From the NCBI GenBank assembly GCA_022496185.1, contig WTXG01000100.1, positions 62,001 to 126,000 of the forward strand: a stretch of DNA of 64,000 nt. The letters run 5' to 3'. Below are positions 1-64,000 of this stretch, in pieces (position 1 is the first letter of the stretch; the number at the start of each line of letters is the position of its first letter). The DNA is from Multifurca ochricompacta (Eukaryota > Basidiomycota > Agaricomycetes > Russulales > Russulaceae). The notes beneath the pieces were generated by a model, which did no database searches, had not been told where the DNA came from, and saw only the letters and a program-made list of their open reading frames with translations. The position numbers and the translations under genes are program-made.

Positions 1-206
1 TGAGCTTTACGTGCAATGTTGTGGTTTGTGGACGGATCAGCCGGCGAGAGCCATGTCCGTAGCTTCTCTCGCAGCTCGTTTCCTATCACCGTGAAATGTT
101 CCTTCAGGTTCCACAACAATCGAATGTTCACAATAGAGGATTGGGATTACGAATGATTTTGATCCTCTAGTTCATTCGCCATTTGTTGAACTGCTGTTCT
201 GGTCTC
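1..206 (-). pseudogene. NACHT-type STAND gene remnant, segment 3 (before the P-loop)
   Basis: On the minus strand this stretch reads NELREKLRTWLSPADPSTNH in one frame. This matches the exon just upstream of the P-loop in the intact paralogue at 18861-22541 (there GRQLREKLRNWLSPPDPS). The nucleotide match to 21040-21210 is clear across the segment. The rest of the gene (NACHT and any repeats) would lie before position 1. The segment was separated from the gene's 5' half by insertion of Gyp-1, whose duplication gtctc is at 202-206. Its exon junction does not keep an open frame that I can find, so I treat it as a pseudogene fragment. The assignment rests on similarity to the neighbouring paralogue. 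Confidence 0.75.
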
Positions 207-936
207 TGTCCTGGATGCGCATTTTTGGCATCCCGGACCGATTGAAAACCATCCTGAGGGCATCACGCTATTGCGTGTCTTGCAGAGTCGACCTTCTTAG
301 ACTTAGATAAGATAAGGAGGAGTTCGGACTGATCTGACCCAGTCCACGTGATGCGAAGTAGTCGCTGCCCTACGCAGCAATGGACACTGATAGATACACG
401 CGGCCATTGTTTGAGTAATACAAATTAATAATTTGATTATAGAGTGATCTAAAGTAGTCTAGTATGTATTTTAGATAATGCCAGACCGGCAGAAACGATC
501 GCGTGTTAGTAAACAAGATGTGTCAGGGTACTTAAAAGAGTAAGCCACTGATAACTACTTAGATTTACATCACACGCTCGATTGGCTTTGGTATTTCGTA
601 GGATAGTACTAGAACGTATTTAAAGACACCCTGTAGCATGCTGCAGACCCCATCTTGTCCTCTTGGGGCTGTAGGTGCGGTTTATCTTTGTATTTACTCA
701 GGCCCAGCTAATCTTGTCCTCTTGGGGCTGTAGGCTCTTAGCAAAGTTCAATATAGGTCTATTCTTGCTGCATAAGCAAGGCAGAGTCCTCTGACTGCTT
801 CAAGCCTTACGCATGCATTAATCTCCGCGTTCTGGGCAGCTTTCTGACTAGGATATTTTCACCTCTAAGTTTTACTACGATCTTTACATCTAATCTAATC
901 AAACATAGCAAGCGCGGGATAGAAGCACCTGTTACA
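207..936 (+). repeat. Gyp-1 5' LTR
   Basis: Direct repeat of 9225-9954 with the same length, TG...CA ends and the duplication gtctc immediately outside. It contains two copies of the motif atcttgtcctcttggggctg about 60 bp apart (near 652 and 712), as do the other LTR copies of this family. Confidence 0.93.
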
Positions 937-1242
937 TTAGGACAAGATCCTCAACTTTGCATTCTCCCTCACGACAGGGCTGACGCGCTCACTAACAGCC
1001 AGACAGTCTTAGAGTAGTGACCCCCTGGGGTGGTGCTGGTGAGGTGCTTACTGTGTCAAGCCAATAATTCATAGCCTGCGTGGTGATCTCTGAAGCCCGA
1101 GTAGCGGTGACAGAGGTTGCTTGGTCATTAAGGGGTGTTATCGCGGGATCGCGTGCATCCTGATCACTGGTGCAGGATCTTCTACCAAGGAGTGTAAAAC
1201 CCGGTCAGACAAAGGGGGCCCCGCGAGAGCGGTGACAGGCAC

Positions 1243-1728
1243 TAGTGATGTGCCTGGCCCAGCTCAAAGCCGGAAGCTGGGCCAAGCCGGGCCTGTTTGG
1301 GCCGGGCCAAGCCAGGCCGTTGTGACGGCCCAGCAAGGGCTTTGGCCCGGCTCAGAGAAACTAAAAGCCAAAGCCGCCGGCTCAGGCCGTGGCTTTCAAC
1401 AGCACATACAAATGCATTAGCAATCGTCAAAATCAGTAGAAATCTTATCACAAAGTGGTTGATTTGGGTCACGTGATCATGTTTATCACGGCATTTCAAA
1501 CTTTTTCTTCGATATAGCTTTGCAATACGTAACACACTAAGTCATATTTGGATTAGCTGAACTATAACTACTAGTTATATGTCATAAAATTTTCTCTGCC
1601 AAAAGCCGCGGCTTGGGCCAAGCCATCTGTGGCGGCTTTGGCTCGGCCCAGACTTCAGGAAAGCTGGAGCCGCCTCAGGCCGAGCCAAAGCCGCGGCTTT
1701 TGGGCCAAGCCGGGCTGGAACATCACTA
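1243..1728. mobile_element. Small non-autonomous hAT element (MITE-like)
   Basis: Terminal inverted repeats TAGTGATGT...ACATCACTA flanked by a perfect 8-bp duplication, acaggcac (1235-1242 and 1729-1736): the hAT signature. Both subterminal regions are packed with GGCC-rich motifs (GGGCCAAGCC, GGCCCGGC, AAAGCCGCGGC) in both orientations, typical of transposase-binding subterminal repeats. The AT-rich middle has no transposase coding sequence. It sits in the Gyp-1 leader, so it arrived after Gyp-1. Small ORFs crossing it are chance readings through its repeats. Confidence 0.88.
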
Positions 1729-2340
1729 ACAGGCACAGAGAGGAGGCCGAACTGAACCATTTTAGGAAGCTCTTGGGCTCGTGTCCCCTGAGTGAAGAGG
1801 CAGGCAACAGGTCGAGAAGACTGAGCCAGACAGCCTTGGGCAACGCTACTTTTCTCATTTCATTTTCTTGGTACAATCATCATTGCCGCTGCATCGGGTC
1901 CGGATCTTTGAATCCGAGATCTATTGGCCAGCTTGATCGATCTACCCTTTCCTCCTGTGCTTAGCATTGCGCGGCACTTGTATCTTTGCTGTTAGTCCCC
2001 CAGATTTTTTGGACTGGCTTCTAGGAGAGAAGTCCACCCCCACACACATTACCGACTGTATTCGGTTTCATGCTCACACGCGCGATCGCACATTGCTTCA
2101 GCTTCTTGAGCATCCTCACGCTCTCCCTCTCCCATTTCTATTCACTCTCCTGAGACCCAACGTAGAGGTAGACAGACAACTAGACAGTTAGATCGACGAC
2201 CCAGGACAGCTACAGTCAGTGGACTTGTACTTGCACCCGCAAATGAGCCACTTCCTAGTCAGACTACTCCTGAATCGACTACTCCTGTCCCAGAAAGTTC
2301 TAGTATTTCCGCCCCTACTCCACAAATTCAAAGTCCAGAA

Positions 2341-3507
2341 ATGTCCGCACCCACCGCATCCACTTCCGCCTCTACCCTCTCCCGCGATGATGTTAACCGA
2401 GCGCTCCACGATATGGCGGTCACTGTTAGGGATTTAGCACGAGATGTGCAAACGCTAATGCAGCACCAGGCACAAGCTTCGGCATCTCCACACACCCTTG
2501 CTACTGGGAAGGATTCTACAGTAGCGCGCCCTGCGTCTTGGGATGGCAAGGGGACCTCAGTGGACGCGCGCCATTTTCTGGCAGCTTACCACAATTGGGC
2601 TCACTCACAGAAGAATAGTCTAAACGATTACAATGTGCAAACCCAAAAGTGGATTAGGAGAGATTCTGATTGGATCTTATCTGTCCTTAATCTTCTATCC
2701 AGAGACGCCCGGACTTGGGCTCTGCCGCATTTGGAAGAATTGAAGGCCGGGAGGATCCCTTTTAACCAAAGATGGGATAATTTTGAAAAGACATTCACAG
2801 AGCGATTTATTCCTTACAATATAGGGGAGGCTGCGCAAGAAGCGTTGAAGAAACTCAGACAGGGCAAGAATTCGGTTGCTGAGTACAAGGCTCGCTTTGA
2901 TGAGCACTCAGCTCAAACTGGCTGGTCTGCGACCGATCTGAAGACTCGATTCTATGACGGGTTGACAGATAAGATCAAGGACATCTTGGCCCTCATGCCA
3001 ACTACTCCTGCAATGCTAGAAGAGCTCGTCACTGCTGCAAATAAAATCGACATGTGACAGAGACAATGCGATGCAGAGAAAAGAGGGGTGATTACCACAC
3101 AAACCCAAACTCAGACTACGTGCAATCCCAATGCTATGGAGGTCGACGCTTCGAAGACTCAGTCAGGGGCTGGCACTAAGACGCTGCGCCAGTACATGCT
3201 GACTGATCTCAAAGGTAAATGCAAGGGTTGTGGGACCACCGCTCACAAGTATAAGCAGGGAAATCACGAGCGTGAGATTTGCAATTATTGTGGGAAGACA
3301 GGACACTGAGCTAATGTTTGTTATGATAAGTGGTCGGGTAAACCCAAAAAAGCAAAAGTTGCTGCCAGCACAGAAGCGGCGGCAAGTTCAAGTATGAGTG
3401 TCTCGGCGCCGTCAGACACCTCAGCCATTCAAAAGGAGAAAGCTGATTTGAAGGCGCAGGTAGAATCACTACAGAAAGAAATGGAGGCGTTGAAGGCGTC
3501 TTTTTAG
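2341..3507 (+). pseudogene. Gyp-1 gag
   Basis: Structural polyprotein of the element. An ATG at 2341 opens a frame of 238 codons containing a retrotransposon gag-type domain (RIPFNQRWDNFEKTFTERF, then the ...VAEYKARFDEHSAQTGW helix). A TGA at 3055-3057 interrupts it. The same frame continues to a nucleic-acid-binding knuckle region (CKGCGTTAHK and CNYCGKTGH), where a TGA at 3307-3309 replaces what should be the residue after the His. The frame ends at a TAG near 3505. Pol starts in another frame just downstream. The two TGA codons are most simply point mutations in a dead copy. Confidence 0.8.
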
Positions 3508-5149
3508 AAACTGTCTCAGTTCCAGCTGTGACTGAGACAGCATGTGTAAATAGTGTGTTTATTAATTCTGATTCCAATGTATTTACGAGCGTTCAAGAAG
3601 TTTCTGATACAACTGTCTGTGAAACGGCCTCTGTAGATAATGTAAATAGTTGTGTAATTGCATCAGATTCGGTCTCGCAGAAAATTAAAAATGTTTTCAT
3701 TGATGAGGCTGATTACTTAGATAAGATAACTGCATGTATTTTACCTGAGACGAAGCATGATACTCAGCATTTCCATATTTACGTTACATTGAGAGGAAGA
3801 AACCACCTATACACGACAGCAGCTATGGTAGATTCAGGGGCTACTGCACTGTTCCTGGACGAGAAATTCGCTCAGCACCGGAAGATGCTTCAAATCCCAC
3901 TTGATCATCCCATAAAAATTCATAATATTGACAGGACACACAATCGAGCAGGGGATATCACGCATTATGTATTGCTAGCGATTATAATAGGCCAACGGGA
4001 GGAGAGCCACCATTTCCTGGTCACAGACTTAGGACCAGAGAAAATTATATTGGGGCTTCCTTGGCTGCGACGTAACAACCCAAGCATCGACTGGAGCAAG
4101 GGTGAACTGATGATCGACTCCGAGAGCAGGATCGCTGAGGAGATCGGATCTGTCGAACGCATATCGGCTAGCCGTATGGAGCGCCGATCACTGTGTCGAA
4201 CCGGAGTCCTGGAGACACTGTCCGATCAAGTCTGGTGTCTAGCCGGCTATACATATTCACAGCAAATAGCCAAGCGTGAGAACTTGAAAAGGGGCAGTAG
4301 ATCTTTTGAGGAGATGGTACCCTCGCAGTACTGGGACTTCGCAAAAGTTTTCTCTGAGGAGGAATCACAGAGACTCCCTCAGCATCAACCATGGGATCAT
4401 GAAATAGATTTAGAACCAGGCGCTAAGATGCACTGGAAGACTAGGATCTACCCCATGGCACCGAACGAGCAAGCGGAGCTAGACAAATTTATTGATGAAC
4501 ACTTATGAAAGGGATACATAGTACCATCTAAGTCACCGATGGCCGTCCCTGTGTTCTTCGTGAAAAAGAAGGACGGGAAATTAAGACTTATACAGGATTA
4601 CCGTCCTCTTAACAAAATTACAATTAAAAACCGTTATCCGCTACCGCTTGCTGCGGACATCATTAACCGGTTGAAAGATGCTAGGATCTTCACCAAATTT
4701 GATGTCAGATGGGGATATCACAATGTCAGAATTAAGGAAGGGGACGAATACAAGGCGGCCTTTGCTACTAACCGTGGATTATACGAACCGTGCGTTATGT
4801 ACTTCGGTTTGACCAACAGTCCTGCCACCTTCCAGGCGTTGATGAACTCAGTCTTCGCTGACATGATTGCGAGAGGAGAGGTCGCAGTATACATGGATGA
4901 TATACTTATATTTTCATCTAACTTGGAGAAACATCAGAAAGATGTGCATAAAGTACTTAGCTGTCTCCAAGAGTATGACCTTTTCCTCAAGCCTGAGAAA
5001 TGCGAATTTGAGAGAGATCAAATGGAGTATCTCGGGATGATTATCCGTCCCGGAGAGGTCAGGATGGACCCTGCCAAGGTCCAAGTGGTCAGAGAGTGGC
5101 CGATCCCACAGAATTTGAAGGATGTTCGTGCCTTTGTGGGATTTGCTAA

Positions 5150-5740
5150 TGTTACGTCCGGTGCGGGACGTTCCACACGACTTGTGTGACAGCGTTCGTT
5201 CGTGTATCAGATAAGAGACCAATGGGTCCCTTGGAGTTATATGGGAGGAGTCAAAGTCAAAGAGGCTGTACTCTAAGACGATGTTGAGCGGAAAGTACCA
5301 GAAGTACTTGAGACGATCGAGTCAGAGCGTTCAAGGGGAAGTCCAGAAGACAAGCACCGATGTATTCAATAAGTCGAGTCTGAGGTCTACAAGGTAGCTA
5401 CAGTGGACTTATATATGTAATCGAATGAGCGTCTAAAGATAAGATAAGACGGAGTCATGTGGGCCCAAATATGTGAAAGCGGAGGGCGTAAAGCCTAGCT
5501 TCTGATAGGGAATTAAGTAAGTGTCCGGTCATAGAGATAAGGGATAAGAGATAAGAGATACGAAGGCCAAACATGAGTACAGTAATGTCAACAAGGTCAA
5601 AGGCAGTCACGGGGATGGGAGTAGGGCACGTGATGGGTCCCAGGAAGGGGACGTAATCAAGAAGTGGAGAGTTGGTGGAAGGGAAGGGTCGTCATTGGGG
5701 AGAGTGAAGAAAATCGGCTCGCTAGGCAGGGGTCGTAACA
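5150..5740 (-). mobile_element. Solo LTR of Gyp-2, inserted in Gyp-1 RT
   Basis: 591 bp, starts TGTTACGTCCGG and ends GTCGTAACA on the plus strand. It is an inverted copy of the Gyp-2 LTR seen at 59415-60004. Perfect duplication gctaa at 5145-5149 and 5741-5745. Only one LTR and no internal sequence is present, so it is the product of LTR-LTR recombination. Confidence 0.92.
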
Positions 5741-6804
5741 GCTAACTTCTATCGACGCTTCATTAAGGACTTTGCTGGTATAGCACGTCCTTTACATGAC
5801 CTGACTAAGAAAAATATCCCATGGCAATGGGGCGATGTGGAGATGAACGTGTTCGCAGCACTGAAGGCATGCTTCATAGAAAAGCCAATATTAGCAGTCT
5901 ATGATAGCGAGAGGCCAACGTGCTTGGAGACGGACGCTTCCGGATTCACTACCAGTGGAATACTGTCGCAGAAACACGACGACGAGCTATGGCACCCAGT
6001 CGCATTCCGATCCGAAGCAATGTCGGACGCAGAACATAACTACGAGATTTACAACTGGGAAATGCTCGCATTGATCCGAGCACTGGAGGATTGGCGACAC
6101 TTCCTTGAAGGACTATCTACCTTTGAGGTTGTAACTGATCACAAGAATATGGAATGGTGGGCTAGCATGCGCAACTTAACACGACGTCAAGCGCGCTGGG
6201 CCCTGTACCTCAGTAGATTCAACTTTGTGATTAGATACAAGAAGGGATCAGCAATGCAAGCTGATGCTCTTAGCCGATTCCCTACGGATCGCGTGTATGA
6301 CAGTGAGGACAACCGTCAGGTACAAGTCCTCAAGCCGGAACAGTTTCTCCAGGCCGCACGTACCCATTACAAGCCAGAGAGCTCTCCTCTCACAGATCGC
6401 ATCAGAGCAGCAGGTGCACGCGAAGCGGAAGTCATAGAGGGGTTGAAATCCCTATCCAGATCCGCTCCGCGCGCTCTTACTGATGGCGTTTCTCACTGGG
6501 AGGAGGAAGACGGTCTTGTTTATTACAAGGGAAAACTTTATGTACCCAATGTACCGGATCTCAGAAAAGATATTATTAAACAGTGTCATGATTCGGTTAC
6601 TGCAGGACATCCCGGTAAAAATGGGACTATAGAACTTGTCAGCCGTTATTATTGGTGGCCGCGTATGTCCACATACATCGCCAAGTATGTAGAGGGCTGC
6701 GATCGCTGTCAACGCTACAGGATCGACCAGCACCCTACGGCGCCTATACAGCCGCACGAAGTACCGGAGGGACCCTGGCAGATCATTGGCGTTGATCTGA
6801 TCAC

Positions 6805-7508
6805 TGTAAGGAAGGTGTGAGCGTTGGGCATGAAACCTTCGGCCTCCTCCACTTTTGGCTAACTCTCTGTACGAGCCCTGGACTATAAATTTTCTGATAT
6901 TAGGTCTCAATTTTTAGACACTCTTTACTATACTTCAAAGCGTTTAATGCATGGTGCCAGTTTCAAGTTTGATCTTATCAGCTACTTCATACTGTCTTCA
7001 CTCTGGGCCGGCTGCCCGTCCATCAAATTTTTCAATTTCTTCACCTCTCCGTCCACTTCTTACTATATGTTTTGTATGTTAACCGTCGCCTGAACTTCAC
7101 CGTCACTTCACCGTCACTTCACCGTCTTCAGGACCTGGTCTTTTCCTTGCTTGTCTCTTTCCTTCTTACCAAAATGGCCATCTTCGGCTTTTACTTACTA
7201 TACCGCTCTTTTCAAATCTGGACTCTCAAGAAGTATATAAAGGTATCTATACTGCTTGTAGTAGGGCCAGCAACCAGCAATCTAGCTTCTCTCTCTCTAT
7301 CTCTTTGTGTGCAAAGAACAGTTATTGAACAAGGCACAAGGTCAATCGGAACCATCGGCACTGTCATCAGTAACATTCAGCATGATCTAATGCTCATCGA
7401 CTTCATTGCGTCGCGCGGGCTCATCTCTCTCTTCCTCACAACTCACTGCTCACCTTACTCTTCAGGGAACAGGCTTTGCTTCGCACTCACCACGGATAGG
7501 CTCCGCAC
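6805..7508. mobile_element. About 704-bp insertion, probable solo LTR of an unplaced family
   Basis: It interrupts the integrase sequence GVDLIT-GLPSSQGKDA. The duplication atcac flanks it (6800-6804 and 7509-7513). It starts TGTAAGGAAGG and ends ...CTCCGCAC(A). A TATA-like gtatataaagg occurs near 7215, followed by a short pyrimidine-rich leader, as in an LTR. No internal coding sequence is convincing, and no second copy is in this window. It could alternatively be a different short insertion type with a 4-6 bp duplication, since the end bases are ambiguous by one or two positions. Confidence 0.6.
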
Positions 7509-7846
7509 ATCACTGGGCTTCCTTCTTCACAAGGGAAAGACGCAATTTTAACGATAGTGGACCACTATACGAAACAGGTCCACTTCTTCCCTGTGACCAG
7601 CGGCATCACGGCAGATGGTGTAGGGCAGATCTACTATAACAAGATCTTCCCGCTGCATGGGATCCCTAAGTCTATCGTCAGCGACAGGGGACCACAGTTT
7701 GCAGCACGGACAATGCAGGCCGCTTTAAAGTGCCTGGGAATAGATAGTAGTTTGACCACAGCATATCATCCTCAAGCTAACGGACAGGCAGAATGCAAAA
7801 ACCAAGAGATAGAACAGTATTTGTGTATGTTCATAGATAAGCATCA

Positions 7847-8433
7847 TGTTACAACCAGGGCCCAGCAGCCCTATCTTCTTTACCCTCCCCAACAGAGACC
7901 CCACTCGCCCACCGACCTTACACTTCCTCATTACCTCTCCTTCGTGGGATCCCTCACATGCACTGCTTCCATCCCCGTGACCGTTGTTTGGACCTGTATA
8001 TGTACTGTTTACCTATGCTTGCCCCCTTTATCTCGTTATCTTCTTATCTTATGACTGGACACTTACTTAGTTCCCTATCAGAAGCCAGGCTCTACGCCCT
8101 CCGCTTTTGGATATTCGGACCCACTTGACTCCGAGTTCTTATCTCATAGACGCCCACTGAATTACATATATAAGTCCGCTGTAGCTACCCTGTAGACCTC
8201 AGACTCGACTTATTGAATACATCGGTGTTTGTCTTTCAGACTCTCCCTTGATCCTCTGACTCGTCTGTCTCAGTGCTTTCGGCACTTTCCGCTTAACATT
8301 GTCTTAGGGAACAGCCCCTTCGACTTTGACTCTTTCCCTTGAAACTCCAAGAGGCCTTATTGGTCTCTTATCTGACACCCTTGAACCACGCTGTCGCACA
8401 AGTCGTGCAGAATGTCTCACACTGGACGTAACA
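7847..8433 (+). mobile_element. Solo LTR of Gyp-2, inserted in Gyp-1 integrase
   Basis: 587 bp, TGTTACAACCAGG...GGACGTAACA, same family as 37244-37827 and 59415-60004. Perfect duplication catca at 7842-7846 and 8434-8438. Removing it joins FIDKHH to QDDWIELLPTAEFVLNA, the normal integrase continuation. Short ORFs inside are LTR sequence. Confidence 0.92.
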
Positions 8434-9224
8434 CATCAGGATGATTGGATCGAACTATTACCCACTGCGGAATTCGTGTTGAACGCGAGATTGACATCCA
8501 CGACCGGCCACACACCCTTTGAACTACTCTACGGGTACATGCCGGACTTCACGATTCCAGCTGGGCGCCCTACAGGCATTCCCAGTTTAGACAAGCAACT
8601 TCAACAGCTCTGTCTTGCCAGGACAGATGCTGAGGCAGCGCTGCGACTTAGCAAAGAACGCATGATCGCTGGGCCAGGTTACCGCCAATCTTATCGCTTC
8701 AGCACAGGCGATATGGTATGGCTCCAAGCCAAGAACATTAAGATACACCAACCTTCTCAGAAATTAGGGCCAAAACAGATAGGTCCCTTTAAGATTATCG
8801 AGAAGATTGGCGATCTTGATTATTGGTTGGAACTCCTGGCAGCGCTGAGAATCCACAATGTCTTTCATGTGGATCGCCTTAGTCCCTACAAAGGCAACAA
8901 CGTTAATGGACTTATGCCGCCACTGCCTGACCCTGTACTGGTCGAGGGCGAGGAAAAGTATGAGGTTGACCATATTCGCAATGCAAAACTGTTCAGTTGA
9001 ACACTCAAATTCCTTGTGCGGTGGAAAGGATACGGCAAAGGGGAGGACTCATGGGAGCTGGCCAGAAACTTCAAGCTCACTCAGGAGGCTGTCAGAGACT
9101 TTTACGCTCGACACCCTGGTGCACCACGAAAGATAGCCATGCTCGCCTTCACATCCGCTCCATGGCAATTGCCACTTTATTTCACTGAGGCTTATGAGGA
9201 CGCAACGCCCTGAGAAGGGGGTAC

Positions 9225-9954
9225 TGTCCTGGATGCGCATTTTTGGCATCCCGGACCAATTGAAAACCATCCTGAGGGCATCATGCGATTGCGTGTCTTG
9301 CAGAGTCGACCTTCTTAGACTTAGATAAGATAAGGAGGAGTTCGGACCGATCTGACCTGGTCCACGCGATGCAAAGTAGTTGCTGCCCTATGCAGCAATG
9401 GACACTGATAGATACATGTGGCCATTGTTTGAGTAATACAAATTAATAATTTGATTATAGAGTGATCTAAAGTAGTCTAGTATGTATTTTAGATAATGCC
9501 AGACCGGCAGAAACGATTGCGTGTTAGTAAACAAGATGTGTCAGGGTACTTAAAAGAGTAAGCCACTGATAACTACTTAGATTTACATCGCACGCTCAAT
9601 TGGCTTTGGTATTTCGTAGGATAGTACTAGAACGTATTTAAAGACACCCTGTAGCACGCTGCAGACCCCATCTTGTCCTCTTGGGGCTGTAGGTGCAGTT
9701 TATCTTTGTATTTACTCAGGCCCAGCTAATCTTGTCCTCTTGGGGCTGTAGGCTCTTAGCAAAGTTCAATATAGGTCTATTCTTGCTGCATAAGCAAGGC
9801 AGAGTCCTCTGACTGCTTCAAGCCTTACGCATGCATTAATCTCCGCGTTCTGGGCAGCTTTCCGACTAGGATATTTTCGCCTCTAAGTTTTACTACGATC
9901 TTTACATCTAATCTAATCAAACATAGCAAGCGCGGGATAGAAGCACCCATTACA
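9225..9954 (+). repeat. Gyp-1 3' LTR
   Basis: 730 bp, preceded by the polypurine tract gagaagggggtac and followed by gtctc (9955-9959). Near-identical to the 5' LTR apart from mainly C/T and G/A differences. Confidence 0.93.
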
Positions 9955-9959
9955 GTCTC

Positions 9960-10113
9960 CTTTCCATCTAGTCGTATAACATTTCAGAATACCAGCACCG
10001 ACGACAACTTGTTCGGTCTATACCCACCATCAATAATCATCATCAACTTCCTTCACTCTCACGTCGACACCAGTCACTATCTCCTCGACCTCATGGGTAA
10101 CCTTGAACACTTC
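9960..10113 (-). pseudogene. NACHT-type STAND gene remnant, segment 2 (heptad linker)
   Basis: Between the Gyp-1 insertion and the solo LTR lie about 150 bp of the broken gene. Minus-strand FKVTHEVEEIVTGVDVRVKEVDD corresponds to the start of the heptad array of the intact paralogue (LKVTHSVDGKVDDVEDRV). Only about two heptads remain here against about 24 in the other copy, and the frame is lost before the splice junction. An intron corresponding to 21220-21278 of the intact copy can be aligned. Confidence 0.75.
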
Positions 10114-10841
10114 TGTAACAGGTGCTTCTATCCCGCGCTTGCTATGTAGATTAGATAAGATGTAGAGATCGTGGTAAAACTTAGAGGTGAAAATGCCTTG
10201 TTGGAAAGCTGCCCAGAATGCAGAGATTAATGCACGCGTAAGGCTTGAAGCAGTCAGAGGACTCTGCCTTGCTTATGCAGCAAGAATAGACCTATATTGA
10301 ACTTTGCTAAGAGCCTACAGCCCCAAGAGGACAAGATTAGCTGGGCCTGAGTAAATACAAAGATAAACCGCACCTACAGCCCCAAGAGGACAAGATGGGG
10401 TCTGCAGCGTGCTACAGGGTGTCTTTAAATACATTCTAGTACTATCCTACGAAATACCAAAGCCAATCAAGCGTGCGATGTAAATCTAAGTAGTTATCAG
10501 TGGCTTACTCTTTTAAGTACCCTGACACATCTTGTTTACTAACACGCAATCGTTTCTGCCGGTCTGGCATTATCTAAAATACATACTAGACTACTTTAGA
10601 TCACTCTATAATCAAATCGTCAATCTGTATTACTCAAACAATGGCCATGTGTATCTATCAATGTCCATTGCTGCATAGGGCAGCGACTACTTTGCATCGC
10701 ATGGACCGGGTCAGATCGGTCCGAACTCCTCCTTATCTTATCTAAGTCTAAGAAGGTCGACTCTGCAAGACACGCAATCGTGTGATGCCCTCAGGATGGT
10801 TTTCAATCAGTCCGGGATGGCAAAAATGCGCATCCAGGACA
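10114..10841 (-). mobile_element. Solo LTR of Gyp-1, inverted
   Basis: 728 bp, TGTAACAGGTGC...GCATCCAGGACA: the reverse complement of the Gyp-1 LTR. Perfect duplication acttc (10109-10113 and 10842-10846). It is a separate insertion into the same host gene, about 150 bp from the end of Gyp-1. Confidence 0.94.
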
Positions 10842-10846
10842 ACTTC

Positions 10847-11600
10847 GGCAGTCGCCATCCGAACTTCTTCTTGTATCAGCCTGTCCAGGCTTTGCAGCCC
10901 ATCCTCAATATCCGTCCTCCCAGCTAATTTCTTCAAGTATTTTTCTAAAACAAGTAGTAAGCCATGAACGACTTCTATACGGGAACAAACACACTCGTTT
11001 GCCCTTGCTTGACTTCCTTTGTTGCAAGGGCAAGGATCGAGAGTACCTCGACAACTATCTTCACAATTACTTCTGTCATCGCCGCTGTTGGCGGAACCTG
11101 GGTGTAAGCCTCGACGCGTTTGAAAAAATTTTCGATCCTCTCGAAAATTTGGATGAGCGCGTCTTGACTAGCACCAACATCCTTAGCTGCCTGGAAGATC
11201 TCCTTGAGCTTGTATCCCCACGTGGAGGAACAAGAACCACGAAAATCACGTACTAAGAGGAGGATGCCAATGCCAGCAAGGACCACTTTTGCGGGGGAGA
11301 ATACCTGAATATTGAATATGAGGACGTTGGCGTCTAAATGGTTAACCTGGATAGAATCACCAGACCGACACCTTCACTAAGAGTAGCAGATAACGCATAG
11401 AGCACGTTCATGGTCGGATATATCCACTTTGTCAACTTTTTCATCACGAGCACGGGATTGATCAACCTGTTGTGAAGGACAGAAATGATGTCATTGGGAG
11501 AGTCGCATGTCCGAATGTGTGTGACAAGAGGATATGTGATAATGTATTGTATTCTCCGGTGTGCCTCCTGTAGGCATTAAACAACAATGAAAATTGTCTG
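10847..11600 (-). pseudogene. NACHT-type STAND gene remnant, segment 1 (N-terminal domain)
   Basis: The minus strand encodes the N-terminal domain of the same family as 18861-22541: LTKWIYPTMNVLYALSATLS, VFSPAKVVLAGIGILLL, AAKDVGASQDALIQIFERI, EVLSILALATKEVKQGQT and KYLKKLAGRTDIEDGLQSLD. Three introns (donors gtgatt, gtacgt, gtgtgt) fall at the same codons as in the intact copy. The most N-terminal part (around 11500-11590) is frameshifted (YPLVTHIRTCDSPNDI in one frame, YRRHTGE in another). With two LTR insertions and frameshifts this is a pseudogene. In related fungal proteins this N-terminal region precedes a heptad linker and a NACHT ATPase. Confidence 0.85.
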
Positions 11601-12767
11601 AAAGTGGGATGACAAAGAGGTAGTAATGATGTTTGGTTGTCGGAGTTGAGGACATGGAAACAGTTAGTAGGAAATGTGCGTGCAGGAAAACACAGGTTTA
11701 CTTGGTAATGATGTACTGATGATAAGTAGTAATTGAAGTCGCTGTGTTAACTGGATATAGCAGAAGGATTCCGACATTTAATATTACGTAATAAGAATTA
11801 AAAAAAAAACCCCTAGGGTCAAGCATATTAAAATAAGCTATTTGGGTCTATTTATTTAAAGCGTGTAGGGACAAGACAAGAAATAAAGGAGTGACAGTCT
11901 CCAAATCTTATTCTGATGCATTTTATAAGTTCGTAAAACAAACCTAAGAGCCAGTCGGAGTTTTGGTCCTCCCGCGATTTGCTAAAGTGGACGGGGTCAG
12001 AGTTCATAATTATTAACGAGCGTTGTTTGCTTATCGTCTCCGGGTACAGATTTAGAGCAACAAGAGGCATCATACAAATTACGGCAGCAAAGATATTGCA
12101 CATCACATCACATCCCAGAACCGCGGGCTGCTTCCATTCTGTACTCAGCCACATGTCATCCCTCAGGGAGCTAGCCGTTGTTGTAAGGAGAAGAAAACGC
12201 AGCCTTTGCAGGTGTGCGTGCAAGTGTCATTAGGTATGTCGATCAGCAAAGACGAGGTAGATGGATGGACTCATAAACATCCAAACCAGAAAAATTGTGG
12301 TTCGTAAATGATATTCATACGCCAGCCTGACCGTGCGAAGGTGCCAAGCTGCACATGAGCGGTGAATGAAGGCCGCCGCAGCCCACACAAGAATAGACAC
12401 TCAATTAATGTTACGCGGGGTTACGTGTGTAAGTGGTCACTGGGATATCCAGGGCGGGATGATATTGCGAGGTGAAGAAAATGCCTGACCACCTTTACCC
12501 ACGCATCTCCTGAAAATTTCTTTCTTCTTATGTCTTTCCAAATGCTATGCTATGTGACATTTGCGTCAATTTTCGAAAGACTTGATTTTAGCCACTTAAA
12601 GGAAAAAAAAAAATCTCAGGACAGAAGTCACTCAAAGGCTCTAGAAGAGCTTCTAGATGGGAAAGAACGAAAGGCTATATTCAATGCAGCTGTATAACAA
12701 AATCCAAAAGAATTACGTCTTTTTTTTGAGGGGGTATATCCCCCGATCGGTGATTGTGCACTTTTAA
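11601..12767. other. Intergenic, nothing convincing
   Basis: AT-rich sequence between the broken NACHT gene and the 3' end of the GH3 gene. A 123-codon minus ORF (11852-12223) has no recognisable motif and overlaps an 84-codon plus ORF, so I do not call it. A short A-run (near 11801) and T-run (near 12720) are present. The 3' untranslated region of the GH3 gene should lie in 12500-12767. Confidence 0.6.
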
Positions 12768-15700
12768 TCAAAGGGGTATGGTGCCTTTCAACCTGAAGTC
12801 CCGACTGCTCGCTCCAACCGAGAGCGAAAACGATCCCGAGGAGCGGATCCACGATTGACTGACGACGTCCCATATCGACAAGTCATACCTGGAAAGCGTA
12901 ATCGTGACGCGCTGCGCCTGACCAGGCTGCAACTCAACGTCTGTAAACCCGCGCAGGACAGACGGGGGCTCGCCTGTGTGAGGAGGGAAGTGCAGGTACA
13001 ACTGTGGTATCTAATCGACAAAATTCAATCTCGTCAGATCTTTAGTTTGCTTCCTTTTTTTTGCGGGGACGGGGTGGTGGTGGTGGTGGTGGTGGTGAAG
13101 GAATGACGCAACGCACCTCAGTCCCAGCGACCTTGCCAGCGTTTTGCACCGTGAAGGACACCTCGAACGCCGGACGATGCAACCAAAGCGCTGTTGACGC
13201 CCCGACGACCTGAGGGCTTGGCTTTCCTGCTGCCCAATTCGCTTCAAACGATTTGTCTTGGTCAGGGCTACCTCCAACCGCGCTGATCGACAGGTCGGTG
13301 TATTTGAACGTCGTATAGGACAACCCAAAACCGAACTCGAATCGTGGTGCGATGTTCGCGGCATCAAAGTGTCGGTAATCAATAAACAGCCTATTTAAAA
13401 AAATAAAGCCCCAAGAAAGGCGCGGGAGCCAACGTAAGTTGCGCGGATTGGCCGAAGATGGAGAGACGCACCCCTCAGTATAAGTGATGTTGAGGATCTG
13501 GTCGCCAGTACCGCCCGTGGCCAGCTGCGCAGAATAGTCGCTCGGAGACTTGGCGATGGTGTACGGCAAGCGGCCGCTCGGGTTTACGTCTCCATACAGA
13601 ATATCAACGAGCGCGTTACCCGCCTCGGTACCGGCAAGCCCAGCCCAGACGACGGCTGTAACGTTCGGGTGGTCAATCCAAGGATCGACAATGACTGGGC
13701 CAACCGAATTCACGACGACGATCGTGTTTTTGTTCTGCGCTGCAACTGCCTTGACCAACGCGTCGCCGTTGTGCCATGCAGTAAGGTTATTCCTATGAGA
13801 CACCGGATGATACACCCGAATTGTGTGTCAGAACGAGCATGGAAGGAAAAGAAGGGGTCACGCACCTATCACCGACGTTGCCGTCCACGGTAATATATTC
13901 CTCGCCTGAATCAGACTGCACGAAAACGATAGCCACGTCTTTTTGTACGGCAGCGTTTGCCGCGCCCACGAGGTTAAAGTCATCGAAATACCAGGAGAAC
14001 GACGTGTGATCCTTGCGTGCGCGAGCCTGAAGCGCCTCGTATGGCTATCGCAACGAAATTGCTATGAGCGCTTGCCTAATCGCACGAACCCCCAAAGGGA
14101 AACATGAGATGCGCACCGAAATCAGATAAGTGAACCATGCCGTTCTATGTCGTTCCCATGTGAACCACTCGCACAAGGTGTGAAAGTTCAAGATATATAA
14201 GTACTTACCCGGACCCCCATCCCATAGCCAGGGTGCCATCGACGCCTCCCTGGTCGCTGAACTCATTCGGCCCTGCGATGAGCGCTGGGGCCGCATCAGA
14301 GCCGATGATCACAAGCCTGCGGGGCTTCTTGAACGGAAGGGCGCCATTCACGTTCTTCAGCAGCACAGCGCTAGCAGCGCCGATCTCTCGTACAAGAACC
14401 CCGTGGTTATCCTGCACGTCCACGTGCTCATTCGTAGCCTCGTCGAGCGGCTGGAACACATTGAAATTCGTCTTCGGGTAATTGGGCGAGTCTTGGCCGA
14501 GGAGGTACCACGCCGCGAGTATGCGAGTTGCCATATCGTCCACGCGGGCCTCGGGGATGGTGTTATTCTGCACGTATGCGGTGAGGTTCGCACCAAAGTA
14601 CGATGTCCCCGAGTTGAAGGTGATGTCCCCGGGCATGGTCATGTCCAGCCCAGTGATCGCACTAATCGTCGAGTATTGCCCGGACCACTCCGACATGACA
14701 AATCCTTGGAAGCCAAATTCATGCTTGAGAATGCCGTTCAGCGTGCTGTTGTTCTCGCAGGCATGCGTGCCATTGACAAGATTTTTAGAACACATGACGG
14801 AGGCGAGGCCAGCCATGACACTGCGCAAGAATGGCGCGGCATAAATCTCGTGTTGCGTGCGGTCGTCGACGTTCGAGCTTGACTGACTGCGTCGGTTCTC
14901 CTGCTCACTATGCTCGTGAATTCAGCTATCGGTGCTTCACCTGAAGTACAATGACTGCTCACTTGTTGATGTAGTGCTTTGCGCACGCCTGCACGCCCGC
15001 AGACTGTAGACCAAGGATCGTCTCATACGCCCCAGTACTCGCAAGGAACGGGTCAGCGCCGAAGCCTTCCCAGTTGCGTCCTGCCTGGGCAATACGACCC
15101 AAATTCATCATGGGACCAAGCACGATGTTGACCCCCTTGCCCACATGTTCTTGGCCCATCGCAACCCCGCGCGCGCGAAGCAATGAGCGCTTCCATCTGG
15201 TATTGTACAAGTTAGCATCATTTCTGCTCTGTTCATGTCGAGTTAGATAAGTCTCACGTGGTTGCAGCATTGATGGCAGCCGGGAAGGCAGTCACGAAAT
15301 CCGCACGGATCACTCCCAGTGGTGAGTCCTCGAGGCAAAGGCCAGGGAAGTCACCAACGGGAGGGGTATTCCCGACGCAACGACCACCCTGCCAGCCCAC
15401 TCCAGTGGTAATATTGACCTTTTGCTCGAGCGTAAAAGTGGCAACCTGAGGTAAATCACGTGGCGTCAATTACCCGATCCGATCCGCCGGGAACATATTG
15501 TCAGGGTCAGGTGACCGCGACGCATATCACGGTCGTGGTCGTGAGGAGAAAGAGAAGATGATTTAATAATAATAATTGAGAACATCAACTCGCATCATGG
15601 GCACATCTCTTCCACTCCGCTGTCATGACCAATTGATCCGTCGCACGCACCAGCCTCACAGCACGATCGCGAGCAATGGTACGATGATCCAACGTGTTGC

Positions 15701-16003
15701 ATGCAAAAAAAGGTAATTCAAGTAGTGGTGACTAACCTTGGCTTTTGCCTTTTTGTACGCAACACCCCAGGCTGGGGCTATGTTGGGGACGAGAGCAGAA
15801 TTTTCAACGGATGGAGGATTCTTAGGTGAAGTCAAAGGGTAGACACCTGGGATGGGAGGCTCAGAAGATGGGGACGGGGAGGGCACGAAGGGGTATGACG
15901 TAATGGGAATGCCGGACGGCAGCGGCTGAGTTAGGACACCAGTCGCAGACGCACTAAGGGTACGCCCTGCGCCCAATAGAACAAAAAGGATGGATGGCCG
16001 CAT
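12768..16003 (-). CDS. Secreted GH3 beta-glucosidase, nine exons
   Basis: Predicted extracellular enzyme releasing glucose from cello-oligosaccharides (GH3). My model (exons 16003-15737, 15445-15258, 15196-14963, 14907-14209, 14144-14117, 14044-13866, 13792-13472, 13390-13117, 13010-12768) keeps phase at every junction and gives 810 residues, the usual size. Order: signal peptide (MRPSILFVLLGAGRTLSASA), Pro/Ser-rich stretch, barrel domain with KVNITTGVGWQGGRC and CAKHYINNEQE (Lys225-His226), sandwich domain with SDSGEEYITVDGN (Glu520 in the expected acid/base position), FGFGLSYTTF, and a C-terminal fibronectin-III-like domain. The start is the ATG before the signal peptide. Odd: the nucleophile motif reads VMSEWSGQYS, Glu303 (codon 14688-14690) replacing Asp of the usual SDW. 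Activity is therefore uncertain although the reading frame is intact. Confidence 0.92.
13074..13099. repeat. (GGT)n microsatellite in GH3 intron 8
   Basis: Uninterrupted ggt repeats in the 106-bp last intron (13011-13116). Six-frame translation reads it as His or Val runs, which are not protein. Confidence 0.85.
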
Positions 16004-17380
16004 GAATGCGGAGTGAGTGAACAAGCAGAAGCCGAAGGGGAAGGCCCGGGAGGGAGGGGGAAAGGGTATTGGACCACCAGACCACAAGTTGGGGTAAAAA
16101 AGTATCTGCTTAAGCGTCGCTTTAAGAGCGTTGAGAAGGGCGTCCTCACGCTAGAGCATCGTCGGGCAATTATACTAATTTAAAGTCAATGAAAAAGAAT
16201 GTTATGAAAGCGAGGAACGGCGAAGCATCTTCCTTCTACTTCTACAAGAACATCCTCCTTCCCCCCCCCCCGACCCAATCTCTCGCGAGTATGTTGGTCT
16301 TGTTTGGTTTCAGGATGGCATTCAAACCGCATATCCATTTCTAGAATCATTCACCATGTCAATCTCCCATTCCTCTATCAAACGCACTCAACATCACATG
16401 TGCTTCCTTTTATTCATCCCGTAAGATGCCCCTCTCTCGAACCAACGGCAAAACGGCATCACGAGCGAGATTTTGAGGCAAACTACCTCGTACGGTGTGA
16501 TTCCTCGCGTGAGTGGGTCAGTCATGGCGCTCGGGCGCCATCGGGCCGCGGCTAACGCAATTTGGGAGGGCACACTCATATTTTCTCTTTTTCCCGTCAA
16601 CCTCAAATAAAATGATGAGGACCGTTGAACTCGAATGAGAGGATGAGATGGTAAGAAAGAAGAGAGAGAAAGCGCAAGCGCGAATGCAGGCATTATACCA
16701 CGTGGTGGAGGACCAACCAAAGCACGATAGATACTGGAGATGCCGGCCCGGACCAACAACTCGAACTTGCAGAATCTCCCTCCTGGGTGACGTTATGTAG
16801 ACTACTGCTGTGTAGTTTATTTTCTTGACAAAGGGCAAATGCCGGAATGACGTGAAGCCCTATAAAACTAATTAAGGTATTACCTTAAGATGGATATGCT
16901 GAGGTGAGTCTACTGATTTGCGCGGGTGCTGTATCTCATGCACACACGAGTACGGTTAGGAAGCGCATCTGAAAGTCCCTGGCTAGCTGTTGATAATAGT
17001 CCCCACGTACAACCACGCAAACACTCCCTCCTCAAACCCACGAAAGGAAGCGATGATGCCTCAGCACATGAATACCGCTGTGACCTCTATCTCTGCACCC
17101 GAACAACTAAGCAGGGGCAGGCGTCGACGTGGCCGGACTCAAACTTAAATGACATGGTTATCATGCCCGGGTTTCCTGTTCGTTTTGGCGTATTGTTGCA
17201 TCGGTCATTTACCCGTCTAAGTGCCGTAGTCATCGGACTTAGAAGTGAATTATTTCCCATGGTTCGAGGCTTCTTACACGTTTTTCGAATGGCGCAACTG
17301 AACTTCGGGGATAGCCATATTAACGTCCTCCGAAGTCCTTCACAGGTGATTTCATTCTCTTTCACAAGTCGCTAACCACC
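16004..17380. other. GH3 promoter region and intergenic sequence
   Basis: Immediately upstream of the GH3 start the coding-sense strand is pyrimidine-rich (for example the C/T block around 16025-16080), a common feature of basidiomycete 5' leaders. A run of C lies at about 16260-16272. I see no convincing gene, tRNA or repeat in the rest. Confidence 0.5.
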
Positions 17381-18338
17381 TTCCTTTCTTCCTTCCCAGA
17401 GACCTCCGCTCACCTTCATGTAGGCACCTGCCAAGATGACTCACCGCGCCGCGCTCTCTGCTCTGAAGGAAGCCCACCAGATCCGTCTCCACATCCCTTC
17501 CACCTCCCTCGACTCTCGGCCCTCCCTTGCGGCCTGAGCGCGCCTCGCTGCCTTTGCCTCCTGGAGTGCCGGCTGGATAGCCGCGCGTGCACGCGCCACC
17601 CCCACCCCCGACCTCCCCGACCTGCGCGACAATCGTGCTTACTCCCTCTCCCTCAGCCACCCCCCTGATAGTCGCAACCACCCCCTCTGGCGCGCCGCCA
17701 CCACCCCGCCCGGCTCTTTCTCTCGCCACACCACCTCCACGGCCTTCCAACTTGCCACTGGCCATGGCTTTATTGCTGAGTACGCTGAATAGTTTCGCCC
17801 CACTCTGCCCCACTCCGCCTCCCTCTGTGCCTGCGACAACACCACTCGGGCCACCTTTGCCCACCTCGTTCTTTCCTGCCCTCTCTACGCGACTGCCCGT
17901 GTGGAAGTGGGCATTGACACACTCCCTGGCCATCTCACTTGGCCTGATATCTTTGGCAATGTCTCTTTTGCCACCACCCTCCTCCTCTTCCTGCAACGGA
18001 CCCGGGCTGCCTTCAGGCCCATCTCTGAGCAGAGACCTCACGAGCCAGGATGAGGTGACTGGGGAGCCAGGCCTATGGTAAGTGGTCTGGCTCTTTGCTT
18101 CCCCTTGTCGCTCTTTACCACCACCGCCTGTGACAGGCCGGCCATCACGGGCTGGCCTGCCCCCTGCCCTGCCTTGGGCTTTACTTTACTTTTTTCCCTT
18201 CGGGTTTTGCTTGGGTAGTGTAATCCCTATCTGCCACCTTCCCGTTCATCCCCACAGTAGCTACTCTGTACCTGATAGTAGCCGCGCGATTTCGGATGCA
18301 TCCTTGCAAGCGCGTAATAAAGTCGAATTCAAAAAAAA
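17381..18338 (+). mobile_element. 5'-truncated LINE (non-LTR retrotransposon) 3' end
   Basis: One plus frame (17436-18053, 206 codons) reads like the C-terminal RNase H/tail region of fungal LINE ORF2 proteins: RAALSALKEAHQIRLHIPS, AFASWSAGWIAARARA, FQLATGHGFIAEYAE, then CACDNTTRATFAHLVLSCPL with the Cys/His spacing of the terminal knuckle, and LLLFLQRTRAAFRPI before a stop. It is broken by TGA at 17535 and TAG at 17790. A 3' untranslated region follows and ends in an A-rich tail (18331-18338 and on), as expected for target-primed insertion. No 5' LINE sequence is present. Overlapping ORFs in other frames are shadows. Confidence 0.72.
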
Positions 18339-18860
18339 TAAATTAATGTCCTCTGGGGACTGGACGCTAGAGAACAGTTGTTGTCAAATTCACTATGTAC
18401 TAGTCCAGCAAGTTGGAAGTAGGCCACCTTTCTGTAGCCAATGTGTGTCTTTCCGTGAGTGTGACCTTTCATGTGGATTGTTAAAAGCAAAATGTGTGAA
18501 TTGAAGCGTGCAATCCTACGATGACACGACAGTCAATCGTATTGTGCTCTCCCCTAGCAGCTCGCATATAACTCCATCATTCTGTTGACACAACCTCCAC
18601 TCTATGGTACAAGTTATTGGGAACTTATGAACGAAGATTGGCTACAACCCTAGTGAGACACTCCAGTACACAAAAAGGTGTCAAAGCAAATGTATGATAA
18701 AAACCTAGTCTAGTCGTGATTTTTGTCGTGCTTGGTTGAAACTAAGGAGAAGATGGATCACAAATAACACACAAATCATATGCCCTATCTCATCCAAACA
18801 TTAACCCAGTCGATATCTTGAATCAACACCATCTTATCTTGACCTGTGTTGGATCGTACC
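18339..18860. other. Intergenic; 3' flank of the NACHT-ankyrin gene
   Basis: No coding signal or repeat recognised. It should contain the transcription end of the minus-strand gene that stops at 18861. Confidence 0.5.
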
Positions 18861-21800
18861 CTACGCAGATAGTAATTCCACGATCTCCAGCTGGGACTTG
18901 TCTTGCGCCACTTGAGATGGACTCCTCCCCTCATTGTCTCGTACATGCGCGTCAGCACCATGCTCCAGCAATAACCGAATGACTTGGAGATGTCCATTTT
19001 CTGATGCTTGATGCAATGGCGTCTGGCCTTTGCTGTTTTGAGGATTCACATCTACTTTGTGTTCAAGAAGCGCTCGAATGACGTCCACGTATCCATTGTA
19101 TGCTGCCCGGTGCAGGGAAGTGCACTGCATATCGTCTTTGGCATCCGCATCCGCACCAAGGTCCAGTAAACGCTGCACAACGTCCAGTCTGTGTTCTACT
19201 GAAGCTCGAATCAGCGATGTTTGCCCCCATCTGCCCGGGATATTTATATCTGCCCCATGCTCAATAAGACACCACAAAATTTCAGTCTTATTCCTAAAAA
19301 CTGCCATAGGCAACAAAGCCCCATATTCTCCTCCTTTGGCATTTATATGCTGTGGATCCCTTTTGACCAGGTATTCAACCAAGCCACGGAATCCGGTTTG
19401 AACAGCATAAAATAACGGGACAGCTCCAGGCTCCAGCGGGATATTTTCGTAAGGAGTACCCCCCCAACTCTCTCCTGATGTTATGCGGAGGCATGCCAGA
19501 AGATGTGGTTTTTCTCCGTCGAGGAAGAAATCGATCTCATCCTTTATCTGTGAAAGTACAGTCTTGAACCCCGCATGCTTGACCCAGTGTCTAATAGCAT
19601 AATCAGCCAAAGGAGTCTCCTTCATGCTCTCTTCATCGACCTGGTCATCTAACCGAAGTAGGACACCAAGACAAGCTTGAACGAGAATCACATGTGCAGG
19701 CTCCAGGGGAATATAATAACGTCTCACATCTCCCTTTGACGCCGCCAGCCGATCCGACGTTAGGAACTCCTTCACAGAGAAGTGTGAGAACTGAATAACT
19801 CGAGAACCATTGTCGTCGTCAATAACGGCGATCAAACTAGAGCATGCAGAGAGTACTGCCTCTTCTTGATCTTCCCAACGCCAGTCCGCGTTGACCTTCG
19901 CGATACCTCCTGCGGTGAAGTCAATCGCAAGCACTTCTGCAAGTTCCTCGACACGAAGTGGTCGAATTGCGACAGTGAGGCATTGCAACAGACGATGTGC
20001 GTGATCCCGATTCGCCTTGTTGATTTCTCGAAGCACCCGCTCATATGTCTCGTCCAGACTTTCTGGCAATTCCTCCAGAATACGCCGAACACTCGGCGGG
20101 AGACAATGACGTAGTGTTTCGAGTTGGCAGAAAACCCATCGGAACCTGTGTGAATCGATGAGAGTTTGCATCGAGTTATGAGCACGCCCTTCTTACATTC
20201 CATCGGCTTTTTCCGAGAGCGCCTCGATGACCACCTTCTTATCTTCATCCCGCCATCTCCGCATCTTCTTGTCCGAATAAACAACAGATCTCACGTAGTC
20301 GATAATGTCCTTCGTTTGTCCACTTTCGTCGTGGAGCGACATGCGGTGAGATGCGAGAGGTTCAAGAGAGTGTCGGATATCGATTTCTGGACGACTTGTG
20401 ACACATAGACGTATATTTGAAAAGTCCGATTGGATCAATGTTTCCAAAATATCTATGGCCTTTTCGCGTGGTGATGGCATGCCAGATGTGTTAGGACACT
20501 CGTCGAGTGCATCCACAATCAGATAGATTGGAGCCTGCCCCGGAATCATGAGCATATCTTTGAGGCATTCAGCAAGCGCGTCGTCGGCCGGCTGATTTGA
20601 CCCTTGATGGTGTATTGAGTACAATGCAGCGAGGGCGTCACAGCAATTGTCCGATTGGTTGCAAAGCTGAATGAGAAGGGAAGATAACAAAGCACGAGGG
20701 TCCTGCTTGCTGGAGTCCTTGAAATCAAAATAAAAGTATGCCATAAGGGCGGACCCAGTGCTTGAAATCCCCTTGATATTCTGGATGATTGCGGAACTGA
20801 TGGTAGTCAATATACTCTTGATAGGCGGAACTGCTTTAATGCGACTTACCTGAGGATACTCTTTCCCGATCCCGCTGCGAACGGGAAGACCATTAGTATT
20901 AATTAATTTGTTGTGTGTGAAGAAAATATACGTTTTCCATGAACCCACAGGAGTGAGCCTGACGCTTTCCAATCTATAAACGTCTCGCCTTGGGTAAACC
21001 ACTGGGCGGTCCCCTTATGATGAGCGCTGGATGCGGTATTGTAATTGATGGACGGATCTGGTGGGGAGAGCCAGTTACGAAGCTTCTCTCGAAGTTGACG
21101 TCCTACGAAAGTGTGAAAAATCAGTTGAATCGATGTGTCTGCATTATGAAATTACGAACGGTTGTGATCACCCACGTTATTGGCGATTTGCTGAACTGCT
21201 ACTCTTGTTTCCTTTCCATCTGGACGCATTAAGTGCTTCAGGCAAGCGGTCGTGACTCGCTAGACAGGGCCTGCTCACCATCGATGACTTGGTTAACTTT
21301 GTCGTTGATGCTCTTCGCGGTATCGTCAACGCTCGTTATCTTGTCGTCAACACCTTGCACCCTGCCGTCGACAATCTGCACTTTATCGTCGACGTCTTGC
21401 ACCCTGTCATTAACGCCTTGCACCTTGTCGTCGACGTCTTTCACCCTGTCATTAACGCCTTGCACCTTGTCATCGACATCTTGCACCCTGTCATTAACAC
21501 CTTGTACCCTCCAGTCGATAACCTCCGCCCTCTCGTCGACAACCTGCACCTTGTCATCAATTCCTTGCACTCTGTTGTCGACGACCTCCACTCTATCATC
21601 GACATCGTGCACCGTGCTTTCGACCCGCCTCACTCTGTCCTCGACGTCATCCACTTTTCCGTCAACACTGTGAGTAACTTTCAAAACCTGGACAGTTGCC
21701 ATCCGAGCTTCCTCTTGTGTCAACTTGTCTAGTCTATGTAGCGCATCTTCAAGATCCGTCCTTCCCACCAGCTTTTTCAAGTATTTCTCTGAATAAATAT

Positions 21801-22541
21801 AAATTATCAGCCCTATCTTCTTAATCATCCTAACTCACTTGTCCTCCCTTGCTTAATCTCCCTCGTCGCAATCGTAAGTATACACAGTACTTCCACCATG
21901 ATCTTCACGATTATATCTCTCATCCCATCACTTGGTGAGACTTCAATATAAGTTTCAAGTCGTTTGAAGAAGTTTCCAATTTGATCAAACAGCTCGAGGA
22001 GAGTTCCTTGGCTCGCCTCAGCATCCTTTGCTGCCTAATTGAGTCGGTTGTGGAAGTGACATGCACAAAGAGATAAAGAGGGTTTACCAAGAGGAGGACA
22101 CCTATTCCAGCAAAGATTACCTTGGCAGGAGAGAAGACCTGTGTGATCATACTAGAGTTGGGTCTTAGGCGGGAAGAAGCTGAACGTGATAGGACTGACC
22201 AAGCCAACACCTTCACCTAATGTAGCTGAAAATGCATAGAGGACATTAATGGTTGGATTCAACCACTTTGTCAGTCTTTCGTTGTCGCTCTGAGATTTAT
22301 CGAATTCTTGGGCTTGTTCTTGAAGAATGGCCAGAATGGCATCGGGAGAGTTGCATGATTGAATCCTAGTCGATAGATGGTAATCGGCAATATCTTTCCC
22401 AGTTCGGATGTTATATGTTTTCAAAGCAGCACTGAAAATGGACTGAAAGTCGGAATCGAGGAAGGTTTGGATGATTTTTGAGACATAAAGCATGTAGTGG
22501 GGAGCTATCGTGATGAACGGTCGTCGGCGCGAGAAGCTCAT
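18861..22541 (-). CDS. NACHT-ankyrin STAND protein (NLR-like), nine exons
   Basis: Likely intracellular signal-transducing ATPase of the fungal NLR-like (STAND) class. Model (exons 22541-22200, 22138-22088, 22034-21839, 21788-21279, 21219-21172, 21102-20932, 20874-20850, 20796-20197, 20145-18861) is in phase throughout, about 1075 residues. Order: N-terminal helical domain (FSATLGEGVGL, VFSPAKVIFAGIGVLLL, IGNFFKRLETYIEV); KKYLKKLVGRTDLEDALHRL; about 24 heptads of VDDKVQG type, probably coiled coil; NACHT with P-loop PGSGKS and Walker B YLIVDALDECPN, plus LCVTSRPEID; winged-helix-like region; about six ankyrin repeats to the end (GQTPLHQASENGHLQVIRLLLEHGAD). The start is uncertain (22541 or 22493), as is the exon 5/6 junction (donor gtgatc). 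It is paralogous to the broken copy at 1-11600. Confidence 0.87.
21289..21670 (-). repeat. 21-bp tandem array coding heptads
   Basis: About 18 imperfect 21-bp units (plus strand, variants of ttgtcgtcgacgtcttgcacc). Each encodes one seven-residue unit such as VDDKVQG or VNDRVQD in the NACHT-ankyrin gene. The unit length keeps frame, so the array can grow or shrink without frameshift. The broken paralogue keeps only about two units. Confidence 0.9.
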
Positions 22542-22729
22542 CACACGTGGCTGTGTCGGTGCTGGATATGGAAGATAGACGCCCAGGGCAGGATTGTCGA
22601 GTCTTTTTTTTTGGAATCAAGTTTATTGACGCGCTTGCGGGATGGTGTTGAGACGGATCCAAAGCCACCGGATCAACCCGAGTGGCATTACCACCATGCA
22701 CGCTTGTGGCGTGCTTTGACTGATTGATA

Positions 22730-23000
22730 AAGGACAATCCACAAATGCTCCTTATTCTCTCTGGTGACTGTAGGACAATGGACTTAGATAGTATTGTTCT
22801 ACAAACTAGGATTACACACTCTTTTAGTATTTAAGGACATCCCTTTGTGTAGTTGTCACTTCAGTTTTAACCAACTAAACTGAAGTGAGTATTACTTATC
22901 TTATCTCTTACCTTACTTAGTTGATGCATTACATCACACAGTTATCACTACTAAACTAGGTAGTGCTTATCTAACTTGCTGCTGCTCAAAACAACAGATG
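22730..23000 (+). mobile_element. Probable Copia-type LTR of a third family, boundary uncertain
   Basis: Organisation parallels the Cop-1 LTR: an AT-rich agtatttaagg (near 22830), then a perfect hairpin CACTTCAGTTT...AAACTGAAGTG at 22856-22887, followed by a donor-like GTGAGTATT, pyrimidine-rich DNA and a CACACAG acceptor-like site. It seems to end at ...CAAAACAACA near 22999, and a primer-site-like tggtgcccaattaggg follows. Neither end is fixed by a duplication. It lies about 190 bp upstream of the NACHT-ankyrin start. Confidence 0.45.
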
Positions 23001-23058
23001 GTGCCCAATTAGGGCATAGCACAAGTCCAGGTAACTCACAAGTTTTTTGAGTAGAGCC

Positions 23059-23568
23059 TGTTGACACAAGACATGTCTGGAGATGCTTCAGGCATCTAAG
23101 GTTTGCTTCAGCTGTAGATAAGATTAGATTAGGTTCCGGAGTTTCGGACTTTTTACAATATCTTTATTACATTTCTTTCTCACCTTACTCAGCTGATTAG
23201 TGATGTACTTAGTAATGCACAGTAAGCATGTGATTCTTTGTTGGCCAATGGCCTTACTCCCTCATTGTTTATTGTCCAGCACTTGTGGACTTATTCCCAG
23301 TGCACACAGACCATTTCCCCTGGCCCTATGGGTATATAAGGGTGTCTGTTTCATCTCTTACACTTCAGAGTTCCTTCTATCTCTGAAGTGTAAGTCCCAT
23401 TTACTTTACTCTCTACTTCCTTTAGACTAATGCTTCTTATAGTACTTGTCTTTCTAGGTCAGTAGTGTAGTAATAGAGAGTTCCTTCTATCTCTGAAGTT
23501 ACTTGTCTTTTCTAGCCTTACATGCTGCTAACCACAGTCAGTATAACCAGCAGCATGATTGTTTGACA
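23059..23568 (+). mobile_element. Solo LTR of Cop-1 (copy a)
   Basis: 510 bp, TGTTGACACAAGAC...ATTGTTTGACA, same family as the LTRs of the full element at 28323-34825. Perfect duplication gagcc (23054-23058, 23569-23573). Contains tatataagg then the hairpin with loop TTCCTTCTAT. Confidence 0.94.
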
Positions 23569-23725
23569 GAGCCATGGGAAAACTTGTGGGTATTGATTTT
23601 GGCACCCTGGGTACCTGCATGGGTACTTGTGGAATACCCATGGGAATATTATTATATAAAATTATTTTTTACTAGCCTCCTCAAGCTAGACACAGAAATG
23701 GCTGCAATATGGATTGAACCTAAGA
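23569..23725. other. Short unclassified repeat-like stretch
   Basis: Contains gggtacctgcatgggtac, which resembles the G/T-rich subterminal DNA of the composite hAT family (for example 25240-25300). No terminal repeat is visible. No gene. Confidence 0.3.
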
Positions 23726-24785
23726 TGTTACATCTGGTGCAGGACGTTCCACATGACTTGTGTGACAGCGTGATTTGCAGGTTCAGATAAAAGACCAATA
23801 GGGCCTTTTGGAGTTAAGATATGATGAGTCAACATCAAAGAGGCTGCACTCTAAGACAATGGTGAGCGGAAGAGCACCAGAAGTGCTGAGACAATCAGGC
23901 CTAGGGAGTCAAGGGGAAGTCCAGAAGACGAACACCGATGTATTCAATAAGTCGAGTCTGAGTTCTACAGTGTAGACTACAGCGGACTTATATATGTAAG
24001 GAAGTGGGCATCTATTGATAAGGAATCACGGAGTCAAGTGGGCCCAAATATCTGGAAGCAGAGGGCGTAAAGCCTGGCTTCTACTGATAGGGGATTAAGT
24101 AAGTGTCCGGTTGTACGATAAGAAGATAAGTGATAAGCAAAGATAAGAGTGAGTAAATATGTACAAACAAGCAAGTCACGGGGATGGACGTGTTGAACAC
24201 AGAAGATGTTCGGTGATGCTTCAGGCATCAGGTGATTAGATTAGCTACTTGTAGATTAGATTAGATTCCGGAGTTTCGGACTTTTACTATATCTTTATTA
24301 CTTTCTTTCTCACATTCTGCAGTAGCTGACTGATGCACTATGTAACATGTGATTTCTGTAGTGGCCAATGGCCTTTCTCCCTCTGTTTATTGTTTGGACT
24401 TTGTCCGGCACTTGTGGACTTATTCCCAGTGCACAGACCATCCCTTCAAAGAGTATATAAGGGTGTCTGTTTCGTCTCTTACACTTCAGAGTTGTCTTCT
24501 CCTCTGAAGTGTAAGTCCCATCTACTCTACTAACTACCTTACCTTTGACTAACCGTCTCTGTAGATAACTTGTCTTTCTAGGTGTGTAGTATAGTGTAAT
24601 AGAGTTGTCTTCTCCTCTGAAGTATAACTTGTCTTTCTAGCCTAACCCGCTAACGTTCACAGTCAGTATGCTGCGCCTCATGCCTGTTTCACAGGACGAA
24701 GAGCATGTGACGGGTCCCATGATGGAGATGTGATCTGATAATGAAGAGTAGGCGGCAGGGAGGGGTCATCGCTGGGCAGGAAAAA
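23726..24785 (-). mobile_element. Gyp-2 solo LTR, inverted, 3'-truncated and split by a Cop-1 LTR
   Basis: 23726-24190 and 24699-24785 together follow the inverted Gyp-2 LTR (compare 59415-60004): TGTTACATCTGGTGCAGGACG, tgtattcaataagtcgagtctga, and the downstream gggtccca block. The end (expected GGGTCGTAACA) is missing, replaced by tRNA-like sequence. Interrupted by the Cop-1 solo LTR. Heavily diverged, with many C/T and G/A changes. Confidence 0.8.
24191..24693 (+). mobile_element. Solo LTR of Cop-1 (copy b)
   Basis: 503 bp, TGTTGAACACAGAAG...GCCTGTTTCACA, duplication ggacg (24186-24190, 24694-24698), inside the inverted Gyp-2 LTR. Hairpin after the TATA box has loop TTGTCTTCTC. Confidence 0.93.
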
Positions 24786-24794
24786 GAATACAGG

Positions 24795-24868
24795 GAGGGA
24801 TGGAGTTCATACATAAGACCTCTGGGAACAAGTTCAGTCTGGTGCTCTAACCACTGAGCCACCCAGCT
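24795..24868 (-). mobile_element. tRNA-like sequence, probable SINE head
   Basis: The minus strand reads AGCTGGGTGGCTCAGTGGTT then AGAGCACCAGACTGA..., with a perfect Pol III A box (TGGCTCAGTGG) and a D-stem pair GCTC/GAGC. The B box region is degraded (GTATGAACTCC against GGTTCGANTCC). Acceptor-stem ends do not pair and the anticodon arm is not normal, so it is not a functional tRNA. It replaces the lost end of the inverted Gyp-2 LTR. Confidence 0.5.
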
Positions 24869-24970
24869 TCACTAGTAAAGACACACAATATATTATATAT
24901 AGGGTTATGCAGAATTGATTTTATCACTTGTATCTAATTAATTGTGAACACATTTTGATCTCATCACTTG

Positions 24971-25155
24971 TGTCACAGCCAGGTGCATGCTGTGTCAGTA
25001 TCAGATAAATGTTCAGGATCAAGTTGACTAGGTCAGAATCAAGACTACAATCAAGACAAGTCAGGCCCACACAAGATAGAGGGGCACATGCAAGATGTGG
25101 AATCAAGCAGCAACACTAAGTCCTGCCACAAGTTACTAGGGTTCAAAGACCTCCT
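24971..25155 (-). mobile_element. Gyp-3-type LTR fragment
   Basis: Begins TGTCACAGCCAGGTGCATG on the plus strand and follows, with divergence, the terminal part of the inverted Gyp-3 LTR at 55531-56219 (TGTCACAGCCAGGTCTCTG; cacaagat...agaggggca). It could be the far end of the LTR whose other part is at 44706-44927, split by the intervening Gyp-2 DNA. No matching duplication proves this. Confidence 0.55.
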
Positions 25156-26052
25156 TGTTACAACCCTCGCCAAGCATCCCTCTTTTCTTCACTCTTCCCA
25201 GTACGAACCCTACCTAGTGAATAGCAGGGGTAACCCCTGGGTATCTTCATTGGTACCCGTACCTGTACCCATACCTGTCGCTACAGGTATGGGTCACCTG
25301 CAGGTTACCTGTGTAAACATGTGCAAGTTTTTTGCTTGCATTGCACATTTCAGATAACCGGCCTGGGACATCCTGGTCAAGGAGATACACAATGCATTCA
25401 TTTGTGGCTACTCAGGATCCTTCAAAGATTCCTGTTTATATTCATAAGATTAAGATAATTCATTATTCTATTGTTGTTTTATTATTCTGGTTTCAATTTA
25501 TACAAGCACAACTAAAATCCACCCCAATATACAAAGATGATTAGATAGATGTTATAGAACATTGATGAAAAGCCTGTCAGATAACTGCATAGAATGCAAA
25601 AATAATTAACAAATGCATAGTGATTGGCAGGGGTAACCCCTGGATATTTGTTTTGATACCCAGGTTACCCATAAAATGAAACACATGCAAGTTCTTTACT
25701 TGCATTGCGCATTTCGGACACCTGGCCCAGTCCATCCCAGTCAAGGAGATATGCACTTGGATACAACACATTCATTTGTGGCTACTCAGGATCCCTCAAT
25801 AATTGCTGATTTATGTTCAGAAGATTAAGTTTATTCTTTATTTACATTATTATTTATTTCATTTTGTGGAACAGGCATGGTGCAGGCTTGTACTTTAGAT
25901 GTACTATATCAGCTACTAGATTAAATGAATGCATTATCTTGTTATCTCATTTAATGATGTAATTTGATCATATGTCAGATCTTAGATGTATATTCTATGT
26001 ATCTAATTAATTTGTGAACATGTTTCTGTTGTGTTATCTACAGTGCCTCACA

Positions 26053-27500
26053 TAGTGATTGTCAAGGGGTTTCATACCTGCACAGGTAAGCGCTGCGGGT
26101 TTTGCCAGGTACAGGTATGGGTATACAGCTCCCAACCCATGGAAACCCATACCTGCGTGGCGGGTTTGGTGGGTATAGGCGCTGATTATGCATTGATAAG
26201 ATCAGTAGAATTTCCAAGATAAAACACATCTGCAGTCACAAAAATACAAGATCTCGTCTGATGTATGCTACAGGGTGGCATTGAATATGTTCTAGTATTA
26301 TCCTACAAAATATCAAAGCAGATTAACAGTGCAATGTAAAATAAAATCCTTATCAGTGATCCACTTTCTTGAAAACCATGATACATCTGTTTTATTAACA
26401 TGCGACCAATTCTGCTGGTCTGGCACTATCTAAAATACACTCTAGACTAATATAGACTATTCTATAATTTAATTATCAAATTACTTTATTGAAACAAGGC
26501 CTGCATGTGTCTACAAGCTGCATGGGGCAGTGACTACATTGCATCGCATGGTGGTCCGACCTCCTTCCTATTAAGGAAGGTTGACTTAAATGCACAGAAA
26601 TGTGCATCCAGGGACTAGGACAGTCGTGCTTGTATGAAATGAAACCAGAATAATAAAATAAGAATGTAAATAAAGGATCCATTTAATCTTCTGAACATAA
26701 ACCAACAATTTTTGAGGAATCTTGAGTAGCCATAAATGAACACATTGTGTCCAAGTGCTTATCTCCTTGACCAGGATGGCTGGGCCATTTACCTGAAATG
26801 CACAGAAATGCAAAGAACAGTTGCACTCATATAAAATTGAAACCAGAATAATAAAATAAAAATGGAATAATAAATTATCTTAATCTTATGAACATAAAAT
26901 AGGAATCTTTGAGGGATCTTGAGTAGCCATAAATGAATGCATTGTGTCCAAGTGCATATCTCCTTGACCGGGATCTCCTGGGCTGGATGTCCAAAATGCA
27001 TGATGCAAGTAAAGAACTTGCACGTGTTTCATTTCATGGTAACCCAGGTATCAAACAATTATCCAGGGGTTACCCCTACCAATTCTATGTGTTCATCAAT
27101 TTTTTTTGCATTCTGTGTAATTATCTGACAGGCTTTTCATCAATGTTCTATAACATCCTATCTAATCATCGCTGTATACTGGATTTTAGTTGTGCTTGTA
27201 TAAAATTGAAAGCAGAATAATAAAATAAAAATGGAATAATTAATTATCTTAATCTTCTGAACATAAAACAAGAGTCATTGAGGGATCTTAAGCAGCCACA
27301 AATGAACACATTGTGTATCTTCTTGGTCCAGGAAGGCCCAGGCTGGTTATCCAAAATGCGTGATGCAAGTAAAGAACTTGCACGCATTTTCATGGGTGAC
27401 CTGCAGGTAACCCACAGGTTACCCATACCTGTAGTGACGGGTACGGGTACAGGTATGGGTACCAACGAGGATACCCCAGGGTTACCCCTGCCAATCACTA
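26053..27500 (-). mobile_element. Composite hAT element, inner copy
   Basis: Ends TAGTGATTGTCAAGGGG...CCCCTGCCAATCACTA with a perfect 8-bp duplication gcctcaca (26045-26052, 27501-27508). It sits 12 bp into the left Tc1 arm. Inverted relative to the outer copy, with the same architecture: subterminal G/T-rich block (26053-26200), inverted Gyp-1 LTR relic (26220-26590), about three tandem AT-rich units of roughly 220 bp (each containing gaaaccagaataataaaata or a variant), then the other subterminal block. No transposase. Confidence 0.87.
26220..26590 (-). repeat. Diverged Gyp-1 LTR relic inside the inner hAT copy
   Basis: Follows the inverted Gyp-1 LTR at 10400-10760 over about 370 bp (tgctacaggg, ttctagtattatcctac, ctggtctggcactatctaaaatac, gcatgggg...tgcatcgcatgg). 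Much more diverged than the other Gyp-1 LTRs and without its own ends or duplication, so it moved as part of the hAT. Confidence 0.75.
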
Positions 27501-28584
27501 GCCTCACAAAACTGAGTCAATGTTTTGCACTTTGCACTGTTTGTTGAATATCACATCAGCCAAAACAAATATAAACAAAGTCTTGGTAGACCATAACAGG
27601 TACATGATATGGGTTATGTAATGCAACAATAATTATGTAATTCTGATCAAAACCTGTGGAGCTACACCCATTTCAAATTGGGGACTCATTGACTCAGTTT
27701 TGTGAGTGGGTATCAGAAATATCAGAATCTGATGCTCCACCAAATGTACAGCAACCAATCCTTAATATATGGTTACCATAGTTATCTTAATATTGATGGG
27801 ACCTGGAATAGAGCTATTTAACCATGGTTTACATTCCCAGAATATTATAATTTCCCAATGCACCCCACCTCCTCTGCTCAGAAAGAAACATGCACTCTCT
27901 GGCCTCTGAAGGTCATTCCACTCACACTATTGCCTCCAGACTCTGCCTCAGCCAGTCCACAGTCTCTAGGACACTCATAACCCTCCTTCCCAACCATCAG
28001 TCACCTCATTTTTGGTCATCCTTCCAAGCTCTCTGCTACCTCTGAACATGCTATCATGATACAAATCACCACAGGAAAGGTTGGCAATGCTGTCCAGGCC
28101 ACAAAGCACATCAATTCCATCATCCCCAACCATGTCTCTTCACAAACTGTGCACTAGGTTCTTAAACAACATTCATTCAAGGCTGTAACAAAGAAGAAAA
28201 GGCCACTACTCTCTGCAGTACATTGCAAGAAGCACTTAGCCCTTGCTTTGAAGTACCAAAATGGACTATGGAGGACTGACATCTGACCCAAACCTGTTGA
28301 TTTTGGTCTCATCTGACCAAATTGTTGACACAGGACGTGTCTGGAGATGCTTCAGGCATCTGAGGATCGCTTCAGCTGTAGATTAGATTAGATTCCGGAG
28401 TATCGGACTTTTTATGTTATCTTTATTACATTCTTTCTCACCTTACTCAGCTGATTAGTGATGGACTTAGTAATGCGCAGTAAGCATGTGATATCTCTTT
28501 GGCCAATGGCCTTTATCCCTCTCTCTTCATTGTCCGGCACTTGTGGACTTATTCCCAGTGCGCACAGACCATTTCCCCTGGCCC

Positions 28585-28800
28585 CTATGGGTATATAAGG
28601 GTGTCTGTTTTGTCCTTACACTTCAGAGTTCTTCTTCCTCTGAAGTGTAAGTCGTCTTTACTTTACTTTCTACTTTTCCTTTGACTAACATTCTCTTGTA
28701 GTTAACTTGTCTTTAGGTCAGTAGTATAGTATTATAGAGTTCTTCTTCCTCTGAAGTTTAACTTGTCTTTAGCCTAACCGCTACTAACCACAGTCAGTAT
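28585..28800 (+). promoter_or_regulatory. Cop-1 LTR core promoter, hairpin and intron-like module
   Basis: TATA box gtatataagg (28590), then TTACACTTCAGAG-loop-CTCTGAAGTGTAA (28616-28650). The 3' arm overlaps a splice donor-like GTAAGT. It is followed by a pyrimidine-rich tract, branch-like CTAAC, and acceptor-like TTGTAG/TTTAG. A second half-copy with the same loop (gagttcttcttcctctgaag) is near 28737. The same order appears in every Cop-1 LTR here. Function is inferred, not shown. Confidence 0.6.
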
Positions 28801-29761
28801 AACCAGCAGCATGATTGTTTGACAGGTTATGGGCCCTGCCGCTCATACTGACTGTTTTAATTCCCTTTGTTCATAAACAGCCCAACTCGCTCTTGCACTC
28901 AAAGCTCACAAAAGCTTCAAAGTCTTTCCCACCAGCTTCTTCCAGTGAGCTTTCTATTTACTGTCTGTGCACCTTAACACCCCACAGGATGACGCAGTTT
29001 ACTGCTCATCCTGAACTGTTTGGCTAGCCCTTCGGGGTTCTTGCAAAAGATGATGAGGGACCCTAAGTGGGTGAAACATCTTAAGCTCCTTGAGTGCGCA
29101 CTAGGTATTAGTAACTTTCATAGTTGTAGCTGGGTCTTTGTCCCATAGATAGTCTTAGTAGGCCTATAGCCAGAAGCTTGTGGCTTTAAGTCCAGTCAAT
29201 GCTTGGCTCTGTCTGTAAGCCAGGTTTAGCGACCCGCATGCGGAGTTTAGGGTCTAGAACAAGGCATGGGTAGTCACTCCCATGATGCTTGGGCTCGATA
29301 CAAGTAGGCTGCACTACTATAGTCTATACATAGTAGATATAGTCTTCATCTCTGGGCATAAGTATCCATTGCCTTTGTAGGGTAACCACGCCCTACCAGA
29401 GACAGACTAGACATCTACTCAGTCATGGCCCCAATCATCTAGGGCTTAATCATGGACTCCACCACCAGCATTAGAGGAAGGGCTCTACACCCTTTGTCTC
29501 TAATGGAACTTGCGGTTGGCTCCTCCATGACATGACTCCCAGTCTTGGTTACACTAGACACTCTGGCTAGTCTACCAGAGCTTATGTCTAGTTACAAGAT
29601 TGCGCTAGACAGCTTTACTATACCTAGAAAGTCGCACAACAAAGGCAGGACCTTCTTAGGTTCTGAAGCATAGCGCCACAGTATGGGGTGGCACTCTTAA
29701 GCGAGACCTGGGCACTGGTTCTAATTGCTCCTTGGAACCAGGAACTTTATTACATCTCAAA

Positions 29762-31034
29762 ATGCCGTCTTCTATTGTCTTCCCTCCCTCCTCCAAGATG
29801 GAGCGCCTCGATGGGTCAAACTGGCAGGTTTGGTCTGCCAACTTCAATGCCCTTCTGAGGATGAACGGGCTCAGGAGGCACATTATTACGGCCTACCCTG
29901 ATATGCCCCTGCTCCCTGAAGATAAAGAGGAGAAGGAGAAAATGCAGAAGGAAGTCATTGATCCCATCCTTAGGGAATGGATGGGAGAAGAAGAAATGTT
30001 GATTGGGCTACTCTATCTTAATGTAACCCAGGAGGTTTACTCTCAAGTAACCTCTGATGCCGATTATCCTTCTCTTTTTGAGAAGTATAATAAGTTGGAA
30101 CGGCTTTATGGCTCTGTAGGTAGCATGGCCACATATAATTTGTGGCTTGCCCTGGTGTCCTTCCGTCTTGATGAAGGACAGACATTCAGAACTCAACTAC
30201 AAAAGGTTCTGGATGCCAGGAGTACCCTTAGGGAGAAGGGATGGAGGTCAATGACCTCCAGATGAGCTTCATTTTATTGAAAGCTCTCCCTGACTCCTAC
30301 AGTGCCATTGCTGGCTCCATACTGGCCTCTGGCGATCCAGAGGTCTTCTCCCCAGGACCTTGTGCAGAGGTTCCTGAATGAGGAGAGTCGCCTGGCAGGT
30401 CCCTCGGGAAGTGGTAGTGCTGTCCTATCTAAGGCAGCACCTGTCAAATCAAACAAAAATAAAAATTTATCACCACTTCCCGCTGCTGCCCCTGGTTCAC
30501 AAGGGGTGGTCTGCTTCTATTGTCAAAAGCCTGGACACAAGTCCAACGCTTGCGCAAAGAAGAAGAAGGACCTGGAGAATGCCAAAAAGGGCAAGGCAGG
30601 GAACAAGAAGAGGGCTGAGGCCCAACATGTAAACACTATAGCCACCGTAGTTAATGGTAGTGGCAAAATAGAGGAGGTGCATGAAGCACCTCGCATTCGC
30701 CTTTATGTTCACACCTATAATCTGGACATCAACTCAGATTATTGGATGCTTGATAGTGGAGCAACGGCTCATTTCAGTCCCAACCTTGAAGACTTCGATA
30801 CATATGAAGTCGATCACACCCATGAAGTATCACTAGGTGACAACTCTATAGTCAAAACAAATGGAGTTGGAACCGTAGTCATCAGGACTGATCAAGGTTT
30901 TGACCTGGAATTGAGCAATGTGCTTCACTTGCCTGGAGGACATAAAATACTCTCCGCCAGTGCCCTAGTAGAAAAAGGGGCAACTGTGTTCTTTGATAAT
31001 AAGAAGGCAACAATAAATATGGCAATAACATTAT
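29762..31034 (+). pseudogene. Cop-1 gag and protease
   Basis: Gag starts at the ATG of MPSSIVFPPSSKMERLDGSN and has the Copia gag-type region (NWQVWSANFNALLRMNGLR...). A frameshift near 30240-30300 moves to the second frame. That frame carries the zinc knuckle CFYCQKPGHKSNACAKKKK and the protease core YWMLDSGATAHF (near 30755), ending about 31034. A further frameshift leads to integrase. Confidence 0.85.
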
Positions 31035-31059
31035 AGCGGAAGCATGGAAGTTTGGCAAA

Positions 31060-34000
31060 TTGTATTGGGTACTAGGCAAACACGTCCTAAGCACTATCCA
31101 TACAAATGCATCTGCCTCACTGGAAATCTGGCATCAGAGAATGGGCCACATGTCTAAAGAGGCCCTAAAAAGATATGCTCCTGAGGCGGTTAAAGGCCTC
31201 AAAATAAATAATAGCCAAGTGGAAGACAAGCCGTGCTATGGCTGTGAAATGGGCAAGTCCCATCGTCTTCCATTTCCCCCATCTTCAAAGCGCGCATCAG
31301 CCCCCCTTGAGATCCTTCATAGTGATCTCGTAGGTCCCTTGCAGTGCAGTTCAATACAAGGGAATCTATACTTTGCCACCTTCTTGGACGACTTTAGCAG
31401 ATATGCTTTAATCGTTCCAATGAAGTCTAAAGATCTGTTCACACCAGTTTTTAATAAACTGAAGACACTACTTGAAAATAAATTCAATCAAAAATCAAGT
31501 GTCTTCATACAGATCGTGGTGGCGAGTATGTGAACAAGGCGCTGAAGGCAACGCTTGAAGATTATGGCATAGAGCATAAACTTACGATGCCGTATAGCCC
31601 ACAACAGAACGGAAGGGCCGAGAGATTTAATAGAACCATTATGGAAAAAGGCACTAGCATGCTGCACGATGCTGGCCTATCTCTTGGTTTTTGGGAGTGT
31701 GCTGTTGAGACAGCATGTCATATATATAATAGAACTCCCATCCGTTCTAATAAGTGGAAAACTCCGCTTGAGCTTCTGGTTGGGAACAAACCAGATGTCT
31801 CGTACTTTAAGGTCTTTGGTTGCAAAGCCTATTATCATGTTCCAGAGGGCAAGCGGCGTAAATTAGATCCCAAAGCCAGGGAAGCCGTCTTTGTCGGGTA
31901 TGAGCCCACCTCTAAGGGCTACACACTTTGGGATAGTCGTACCCGGTCTCTCATCTTTCACGAGATGTTACATTTGATGAGAGATCCTTCCCATCCCGCT
32001 CTGAAAGGACACAGAGCAGATAAATCATAGAGCAACCTACAAGGTGGCTCATTTACTTTACCTGGTGGCCCAGTCCAGCCACCACCAGCAACTGCTACGC
32101 AAGTTCCTGAGGCTCCTCAAGATGAGGAAGACCTAGAAGAGGAACAGGAGGACATCGTACCTCCTCAAATAGCACCACAGCCTACCACACCCACACGTAA
32201 TGTAGACACCACACAACCTCAGACTATATATCAGACTCCTCCATCACAAGTCATGGAACCTTCCTCCCCTCCCAAAAGAACCGTGCAATCAGAAAATCAC
32301 AAAGGATTGCAGACAAAATTCCTCAACCTAATTTTCAGAGGACAAGTCCATGCTCTGAACGACGAGATAGGGCAATCCAAGAAGATTAGACTTGGATACT
32401 GCACGCCCCAATCGCAATCGTCGTCTGAATCCTCGCTTCTACAACGAGGATAATGCAGAGTTCGTGCAAGGTTCTTCCAGACTTGGACAGATGGATCTAC
32501 TCAATGCTGCAGGATCGCCTTATAGGGATCCTCTTACATTTAAAGAAGCAATGGAGTCTGATAATGCCAGTGATTGGCTTGAGGCATGTCAATATGAAAT
32601 TGATGCCTTAGAAAAACTTAAAGTGTGGCGCCTTGAAGACCTTCCTGAAGGTAGAAAGGCTGTAAAGTCCAAGTGGGTCTTTAAATTGAAAGCAGATGGA
32701 CGCTTTCGTGCTAGGCTTGTAGCAAAAGGGTTCACCCAAATAGAGGGGGTGGACTTCGATGAAACCTTCTCCCCAGTCGCCAGATTTGAGTCTCTTAGAC
32801 TGTTATTAGCGTTGGCCGCGCTTGAGGATTGGGAAATCCATCAGATGGATGTCAAATCGGCATTCCTACATGGCGATCTGGATGAGGAGATCTATATGGA
32901 GCAACCTATGGTTTCATCGTTGCTGGACAAGAGTCCAAAGTTTGTAGGCTACAGAAGGCTCTGTATGGCCTCAAACAAGCTTCCCGGGCATGGAACTTAC
33001 AATTCCATGCAGTTCTCAATGAACTGAGCTTCACTCGGACGTACTCTGATGCAGGAGTATATGTGTATCATCACCAAGAGGGGGATGGTTCACTTTTCGT
33101 CATTTTATATGTTGATGACATCACTATACTTGGGTCCTCCACTAAGAAGATTCAATGGCTGAAGGACTCTCTATCTAGCCGATATGAGATGACCGATCTT
33201 GGCGAAATCCAGTCCTACCTTGGAGTTAACATCACCAGGGACCGTCCTAACAAGACACTGGATATCGACCAGACAGCCTATGTATCCTCAATAGTTGAGA
33301 GGTTTGGAATGGGGGATTCCAACCCAGTATATACTCCTCTACCCTCTGGCGTGGATGTTCATCTGGTCAAGTTTGAAGACCAGGCATCTACCTCTGATAT
33401 TAAGAGGTATCAGCAGTTAATGGGGTCTCTGCTATGGGTGCAGATTGGAAGCAGACCTGACATTAGTTTCGCTGTTGCACGCCTTAGCCAATTTGCTTCC
33501 AACCCTTCCCAGCAGCACATGCGACTAGCAAAATATGTCTTAGCTTATCTAAATGCTACTAAAGACTACAAGTTGCGCTATTCTGGAGGGAATGGTGAAG
33601 TGGCCTTCATGGCTTTGCGGACTCCTCATGGGGAGATCAAGAGGACCGCCACTCCACCTCAGGCTACGTCTTTTTCCTTGCTAATGGAGCCATTAGCTGG
33701 TGTTCCAGGAAGCAAAAGACAGTAGCACAGTCCACCACAGAAGCCGAGTATATGAGCCTTGCTGAGGCTTCAAATCAGGCAGCGTGGTATAGGACTTTAT
33801 GCAGGAGTGGGATATGAAGTTACTTCACCCATACAACTGCATTGTGACAATAAGGGTGCAGTAGATCTTGCATTAAACCCTGTCACAGGAAGGCGATCAA
33901 AGCACATACCAATAAAGTACCATGCCATTAGGGAGTATGTAGAATCGCACCAGATTGACTTGGTGCGAACTCCCACTGGAGAGATGCTAGCAGATGGCCT

Positions 34001-34067
34001 TACAAAGTCTCTGCCTAGATCATCTTTTGATCACATGGTAACTGGATTTGGACTAGTGCAGGAATGA
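31060..34067 (+). pseudogene. Cop-1 integrase, RT and RNase H
   Basis: Integrase HHCC domain (IWHQRMGHMSKEALKR ... CYGCEMGKSHRLPF), catalytic core (ILHSDLVGPLQ, FLDDFSRYALIV, then after a frameshift at about 31510-31530 SPQQNGRAERFNRTI). RT begins [20 protein letters not shown], with [19 protein letters not shown], a frameshift near 32915, then LYVDDITILGSS (about 33108). RNase H spans TEAEYMSLAEA to HADGLTKSLP-type ending (ADGLTKSLPRSSFDHM). At least four frame breaks. Each domain is otherwise well preserved. Confidence 0.88.
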
Positions 34068-35626
34068 AGGAGCTGGAATCTGGAGACTTTGTTCACCAGT
34101 TTCACTTTCCCACCATGCCACATGAGCACGTTCTCGACCTCGAGAGTGACGCAAGAGGTGTGTAGACTTGCATAAGCGAATCTACAACTCGTATGCAAAG
34201 CTCACAAAGAGTTAGAGAAGTTGGATCTCTGGCTGGCGACATGTTCGTTCAATTGTGAACAACAGTGTGCTCATTAACTCATTCCATCTTAATGATCGAT
34301 GCCTTCACCATGGAGGGATGTTGACACAGGACGTGTCTGGAGATGCTTCAGGCATCTAAGGATCGCTTCAGCTGTAGATTAGATTAGATTCCGGAGTATC
34401 GGACTTTTTATGTTATCTTTATTACATTTCTTTCTCACCTTACTCAGCTGATTAGTGATGGACTTAGTAATGCGCAGTAAGCATGTGATATCTCTTTGGC
34501 CAATGGCCTTTATCCCTCTCTGTTCATTGTCCGGCACTTGTGGACTTATTCCCAGTGCGCACAGACCATTTCCCCTGGCCCCTATGGGTATATAAGGGTG
34601 TCTGTTTTGTCCTTTACACTTCAGAGTTCTTCTTCCTCTGAAGTGTAAGTCGTCTTTACTTTACTTTCTACTTTTCCTTTGACTAACATTCTCTTGTAGT
34701 TAACTTGTCTTTTAGGTCAGTAGTATAGTATTATAGAGTTCTTCTTCCTCTGAAGTTTAACTTGTCTTTTAGCCTAACCCGCTACTAACCACAGTCAGTA
34801 TAACCAGCAGCATGATTGTTTGACACAAATCACCCTCTTCCAGTCCTCCATAGTCCATTTTTGGTACTTCAAAGCAAGGGCTAAGTGCTTCTTGCAATGT
34901 ACTGCAGAGAGTAGTGGCCTTTTCTTCTTTGTTACAGCCTTGAATGAATGTTGTTTAAGAACCTAGTGCACAGTTTGTGAAGAGACATGGTTGGGGATGA
35001 TGGAATTGATGTGCTTTGTGGCCTGGACAGCATTGCCAACCTTTCCTGTGGTGATTTGTATCATGATAGCATGTTCAGAGGTAGCAGAGAGCTTGGAAGG
35101 ATGACCAAAATGAGGTGACTGATGGTTGGGAAGGAGGGTTATGAGTGTCCTAGAGACTGTGGACTGGCTGAGGCAGAGTCTGGAGGCAATAGTGTGAGTG
35201 GAATGACCTTCAGAGGCCAGAGAGTGCATGTTTTCTTTCTGAGCAGAGGAGGTGGGGTGCATTGGGAAATTATAATATTCTGGGAATGTAAACCATGGTT
35301 AAATAGCTCTATTCCAGGTCCCATCAATATTAAGATAACTATGGTAACCATATATTAAGGATTGGTTGCTGTACATTTGGTGGAGCATCAGATTCTGATA
35401 TTTCTGATACCCACTCACAAAACTGAGTCAATGAGTCCCCAATTTGAAATGGGTGTAGCTCCACAGGTTTTGATCAGAATTACATAATTATTGTTGCATT
35501 ACATAACCCATATCATGTACCTGTTATGGTCTACCAAGACTTTGTTTATATTTGTTTTGGCTGATGTGATATTCAACAAACAGTGCAAAAGTGCAAAACA
35601 TTGACTCAGTTTTGTGAGGCACTGTA

Positions 35627-36010
35627 TGCATGATCACAATCTTGTCGGACCAATGGAAAATCAAAGCCATGATTGTTAAGTCAACCTTCCTTAATAGGAA
35701 GGAGATCAGACCAATATGCTGGTCCATGTGATGCAATTTAGTCACTGCTCTATGCAGCCTGTAGATACACACAGGCCTTGTTTCAGTAAAATAAATTGAT
35801 AATTAGATTATAGAATAGTCTAAAGTAGTCTAGAGTGTATTTTAGATAGTGCCAGACCAGCAGAATTGATCACACGTTAATAAAACAGTTGCATCATGAT
35901 TTTCAAGAGAGTGGATCACTGATAACACTTTTATTTTACATCGCACTGTTGATCTGCTTTGATATTTCATAGGATAACACTAGAATATATTTACAGAAAC
36001 CCTGTAGCAT
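35627..36010 (+). repeat. Diverged Gyp-1 LTR relic inside the outer hAT copy
   Basis: Same LTR segment as at 26220-26590, in the opposite orientation, at the equivalent place in the outer hAT copy. Shared changes against Gyp-1 (for example a different sequence where Gyp-1 has the ccgaactcctcc block) indicate a common origin. Confidence 0.75.
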
Positions 36011-36594
36011 ACATCAAATTTAATCTTGTCATTTGTTTGCTACAGATGTATTTTATCATTACATTTCTGCTGATCTTGTCAATGACCGATGACCACTTAT
36101 ACCCACCAAACCCACTGCGCAGGTGTGGGTTTCTGGCGGGTTGGGAGTTGTATACCCATACCCATACCCATCAAAACCTGCGGCGCTTACCCATGCAGGT
36201 ATGAAAACCCTTGCTGATCCCTAACCCTACCCTCCCACCTATGTTACACTTCTTGATCACGTCCCCTTCCTGGGATCCTTCACATGCCTTGCTTCCATCC
36301 CTGTGACTGTATCGCCTCATGCTTACTCATTTGCTTCATTATCTCCTTATCTTTATGACCAGACATTTACTTAATTCCCTATCAGGAGCCAGGCTTTATG
36401 CCCTCCACTTTCATATATTTGGGCCCACTTGACTCTGTGATCCTTATCTTGTAGGCGCCCATCTGATTATGTATATAAGTCTGCTGTAGCTACACTGTAG
36501 ACCTCAGACTTGACTTATTGAATACATTTGTGTTTGTCTTCTGGACAGGACAGTTGGACTTCAACTTAGTCATCTCAGTGCTTTCAGTACTTCC

Positions 36595-37096
36595 TGTCGA
36601 ACAGGCATGTGCGCAGCATACTGACTGTGGATTGTTAGTGGGTTAAGCTAAAAGACAAGTTAGACTTCAGAGATGAAGAAAACTCTATTACTATACTACT
36701 GACCTAAAAGACAAGTTAGCTACAGAGAGTGGTTAGTCAAAGGTATAAGTAGGAAGTAATGTAGAAGGGACTTACACTTCAGAGATGAAGAAAACTCTGA
36801 AGTGTAAGAGACAAAACAGACACCCTTATATACTATCCAAGGGATGGTCTGTGCACTGGGAATAAGTCCACAAGTGCTGGACAAAGTCCAAACAATAAAC
36901 ATGAGGGAGAAAGGCCATTGGCCACTACAGAAATCACATGTTACATGGTGTATCAGTCAGCTACTGCGGAATGTGAGAAAGAAAGTAATAATGATAATGT
37001 AAAAGTCTGAAACTCCGGTATCTAATCTAATCTACAAAGTAGCTAATCTTATCACCTGATGCCTGAAGCATCACTGAACATCTTCTGTGTTCAACA
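36595..37096 (-). mobile_element. Solo LTR of Cop-1 (copy c), inverted
   Basis: 502 bp, TGTCGAACAGGCATG...TTCTGTGTTCAACA on the plus strand, duplication cttcc (36590-36594, 37097-37101), inside the Gyp-2 solo LTR. Hairpin loop in LTR sense is TTTTCTTCAT. Confidence 0.93.
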
Positions 37097-37846
37097 CTTC
37101 CCACTTAACATCATCTCAGGGAGCAGCCCCTCTGATGGTGACTCCTCACACTTAACTCCAAGAAGTCTTATTGGCTTCTTACCTGATACCATTGAACAAA
37201 CACTGTCACACAAGTTGTGTGGAACGTCCCACACCAGACATAATGTTACAACCTTTGCCGAGTAACCCCATTTTCTTTACCCTCCCTAATGACGACCCCT
37301 CTTTGCCACCCACTCTGCACTTCATGATTACGTCTCCATCCTGGGACCCATCACGTGCTCTACTCCCATCCCCATGACGCGCTTTGAACTTGTTTGCCTA
37401 TGTCTACCTTGCTATCTCCTTATCTTGTTATCTCTCTTTATCTTTACAACCGGACACTTACTTAATACCCTATCAGAAGCCAGGCTTTACGCCATCCGCT
37501 TTCGTATATTTGGGTCCACCTGACTCCAGTTTCTTATCTTATAGATGCCCATTTGATTACATATATAAGTCTGCTGTAGCTACACTGTAGACCCCAGACT
37601 CAACTTATTGAATACATCAGTGTTTGTCTTCCGGACATCCCCTTTGATCTCTGACTTGTTCATCTCAGTGCTTTGGGCACTTATCTGCTTAACATTGTCT
37701 TCGGGAGCAGCCCTGTTGACTTTGACTTCTCCCCTTTGACTCCAAGGAGCCTTATTGGTTTCTTATCCGATCCCAAACAGCACGCTGTCACACAAGTCAT
37801 GTGGAATGTCCTGCACTGGACATAACATCAAGTCAAGTCTCTCACA

Positions 37847-39279
37847 GTGGCTTCCAGCTGCAGTCAGACCCTCTTCTGTGAAGAACTCATTGAACGCAGA
37901 GATGAGAATAATCTTTCACAACAAGTACTTGGCTCTGCTGCCTGGAAAGATTTTGAGTCTGAGTTTGGATACTACGTCTATCATGACAGAAGATACCAAC
38001 CAGTAGAATATGACAATGAGAAAAGAGTTTGGTATTGCATCCGATACTTGGAAAGCCGACACTCTTGGGTCACTACAGGACCCACCCCACCCGAATTTGG
38101 ACTAGGCCCATGGAGAGAAAACCCTCCGGCCATTGTCACGGACTCCAAACCAGAGGAGTATGTAGAAGAACCTAGTGAAGAAGAAGCACCAGCATTAGCA
38201 GCGACTATGTTTCTGGTTGCACCTGAAGTTGTCACAATCAGAGCTCCTGCTTTGACAACTCCCCAGATATCGGTACAATCCACGAACACTATCACCCCAT
38301 TCCATCAGTCCATGTCTACCATTGCCGCCCAACTTCCAGACCCTGCCCCACCAGCCCCAGTGGTGGCACCACCAAACATCCCTCCCCTGTCCGGATGACT
38401 ATCAGGAGTGTTGCCCCAGACATTCACTGGGGACCACTCACAGAGTAAAAAGTTCATGTTGGAGTTTACGACCTTCAAAAACTTCAACCATGACATCCCA
38501 CAGATTGTCAACCCATTCCAATGTGCCAATCTGTTCCTTTCCCTAATTTGGGGGGATGCAGTTGATGACTGGACCATGGAGCAACTGGAGTGGCTCAATG
38601 AGCAGGTGAAAGCGGGTGTCGTACCACAAGTGAGGGTCTTTGGGAGACCATTGCCGAATGGTTCAAAGATGCCTTTATGGATGGGCAGGCCAAACAAAAG
38701 GCAGCCCGAGAATTAAAATCCCTTAGGATGGAGAAGGGAGAACTAGATGCATACGTTGCTAAATTCAGAAGCCTGGCAAATAGGGCTGGCTATGACACAG
38801 ATGAAGAGGCCACATTAGACCTCTTCTCACAAGGGTTGCCCAACCCGCTAGTCAAAAACATAATCCAGTTCCACCACCCCCATGACTGGGATAGCTGGGT
38901 TGATGCCACCTGATGACAACAGCAGGATTACCTCGACTTCCAAACACGCTTTGGAGTCGACACCAAAAGGGAAAAACCAGAGATCAATGGAAGGCCGCGT
39001 TTGGAGTAAAGCCTGCCCAGCATGCCCAGAGGGATCCAAACGCTATGGACACCTCTGCAGACTGAGCCCAGCCTGGCAATGCTCACAGAGGATGAGCGAC
39101 AGATGCTGATGAAGGAAGGACGATGTTTTCGCTGCAAAGCGCTCAGGCATATGTCCCAGGACTGTCCGAAGAAGGGGGGTGTGTCGCTGCTGCAACCACT
39201 GCGACCAAAGCCCCATTCAAATAACCCACCCACTGTGGACAAAAATCAAAAGAAGAGAAAGCTCAGGATATTGGGCTAA
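37847..39279 (+). pseudogene. Gyp-2 copy 1 gag
   Basis: Starts near MASSCSQTLFCEELIE (183 codons to a TGA at about 38396), continues in frame-shifted pieces: FTGDHSQSKKFMLEFTTFKN, WTMEQLEWLNEQVK, then KGELDAYVAKFRSLANRAGY and the zinc knuckle CFRCKALRHMSQDCP (about 39125). At least three breaks. The extended acidic N-terminal region before the gag core has no motif I recognise. Confidence 0.75.
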
Positions 39280-39469
39280 TATGATGAAAGAAAGTGAGGA
39301 AGTGCATGCCATCTTGGTGGAAAGGCGTTTGCGAAAAAGGATTTTTGTTAGGCTCAAACCCATTGGCCTGGGCACGAGCACTCCATGTCACCTCTGTGTA
39401 TGCTAGTCGATTCAAGTCATTGAAAATACCAGTACATTTTGAAACTACACAGAGGACGGCCGACCAGAT

Positions 39470-42400
39470 ATATTAGTGGACTCTGGAGCCACAGACAACT
39501 TCATTCACCCATGATTAATTAAAACATGGGTCTGGGAAGGCTGGCACTTCCCCAGGAAAAGAATATTTGGAACATTGACAGAACGGCCAATCGTGCTGGC
39601 AAGATCACCCACTATATGGACCTAAAAGTCCAGGTTGGGGAAATAACAAGGACCATTCGCTTCCTGATCACCGACCTAGGAGACGAAGACCTTATTTGGG
39701 TTACCCATGGCTTGCTGCCTTCGAACCAAAGATAAACTGGGCCGACGCAACAATGGATAAAGACTCATACCCAACTATTATTACGTTGTTGGGCTATGAT
39801 TATGCAATTCAGCATCTGGTAATGAGGGCCATGCGTACAGAGGAGGACCCCGGTTACTGCTATGCACCAAAGCATCAGAACTGGCCCAGAAGGCAGCACA
39901 AGGACAGAGTGAGAAGACCTACCACGACGTAGTACCAAGCGTTTATCAGCGGCACTGGAAGGTATTCTCCGAAGAAGAGTCACATCGTTTTCCTCCGGAG
40001 TGACCATGGGATCATGCCATTGACCTCTCCCAGACACACCAGCCGCAATAGATTGTAAAATCTATCTGCTGTCCCAGTCTGAACAGGTTGCACTCATGGA
40101 ATTCCTGGAAGAACATCTTGCCAAAGGGTACATTTGCCTGTCCAAATCACAGTATGCCTTGCCCTTCTTCTTCATCAAAAAGAAGGACGGCAAGCTGCGA
40201 CCTGTCCAGGACTACCGAAAGATCAATATGTACACCATAAAGAATGCCTACCCCCTACCACTGATTTCTGAACTCATTGACACCATGCGGGACAAGTCCC
40301 TCTTCTCAAAAATGGATGTATGCTGGGGCTACAACAATGTCAGGATCAAAGAGGGTGACCAATGTGAAGCAGCGTTTAAAACAAATCAAGGGTTGTTCGA
40401 ACCAAATGTCATGTTCTTTGGCCTTACAAACTCACCAGCAACATTTCAATCCATGATGAACCACATCTTCTGCGACCTCATTCTTACTGGAGAAGTTGTG
40501 GTCTACATGGATGACATCCTAGTAGCTACCCCAGATGACTTAAGCCATCACCGAGAGCGAGTGCACCAGGTGCTAGACATATTACACAAACATGATCTAT
40601 ACCTTAAACCAGCCAAGTGCTCCTTCGAACAACGGAGCATTGAATACCTGGGAGTCATCCTGGAAGGAGGACAAGTGCGCATGGATCCCATTAAAGTACA
40701 AGGGATCCGAGAGTGGCCAGTACCAACCTGTGTCAAAGACGTCTGATCATTCATTGGGTTCTGTAACTTTTACTGATGCTTTGTCAAGGGATTTTCAGGC
40801 ATTGCATGACTGCTGAATGATCTCTTAAAGAAGGATGTGCCATGGCATTGGGGAGCCACACAGCAGTGGGTGTTTGAACAGATCAGAGACATTGTCGGCT
40901 CAGAGCCAGTACTCATTCAACCCGACCTAAACCGCCCCTTCGAATTGGAAGTAGACACCTCCCACTTTGCAAATGGAGCGGTATTATACCAGAGAGATGC
41001 CGCACAAATACTTCACCCAGTGGCATATTATTCTGAAACCTTCTCGCCGGCAGAACGTATGATATCTGGGACAGAGAGCTCCTAGCCATCATCAAGGCAT
41101 TGCGACACTGGTGACCTTACCTGGCAGGAACTCCCCATAAAACCATCATCCACACTGACCATTCCAACCTGTTGTATTGGAAGGAACCCCATAAAATCAG
41201 CTGACATGTAGCACAAGAAGTTTTGGAACTAGAAGAGTATAATTTCACCCTGAAACACATTGCGGGAAGTCAAAATGCTAGAGCGGATGCATTATCATGA
41301 AGGCCAGACATGCATACTGGAGAAGATGACAATGACAACATCACTGTTCTCCCAGAGGAAGTATTTGCAATGACTGCCATAGTCAGCCTCCATGACATGG
41401 ACCTGTGGGCACAAGTTTCACAAAATATGAACCAGGAATTGTGCCACTCATGGGCTGAGGCGCATGATTTGAAAGAAATAGACGGCCTTTGGTGGAAAGA
41501 CGGAGATCGGCTTGTTGTCACTGGTGGCGACAACATTAAGAGGGGGGTGATCCATTTTCACCATGACCTCCCCTCTGCAGGACACCCCGGCATTGCTAAC
41601 ACTTACGCCCTTGCCAAGCGTGACTACTGGTGGCCTAACATGAAAAAGGACGTTGAAAACTATGTTCAAGGGTGTGCAGCATGCCAAGCAAACAAAGTGA
41701 ATACACACCTGAAAATCCCGCCGATACATCCCATTACCCCCATATCGTTGACTCCCTTCCAAACCATAGTGATGGACTTCATCATCAAATTACCTGAATC
41801 ACAGGGCTTTGATACCATCCTCATGATCACTGACCATGATTGTTCCAAGGCAGCCCTGTTCATACCTTGCAATGAGACGATCACGGCTGAAGGGGTAGCA
41901 AGACTATACCTGGATCATGTATACCGCCACTATGGTCTCCCCAAAAAGATCATATCCAACAGGGATACCCGGTTTACATCAGCATTTGCCAAAGCCCTGT
42001 GCAAGACATTGGACATTGCACAGAACATTTCCATGGCTTATCACCCACAAACAGATGGACAGTCTGAACGAACGAACCAATGGTTGGAGCAGTATCTTTG
42101 GTTCTGGTGTAACGAACGACAAAACGACTGGGCAGAATGGCTGTCGACTGCGGAGTTTGCACACAACTCATGGCCCAATGGGATGACAAAAGCTACCCCC
42201 TTCTCCCTTATCATGGGCTGGACCCCGCGCACCACGTGGACAGATAAGCCCACCAACGTCCCTTCAGTAACCCAATGGATACACCAATGGGAAGACTTAC
42301 AACAATCGGCCAATGAAAACCTGGCAAAGGCACAGCAAGCCCTAGCTGCGCAGCCAAGCACATTCACACCTTATCAGCCCAATGACTGGGTCTGGCTTGA

Positions 42401-42782
42401 AGGAAGGAATATTCACACGTCACACCCCTCAGCCAAGTTGGCACCCCGACACCATGGACCCTTCCAGATCAAAAGGAAGCTGTCAGATGTGTCATACGAA
42501 CTGCAATTACTGCCCAAATGGAAGATCCATCCTGTCTTCCATGCCAAACTTCTAACACCGTACAAGGAGACGTCTCTTCATGGGGAAAACTTCCCAAGAC
42601 CTCCACCTGACCTTATCAATGGAGAAGCAGAGTGGGAAGTGGAGCGCATTCTAGACTCAATGTGAAAAGGCCAAGGGCGCAAGATGTATTACCTAGTCAA
42701 GTGGAAGGGATTCCCAGACGCTGACAGTTCGTGGGAACCAGCTGGGAATATCTTTGCCCCAGTCCTTATCTCGGAGTTCCAT
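39470..42782 (+). pseudogene. Gyp-2 copy 1 pol
   Basis: Protease core VDSGATDNFIHP (near 39478). RT from [18 protein letters not shown] to [14 protein letters not shown] (40500 region). RNase H with FELEVDTSHFANGAVLY. Integrase with HHDLPSAGHPGIANTYALAK, CAACQANK, VMDFIIKLPES and HPQTDGQSERTNQWLEQYL (41310-42665, the longest open stretch). Chromodomain EWEVERILDSM(stop)KGQGRKMYYLVKWKGFPD. Stops at about 40003, 40744, 40774, 40807, 41113, 41203, 41299 and 42663. Several correspond to Arg in copy 2, consistent with CGA to TGA. Confidence 0.87.
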
Positions 42783-42851
42783 GACTGACACCCAGAAGCG
42801 CCCAAGGACAGTTAAAAGGAACAGCCTCCGACTCTATCGAACCCCCAGTAC

Positions 42852-44090
42852 ATGCTCCCCCAGCAACGTCCTAACACCATCGAATCAATTATGTCTTTCA
42901 TCGCTGCCAACGCTGCTGTCGACACCTTCACAGCCACCACCGTAGTTGTTGAGAACTTCCCCTCCGCTCATCCCTCTACACACCCCTCCTCACCCATTGA
43001 CTATGAAGCTGCTGAAGCTCGGGTCAAGAACCAGTCCCCGAACCTGAACGACGATTTTGAACACAGCGAAGAGCCACACCCAAACAACCTGCTAGGCATG
43101 GAGCTGGATGATGAGGTGCCAGAATTCCCATTCTTCACCAACAACCCCAATTCCTCGACCTACTTCCCCCTTGAAATCACCATGGCTGACGGAACCATCG
43201 CCATTGCCAAGTACATATTCTATACTAATGGAGGAATGGATGTTGCCGGATGCATGAAGAAGGACGGCCCTGTCTACAGGGCCCCAGTCTATTTAGAGGA
43301 AAGGTACACAGGACGCCTTCATCACACAATGACTGATGAGAAGCTCAGGCACCTGGCTGCTGAGGATTCTCGCACCTTTGCAATCGACGAGGTGCTGAAC
43401 AATATGCGCCTTCCGTGTCTCAAAGCAGAAGTGATGAGACTGCAGAAGACTCTGACACTGCGCACAACACTCAATAAGCAATACAAAGAACATGCGAAGA
43501 TGATGGCAAGACTGACGAATGGGATGTTCCAGGTGGAGCAGGAGTTGGTGGAAATCAGAAAGAGGCTGGAGATAGGGGATGTGTACCAGACCATCGCTGA
43601 ACAGTACGCTGATACATATGCACGACCCCTTCCCCCACAATCGCTGGGGGCCGCCCCAAGGCTAATACCAAACCGGTTCGAAATGCCACATATGCACGAG
43701 AACCCCCGCGGAGAGACATGTTGGCGATGCAACAGTAAGTACCACATTAGCTGGAACTGTCCCCTCAATCACAAGTGGTGCAGGCATTGTCGCAGCAACC
43801 TCCATTGGAGCCGGTTCTGCATTTTCCACCGTGTAGGGGTTACCCCAACCATTGTCAATCCATCAGGATGGTGCGGCAAGTGCCTCCACCACAACTCCGG
43901 GCACCGCGAACTGGACTGTCCGATCCATGACATGTGCCATCTATGTGGTCAGTGTGGCCCATATGGGTTTCTTTGTACCCACCAGTGTCCACAGGACTCG
44001 GACAAGGAGAATTACACATTGGATGATCATAATGTAGCCGATGATTATTTGGACTTGGTGCAGGATGATGATGGTACGAGTCATTTCTAG
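42852..44090 (+). CDS. Gyp-2 ORF3 (copy 1): zinc-knuckle protein downstream of pol
   Basis: Uninterrupted 412-codon ORF starting MLPQQRPNTIESIMSF, shortly after the end of the pol chromodomain and ending just before the polypurine tract. Order: Ser/Pro and acidic N-terminal part (about 1-100); a globular-looking segment (about 100-170, ITMADGTIAIAKYIFYTNGG); a long helical segment likely coiled coil (about 180-250, KAEVMRLQKTLTLRTTLNKQ); then Cys/His motifs. Two are canonical CX2CX4HX4C knuckles (CWRCNSKYHISWNC from residue 290, CRHCRSNLHWSRFC from 310), followed by CX2CX6HX4C (CGKCLHHNSGHRELDC) and a degenerate fourth; acidic tail. No signal peptide or membrane segment, so it is not an Env. 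Nucleic-acid binding is inferred. Same length in copy 2 (60036-61274), with just under 60 substitutions and no gaps by my count. Confidence 0.85.
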   Translation: MLPQQRPNTIESIMSFIAANAAVDTFTATTVVVENFPSAHPSTHPSSPIDYEAAEARVKNQSPNLNDDFEHSEEPHPNNLLGMELDDEVPEFPFFTNNPNSSTYFPLEITMADGTIAIAKYIFYTNGGMDVAGCMKKDGPVYRAPVYLEERYTGRLHHTMTDEKLRHLAAEDSRTFAIDEVLNNMRLPCLKAEVMRLQKTLTLRTTLNKQYKEHAKMMARLTNGMFQVEQELVEIRKRLEIGDVYQTIAEQYADTYARPLPPQSLGAAPRLIPNRFEMPHMHENPRGETCWRCNSKYHISWNCPLNHKWCRHCRSNLHWSRFCIFHRVGVTPTIVNPSGWCGKCLHHNSGHRELDCPIHDMCHLCGQCGPYGFLCTHQCPQDSDKENYTLDDHNVADDYLDLVQDDDGTSHF

Positions 44091-44705
44091 CCAGGTCTGC
44101 TAGAACCAGAAGAGGGGGTGATGTTACAACCTTTGCCAAGTAACCCCATTTTCTTTACCCTCCCTAACAACGACCCCTCTTTGCCACCCACTCTGCACTT
44201 CATGATTACATCTCCATCCTGGGACCCATCATGTGCTCTACTCCCATCCCCGTGACGCGCTTTGAACTTGTTTGCCTATGTCTACCTTGCTATCTCCTTA
44301 TCTTGTTATCTCTCTTTATCTTTACAACCGGACACTTACTTAATACCCTATCAGAAGCCAGGCTTTACGCCATCCGCTTTCGTATATTTGGGTCCACCTG
44401 ACTCCAGTTTCTTATCTTATAGATGCCCATTCGATTACATATATAAGTCCGCTGTAGCTACACTGTAGACCCCAGACTCGACTTATTGAATACATTGGTG
44501 TTTGTCTTCCGGACATCCCCTTTGATCTCTGACTCGTTCATCTCAGTGCTTTGGGCACTTATCTGCTTAACATTGTCTTCGGGAGCAGCCCCATTGACTT
44601 TGACTTCTCCCCTTTGACTCCAAGGAGCCTTATTGGTTTCTTATCCGATCCCAAACAGCATGCTGTCACACAAGTCGTGTGGAACATCCTGCACCAGACA
44701 TAACA

Positions 44706-44927
44706 CAGGGGTTATGCCCTGAACTGAGATAGAACAAAAGTGAGAGGGGTTGCACCCACTGCAGAGAAACCATATGGTGCAATCAAGGGATCAGATCATA
44801 AGTGTTACCAATGGAAATTTGTCACAAACACGTCACAGACCGTCACATCCAAACCGTCACAGCTCTTGTCACAAGACTTGAAGGCAGAGATTGGAACAGG
44901 TATCAAATGCGAATCAGAATTGTCACA
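44706..44927 (-). mobile_element. Gyp-3 3' LTR, truncated
   Basis: In minus-strand sense it begins TGTGACAATTCTGATTCGC right after the purine-rich tract ...acagagggagtgg, and matches the first 222 bp of the Gyp-3 LTR at 55999-56219. It is cut by the end of the Gyp-2 element. The remaining part may be 24971-25155. Confidence 0.8.
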
Positions 44928-44949
44928 CCACTCCCTCTGTATGGTCTAG

Positions 44950-45360
44950 CTTGGCCCCAAGCTTAGTCATCCGGTAAGGCCATAAATGCAAGGGAGGAAT
45001 CTGGAGGTCGCAGTGGCAACGCGGCATTGTGGACTGTCAACCCTCTTCCACCTGGAGGACTGCCCTTAATTCTGAACAAGGGGCATAGTGGATTGTCGGT
45101 TCTGGGTGCATGGGTGGTCTCAGGAATAGGTGTATGGTAAGTAGGAGAAAGGATTGTAGGGTGGTATACATCACGTCTAGATGATGTGCAGATTGCGTAA
45201 GTGCGAATATCGCAGGTAGTTCGGTCCACCTGCTGTTGCAAGGCATTAGTCTGGTAGCACAGTGTTGACCTCTGTCTGGGTTGTAGGATCGCAAAGATCG
45301 TCTAGGGCTGAGCTTATTAGGGATATGGATTTTGATCTGCATCAAAGAAGCTTTTTGTTC
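44950..45360 (-). pseudogene. Gyp-3 copy 1 third ORF, degraded C-terminal part
   Basis: Two overlapping minus frames (45241-44963 and 45345-45037) share between them the C-terminal sequence of the better-preserved ORF at 56354-57481: QQVDRTTCDIRTYAICTSSR then RDVYHPTILSPTY in one frame (against HQADCATQDIRFAIHALSRG and GDVYHRIFPFLTY), and LFLRPPMHPEPTIHYAPCSE in the other (against RRMRPEEATLYAPHPELRAI). A frameshift therefore lies between them. It lies between the chromodomain and the LTR. Confidence 0.6.
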
Positions 45361-45530
45361 TGGAAGCAGAAGTGGTTAAGGATTGGGTTTGCACCACGCG
45401 TATGCTTAGGGCGGGGGATCAGCGAGAAATAGACATTGGATCAGGGTGATTGATGTGAATGAAAGTAAGGAAAATTGGGTCGTTAATCGTCAAATTTGTC
45501 TGAATTATCAGAAATACCCCCCTCTTAGGA

Positions 45531-48500
45531 CTAGCACCGACCCTGGCACTGGGATAGTGAACTGAGATAAGATTCAATTAAGTCCGGTGCATGACAATCC
45601 TCTTCGTCAACCCAAGAGTTATCACTGGCTGGATAACCTTTCCAGCTAACCAGGTATTGAAGCTTCTGTGCACATCCATAAGTGTGATGATTTAAGATCG
45701 TGTCTATCTCATATTCTTCTTCTTGATTGATAAGATTGGGGGGCAGTTGCATGTAATTTGGGCTGTGAGCATCTGTCTCTTGATAAGGCGATAAGAGATT
45801 GATATGGAACACGTTATGGATTTTCATATGGTGTGGCAAGGCTAAGCGATAGGCAACAGGGGAGATACAAGCCAGGATAGTAAAAGGGCCATATTGTCGA
45901 GGGGCCAATTTTGAGGAGGGGAAATGCGTCTTGAGATTCTTCCCTTCAAGCCAGACCTGGGAACCAATCTCAAGATGTGGCTGGTCTGATTGATCTGTGG
46001 TCTTTCTAAACGTGTCCTCCGCTCGAGATCACGCGTCGCTTAGATCGCATAGGCACTCATTGACCTGTGGAACGTCAGTTTCCACAGCCTTGGCCTTCCA
46101 GTCAAACTGTATACCATGAATTAGTGTGTGTGGGGAGAGCTTCATTTTATCATGTGGCCAGGAATTGTGAACATATTCAGCTAGCGGTAAGTATTTGGGC
46201 CAACGATACTGATCATTGCTTATCCAGAGTCGCAAGTACTGTTCAAGCCAGAGGTTCATATGTTCACTCGAGCCATCTGTCTGGGGGTGGAATGCAGTCG
46301 ACAAGTTTTGTTGGATCTGAAGAACTCTTGCTAATGCATGCGAGAAATGAGATGTGAACTGTGGATCTCGATCGGAGATGATGCATTGTGGGATTCCAAA
46401 GAATGGAAAAAGGTGATGATAATAAAGGGTCACAACTCCCTCGCCTGTGATATCTTTGGAGCAGGGTATAAATTTGGCAGCTTTAGAACATCCTTGATCT
46501 ACGATTGTGAGTACTGCATCATATTTCCCAGCCAACGGGAGATCCGTGATCAGATCCATAGCAATATATTGGAACAGACCAGCGGTAGCCGGTACATCTA
46601 AGGGAAAGGTCGGTGCTTTCCTGGTGAGCTTGGGTTTATTCTCTTGACACTTTGCGCACCCCCGGACGTATTCTCATACAAATTCTTTTAAACCTTCACC
46701 TTCATATTCATATTGTACTCCTTGTATGGTTTTATCTATACCTGGGTGTCCCACCAGAATATGATCATGATATCGCTGAAGGACTTTGTGCCGCTCCAGG
46801 AGAGAGCTTGGGAAGGGAAGTTTCACAGGCTTAGATGTCTTAAGGAATAGCTCGGCAGGGAGGACGGTGATTTCATCATTATCTCCTAGTCCGTGATTGG
46901 CGTCTGGTTGGTGTGAAAGCATATCTGCAACTGTATGAAGCTTTCCTGGGACATGCTCCAATGTGAAGTCGAAATCAGCAAGCTCTTGCAGCCATCTAGC
47001 TTGCTGGCGATTGAGTTTTTGGGGCTCCTTGAAGTACTGAAGATTATTGTGATCAGTGCGGACTTGGACCTTATTCTTGGCGCCGAGAAGGTATTGACAC
47101 CACAATCTAAATGTGATGATGATAGTGAATAGTTTGCGATCGTAAATGTCCCAGTTACGCTGTGTAGCATCTAGCATCTTCGACAGGTAGGCAATGGGGT
47201 GTAGTCGTCCTTCAGGATCCTTTTGACTCAGGGTTGCCCCAAGGGCATAGCCTGAGGCATCAGCATCCACAATGAAAGGTTCTTCAAAATCTGGTTGTAT
47301 TAGTACTGGTTGTGAGGTCACTCATCGCTTAAGAGTGTCGAATGCCTCCTGTTCCGTATTGGTCCATTTCCAAGGGTTCTTGGCACTTGTGAGCGCATTT
47401 AGTGGGGCCGCAATCTTGCTAAATCCCTGGATAAACCATCGATAGAATTGGCAGAACCCTAGGAATGAGCGGATCTCTTTCACAGTCGTAGGTGTTTTCC
47501 AAGTGGCAACGCCTTCTACTTTGACCAGATCCATGTGCACCTGATTCGCCTCGAGGATAAGACCAAGGTATTCTATACGTGTTTGTTCAAAAGCACATTT
47601 TTCCGGTTTGAGGTAGAGATCCAATTTATCGAGTTTATCTAAGACACGATGTACTTTGGATTGATGATTGTGGAGATCATGATCAGTATGAATTAAGATG
47701 TTGTCCATATACACAGTAAACCAAGCATTCCCAGTTTCATCGCATTCATTAAGTTCTTCTCTAAATTCCGCATTCATCATGGTCTGGAATGTTGCTGGAG
47801 AATTTGTGAGACCAAAGAACATCACATTGGGTTCATATAGTCCGTGATTTGTCTTGAAGGCTGCCTTCCATTGGTCCTCTGGGACTATACGGATATTGTT
47901 ATATCCCCAGCGAACATCCATCTTCATGAACAGAGTGCTGCCGCGGACGCGATCTATGAGTTCCAGAATTAGTGGTAAGGGGTATGTATTTGGATCGTCC
48001 ATTCATTAAGTTTGCGATAATCTTGGACTGGCCTAAGTTTTCCATCCTTCTTTTTGATGAAGAAGAAGGGCGATGCATATGGCGATTTTGACTCTTTAAT
48101 GTACCCCTTCTGTAGGTGCTCCTCCAAGAATTTATTCAATGCGTCCTGTTCTCCCGGTCCTAACGGATAGATCCTACAATCTAGTGATGAAGGTGCATCT
48201 GGTTTTAGCTCGATTCGATGATCCCAAGGTCGGGCCTCAGGAAAGCGCTGTGCTTCCTGGTCACTGAACACCTTCTGATGTCGATGATACTCTTTTGGCA
48301 CGATCTGATCCCAAGAGTGCTCAATATTATCTTTCGCTTTGATTGCTAGTTCCTGAGCAATATTCAATTTTCTAATAAGTGCTTCTGGTACGTTGAGTTG
48401 AATTGATTGCATAAGACGTCCTTGACTCCAGTCTATAATCGGGTTACTAGCAGCAAACCAGGGATAGCCTAAGATCATTTGGTCCATCCCGATCGACGCA

Positions 48501-49147
48501 ATGTAGAATCGATGTCGTTGAGATTTGTTGTCTGTAGTTATATCGAGATCCACATATTTATCAATGTTCCGGGTGGCATTAGGGGTTCCATCAGTGTTTT
48601 GTAATTTCCTTGGGATCGCGAGTTGTTTGGTCAGGAGTCGGTATTTGATAACTGTTCTGTAACTGATGAAATTTTCTGTTGCACCACTGTCAACAAGTGC
48701 TTCTATGTCGGCCATTTCTTTCACACCATGGAGGGGAACAATTATTTTCATTGCTTGAATTGGTGAAATGTATACATGATGTGAAACTATCGCTCGAATG
48801 AACACTGCGCCATTCAAGCGATATAAAAAGTCCTCATCGTCTTTGAACTGCTTCTGTAACTCCAAGCGTTGGTTGTTGGTCATCGATTTCAGGGATGCTG
48901 CAAGTGCCACATGTCCATGGGTGGCTTTGAACATTTGATCCAGTGGGTACCATTGCAGTCGTCGGAGCAATTTCTGTGATGGCAGCAGTCCAGGCTGGGG
49001 CGCTTGTGCTGGGTCAAGGCTTCTTGGTTGGGCAATCACGAATGAGATGACCTCGTTGGCCGCACTCAAAACAGCGGCCCTCCCTTCTATATTGTTCTTT
49101 GTCTTTGGTAGTGACTGCCTTTTTAATTGCGTTGACGTCCATGGCAT
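45531..49147 (-). pseudogene. Gyp-3 copy 1 pol
   Basis: Protease core EALVDSGATENFIS; RT from [20 protein letters not shown]; active site reads VYMDNILIHTD, the second catalytic Asp being Asn (GAC to AAC, near 47700), which should abolish RT. RNase H with FIVDADASGYALGATLSQK. Integrase with VGHPGIDK and the core VDQGCSKAAKFIPC, ISDRDPQFTSHFS and HPQTDGSSEHMNLWLEQYL. Chromodomain YEIDTILNHHTYGCAQKLQY then LVSWKGYPASDNSW. Frame changes near 47980 and between 46674 and 46559. Confidence 0.88.
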
Positions 49148-50364
49148 TCAGATTGCGTCGTTGAGGGAGCATGGACTGTATTCCTTGACTAGTGCTTCGG
49201 TTAATGATTGGTGTTTTGTTTGCGAAGAGGCTCTGTATGTAGATCCAGTTTGCATGGTATTGTCGAGCTGAGTCTGCTGTTTCATCGAACGTCTGGGGAC
49301 TATCCTGAGTGATCATAGTCTGCACTAGTTTCTGAGGTAACCCCTTTTGAAAATTCTGTCGAGTTGCTGGATCATCTAGGTACAGCCTGGCCCGAATTGC
49401 GAGATCTCGGAATTCGGTGATGTAATTGTCGATATTTCCATTTGTCATCTGGAGTTTCTCTAGCCCCTGGAGTGCCTTTTGTCCTGCGGCTATATTGGCG
49501 AATGCCACCTGAAATGTTTGGTGGAATTTCTCCCACGGGTGCGGCTCTTGAATTCTGGCATGGGTGATGTTGGCTAGCCACCTTGTCTGTTCTGTCACCC
49601 ATCGGCTAACTTTTGTCCTCTCACTAGGGCCAACACATAGGAAACTCTGGATATCTTGTTTTTATAACTGTCACTTGGTTGTTCAGAAATGTGGAGCTCT
49701 ACTTGAGTCCACCAGTGCTCTGCCTCAGCTCAGTTTCCGTCGAAGAATGAGGGTGGTACCCTTCAATCCGTCCTCTGGTCGCACCATCCTTGGGTGCTGT
49801 GGTTGCAAGTAAGTCAGTGGGTCCTCCTTCAGGGTCTTCTGGGTCAGCTGATTGCTGTTGTTGTCTAGGTTGGGGTTCAGGAAGTGTGGTCGACATCGGT
49901 TCAGGTTTGCTCCTGCTGGTAGCGCTTCGATAACGGTTGGAGGATATTTCTGTTAGTGGGGTTCTGGAGGTATCAGGTACATTCAGTCCAGTTTCGTTAG
50001 GGGCTATCCTAATAGCTTCAATTTGTCCTAGGTTATTGGGATGGACTTGGTACCAAGTCCCTTGGTAAAGGTTGACCACGAGCTGTGTATGTCGGTAGGG
50101 AATCCAATATCCCCTAAAAGGTATGTGTTCCTCTTGTAACTCTAACCAGCATGCATTTCGCTTTAGCTCTGGGTCAATGTTGTCAGTCAATCGGATGGGG
50201 AGGATGAATGGGAAGGAGGTCGCCACAGTCGCAAGGGTTGTTTTGATGGACATCAATGAAGACACCTGGAGCAGTCCTGCTCCCAGTTGAGGTTCAAGTA
50301 AGAAGTCAGGGTTCTGTGTTGTGTGGGACGCTCTTAGTTGAGGAGTCGTTTGCGAGAAGTGCAA
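49014..50364 (-). pseudogene. Gyp-3 copy 1 gag
   Basis: N-terminal frame 50364-49699 (Gln/Pro-rich end) stops at a TAG; the second frame 49598-49014 contains the gag core (EKFHQTFQVAFANIAAGQKA, NIDNYITEFRDLAIRARLYL) and zinc knuckle CFECGQRGHLIRDCP, then overlaps pol in another frame. Matches the normal gag/pol arrangement with at least one break. Confidence 0.8.
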
Positions 50365-50810
50365 GGCGGTTTCGGTTTACAGGTAAGATTCTTTCAAGGC
50401 TCTGGGTTACTGATCGGTCTTCTAGGTTTCGGGTTGGCGACTGATACTCGAGGGACACGTTGTCCATCGAAGGCATCTGTGTAGCGAGCTATGAAAGTGT
50501 AGCTCAGTCTTTGGGATAGAAAGACTATATAATTTGATAATACCTATGAAAGCATAGCTACACAAATGAATCAGTAAAGGAAAGATGCAGCTACAACACA
50601 AGGAGTACTGACCTCAGTCTTTGGGATAGAAAGACTGAGGTTCCTAACTACGCTACTAAGTTCTTTTGTAAGAGCGAAGTATAACAAATAGACATGAAAA
50701 TTTGCATGACCCACGTGCTCTGAATATTGCATTGATGCAGTGATGATCAGATCTGGGCTGCCATCTCCGGTATCAATTGGCTGCATGCTATGGCTGCACT
50801 TCCAACACGC

Positions 50811-53492
50811 CCCCTCAGCCTGCACGCTGGACTCCCATCGCGTCTGCGAACTTCTCATGTTTCTTGCGGACGAGGCCTTTTGTCAACACATCAGCAAGCT
50901 GTTCTTCCGTTGGCACATATGTCAGTTCGATAACTTGGCTTTTGCACATGTGCCTCAAGAAGTGATGCCTTATCTTGATGTGTTTAGTGTGATCATGGAA
51001 CTTGGGGTTTCAGGCAACAGATATTGCAGATTGATTGTCCATGCAGAGGGTTGTCAGTGAGTCACTCTTCTGGTGGATGTCAGCTAGTAATCGATGCAAC
51101 CAGACAGCTTCTTTTGCAGCATGTGCTCCAGCAATATACTCAGCCTCAGTACTCGATAGTGCGATGGATGGTTGCTTCTTGGAGCTCCAGCTAATTGCGC
51201 CTCCAGCAAGTAGGAAAACAAAACCCGATGTGGACTTCTGATCGTTCACATCACTGGCCCAATCAGCGTCAACATAGCCGTACAGCTCAGTTCCCTTAGG
51301 TGCATTGTGTTTGAAGACAAGTTTTGCACTGCTCGTGGCTCTGAGGTAACGGAAAGCGCGGTTCAGAGCTTGCTGATGCTCCTCCCCAGGGTTCGCAGCA
51401 TGCCTCCCAAGCACTGCAACAGTGTATGCTAGGTCAGGACGGGTGCCGAGCATAGGGTACATCAATGCGCCGATCGCTTGCTGGTACCTTTTGACGTCAA
51501 CTGTAGGTGACTCGAGCTTCTTTAGGTGCTCGTTTGCGAGGGTGGGTGTGCTAATGGGTCACACGTCAGATTTTCCAAAACGCTTCAAGATTTCTTCAAT
51601 GTATTTTTCTTGGGAGAGCGCCATCCATCTGGCCTTGCGGTCGCGCGTGATGTGCATCCCAAGAATCCAGGTGATTTCGCCCAGGTCAGTCATCTCATAG
51701 GCATTTCTGAGTGCCTCTTTGTCTTCATTGATCTCCTTTAGGTCCTTTGACACCATGGTGATGTCATCAACGTAGAGAGCAATAATAGAGGACTTTGCAT
51801 TTCTGTGGTGGACGAAAACTGTGTGGTCAGCTTCAGTGCGTTGGTATCCTATGTTTTCAAGCTTAGCTCTGATGTCTTGATACCAGACGCGGCTGCCTTG
51901 CTTCGTTCCGTAGACTGCCTTGATAAGTCGGAGTACCATCCCCTCGGGAACTTCAAAACTGGGAGGTGGCTCCATGTAAATCTCTTCTTTTAGTTCGTCA
52001 TTTAGGTATGCTGACTTCACATCCATTTGGTGAACTTCCAGGTTGTATTCAGTTGCTAGTGCGAGGATTGCGCAAAGCGATGCAAACTTTGCCACTGGGG
52101 CGAATGTCTCATCATAGTCAACTCCTTCAACTTGAGTGAAACCCTGTGCGATGATGCAAGCCTTGTGCCTCAAGACCTCTCCAGTTGGCCTGCGCTTCGT
52201 GCGGAACACCCACTTGCTGCCAACCACCTTGTGCCCCTTTGGGTGTTCGACAACTTCATACACTCCATGGACTCGAATGATCTCATCTCCTCCTGGCAAG
52301 CAACTTCCCATTCGCCAGCATTGAGTCATGCCATAGCTTCTTTGAAGGTGCGTGGGTCACTTTCCAACTCAAGCTGTGCGATGTTGGCTTGCTCTGTAAG
52401 GTTCCCTTTTGTCTTGTAGGAGCTAATGGAGTAGTGAGGGTCATTGTCGCGGATAGGAGGGCAAGCGGTTCGCTTTGGTCGGGTGGTGATAGGCATTGGT
52501 GTTGGTGTCAGTGCTGGTGCTGGAGTCTCAGTGAGTACATTTTCAACTTTGCTGTCGCTACTTTGCTGAATTTGGCTAGGGTTTTGCACTGGTGTATTAG
52601 GCCGCAGCTCAATAATGTTGTCGTTTTCACCGCTAGTTTCTGCATCGTCGAATTCAATAATGACTCTTTCACTGTGTGGCCCCCCTTCATTGAATACAAC
52701 GTCGCGCGATTTGTAGAAACATCCCGTTGGGTGGTGCACTAGACGGTAAGCTTTGTGACTACGAGCATACCCCAAGAATGTGCACAATAGGGACTTTGCA
52801 CCAAGCTTGGTGCGATATTTTGCTGGGATATGCACAAACACTTGGCAGCCGAAAACACGCAAGCAAGAAACGTCAGGTTTATTTCCGCTCCAAGCTTCAT
52901 CAGGCGTGGAGTCTGCCAGTGCACGGGTGGGTGTGACATTGTGCAGATAAGCTGCGTACTCTAACGCATTGTACCAGTAGGTCTCAGGCAAGTCAGCATC
53001 AATTAGCATCATCTGGACTTTATCAAGAAGTGTCCAGTTCATGCGCTCCGCAATGCTGTTATGCTGAGGTGTGTCTGCCATTGTCATTTCGTGTTTGATG
53101 CCTTTGTCTTGCAGGAACCTCTGGGCGGCAGCGGTGATATATTCGCCCCCTCCATCTGTATGCAACACCCTGACTCGCTGACCTGTTTTGACTTCTGTGC
53201 ATGCAATGAAGCTTTTGAGATGGTGAGTGACTTCAGATTTGTCTCGCAGGCCGGCAACAAAGACTCTTCGGGACTTATCGTCCACCCAGGTTACAAAATA
53301 TTTGAATCCTTGGTGGGATTGTTGTGGCAACTTTCCACATACATCTGAGAAGATTCGCCCTAGGACTTGGGTAGCTCTGGTCCCAGTTTCCTTCTGGATT
53401 TCAGCGTGGGTCTGCTTCCCTTTGAGGCACGTCTTGCAGAGGTCAGGGGGGCTTGTCTGTGAGGTAATGTCCATCCCCTTAACCATCCCCTT
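50811..53492 (-). pseudogene. Cop-2 integrase, RT, RNase H
   Basis: Integrase continues DLCKTCLKGKQTHAEIQKET, GRIFSDVCGKLPQ, LHTDGGGEYITAA, HNSIAERMNWTLLDKVQMML. TGA at 52326, then a one-base frameshift near 52270 (SM-GVYEVVEHPKGHKVVGSK). RT with MDVKSAYLNDELKEEIYME and LYVDDITMVSKD. TGA near 51559. RNase H from SALMYPMLGTRPDLAYTV-type sequence to LSSTEAEYIAGAHAAKEAVW, then a TAG-like break at 51010 before the end HIKIRHHFLRH...ADVLTKGL. Four or so lesions in all, so a fairly young but dead copy. Confidence 0.85.
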
Positions 53493-55004
53493 TCACATCA
53501 TTTGGAGAACAGCATTGACATGTAGATGACCAAGGTGGCGGTGCCAGGTGTGTAAGTCAGTTTTCGCCACTGAGTTTCGTGCAACTAAAGCAACTTCATC
53601 ATCGGGGTTAGCCTTGTCCCCTTCACCCAGGAAAATATCGACTTGAGCGATCTGGACTCTCTCCGGGACTACAGTGTGGGCGTCCATCATGTAGAGGTTG
53701 CCTTCAAGGCATCCCTCACAGGTAAGCACTCCAGTCTGACTGTAGATCTGGCAGGAATTCTTGGCAAAATGCACATTGGCTCTGCGACTGGCGAGTTGAG
53801 CAACAGATAAAAGATTTCCATGTAGTTTGGGGACATGTAGGACGTCTTGGAGAATGGCATCACTCCACTTCCCATTTGCTGTCATTTGGACATGGATGCA
53901 ACCGATGCCGGTGCTGAGGATGCTGCTGTTGTCGCCTAAGACAATTTTTACTGGGTTGGTGAGTGTTTTGAAATTGAAAAACCAGTTCCGATGGGAGCAC
54001 ATGGTACGTGAAGCTCCAGAATCGATAATCCATCGCTGATTTAGATTGATGCGTGATGATAGGGCTTGTAGCACTTTGAACAGGAGTACAGGGCTGTCCC
54101 CTTGCGGTGCACTGTCACTGGCAGGTGCCTGGTCTCCAGTTACTGTGACTTTGGCTGTAGTGTTGGGAGATTTCTGCATATCATCTCCAGTGCCACTTGC
54201 TTTGGCCTCATTTTCCTTTTCCAGCTTCCAGCACTCTTCCACCACATGGCCACACTTCTTACAGTGAGTGCAGCGTTTCTTTGTCTTCTCCTCCTCTGAC
54301 TTTCCCTTTTTAGCTGTATTTGCTGAGCGCGCGAAGTAAGCGGTCACTCCAAGGCCTGATTCTTGGACGCAACATTGTTCATCAAGAATTATTTGTGACT
54401 TGACATGCTCAACGGTAAGGGAAGATGGATTGGACATAGAAAGGATGGTTTTTAGGGTGGATAGGGAGGTAGGGAGTGAGGAGATGATTGCAAAAGCAAC
54501 GAGCTTGTCATCCAATGGCAAACCGATGTTGGATATGGTATGGGCAGCCCTGACTATGGTGTTTATCTGGGGCTCGAGTGATTCTGTGTCCAAGAGGGTG
54601 GAGCGGAAGACGTCATTGATAAGGTAAACAGTCTTCTGCTCTCCTTTGCCTTCATAGTGGACTAATAGCTTCTCCCAGCATTCCTTGGCTGTCTTCGCAT
54701 ACAGGACTGTACTCAGGGGTTCGTCCTTGAGCGTCAATGATATTTGCGCTTGTGCTTCGCTATCTTTGGATGCCCATTCCTCCTGTATTTCAGGAGGTGC
54801 TGTGGCATCTGGCTGAGGCTCTGATCCATCAACCACAGACCACAATCTCCGCAGTTTCAGGACCATCTGAACTCTGTACTTCCAGAATGTGAAGTTTCCA
54901 CCATCATCTTCCAAGGAGGGTATGTCATATTGATGTGCTCCTTTTGAGTTTGCCGCAGGTGATGCTGCTGCCACTTTGGGTGCCGCTGTGCTGGGGGAAC
55001 TCAT
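53493..55004 (-). pseudogene. Cop-2 gag-protease-integrase start
   Basis: Open for 503 codons from MSSPSTAAPKVAAASPAANS. Copia gag domain (LKDEPLSTVLYAKTAKECWE, then KLLVHYEGKGE), zinc knuckle CTHCKKCGHVVEECW, protease RWIIDSGASRTMCSH, and the integrase zinc region beginning TWHRHLGHLHVNAVLQMM, where a single TGA (53493-53495) separates it from the rest of pol in the same frame. Confidence 0.87.
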
Positions 55005-55530
55005 TGCTTATAGTGTGTGGTGGTTTTCTGTCTGGTGTGTATTCTGGTTGGATTTAGAGCAACTCAGGTCTCATAATCTGTAGCAAGCTATGAAAGCGTA
55101 GCTCAGTCTTTGGGATAGAAAGACTATATAATTTGATAATACCTATGAAAGCGTAGCTACACAAATGAATCAGTAAAGGAAAGATGCAGCTACAACACAA
55201 GGAGTACTGACCTCAGTCTTTGGGATAGAAAGACTGAGGTTCCTAACTACGCTACTAAGTTCTTTTGTAAGAGCGAAGTATAACAAATAGACATGAAAAT
55301 TTGCATGACCCACATGCTCTGAATATTGCATTGATGCGGTGATGATCGGATCTGGGCTGCCATCTCTGGTATCAATTGGCTGCGTGCTATGGCTGCACTT
55401 CCAACAGTCTGTAGCTCTCACGCAGAATAAGATGTCGTTGGTCAGGAATTTGGGCAATGGGACGCATCGTCGTCGCCTTGCGGGTTCGGGTGAGTTCTTT
55501 TGTTTCTAAGTTCTGATAAGTCTGTTCTAA

Positions 55531-56219
55531 TGTCACAGCCAGGTCTCTGCTGTGTCAAGGTCATTCAAGTCACTGCTCCTCAAGATATAGAGCACATGCA
55601 AAGTCAAGGTCAAGACTGTCAAGGGCAAGTTGATTCAAGGGTGTCAAGGCAAACTACAAAGAGCTGCGGTCAAGGGCAAGTCAATTCAGATGTCAAAGTG
55701 AGCTACAAAGAGCTGCGGTCAAGGTTCAAGGCCCACAAGATCCAAGAGGGGCATGTGTGCAAGCAGGGAGTTGAAGCAGTGGCAATAGGCCCTGCTGGAA
55801 GTCTGGGGAGAGGGCTTCCTAAGTCGCAGCTTAGGAAGTTCAAGAGGATTTCTGGTGAAGAATAGTAGACCTGTATTGAATACAAGAGAACAGACTTAAG
55901 GTCTGTCTCTGTAATGTAGCAGTTTAAATACATCTTGAGATAGGCACATCAGTAAATGTAAGTTAATCAGAATGTTCCAGTAAGTGTCCACATGTGCCAG
56001 GGGTTATGCCCTGAACTGAGATAGAACAAAAGTGAGAGGGGTTGCACCCACTGCAGAGAAACCATATGGTGCAATCAAGGGATCAGATCATAAGTGTTAC
56101 CAATGGAAATTTGTCACAAACACGTCACAGACCGTCACATCCAAACCGTCACAGCTCTTGTCACAAGACTTGAAGGCAGAGATTGGAACAGGTATCAAAC
56201 ACGAATCAGAATCATCACA
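55531..56219 (-). repeat. Gyp-3 5' LTR (copy 1)
   Basis: 689 bp; minus-strand sense TGTGATGATTCTG...CCTGGCTGTGACA. Shares its start with 44706-44927 and its end with the LTR at 57520-58095. Near its 3' end (plus 55655-55730) the motif acaaagagctgcggtcaagg occurs twice about 50 bp apart. Confidence 0.85.
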
Positions 56220-56353
56220 CCAGTCCCTTCCCCAGCGTCAGAGCCGACGCCGCCCTTAAGAGAGAGGTGATTTTCCAATCTTTCTTTCCTCATCCCAATT
56301 CAAGATAACAAATTCTGGCCTGCAATAAACACACCATCCACTGCAACGCATCA

Positions 56354-57481
56354 ATGCGACCATGCACTACGCCCAGGATGACTACTCCACGCCATTTCCC
56401 TGTACAACCTATTGACCCCACCATGATTAACCAAACCATTGCAGCAGTTAACAATGCAGTGACCAAAGCGGCACTTAGATGACCGGACGATGCCCCAACA
56501 CTGACCCCTACTCCTGAACCACCTACCCTGACACACCACCTCCCTTCCATGATGACAGATGACCCAACTCAACACCTGATGGACATGATTACCCTAACAA
56601 CCCAGGATCCAAACCTGGAGCATGAAATCCAAACCAGAGTTCTGGCCATGCTTGCTGAGGCCAGGACACGTCTAACAGTTACAGCTCCTCCTCCAGAAAC
56701 ATCGGACAACATCATCTATAGGCCAACCACCCCAGAACTAGGACAACTACCTGACAAAGAGGTGGTCATCCAGACCACAGCAGAAGTAAACAACGCAACC
56801 AGGATGGAGAACCACTACGACCCCCCTTCCCCTCCTTTCCAGCAGAATCATGAACACACCCCCCACTACGTCGAACACTGAGTCGCCAACAGCAATGGAC
56901 GCGTCAACATCGCTCGGTGGTTAGCCTTTGAGTACCGCCGTGCCGATCCCTGCATTGCATTTACCATGGGGGCAAGGCAACCCATCCATTATCTCCCTCT
57001 CCATGTCCAATCACGCCCTCGCTCCTCTAGGGGCCCCAATCCCATACTAACACGATTTCAGCAATGCTTGTTTGATGCAGAACAAGCCTTTTCTCATCTA
57101 GTGAATGCAGCTCTGGATGACATGAACAACCCTGGTGCTTGGGCTGAGGTCTCCTGCTATCGCTATGCTACTAGACATTTGGACCAAGCTCATGCTGAAC
57201 TAGCTCACTGGCGCCATCAAGCTGACTGTGCAACTCAAGATATTCGCTTTGCCATTCATGCACTCTCTAGGGGGGATGTGTACCATCGCATTTTTCCATT
57301 TCTCACCTATGCCTATGCCAGCAATCGACGAATGCGCCCAGAAGAGGCCACCCTCTATGCCCCCCATCCAGAACTACGAGCCATTCTCCAAGCTGGAGGT
57401 GTTGGGAGTGCCTATTTGCCTTGTTGTCGTTGTCCACATCTCATCACTTCTCCTGTTATTGATCTTACTCATGAAGACTAG
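56354..57481 (+). pseudogene. Gyp-3 ORF3 (copy 2), two internal stops
   Basis: One plus frame of 375 codons from an ATG at 56354 (MRPCTTPRMTTPRHF), broken only by TGA codons near 56480 and 56879. N-terminal half Thr/Pro-rich and acidic; C-terminal half predicted helical (QCLFDAEQAFSHLVNAALDD, YATRHLDQAHAELAHWRHQA), then RGDVYHRIFPFLTYAYASNR and a His/Cys end (CCRCPHLI). It is in the same place as ORF3 of Gyp-2 but without its zinc knuckles. Both share a GDVY(x)2I motif after a helical segment, which could be distant homology or coincidence. Function unknown. Confidence 0.65.
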
Positions 57482-57519
57482 GGCACTTGGGGGCAAGTAC
57501 CACTGTAAAAGGGGGGTGA

Positions 57520-58095
57520 TGTGACAGTTATCTTTGTGTTTTTTCTGCTTGTTTGTATTCTCCAATGCCGAATCCCTTACTTCTGCAGCTTCAACAGCTC
57601 CATTAAATGGTCAAAGTCCTTATGACCATTTGTACAGTATTGAGGGCACAACCCCTCTTAGTCCACACAAACTCCAAGTCTCATATTAGCTAGACTGTTC
57701 TTTACTGATACAACTATGACATAGCTATGACCTAGCCATGATATCATCTGTAGAAGCCTAGGACAGTCTCTGGTAGTTTACTGAGCCTCCAACCTGTATT
57801 TAAGGACCATTAGTTTCAGAGACAGACCTTAAGTCTGTTCTCTAGTACCCAATACAGGTGTTACAGACTCACCAGAAGCCCCATTCCTCTTGAGCCCCTA
57901 AGCCGCGCCTTAGGAGTCTTCATCCCAGTTATTTTGTGACAGGACTGAGTGTCCCTGTTCGATTTCGCATCGCGCGCGCACCTGCTGCAACTTGTAGGGC
58001 TTGAACACCTAGGTGATAACCTTGAGATCTTGATACTTGTCTTGCTATCCTTGACGCGAATTGACCTAGTACACAGCTAGCACCTGGCTGTGACA
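57520..58095 (+). repeat. Gyp-3 LTR (copy 2, 3')
   Basis: Follows the polypurine tract; ends CACCTGGCTGTGACA like the inverted LTR at 55531. Contains cagagacagaccttaagtct, matching 55885-55910 in inverse orientation, but is clearly diverged from copy 1. Confidence 0.82.
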
Positions 58096-58681
58096 CTACT
58101 TGTTTTCTAGCTTAACACGCTACTGTTGAACAATCATGCTGCTGGTTATACTGACTGTTGTTAGTAGCGGGTTAGGCTAAAAGACAAGTTAAACTTCAGA
58201 GGAAGAAGAACTCTATAATACTATGCTACTGACCTAAAAGACAAGTTAACTACACAGAGAATGTTAGTCAAAGGAAAAGTAGAAAGTAAAGTAAAGACGA
58301 CTTACACTTCAGAGGAAGAAGAACTCTGAAGTGTAAAGGACAAAACAGACACCCTTATATACCCATGGGGGCCAGGGGAAATGGTCTGTGCGCACTGGGA
58401 ATAAGTCCACAAGTGCTGGACAATAAACAAAGAGGGATAAAGGCCATTGGCCAAAGAGATATCATGTGCTTACTGCACATTACTAAGGATATCACTAATC
58501 AGCTGAGTAAGGTGAGAAAGAAATGTAATAAAGATATCATAAAAAGTCCAAAACTCCGGAACCTAATCTAATCTTATCTACAGCTAAAGCGATCCTTAGA
58601 TGCCTGAAGCATCTCCAGACACATCCCATGTCAACAGCTACTAACCACAGTCAGTATAACCAGCAGCATGATTGTTTGACA
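58096..58681 (+). mobile_element. Cop-1 LTR 3' end, split by another Cop-1 LTR
   Basis: 58096-58123 (cttgttttctagcttaacac) and 58642-58681 (taaccacagtcag...GTTTGACA) join to the last part of a plus-orientation Cop-1 LTR. Its 5' part is missing at the junction with the Gyp-3 LTR. Confidence 0.75.
58124..58636 (-). mobile_element. Solo LTR of Cop-1 (copy d), inverted
   Basis: 513 bp, TGTTGAACAATCATG...CATCCCATGTCAACA on the plus strand, duplication gctac (58119-58123, 58637-58641). Inserted into a Cop-1 LTR of opposite orientation. Hairpin loop TTCTTCTTC as in the full element. Confidence 0.93.
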
Positions 58682-58844
58682 CCCATGCCTTGTTCTAGAC
58701 CCTAAACTCCACATGCAGGTCGCTAAACCCAGCTTACAGATAGAGCCAAGCATTGACTGGACTTAAAGCCACAAGCTTCTGGCTATAGGCCTACTAAGAC
58801 TATCTATGGGACAAAAACCCAGCTACAACTATGAATGTTACTAA
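58682..58844 (-). mobile_element. Inverted fragment of the Cop-1 leader
   Basis: Reverse complement of about 29108-29273 in the Cop-1 leader (cttagtaggcctatagccag and neighbouring sequence), with scattered changes. It directly follows a plus-orientation Cop-1 LTR end, so the orientation is rearranged relative to a normal element. Confidence 0.75.
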
Positions 58845-59414
58845 TAGCACTTCAAAGTCTGGTCCAGTCTGGTTTTTTTCCATTTTAGGCATGAACCGGA
58901 ACCAGAACTGGTCCACTCAGTCTGCTTCCTTGAAAATAACCGGACTGGACTAATGAGAACCAGTTAAGAACAGTCCAGAAGCGGTCCTTAGACCAGTTTC
59001 AACTGGTCTTCTTACCATTTACATGGATTGACAGTGCCATCTACTTAGAGACAATAGGTCCTCAACACAGGGTTAACAGGTAATAATTGGGTGACACAGC
59101 AAACAGAAAGATTGGACAAGTCAATTAGTTGAAGTGACTTAAGATGCAGCACAAAAGGAAGTGGGTGGGACAGATCACAATTGCTGTTCACTACTACTTG
59201 AGCCCATTTACATGCAATCTCTACTTAAGATGATAGAACAAGACTTGTAACTAAGTAAATCAACAGTTGGACTAATTAACAATAAGTTGGTGCATATGAG
59301 ATAACAGGTGTCAATGTGCTTAGTTCACACGTGAAAATTGTTGGTAGTCGCTAGTTTGTATGCAGTCGCAGTCGGCATGGGTGGTGAATTTTCTTCAAGT
59401 TATCTTCACCAGGT
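58845..59414. mobile_element. Possible hAT-type element fragment
   Basis: The Cop-1 leader homology stops exactly where TAGCACTTCAAAGTCTGG begins. The first 200 bp are full of short repeats of ggtccagt/ccggactgg/aaccagtt in both orientations, like hAT subterminal DNA. No matching right terminus or duplication before the Gyp-2 LTR at 59415. No gene seen. Confidence 0.35.
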
Positions 59415-60004
59415 TGTTACGTCTGGTGCGGGACGTTCCACACGACTTGTGTGACAGCGTTCGTTCGTGTATCAGGTAAGAGACCAATGGGGTCCCTTGG
59501 AAGTATGCGGGAAGAGTCAAAGTCAAAGAGGCTGTACTCTAAGACAATGTTGAGCGGAAAGTACCAGAAGTACTTGAGATGGTCGAGTCAGAGCGTTCAA
59601 AGGGAAGTCCAGAAGACAAGCACCAATGTATTCAATAAGTCGAGTCTGAGGTCTACAAGGTAGCTACAGTGGACTTATATACGTAATTGGGTGAGCGTCT
59701 AAAGATAAGATAAGACAAAGTCATATGGGCCCGAATATACGAAAGCGGAGGGCGTAAAGCCTGGCTTCTGATAGGGAATTAAGTAAGTGTCCGGTCATAG
59801 AGATAAGGATAGAAGATAAGAGATAAGAGGGCAAACGTAAGTATAGTAATGCAAACAAAGACAAAGGCAGTCACGGGGAAGGGAGCAGGGCACGTGATGG
59901 GTCCCAGGAAGGGGACGTAATCAAGAAGTGGAGAGTTGGTGGAAGAGAAGGGTCGTCATTGGGGAGAGTGAAGAAAATCGGGTTGCTAGGCAGGGGTCGT
60001 AACA
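59415..60004 (-). repeat. Gyp-2 LTR (copy 2, 3')
   Basis: 590 bp, LTR sense TGTTACGACCCCTGCC...GACGTAACA. Best-preserved LTR of the family in this window and the reference for the solo copies at 5150, 7847, 23726 and 25156. Confidence 0.92.
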
Positions 60005-60035
60005 TCACCCCCTCTTCTGGTTCTAGCAGACCCGG

Positions 60036-61274
60036 CTAGAAATGACTTGTACCGTCATCATCCTGCACCAGGTCGAGATAGTCGTCGGCTACATTACGAT
60101 CATCCAGGGAGTAGTTTTCTTTGTCGGAATCCTGGGGACATTGATGAGTGCGAAGGAACCCGTAAGGGCTGCGCTGCCCACACGAGTAGCAGAGGTCGTG
60201 GACAGGGCAGTCCAGCTCGCGATGCCCCGCGTTGTGGCGAAGACACTTGCCACACCATCCGGAAGGGTTGATGATGGTTGGGGCGACGCCAATGCGACGG
60301 AAGATACAGAACCTACTCCAATGCATATTGCTACGGCAGTGACGGCACCACTTGCGGTTGAGGGGACAATTCCAACTGATGTGATACTTGCTGTCGCACC
60401 ACCAACATGTCTCTCCTCGGGGGTTCTCGTGCATCCGCGGCATCTCGAACCGGTTCGGCAGCAACGTGGGCGCGGCCCCCAAAGATCGTGGGGGGAGGGG
60501 TCGTGCATACGTGTCAGCGTACCTCTCGGCGATGGTTTGATACGCATCTCCCTTTTCCAACCTCTTCCTGATCTCCACCAATTCCTGTTCCACCTGGAAC
60601 ATCCCACTCGTCAGTCGTGTCATCATCTTTGCATGTTCTTTATACTGCCTGTTGAGCGTCGTGCGCAATGTCAGGTTCTTCCGCAGTCTCATTACTTCGG
60701 CTTTGAGACGCGGAAGGCGCATGTCATTCAGGACTTCATCGATGGCGAAGGCTCGGGAGTCTTCGGCAGCTAGGTGTCCGAGCTGCTCGTCGCTCATTGT
60801 GTGGTGGAGACGCCCTGTGTACCTTTCTTCCAAGTAGACCGGGGCCCCATAGACTGGACCGTTCTTCTTCATGCATCCTGCTACGTCCATCCCTCCATTG
60901 GTATAGAAGATGTACTTAGCTATGGCGATCTCTCCCTCGGCCATGGTGATCTCGAGAGGGTAATACATGGATGAGTTTGGGTTATTGGCGAAAAACAGAA
61001 ACTCCGGGACTTCGTCGTCCATCTCCATCCCCAAGAGGTCATTTGGGTGGGGTTCCTCACAGTGGTTGAAGTCGTCATTGGGGTTGGGAGATTGATTCTT
61101 GACTCGGGCCTCGGCGGCCTCGTAATCGATAGGAGAGGAAGGGCGTGTGGAAGGATGAGCGGATGGGAAGTTCTCGACAACTACGGTGGTGGCCGTGAAG
61201 GCGTCGATGGCAGCGTTGGCAGCGACAAAAGACATGATAGATTGGATGGTGTTAGAACGTTGCTGGGAGAGCAT
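60036..61274 (-). CDS. Gyp-2 ORF3 (copy 2): zinc-knuckle protein downstream of pol
   Basis: Intact 412-codon ORF, start MLSQQRSNTIQSIMSFVAAN; the frame is open further upstream but this ATG matches copy 1. Pol ends with a TAA after the chromodomain sequence SEFHARHPEAPKNS about 70 bases earlier, in another frame. Cys/His motifs: CWWCDSKYHISWNC, CRHCRSNMHWSRFC, CGKCLRHNAGHRELDC and CYSCGQRSPYGF(L)RTHQC. A helical segment LKAEVMRLRKNLTLRTTLNR precedes them, and an acidic tail (DDYLDLVQDDDG) follows. Both copies keep the frame while pol does not. Likely nucleic-acid-binding; role in the element unknown. No membrane segment. Confidence 0.87.
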   Translation of the reverse strand: MLSQQRSNTIQSIMSFVAANAAIDAFTATTVVVENFPSAHPSTRPSSPIDYEAAEARVKNQSPNPNDDFNHCEEPHPNDLLGMEMDDEVPEFLFFANNPNSSMYYPLEITMAEGEIAIAKYIFYTNGGMDVAGCMKKNGPVYGAPVYLEERYTGRLHHTMSDEQLGHLAAEDSRAFAIDEVLNDMRLPRLKAEVMRLRKNLTLRTTLNRQYKEHAKMMTRLTSGMFQVEQELVEIRKRLEKGDAYQTIAERYADTYARPLPPRSLGAAPTLLPNRFEMPRMHENPRGETCWWCDSKYHISWNCPLNRKWCRHCRSNMHWSRFCIFRRIGVAPTIINPSGWCGKCLRHNAGHRELDCPVHDLCYSCGQRSPYGFLRTHQCPQDSDKENYSLDDRNVADDYLDLVQDDDGTSHF

Positions 61275-61399
61275 GTACTGGGGAATTAGACGGGGTTCTG
61301 GGTTGTCTCCTTTTAACTGTTCTTGGGCGCTTCTGGGTGTCGGGCATGGAACTCCGAGATAAGGTCCGGGGCAAAGATATTCCCGGCTGGCTCCCACGA

Positions 61400-64000
61400 G
61401 TTGTCAGAGGCTGAGAATCCTTTCCACTTGATCAGGTAATACAGCTTGCGCCCTCAGCCTTGTCGCTTCGAGTCTAGAACGCGTTCTACTTCCCACTCCT
61501 CTTCCCCGTCGATAAGGTCAGGTGGGGGTCTTGGGAAGTTCCCCCATGCATGGAGGTTTCCTTATACAGGGTCAGAAGCTTGGCATGGAAGATGGGGTGG
61601 ATCTTCCATTTCGGCGGCAATTGCAGCTCGTAAGACACATCTGACAGCTTCCGTGTGATCAGGAAGGGTCCATGGCGTCGAGGTGCTAGTTTGGCCGAGG
61701 GGTGTGAGGTGTGAATGTTTCGTCCCTCCAGCCATACCCAGTCATTGGTCTGATAAGGTGTGAATGTACTCGGCCCTGCTGCCATAAGTTGCTGTGCCTT
61801 TACCAGGTTTTCATTGGCGGATTGCTGTAACTGTTTCCATTGGCTTATCCGCTGGGTTACTGAGGGGACATTAATGGGTTTATCGCCCATGTGGTACGTG
61901 GAGTCCAGCCCATGATAAGGGAAAATGGGGTGGCTTTTGTTGTCCCGTTGGGCCATGAGTTGTGAGCAAACTCCGCAGTTGATAACCATTCTGCCCAGTC
62001 ATCTTGTCGGGCGTTGCACCAAAACCGAAGGTATTGTTCTAACCATTGGTTTGTTCGCTCGGACTGTCCGTCTGTCTGTGGATGGTAAGCCGTTGAGATG
62101 TTCTGTGTAATGTCTAATGTTTTGCACAGGGCTTTAGCGAAGGTCGAGGTGAATCGCGTGTCTCGGTCGGATATAATCTTCTAGGAAGTCCATAGTGGCG
62201 TATACATGGTTCAGATAGAGCTTCGCCACTCCTTCAGCCGTAATAGCTTCATTGCAGGGAATAAACAAGGCCGCCTTGGAACAATCGTGGTCAGTGATTG
62301 TGAGGATAGTGTCGAAACCCTGTGACTGGGTAGTTTGACTATGAAGTCCATGGCGATAGTCTGGAAGGGGGTTGACGAGATAGGAGTGATGGGGTACACT
62401 GGTGGGATCTTCGGGTGTGTGTTGACTTTGTTTCTTGACATGCTGCACATCCCTGTACGTAGCTTTCGACATCTTTTTCATGTTGGGCCACCAATAGTCT
62501 CTTTTGGCAAGGGCATAGGTGTTGGCGATGCCAGGGTGGCCAGCAGAGGGGAGGTCATGATGAAAATGGATCACCCCCCTCTTAATGTTGTCGCCACTGG
62601 TGACAACGAGTCGATCCCCGTCCTTCCACCAAAGGCCATTGACTTCTTTCAGGTTGTGTGCTTCAGCCCATGAACGGCATAGTTCTTGGTTCATGTTTTG
62701 GGAGACTTGTGCCCATAGATCCATGTCGTGAAGACTGACGGCGGCAGTCTTTGCAAAGACTTCCTCTGGCAGAACGGTGACGTTGTTATTGTCATCTTCG
62801 CCCGTGTGCATATCTGACCTGCGCGACAGTGCATCCACTCTAGCGTTCTGGCTTCCAGCAATGTGTTTCAACGTGAAGTTATATTCCTCTAGCTCCAGGA
62901 CTTCTCGTGCCACACGTCGACTAATTTTATGGGGTTCCTTCCAATATAGTAGGTTGGAATGGTCGGTGTGGATGATGGTTTTATGAGGAGTTCCTGCCAG
63001 GTAAGGTTGCCAGTGTCGCAATGCCTTGACTATGGCTAGGAGTTCTCTATCCCAGATGTCATAGTTTCGTTCGCTGGTGAGAAAGTTTCGGAATAGTATG
63101 CCACCGGGTGAAGTATTTGCGTGGCATCCCTCTGGTACAGTACTGCCCCATTGGCGAAGTGAGAGGCATCCACTTCTAGCTCAAAGGGACGGCTCAGATC
63201 TGATTGGATGAGTACTGGTTCTGAGCCAACGAGGTCCCTAATTTGTTTGAAAGCCCGTTGCTGTGCTGTGTCCCACTGCCATGGCATATCCTTCTTCAAC
63301 AGATCGTTCAAAGGCCATGCAATGCCTGAAAATCCCTTGACAAAGCGCCGATAGAAGTTACAGAATCCAATGAATGACCGGACGTCCTTGATGCAGGTCA
63401 GCACAGGCCACTCCTGGATCCCTTGTACTTTAACGGGGTCCATGCGCACTTGTCCTCCTTCCAAAATGACTCCTAGGTATTCGACGCTTCGTTGCTCGAA
63501 GGAGCACTTGGCTGGTTTGAGATATAGGTCATGTTCTCGTAATATATCCAGTACCTGGTGTACGCGCTCTCGATGGTGATCTAAGTTGTCTGGGGTGGCT
63601 ACTAAAATGTCATCCATGTAAACCACCACTTCGCCGGTGAGAATAAGGTCGTGGAAGATGTGATTCATCATGGATTGGAATGTCGCCAGTGAATTCGTAA
63701 GACCAAAGAACATGACATTTGGTTCGAACAGCCCTTGATTTGTCTTGAAGGCAGCCTTACACTGGTCGCCGTCTTTGATCCTGACATTGTTGTAACCCCA
63801 TCGTACATCCATTTTGGAGAAGAGGGACTTATCCCTCATGGTGTTGATAAGTTCAGAGATAAGCGGCAGAGGGTAGGCATTTTTCACAGTGTAAGCGTTG
63901 ATTTGCCGATAGTCCTGGACTGGTCGTAGCTTGCCGTCCTTCTTTTTGATGAAGAAGAAGGGTGAGGCGTACTGTGACTTGGATGGGCGAATATACCCCT
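61400..64000 (-). pseudogene. Gyp-2 copy 2 pol (partial)
   Basis: RT and RNase H are open from the edge to 63036 ([51 protein letters not shown]). Integrase 63021-62134 has HHDLPSAGHPGIANTYALAK but is frameshifted within KKMSKATYRDVQHV (copy 1 has KKDVENYVQGCAACQ) and again before LTITDHDCSKAALF. The C-terminal part 61989-61486 includes LEGRNIHTSHPSAKLAPRRH; the chromodomain is near 61390-61500. At least three indels. Confidence 0.85.

What the first reader, a model, noticed from the sequence alone, without database searches (positions are those of the whole stretch)
42852..44090. Third ORF after the chromodomain of a Ty3/Gypsy element, intact while gag-pol is ruined
Seen: 412 codons with no stop directly before the polypurine tract, whereas gag-pol of the same copy has more than ten lesions. 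It has at least three Cys/His knuckles, a probable coiled coil and acidic ends, and no signal peptide or membrane span. Known: Ty3/Gypsy elements normally end at integrase/chromodomain, and when a third ORF exists it is usually env-like. Inference: an element-encoded nucleic-acid-binding accessory protein, perhaps a second nucleocapsid or a regulator. I do not know of a description of this protein.
Basis: partly seen in the sequence, partly recalled or inferred. Interest (0 to 1): 0.86.

Follow-up and report, generated by a model that had tools for sequence, protein, structure and literature searches.

The report
Extra zinc-knuckle gene in fungal retrotransposon
A large family of virus-like jumping genes in a fungal genome carries, after its usual enzymes, an extra conserved protein with four probable zinc-binding knuckles that may grip RNA or DNA, and in a sister family the same protein is joined to the end of the enzyme chain.

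Summary
ORF3 is real: 412 codons at 42852-44090, between chromodomain and polypurine tract. At least 101 copies score in the window's own genome; 45 of 45 family-A loci tested have the PPT/LTR behind it. The contrast "intact ORF3, ruined gag-pol" is not general: copies chosen by ORF3 have fewer lesions in ORF3 than in integrase, copies chosen by RT the reverse. This ORF3 also carries 21 unusual residues.

It is nevertheless a conserved element protein. Median dN/dS is 0.043 (integrase 0.048) in 8 copies; 16 zinc-ligand positions are invariant in 46 copies. Relatives: a Multifurca protein, 69% identical over 169 residues, and a metagenome protein, 34% identical, with all four knuckles.

New here: in a second family (B) of the same genome the domain follows the chromodomain in one frame with Pol. 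In the window's family (A) a TAA separates them, with ORF3 in frame 0, 1 or 2 in 19, 13 and 16 of 48 junctions, which argues against readthrough as the general route. Best reading: a nucleic-acid-binding Pol cofactor, separate in A. Function untested.

The parts
37244..37827 (+). 5' LTR of copy 1
   Evidence: 585-nt self-match with 20 mismatches to the 3' LTR; flanks CATAA and CAGGG, no target-site duplication seen
37826..39348 (+). gag of copy 1, broken (6 stops, 1 frame change); own CCHC knuckle at 39124-39168
39321..42815 (+). pol of copy 1, broken (11 stops, 6 frame changes); RT 40024-40743, integrase 41301-42662, chromodomain about 42669-42785, conserved pol TAA at 42813-42815
42852..44090 (+). 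ORF3 of copy 1, 412 codons and TAG; second in-frame ATG at 42891 (residue 14) is the first ATG in subfamily A2
43131..43301 (+). conserved N-terminal domain, residues 94-150, no known family
43413..43616 (+). probable coiled coil, residues 188-255
   Evidence: low confidence
43719..43988 (+). four zinc knuckles, residues 290-379; 16 ligand positions invariant in 46 copies
44102..44121 (+). polypurine tract
   Evidence: sequence
44122..44705 (+). 3' LTR of copy 1
60036..61274 (-). ORF3 of copy 2, 86% identical, frame open; its 3' LTR is about 59415-60004 and its pol runs off the window end

Best explanation
ORF3 is a conserved accessory protein of a Ty3/Gypsy chromovirus lineage in a fungus, probably an agaricomycete. 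It has an N-terminal domain of no known family, a probable coiled coil, four zinc knuckles and an acidic tail. It most likely oligomerises through the coil and binds element RNA or cDNA through the knuckles, as a cofactor of Pol (reverse transcription, the integration complex or its targeting). In family B it is the C-terminal domain of Pol. In the window's family A a stop codon separates the two and the protein starts from its own ATG, by termination-reinitiation or from its own, perhaps spliced, mRNA. Shown: conservation, selection, knuckle ligands, one frame with Pol in B, separation without a fixed frame in A. Inferred: nucleic-acid binding, partnership with Pol, mode of translation. Not settled: whether A is a fission or B a fusion.
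For: At least 101 copies scored; PPT/LTR behind ORF3 in 45 of 45 family-A loci tested. Median JC dN/dS 0.043 against 0.048 (integrase) and 0.023 (RT) in 8 RT-selected copies with single-frame ORF3; 0.053 in all 16 usable RT-selected copies. In 28 ORF3-selected copies, changes shared by three or more copies are 218 synonymous to 54 replacement, private ones 36 to 87. 16 ligand positions invariant in 46 copies, nine other Cys/His positions of the stretch average 0.85. All four knuckles in the 34% identical P0003 and in the fused P0004. Weak profile matches of the first two knuckles to LIN28 and Gag nucleocapsid, E 0.0011 and 0.0012. Chromodomain to ORF3 domain without a stop in L036, L051 and L052; 28 of 150 B matches but 1 of 101 A matches lie in open frames of 500 or more codons (my count from the tables). 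Purifying selection in B: pN/pS 0.128 for the ORF3 domain, 0.101 for integrase-chromodomain, one pair (L051, L052).
Against: No expression, binding or interaction data. Pfam has no match for ORF3, not even a CCHC knuckle. Both structure models are unusable (mean pLDDT 34 and 39). The only two sampled copies free of lesions in the RT, integrase and ORF3 pieces (L045, L049) both have ORF3 in frame 0, so readthrough is not excluded for them; some frame differences may be post-insertion indels, though the 40-nt and 38-nt spacers recur in 12 and 9 copies. ORF3 was broken in more RT-selected copies than integrase (6 intact of 18 against 8 of 20). Of the three B loci, L036 has a stop inside the chromodomain and is cut off by other sequence, and L052 has a stop inside the knuckle region. 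Only two homologues were found outside this genome.
Confidence: 0.6

Rival explanations
1. A second nucleocapsid: ORF3 coats or packages genomic RNA in the particle, perhaps having arisen from the gag knuckle.
For: Tandem CCHC knuckles; profile matches to nucleocapsid proteins; first ORF3 knuckle aligns with the gag knuckle, hhalign probability 54%, 22 columns.
Against: Gag keeps its own knuckle. Joined to Pol in family B, it would be made at Pol level, low for a coat (inference). The gag match is short.
Confidence: 0.2
2. A regulator acting outside the particle, for example on host silencing, splicing or translation of element RNA.
For: Knuckles, coil and acidic tails also occur in regulatory RNA-binding proteins such as LIN28.
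Against: One frame with Pol in family B and the position next to the chromodomain fit a Pol-bound role better.
Confidence: 0.14
3. An env-like protein.
For: Position behind pol; a coiled coil.
Against: No membrane-type stretch, conserved zinc knuckles.
Confidence: 0.01
4. A captured or chance frame without function, open in this copy by luck.
For: Broken in many copies; no Pfam family.
Against: dN/dS far below 1, invariant ligands, homologue at 34% identity with the same architecture.
Confidence: 0.02

Closest known systems
[quoted passage not shown] section 5 and search passages read, figure and supplements not seen)
   Same: Fungal chromodomain elements in which some carry an extra ORF, by the legend of Figure 3.
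   Different: Where that ORF lies and what it encodes could not be seen, so identity with this protein is untested.
Bdelloid rotifer LTR elements with non-env ORF3 (PMC5408684; abstract and search passages read)
   Same: A third ORF after pol that is not env, shared across families.
   Different: Those encode GDSL esterase or DEDDy exonuclease; this one has zinc knuckles.
Retroviral nucleocapsid and LIN28 CCHC knuckles (PDB profile match)
   Same: CX2CX4HX4C knuckles in tandem.
   Different: Here four knuckles, the last two of other spacing, outside Gag, beside or fused to Pol.
Stop-restart cistrons of fungal viruses (victoriviruses; search listing PMC6631646 only, the rest recalled)
   Same: A downstream ORF close behind the stop of a long ORF.
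   Different: Here stop and start are 36-43 nt apart in 40 A1 copies; the mode is not shown.

Membership tests
Ty3/Gypsy chromovirus | LTRs and PPT | tested here: met
Ty3/Gypsy chromovirus | RT before integrase | tested here: met
   RVT_1 and integrase domains, in that order
Ty3/Gypsy chromovirus | Chromodomain behind integrase | tested here: met
   Pfam Chromo in the family-B relative; homologous stretch in the window and other A copies
Ty3/Gypsy chromovirus | Target-site duplication | tested here: not met
   CATAA and CAGGG flank copy 1; the 5' LTR abuts another LTR end; other copies not examined
Retroviral env | Membrane span | tested here: not met
CCHC zinc-knuckle protein | Conserved CX2CX4HX4C ligands | tested here: met
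   Pfam gives no match
CCHC zinc-knuckle protein | Zinc and nucleic-acid binding | not testable with these tools
   needs bench work
Gag nucleocapsid | Encoded in gag | tested here: not met
   behind pol; gag has its own knuckle
Readthrough or frameshift extension of Pol (family A) | Fixed reading frame relative to pol | tested here: not met
   Frames 0/1/2 in 19/13/16 of 48 A junctions; the two lesion-free copies are frame 0

The most novel reading that the evidence does not exclude
An undescribed class of retroelement accessory protein: a four-knuckle nucleic-acid-binding partner of the integrase-chromodomain that exists in one genome both as the C-terminal domain of Pol and as an independent cistron behind a stop codon, with translation begun without regard to frame. 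It would be a natural experiment on how Ty3 elements dose a Pol cofactor.
Probability: 0.4. Interest if true: 0.75.

Novelty: new variant of a known kind. Interest (0 to 1): 0.6.

Why it matters
Extra ORFs behind pol are often guessed to be env (PMC5408684 says so, passages read). Here is a conserved non-env protein under selection about as strong as integrase, in an abundant element family, with a Pol-joined sister form in the same genome. That pairs a protein question (what four knuckles do beside integrase) with a translation question (how a third cistron is expressed whatever its frame), both testable in one fungus.

Tried and rejected
Idea that ORF3 is better preserved than pol: rejected, it depends on how copies are chosen. 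Readthrough as the general route: rejected by the mixed frames, with the reservation that the two copies free of lesions in the sampled pieces are frame 0. Spliced leader: GT[AG]NGT is not shared by position before gag in 19 gag starts (3 singletons; two of the 19 have less than 700 nt upstream); 14 of 19 share one at +332 inside gag, which lies in coding sequence and out of phase with ORF3 (phase worked out by hand). Other donor types were not tested. ATG avoidance in the A1 spacer: none, 7 of 40 with an ATG, 6.4 expected. Structure: both predictions too poor to search with, so no fold search was run. Viral contigs: no relatives. Single-sequence protein search: nothing. Out-of-frame alignment ends inflate the lesion count and the private changes of ORF3 in the RT-selected set (18 synonymous to 167 replacement private, 158 to 42 shared). 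Papers: ten searches listed no paper whose title or abstract describes this protein; passages of PMC2864245, PMC3411680, PMC5408684, PMC3248453 and PMC6338049 were read. The library lacks most subscription journals, and Repbase and GyDB were not searchable.

Full report
What was checked. The frame 42852-44090 translates to 412 residues without a stop. A second copy on the minus strand, 60039-61274, is 86% identical. Copy 1 lies between LTRs 37244-37827 and 44122-44705, with the PPT directly after ORF3. Copy 1 gag-pol has 17 in-frame stops and 7 frame changes against open frames of other copies.

Is the contrast meaningful? The window's own genome is held (54 Mb, 605 contigs). Two samples were used: 29 ORF3-selected loci besides the window copy, of which one is the same copy as an RT-selected one and was dropped (28 left), out of 101 scored; and 20 RT-selected elements out of 150 scored. 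Lesions per kb: ORF3-selected, integrase 0.87 and ORF3 0.29; RT-selected, RT 0.49, integrase 0.58 and ORF3 1.38. So each region looks best where it was the bait, and ORF3 is not spared in general. Decay is mainly CpG deamination: LTR pairs were found in 11 of the 20 RT-selected loci. In nine of them plus window copy 1, 91 of 91 differences are transitions, 73 at CpG and 18 in CA contexts that come in equal numbers on both strands, as expected where one CpG decayed differently in the two LTRs. I left out L046 (pair 20% diverged, doubtful) and L047 (25 differences, 21 transitions), so the rule is not absolute. Of 61 stops in the sampled pieces 57 are TGA. ORF3 has CGA codons about as often as gag and pol (1.94, 1.96 and 2.38 per 100 codons in three open frames), so the lack of a stop in copy 1 ORF3 is modest luck. 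The same ORF3 has 21 residues unlike at least 80% of the other copies, 9 of them lost arginines.

Is the protein real? Yes. The sample unbiased for ORF3 is the RT-selected one. In 8 of its copies with a single-frame ORF3, median JC dN/dS is 0.043, with integrase 0.048 and RT 0.023; in all 16 usable copies it is 0.053 (pairs saturated at synonymous sites drop out). In the ORF3-selected sample, changes shared by three or more copies are 218 synonymous to 54 replacement and private ones 36 to 87, as expected if selection acts while elements replicate and stops after insertion. All parts are constrained (pN/pS 0.09-0.12), the acidic tail least (0.17). The 16 ligand positions are invariant in 46 copies; nine other Cys/His positions average 0.85.

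Homologues. The single-sequence search found none. The profile of 16 copies found a 209-residue protein of Multifurca ochricompacta (Russulaceae), 69% identical over 169 residues, without the knuckle region. A search with the Pol-joined relative found a 444-residue metagenome protein, P0003, 34% identical to this ORF3 in the alignment, beginning with its own Met as predicted by its source, with the N-terminal domain and all four knuckles. Pfam has no match for ORF3 or P0003.

Two arrangements. In family A pol ends in TAA followed by an A-G run, and ORF3 follows. 48 distinct A junctions were read: 40 (A1) have the first ATG 36-43 nt from the start of the conserved TAA; 8 (A2) lack that ATG, and in 7 of the 8 the first ATG of ORF3 is the one at residue 14, 65-69 nt behind TTAAAAG (L048 has an earlier ATG, and one of the seven, L033, has an ATG before it in another place). 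The frame relative to pol is 0, 1 and 2 in 19, 13 and 16. A pyrimidine-rich CAG precedes in 47 of 48; class A1 was defined by CAGTACATG, so this is partly by construction. In family B (53% identity in ORF3; 75% in the integrase-chromodomain stretch) the chromodomain runs into the ORF3 domain without that stop in L036, L051 and L052; L051 is open throughout, L036 has a stop inside the chromodomain and L052 one inside the knuckles. 28 of 150 B matches but 1 of 101 A matches lie in open frames of at least 500 codons (my count). Residues after the A stop in frame 0 (KEQP in the window) resemble the B linker (KEQP in L036), which suggests homology across the stop; whether A is a fission or B a fusion is not settled.

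How it most likely works. Inference: the coil oligomerises, the knuckles bind element RNA or cDNA, and the place next to integrase-chromodomain in B makes a Pol cofactor the simplest role. In A the mixed frames call for an independent start. Reinitiation and a separate or spliced mRNA are both open: the CAG and the lack of ATG avoidance (7 of 40 spacers with an ATG, 6.4 expected) lean to the second; the lack of a shared GT[AG]NGT before gag leans against the simplest spliced leader. Against a frame-free start: the two copies free of lesions in all three sampled pieces, L045 and L049, are both frame 0.

Novelty. Additional ORFs of unknown function in fungal chromoviruses are named in a figure legend of PMC2864245 (section 5 read; figure not seen), and non-env ORF3s are known in rotifers (PMC5408684, passages). 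Ten paper searches listed no description of a four-knuckle protein behind, or joined to, the chromodomain; this is limited by the library. I file it as a new variant of a known kind.

Noticed in passing
37244-37827 against 44122-44705, and nine loci of L031-L050: LTR-LTR differences in ten elements are 91 of 91 transitions explained by CpG decay, a RIP-like or methylation-driven signature; L047 (21 of 25 transitions) and the doubtful L046 were left out.
   Followed up: partly
37826-38310 and homologous stretches: The open gag frame has no ATG in its first 160 codons. GTG stands at codon 8 in 18 of 18 family copies, with ACA before it in 16, and a relative (L029) has ATG there: gag may start at GUG, though neighbouring codons are just as invariant.
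   Followed up: partly
L002-L050 integrase and ORF3: Integrase and ORF3 trees conflict (AU test rejects each other's tree, with a too-few-replicates warning); L039 and L048 group with L043 and L007 in integrase but not in ORF3, as if recombination had swapped ORF3. Distances agree in 20 ORF3-selected copies (0.71-0.83) but not in 16 RT-selected ones (0.06-0.27), where broken frames spoil the alignment.
   Followed up: partly
37230-37250: The 5' LTR of copy 1 abuts the end of another LTR and has no target-site duplication, which suggests nested insertion or recombination.
   Followed up: no
44706-56228 (-): Another Gypsy element (repeats 44706-44936 and 55998-56228) with a chromodomain but no ORF3 match, itself carrying a copia-like element at 50480-55378.
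   Followed up: no
18861-21834 (-): Frames resembling a NACHT-ankyrin gene beside a stretch of VDDRVQGV-type heptad repeats; recognised by eye only.
   Followed up: no
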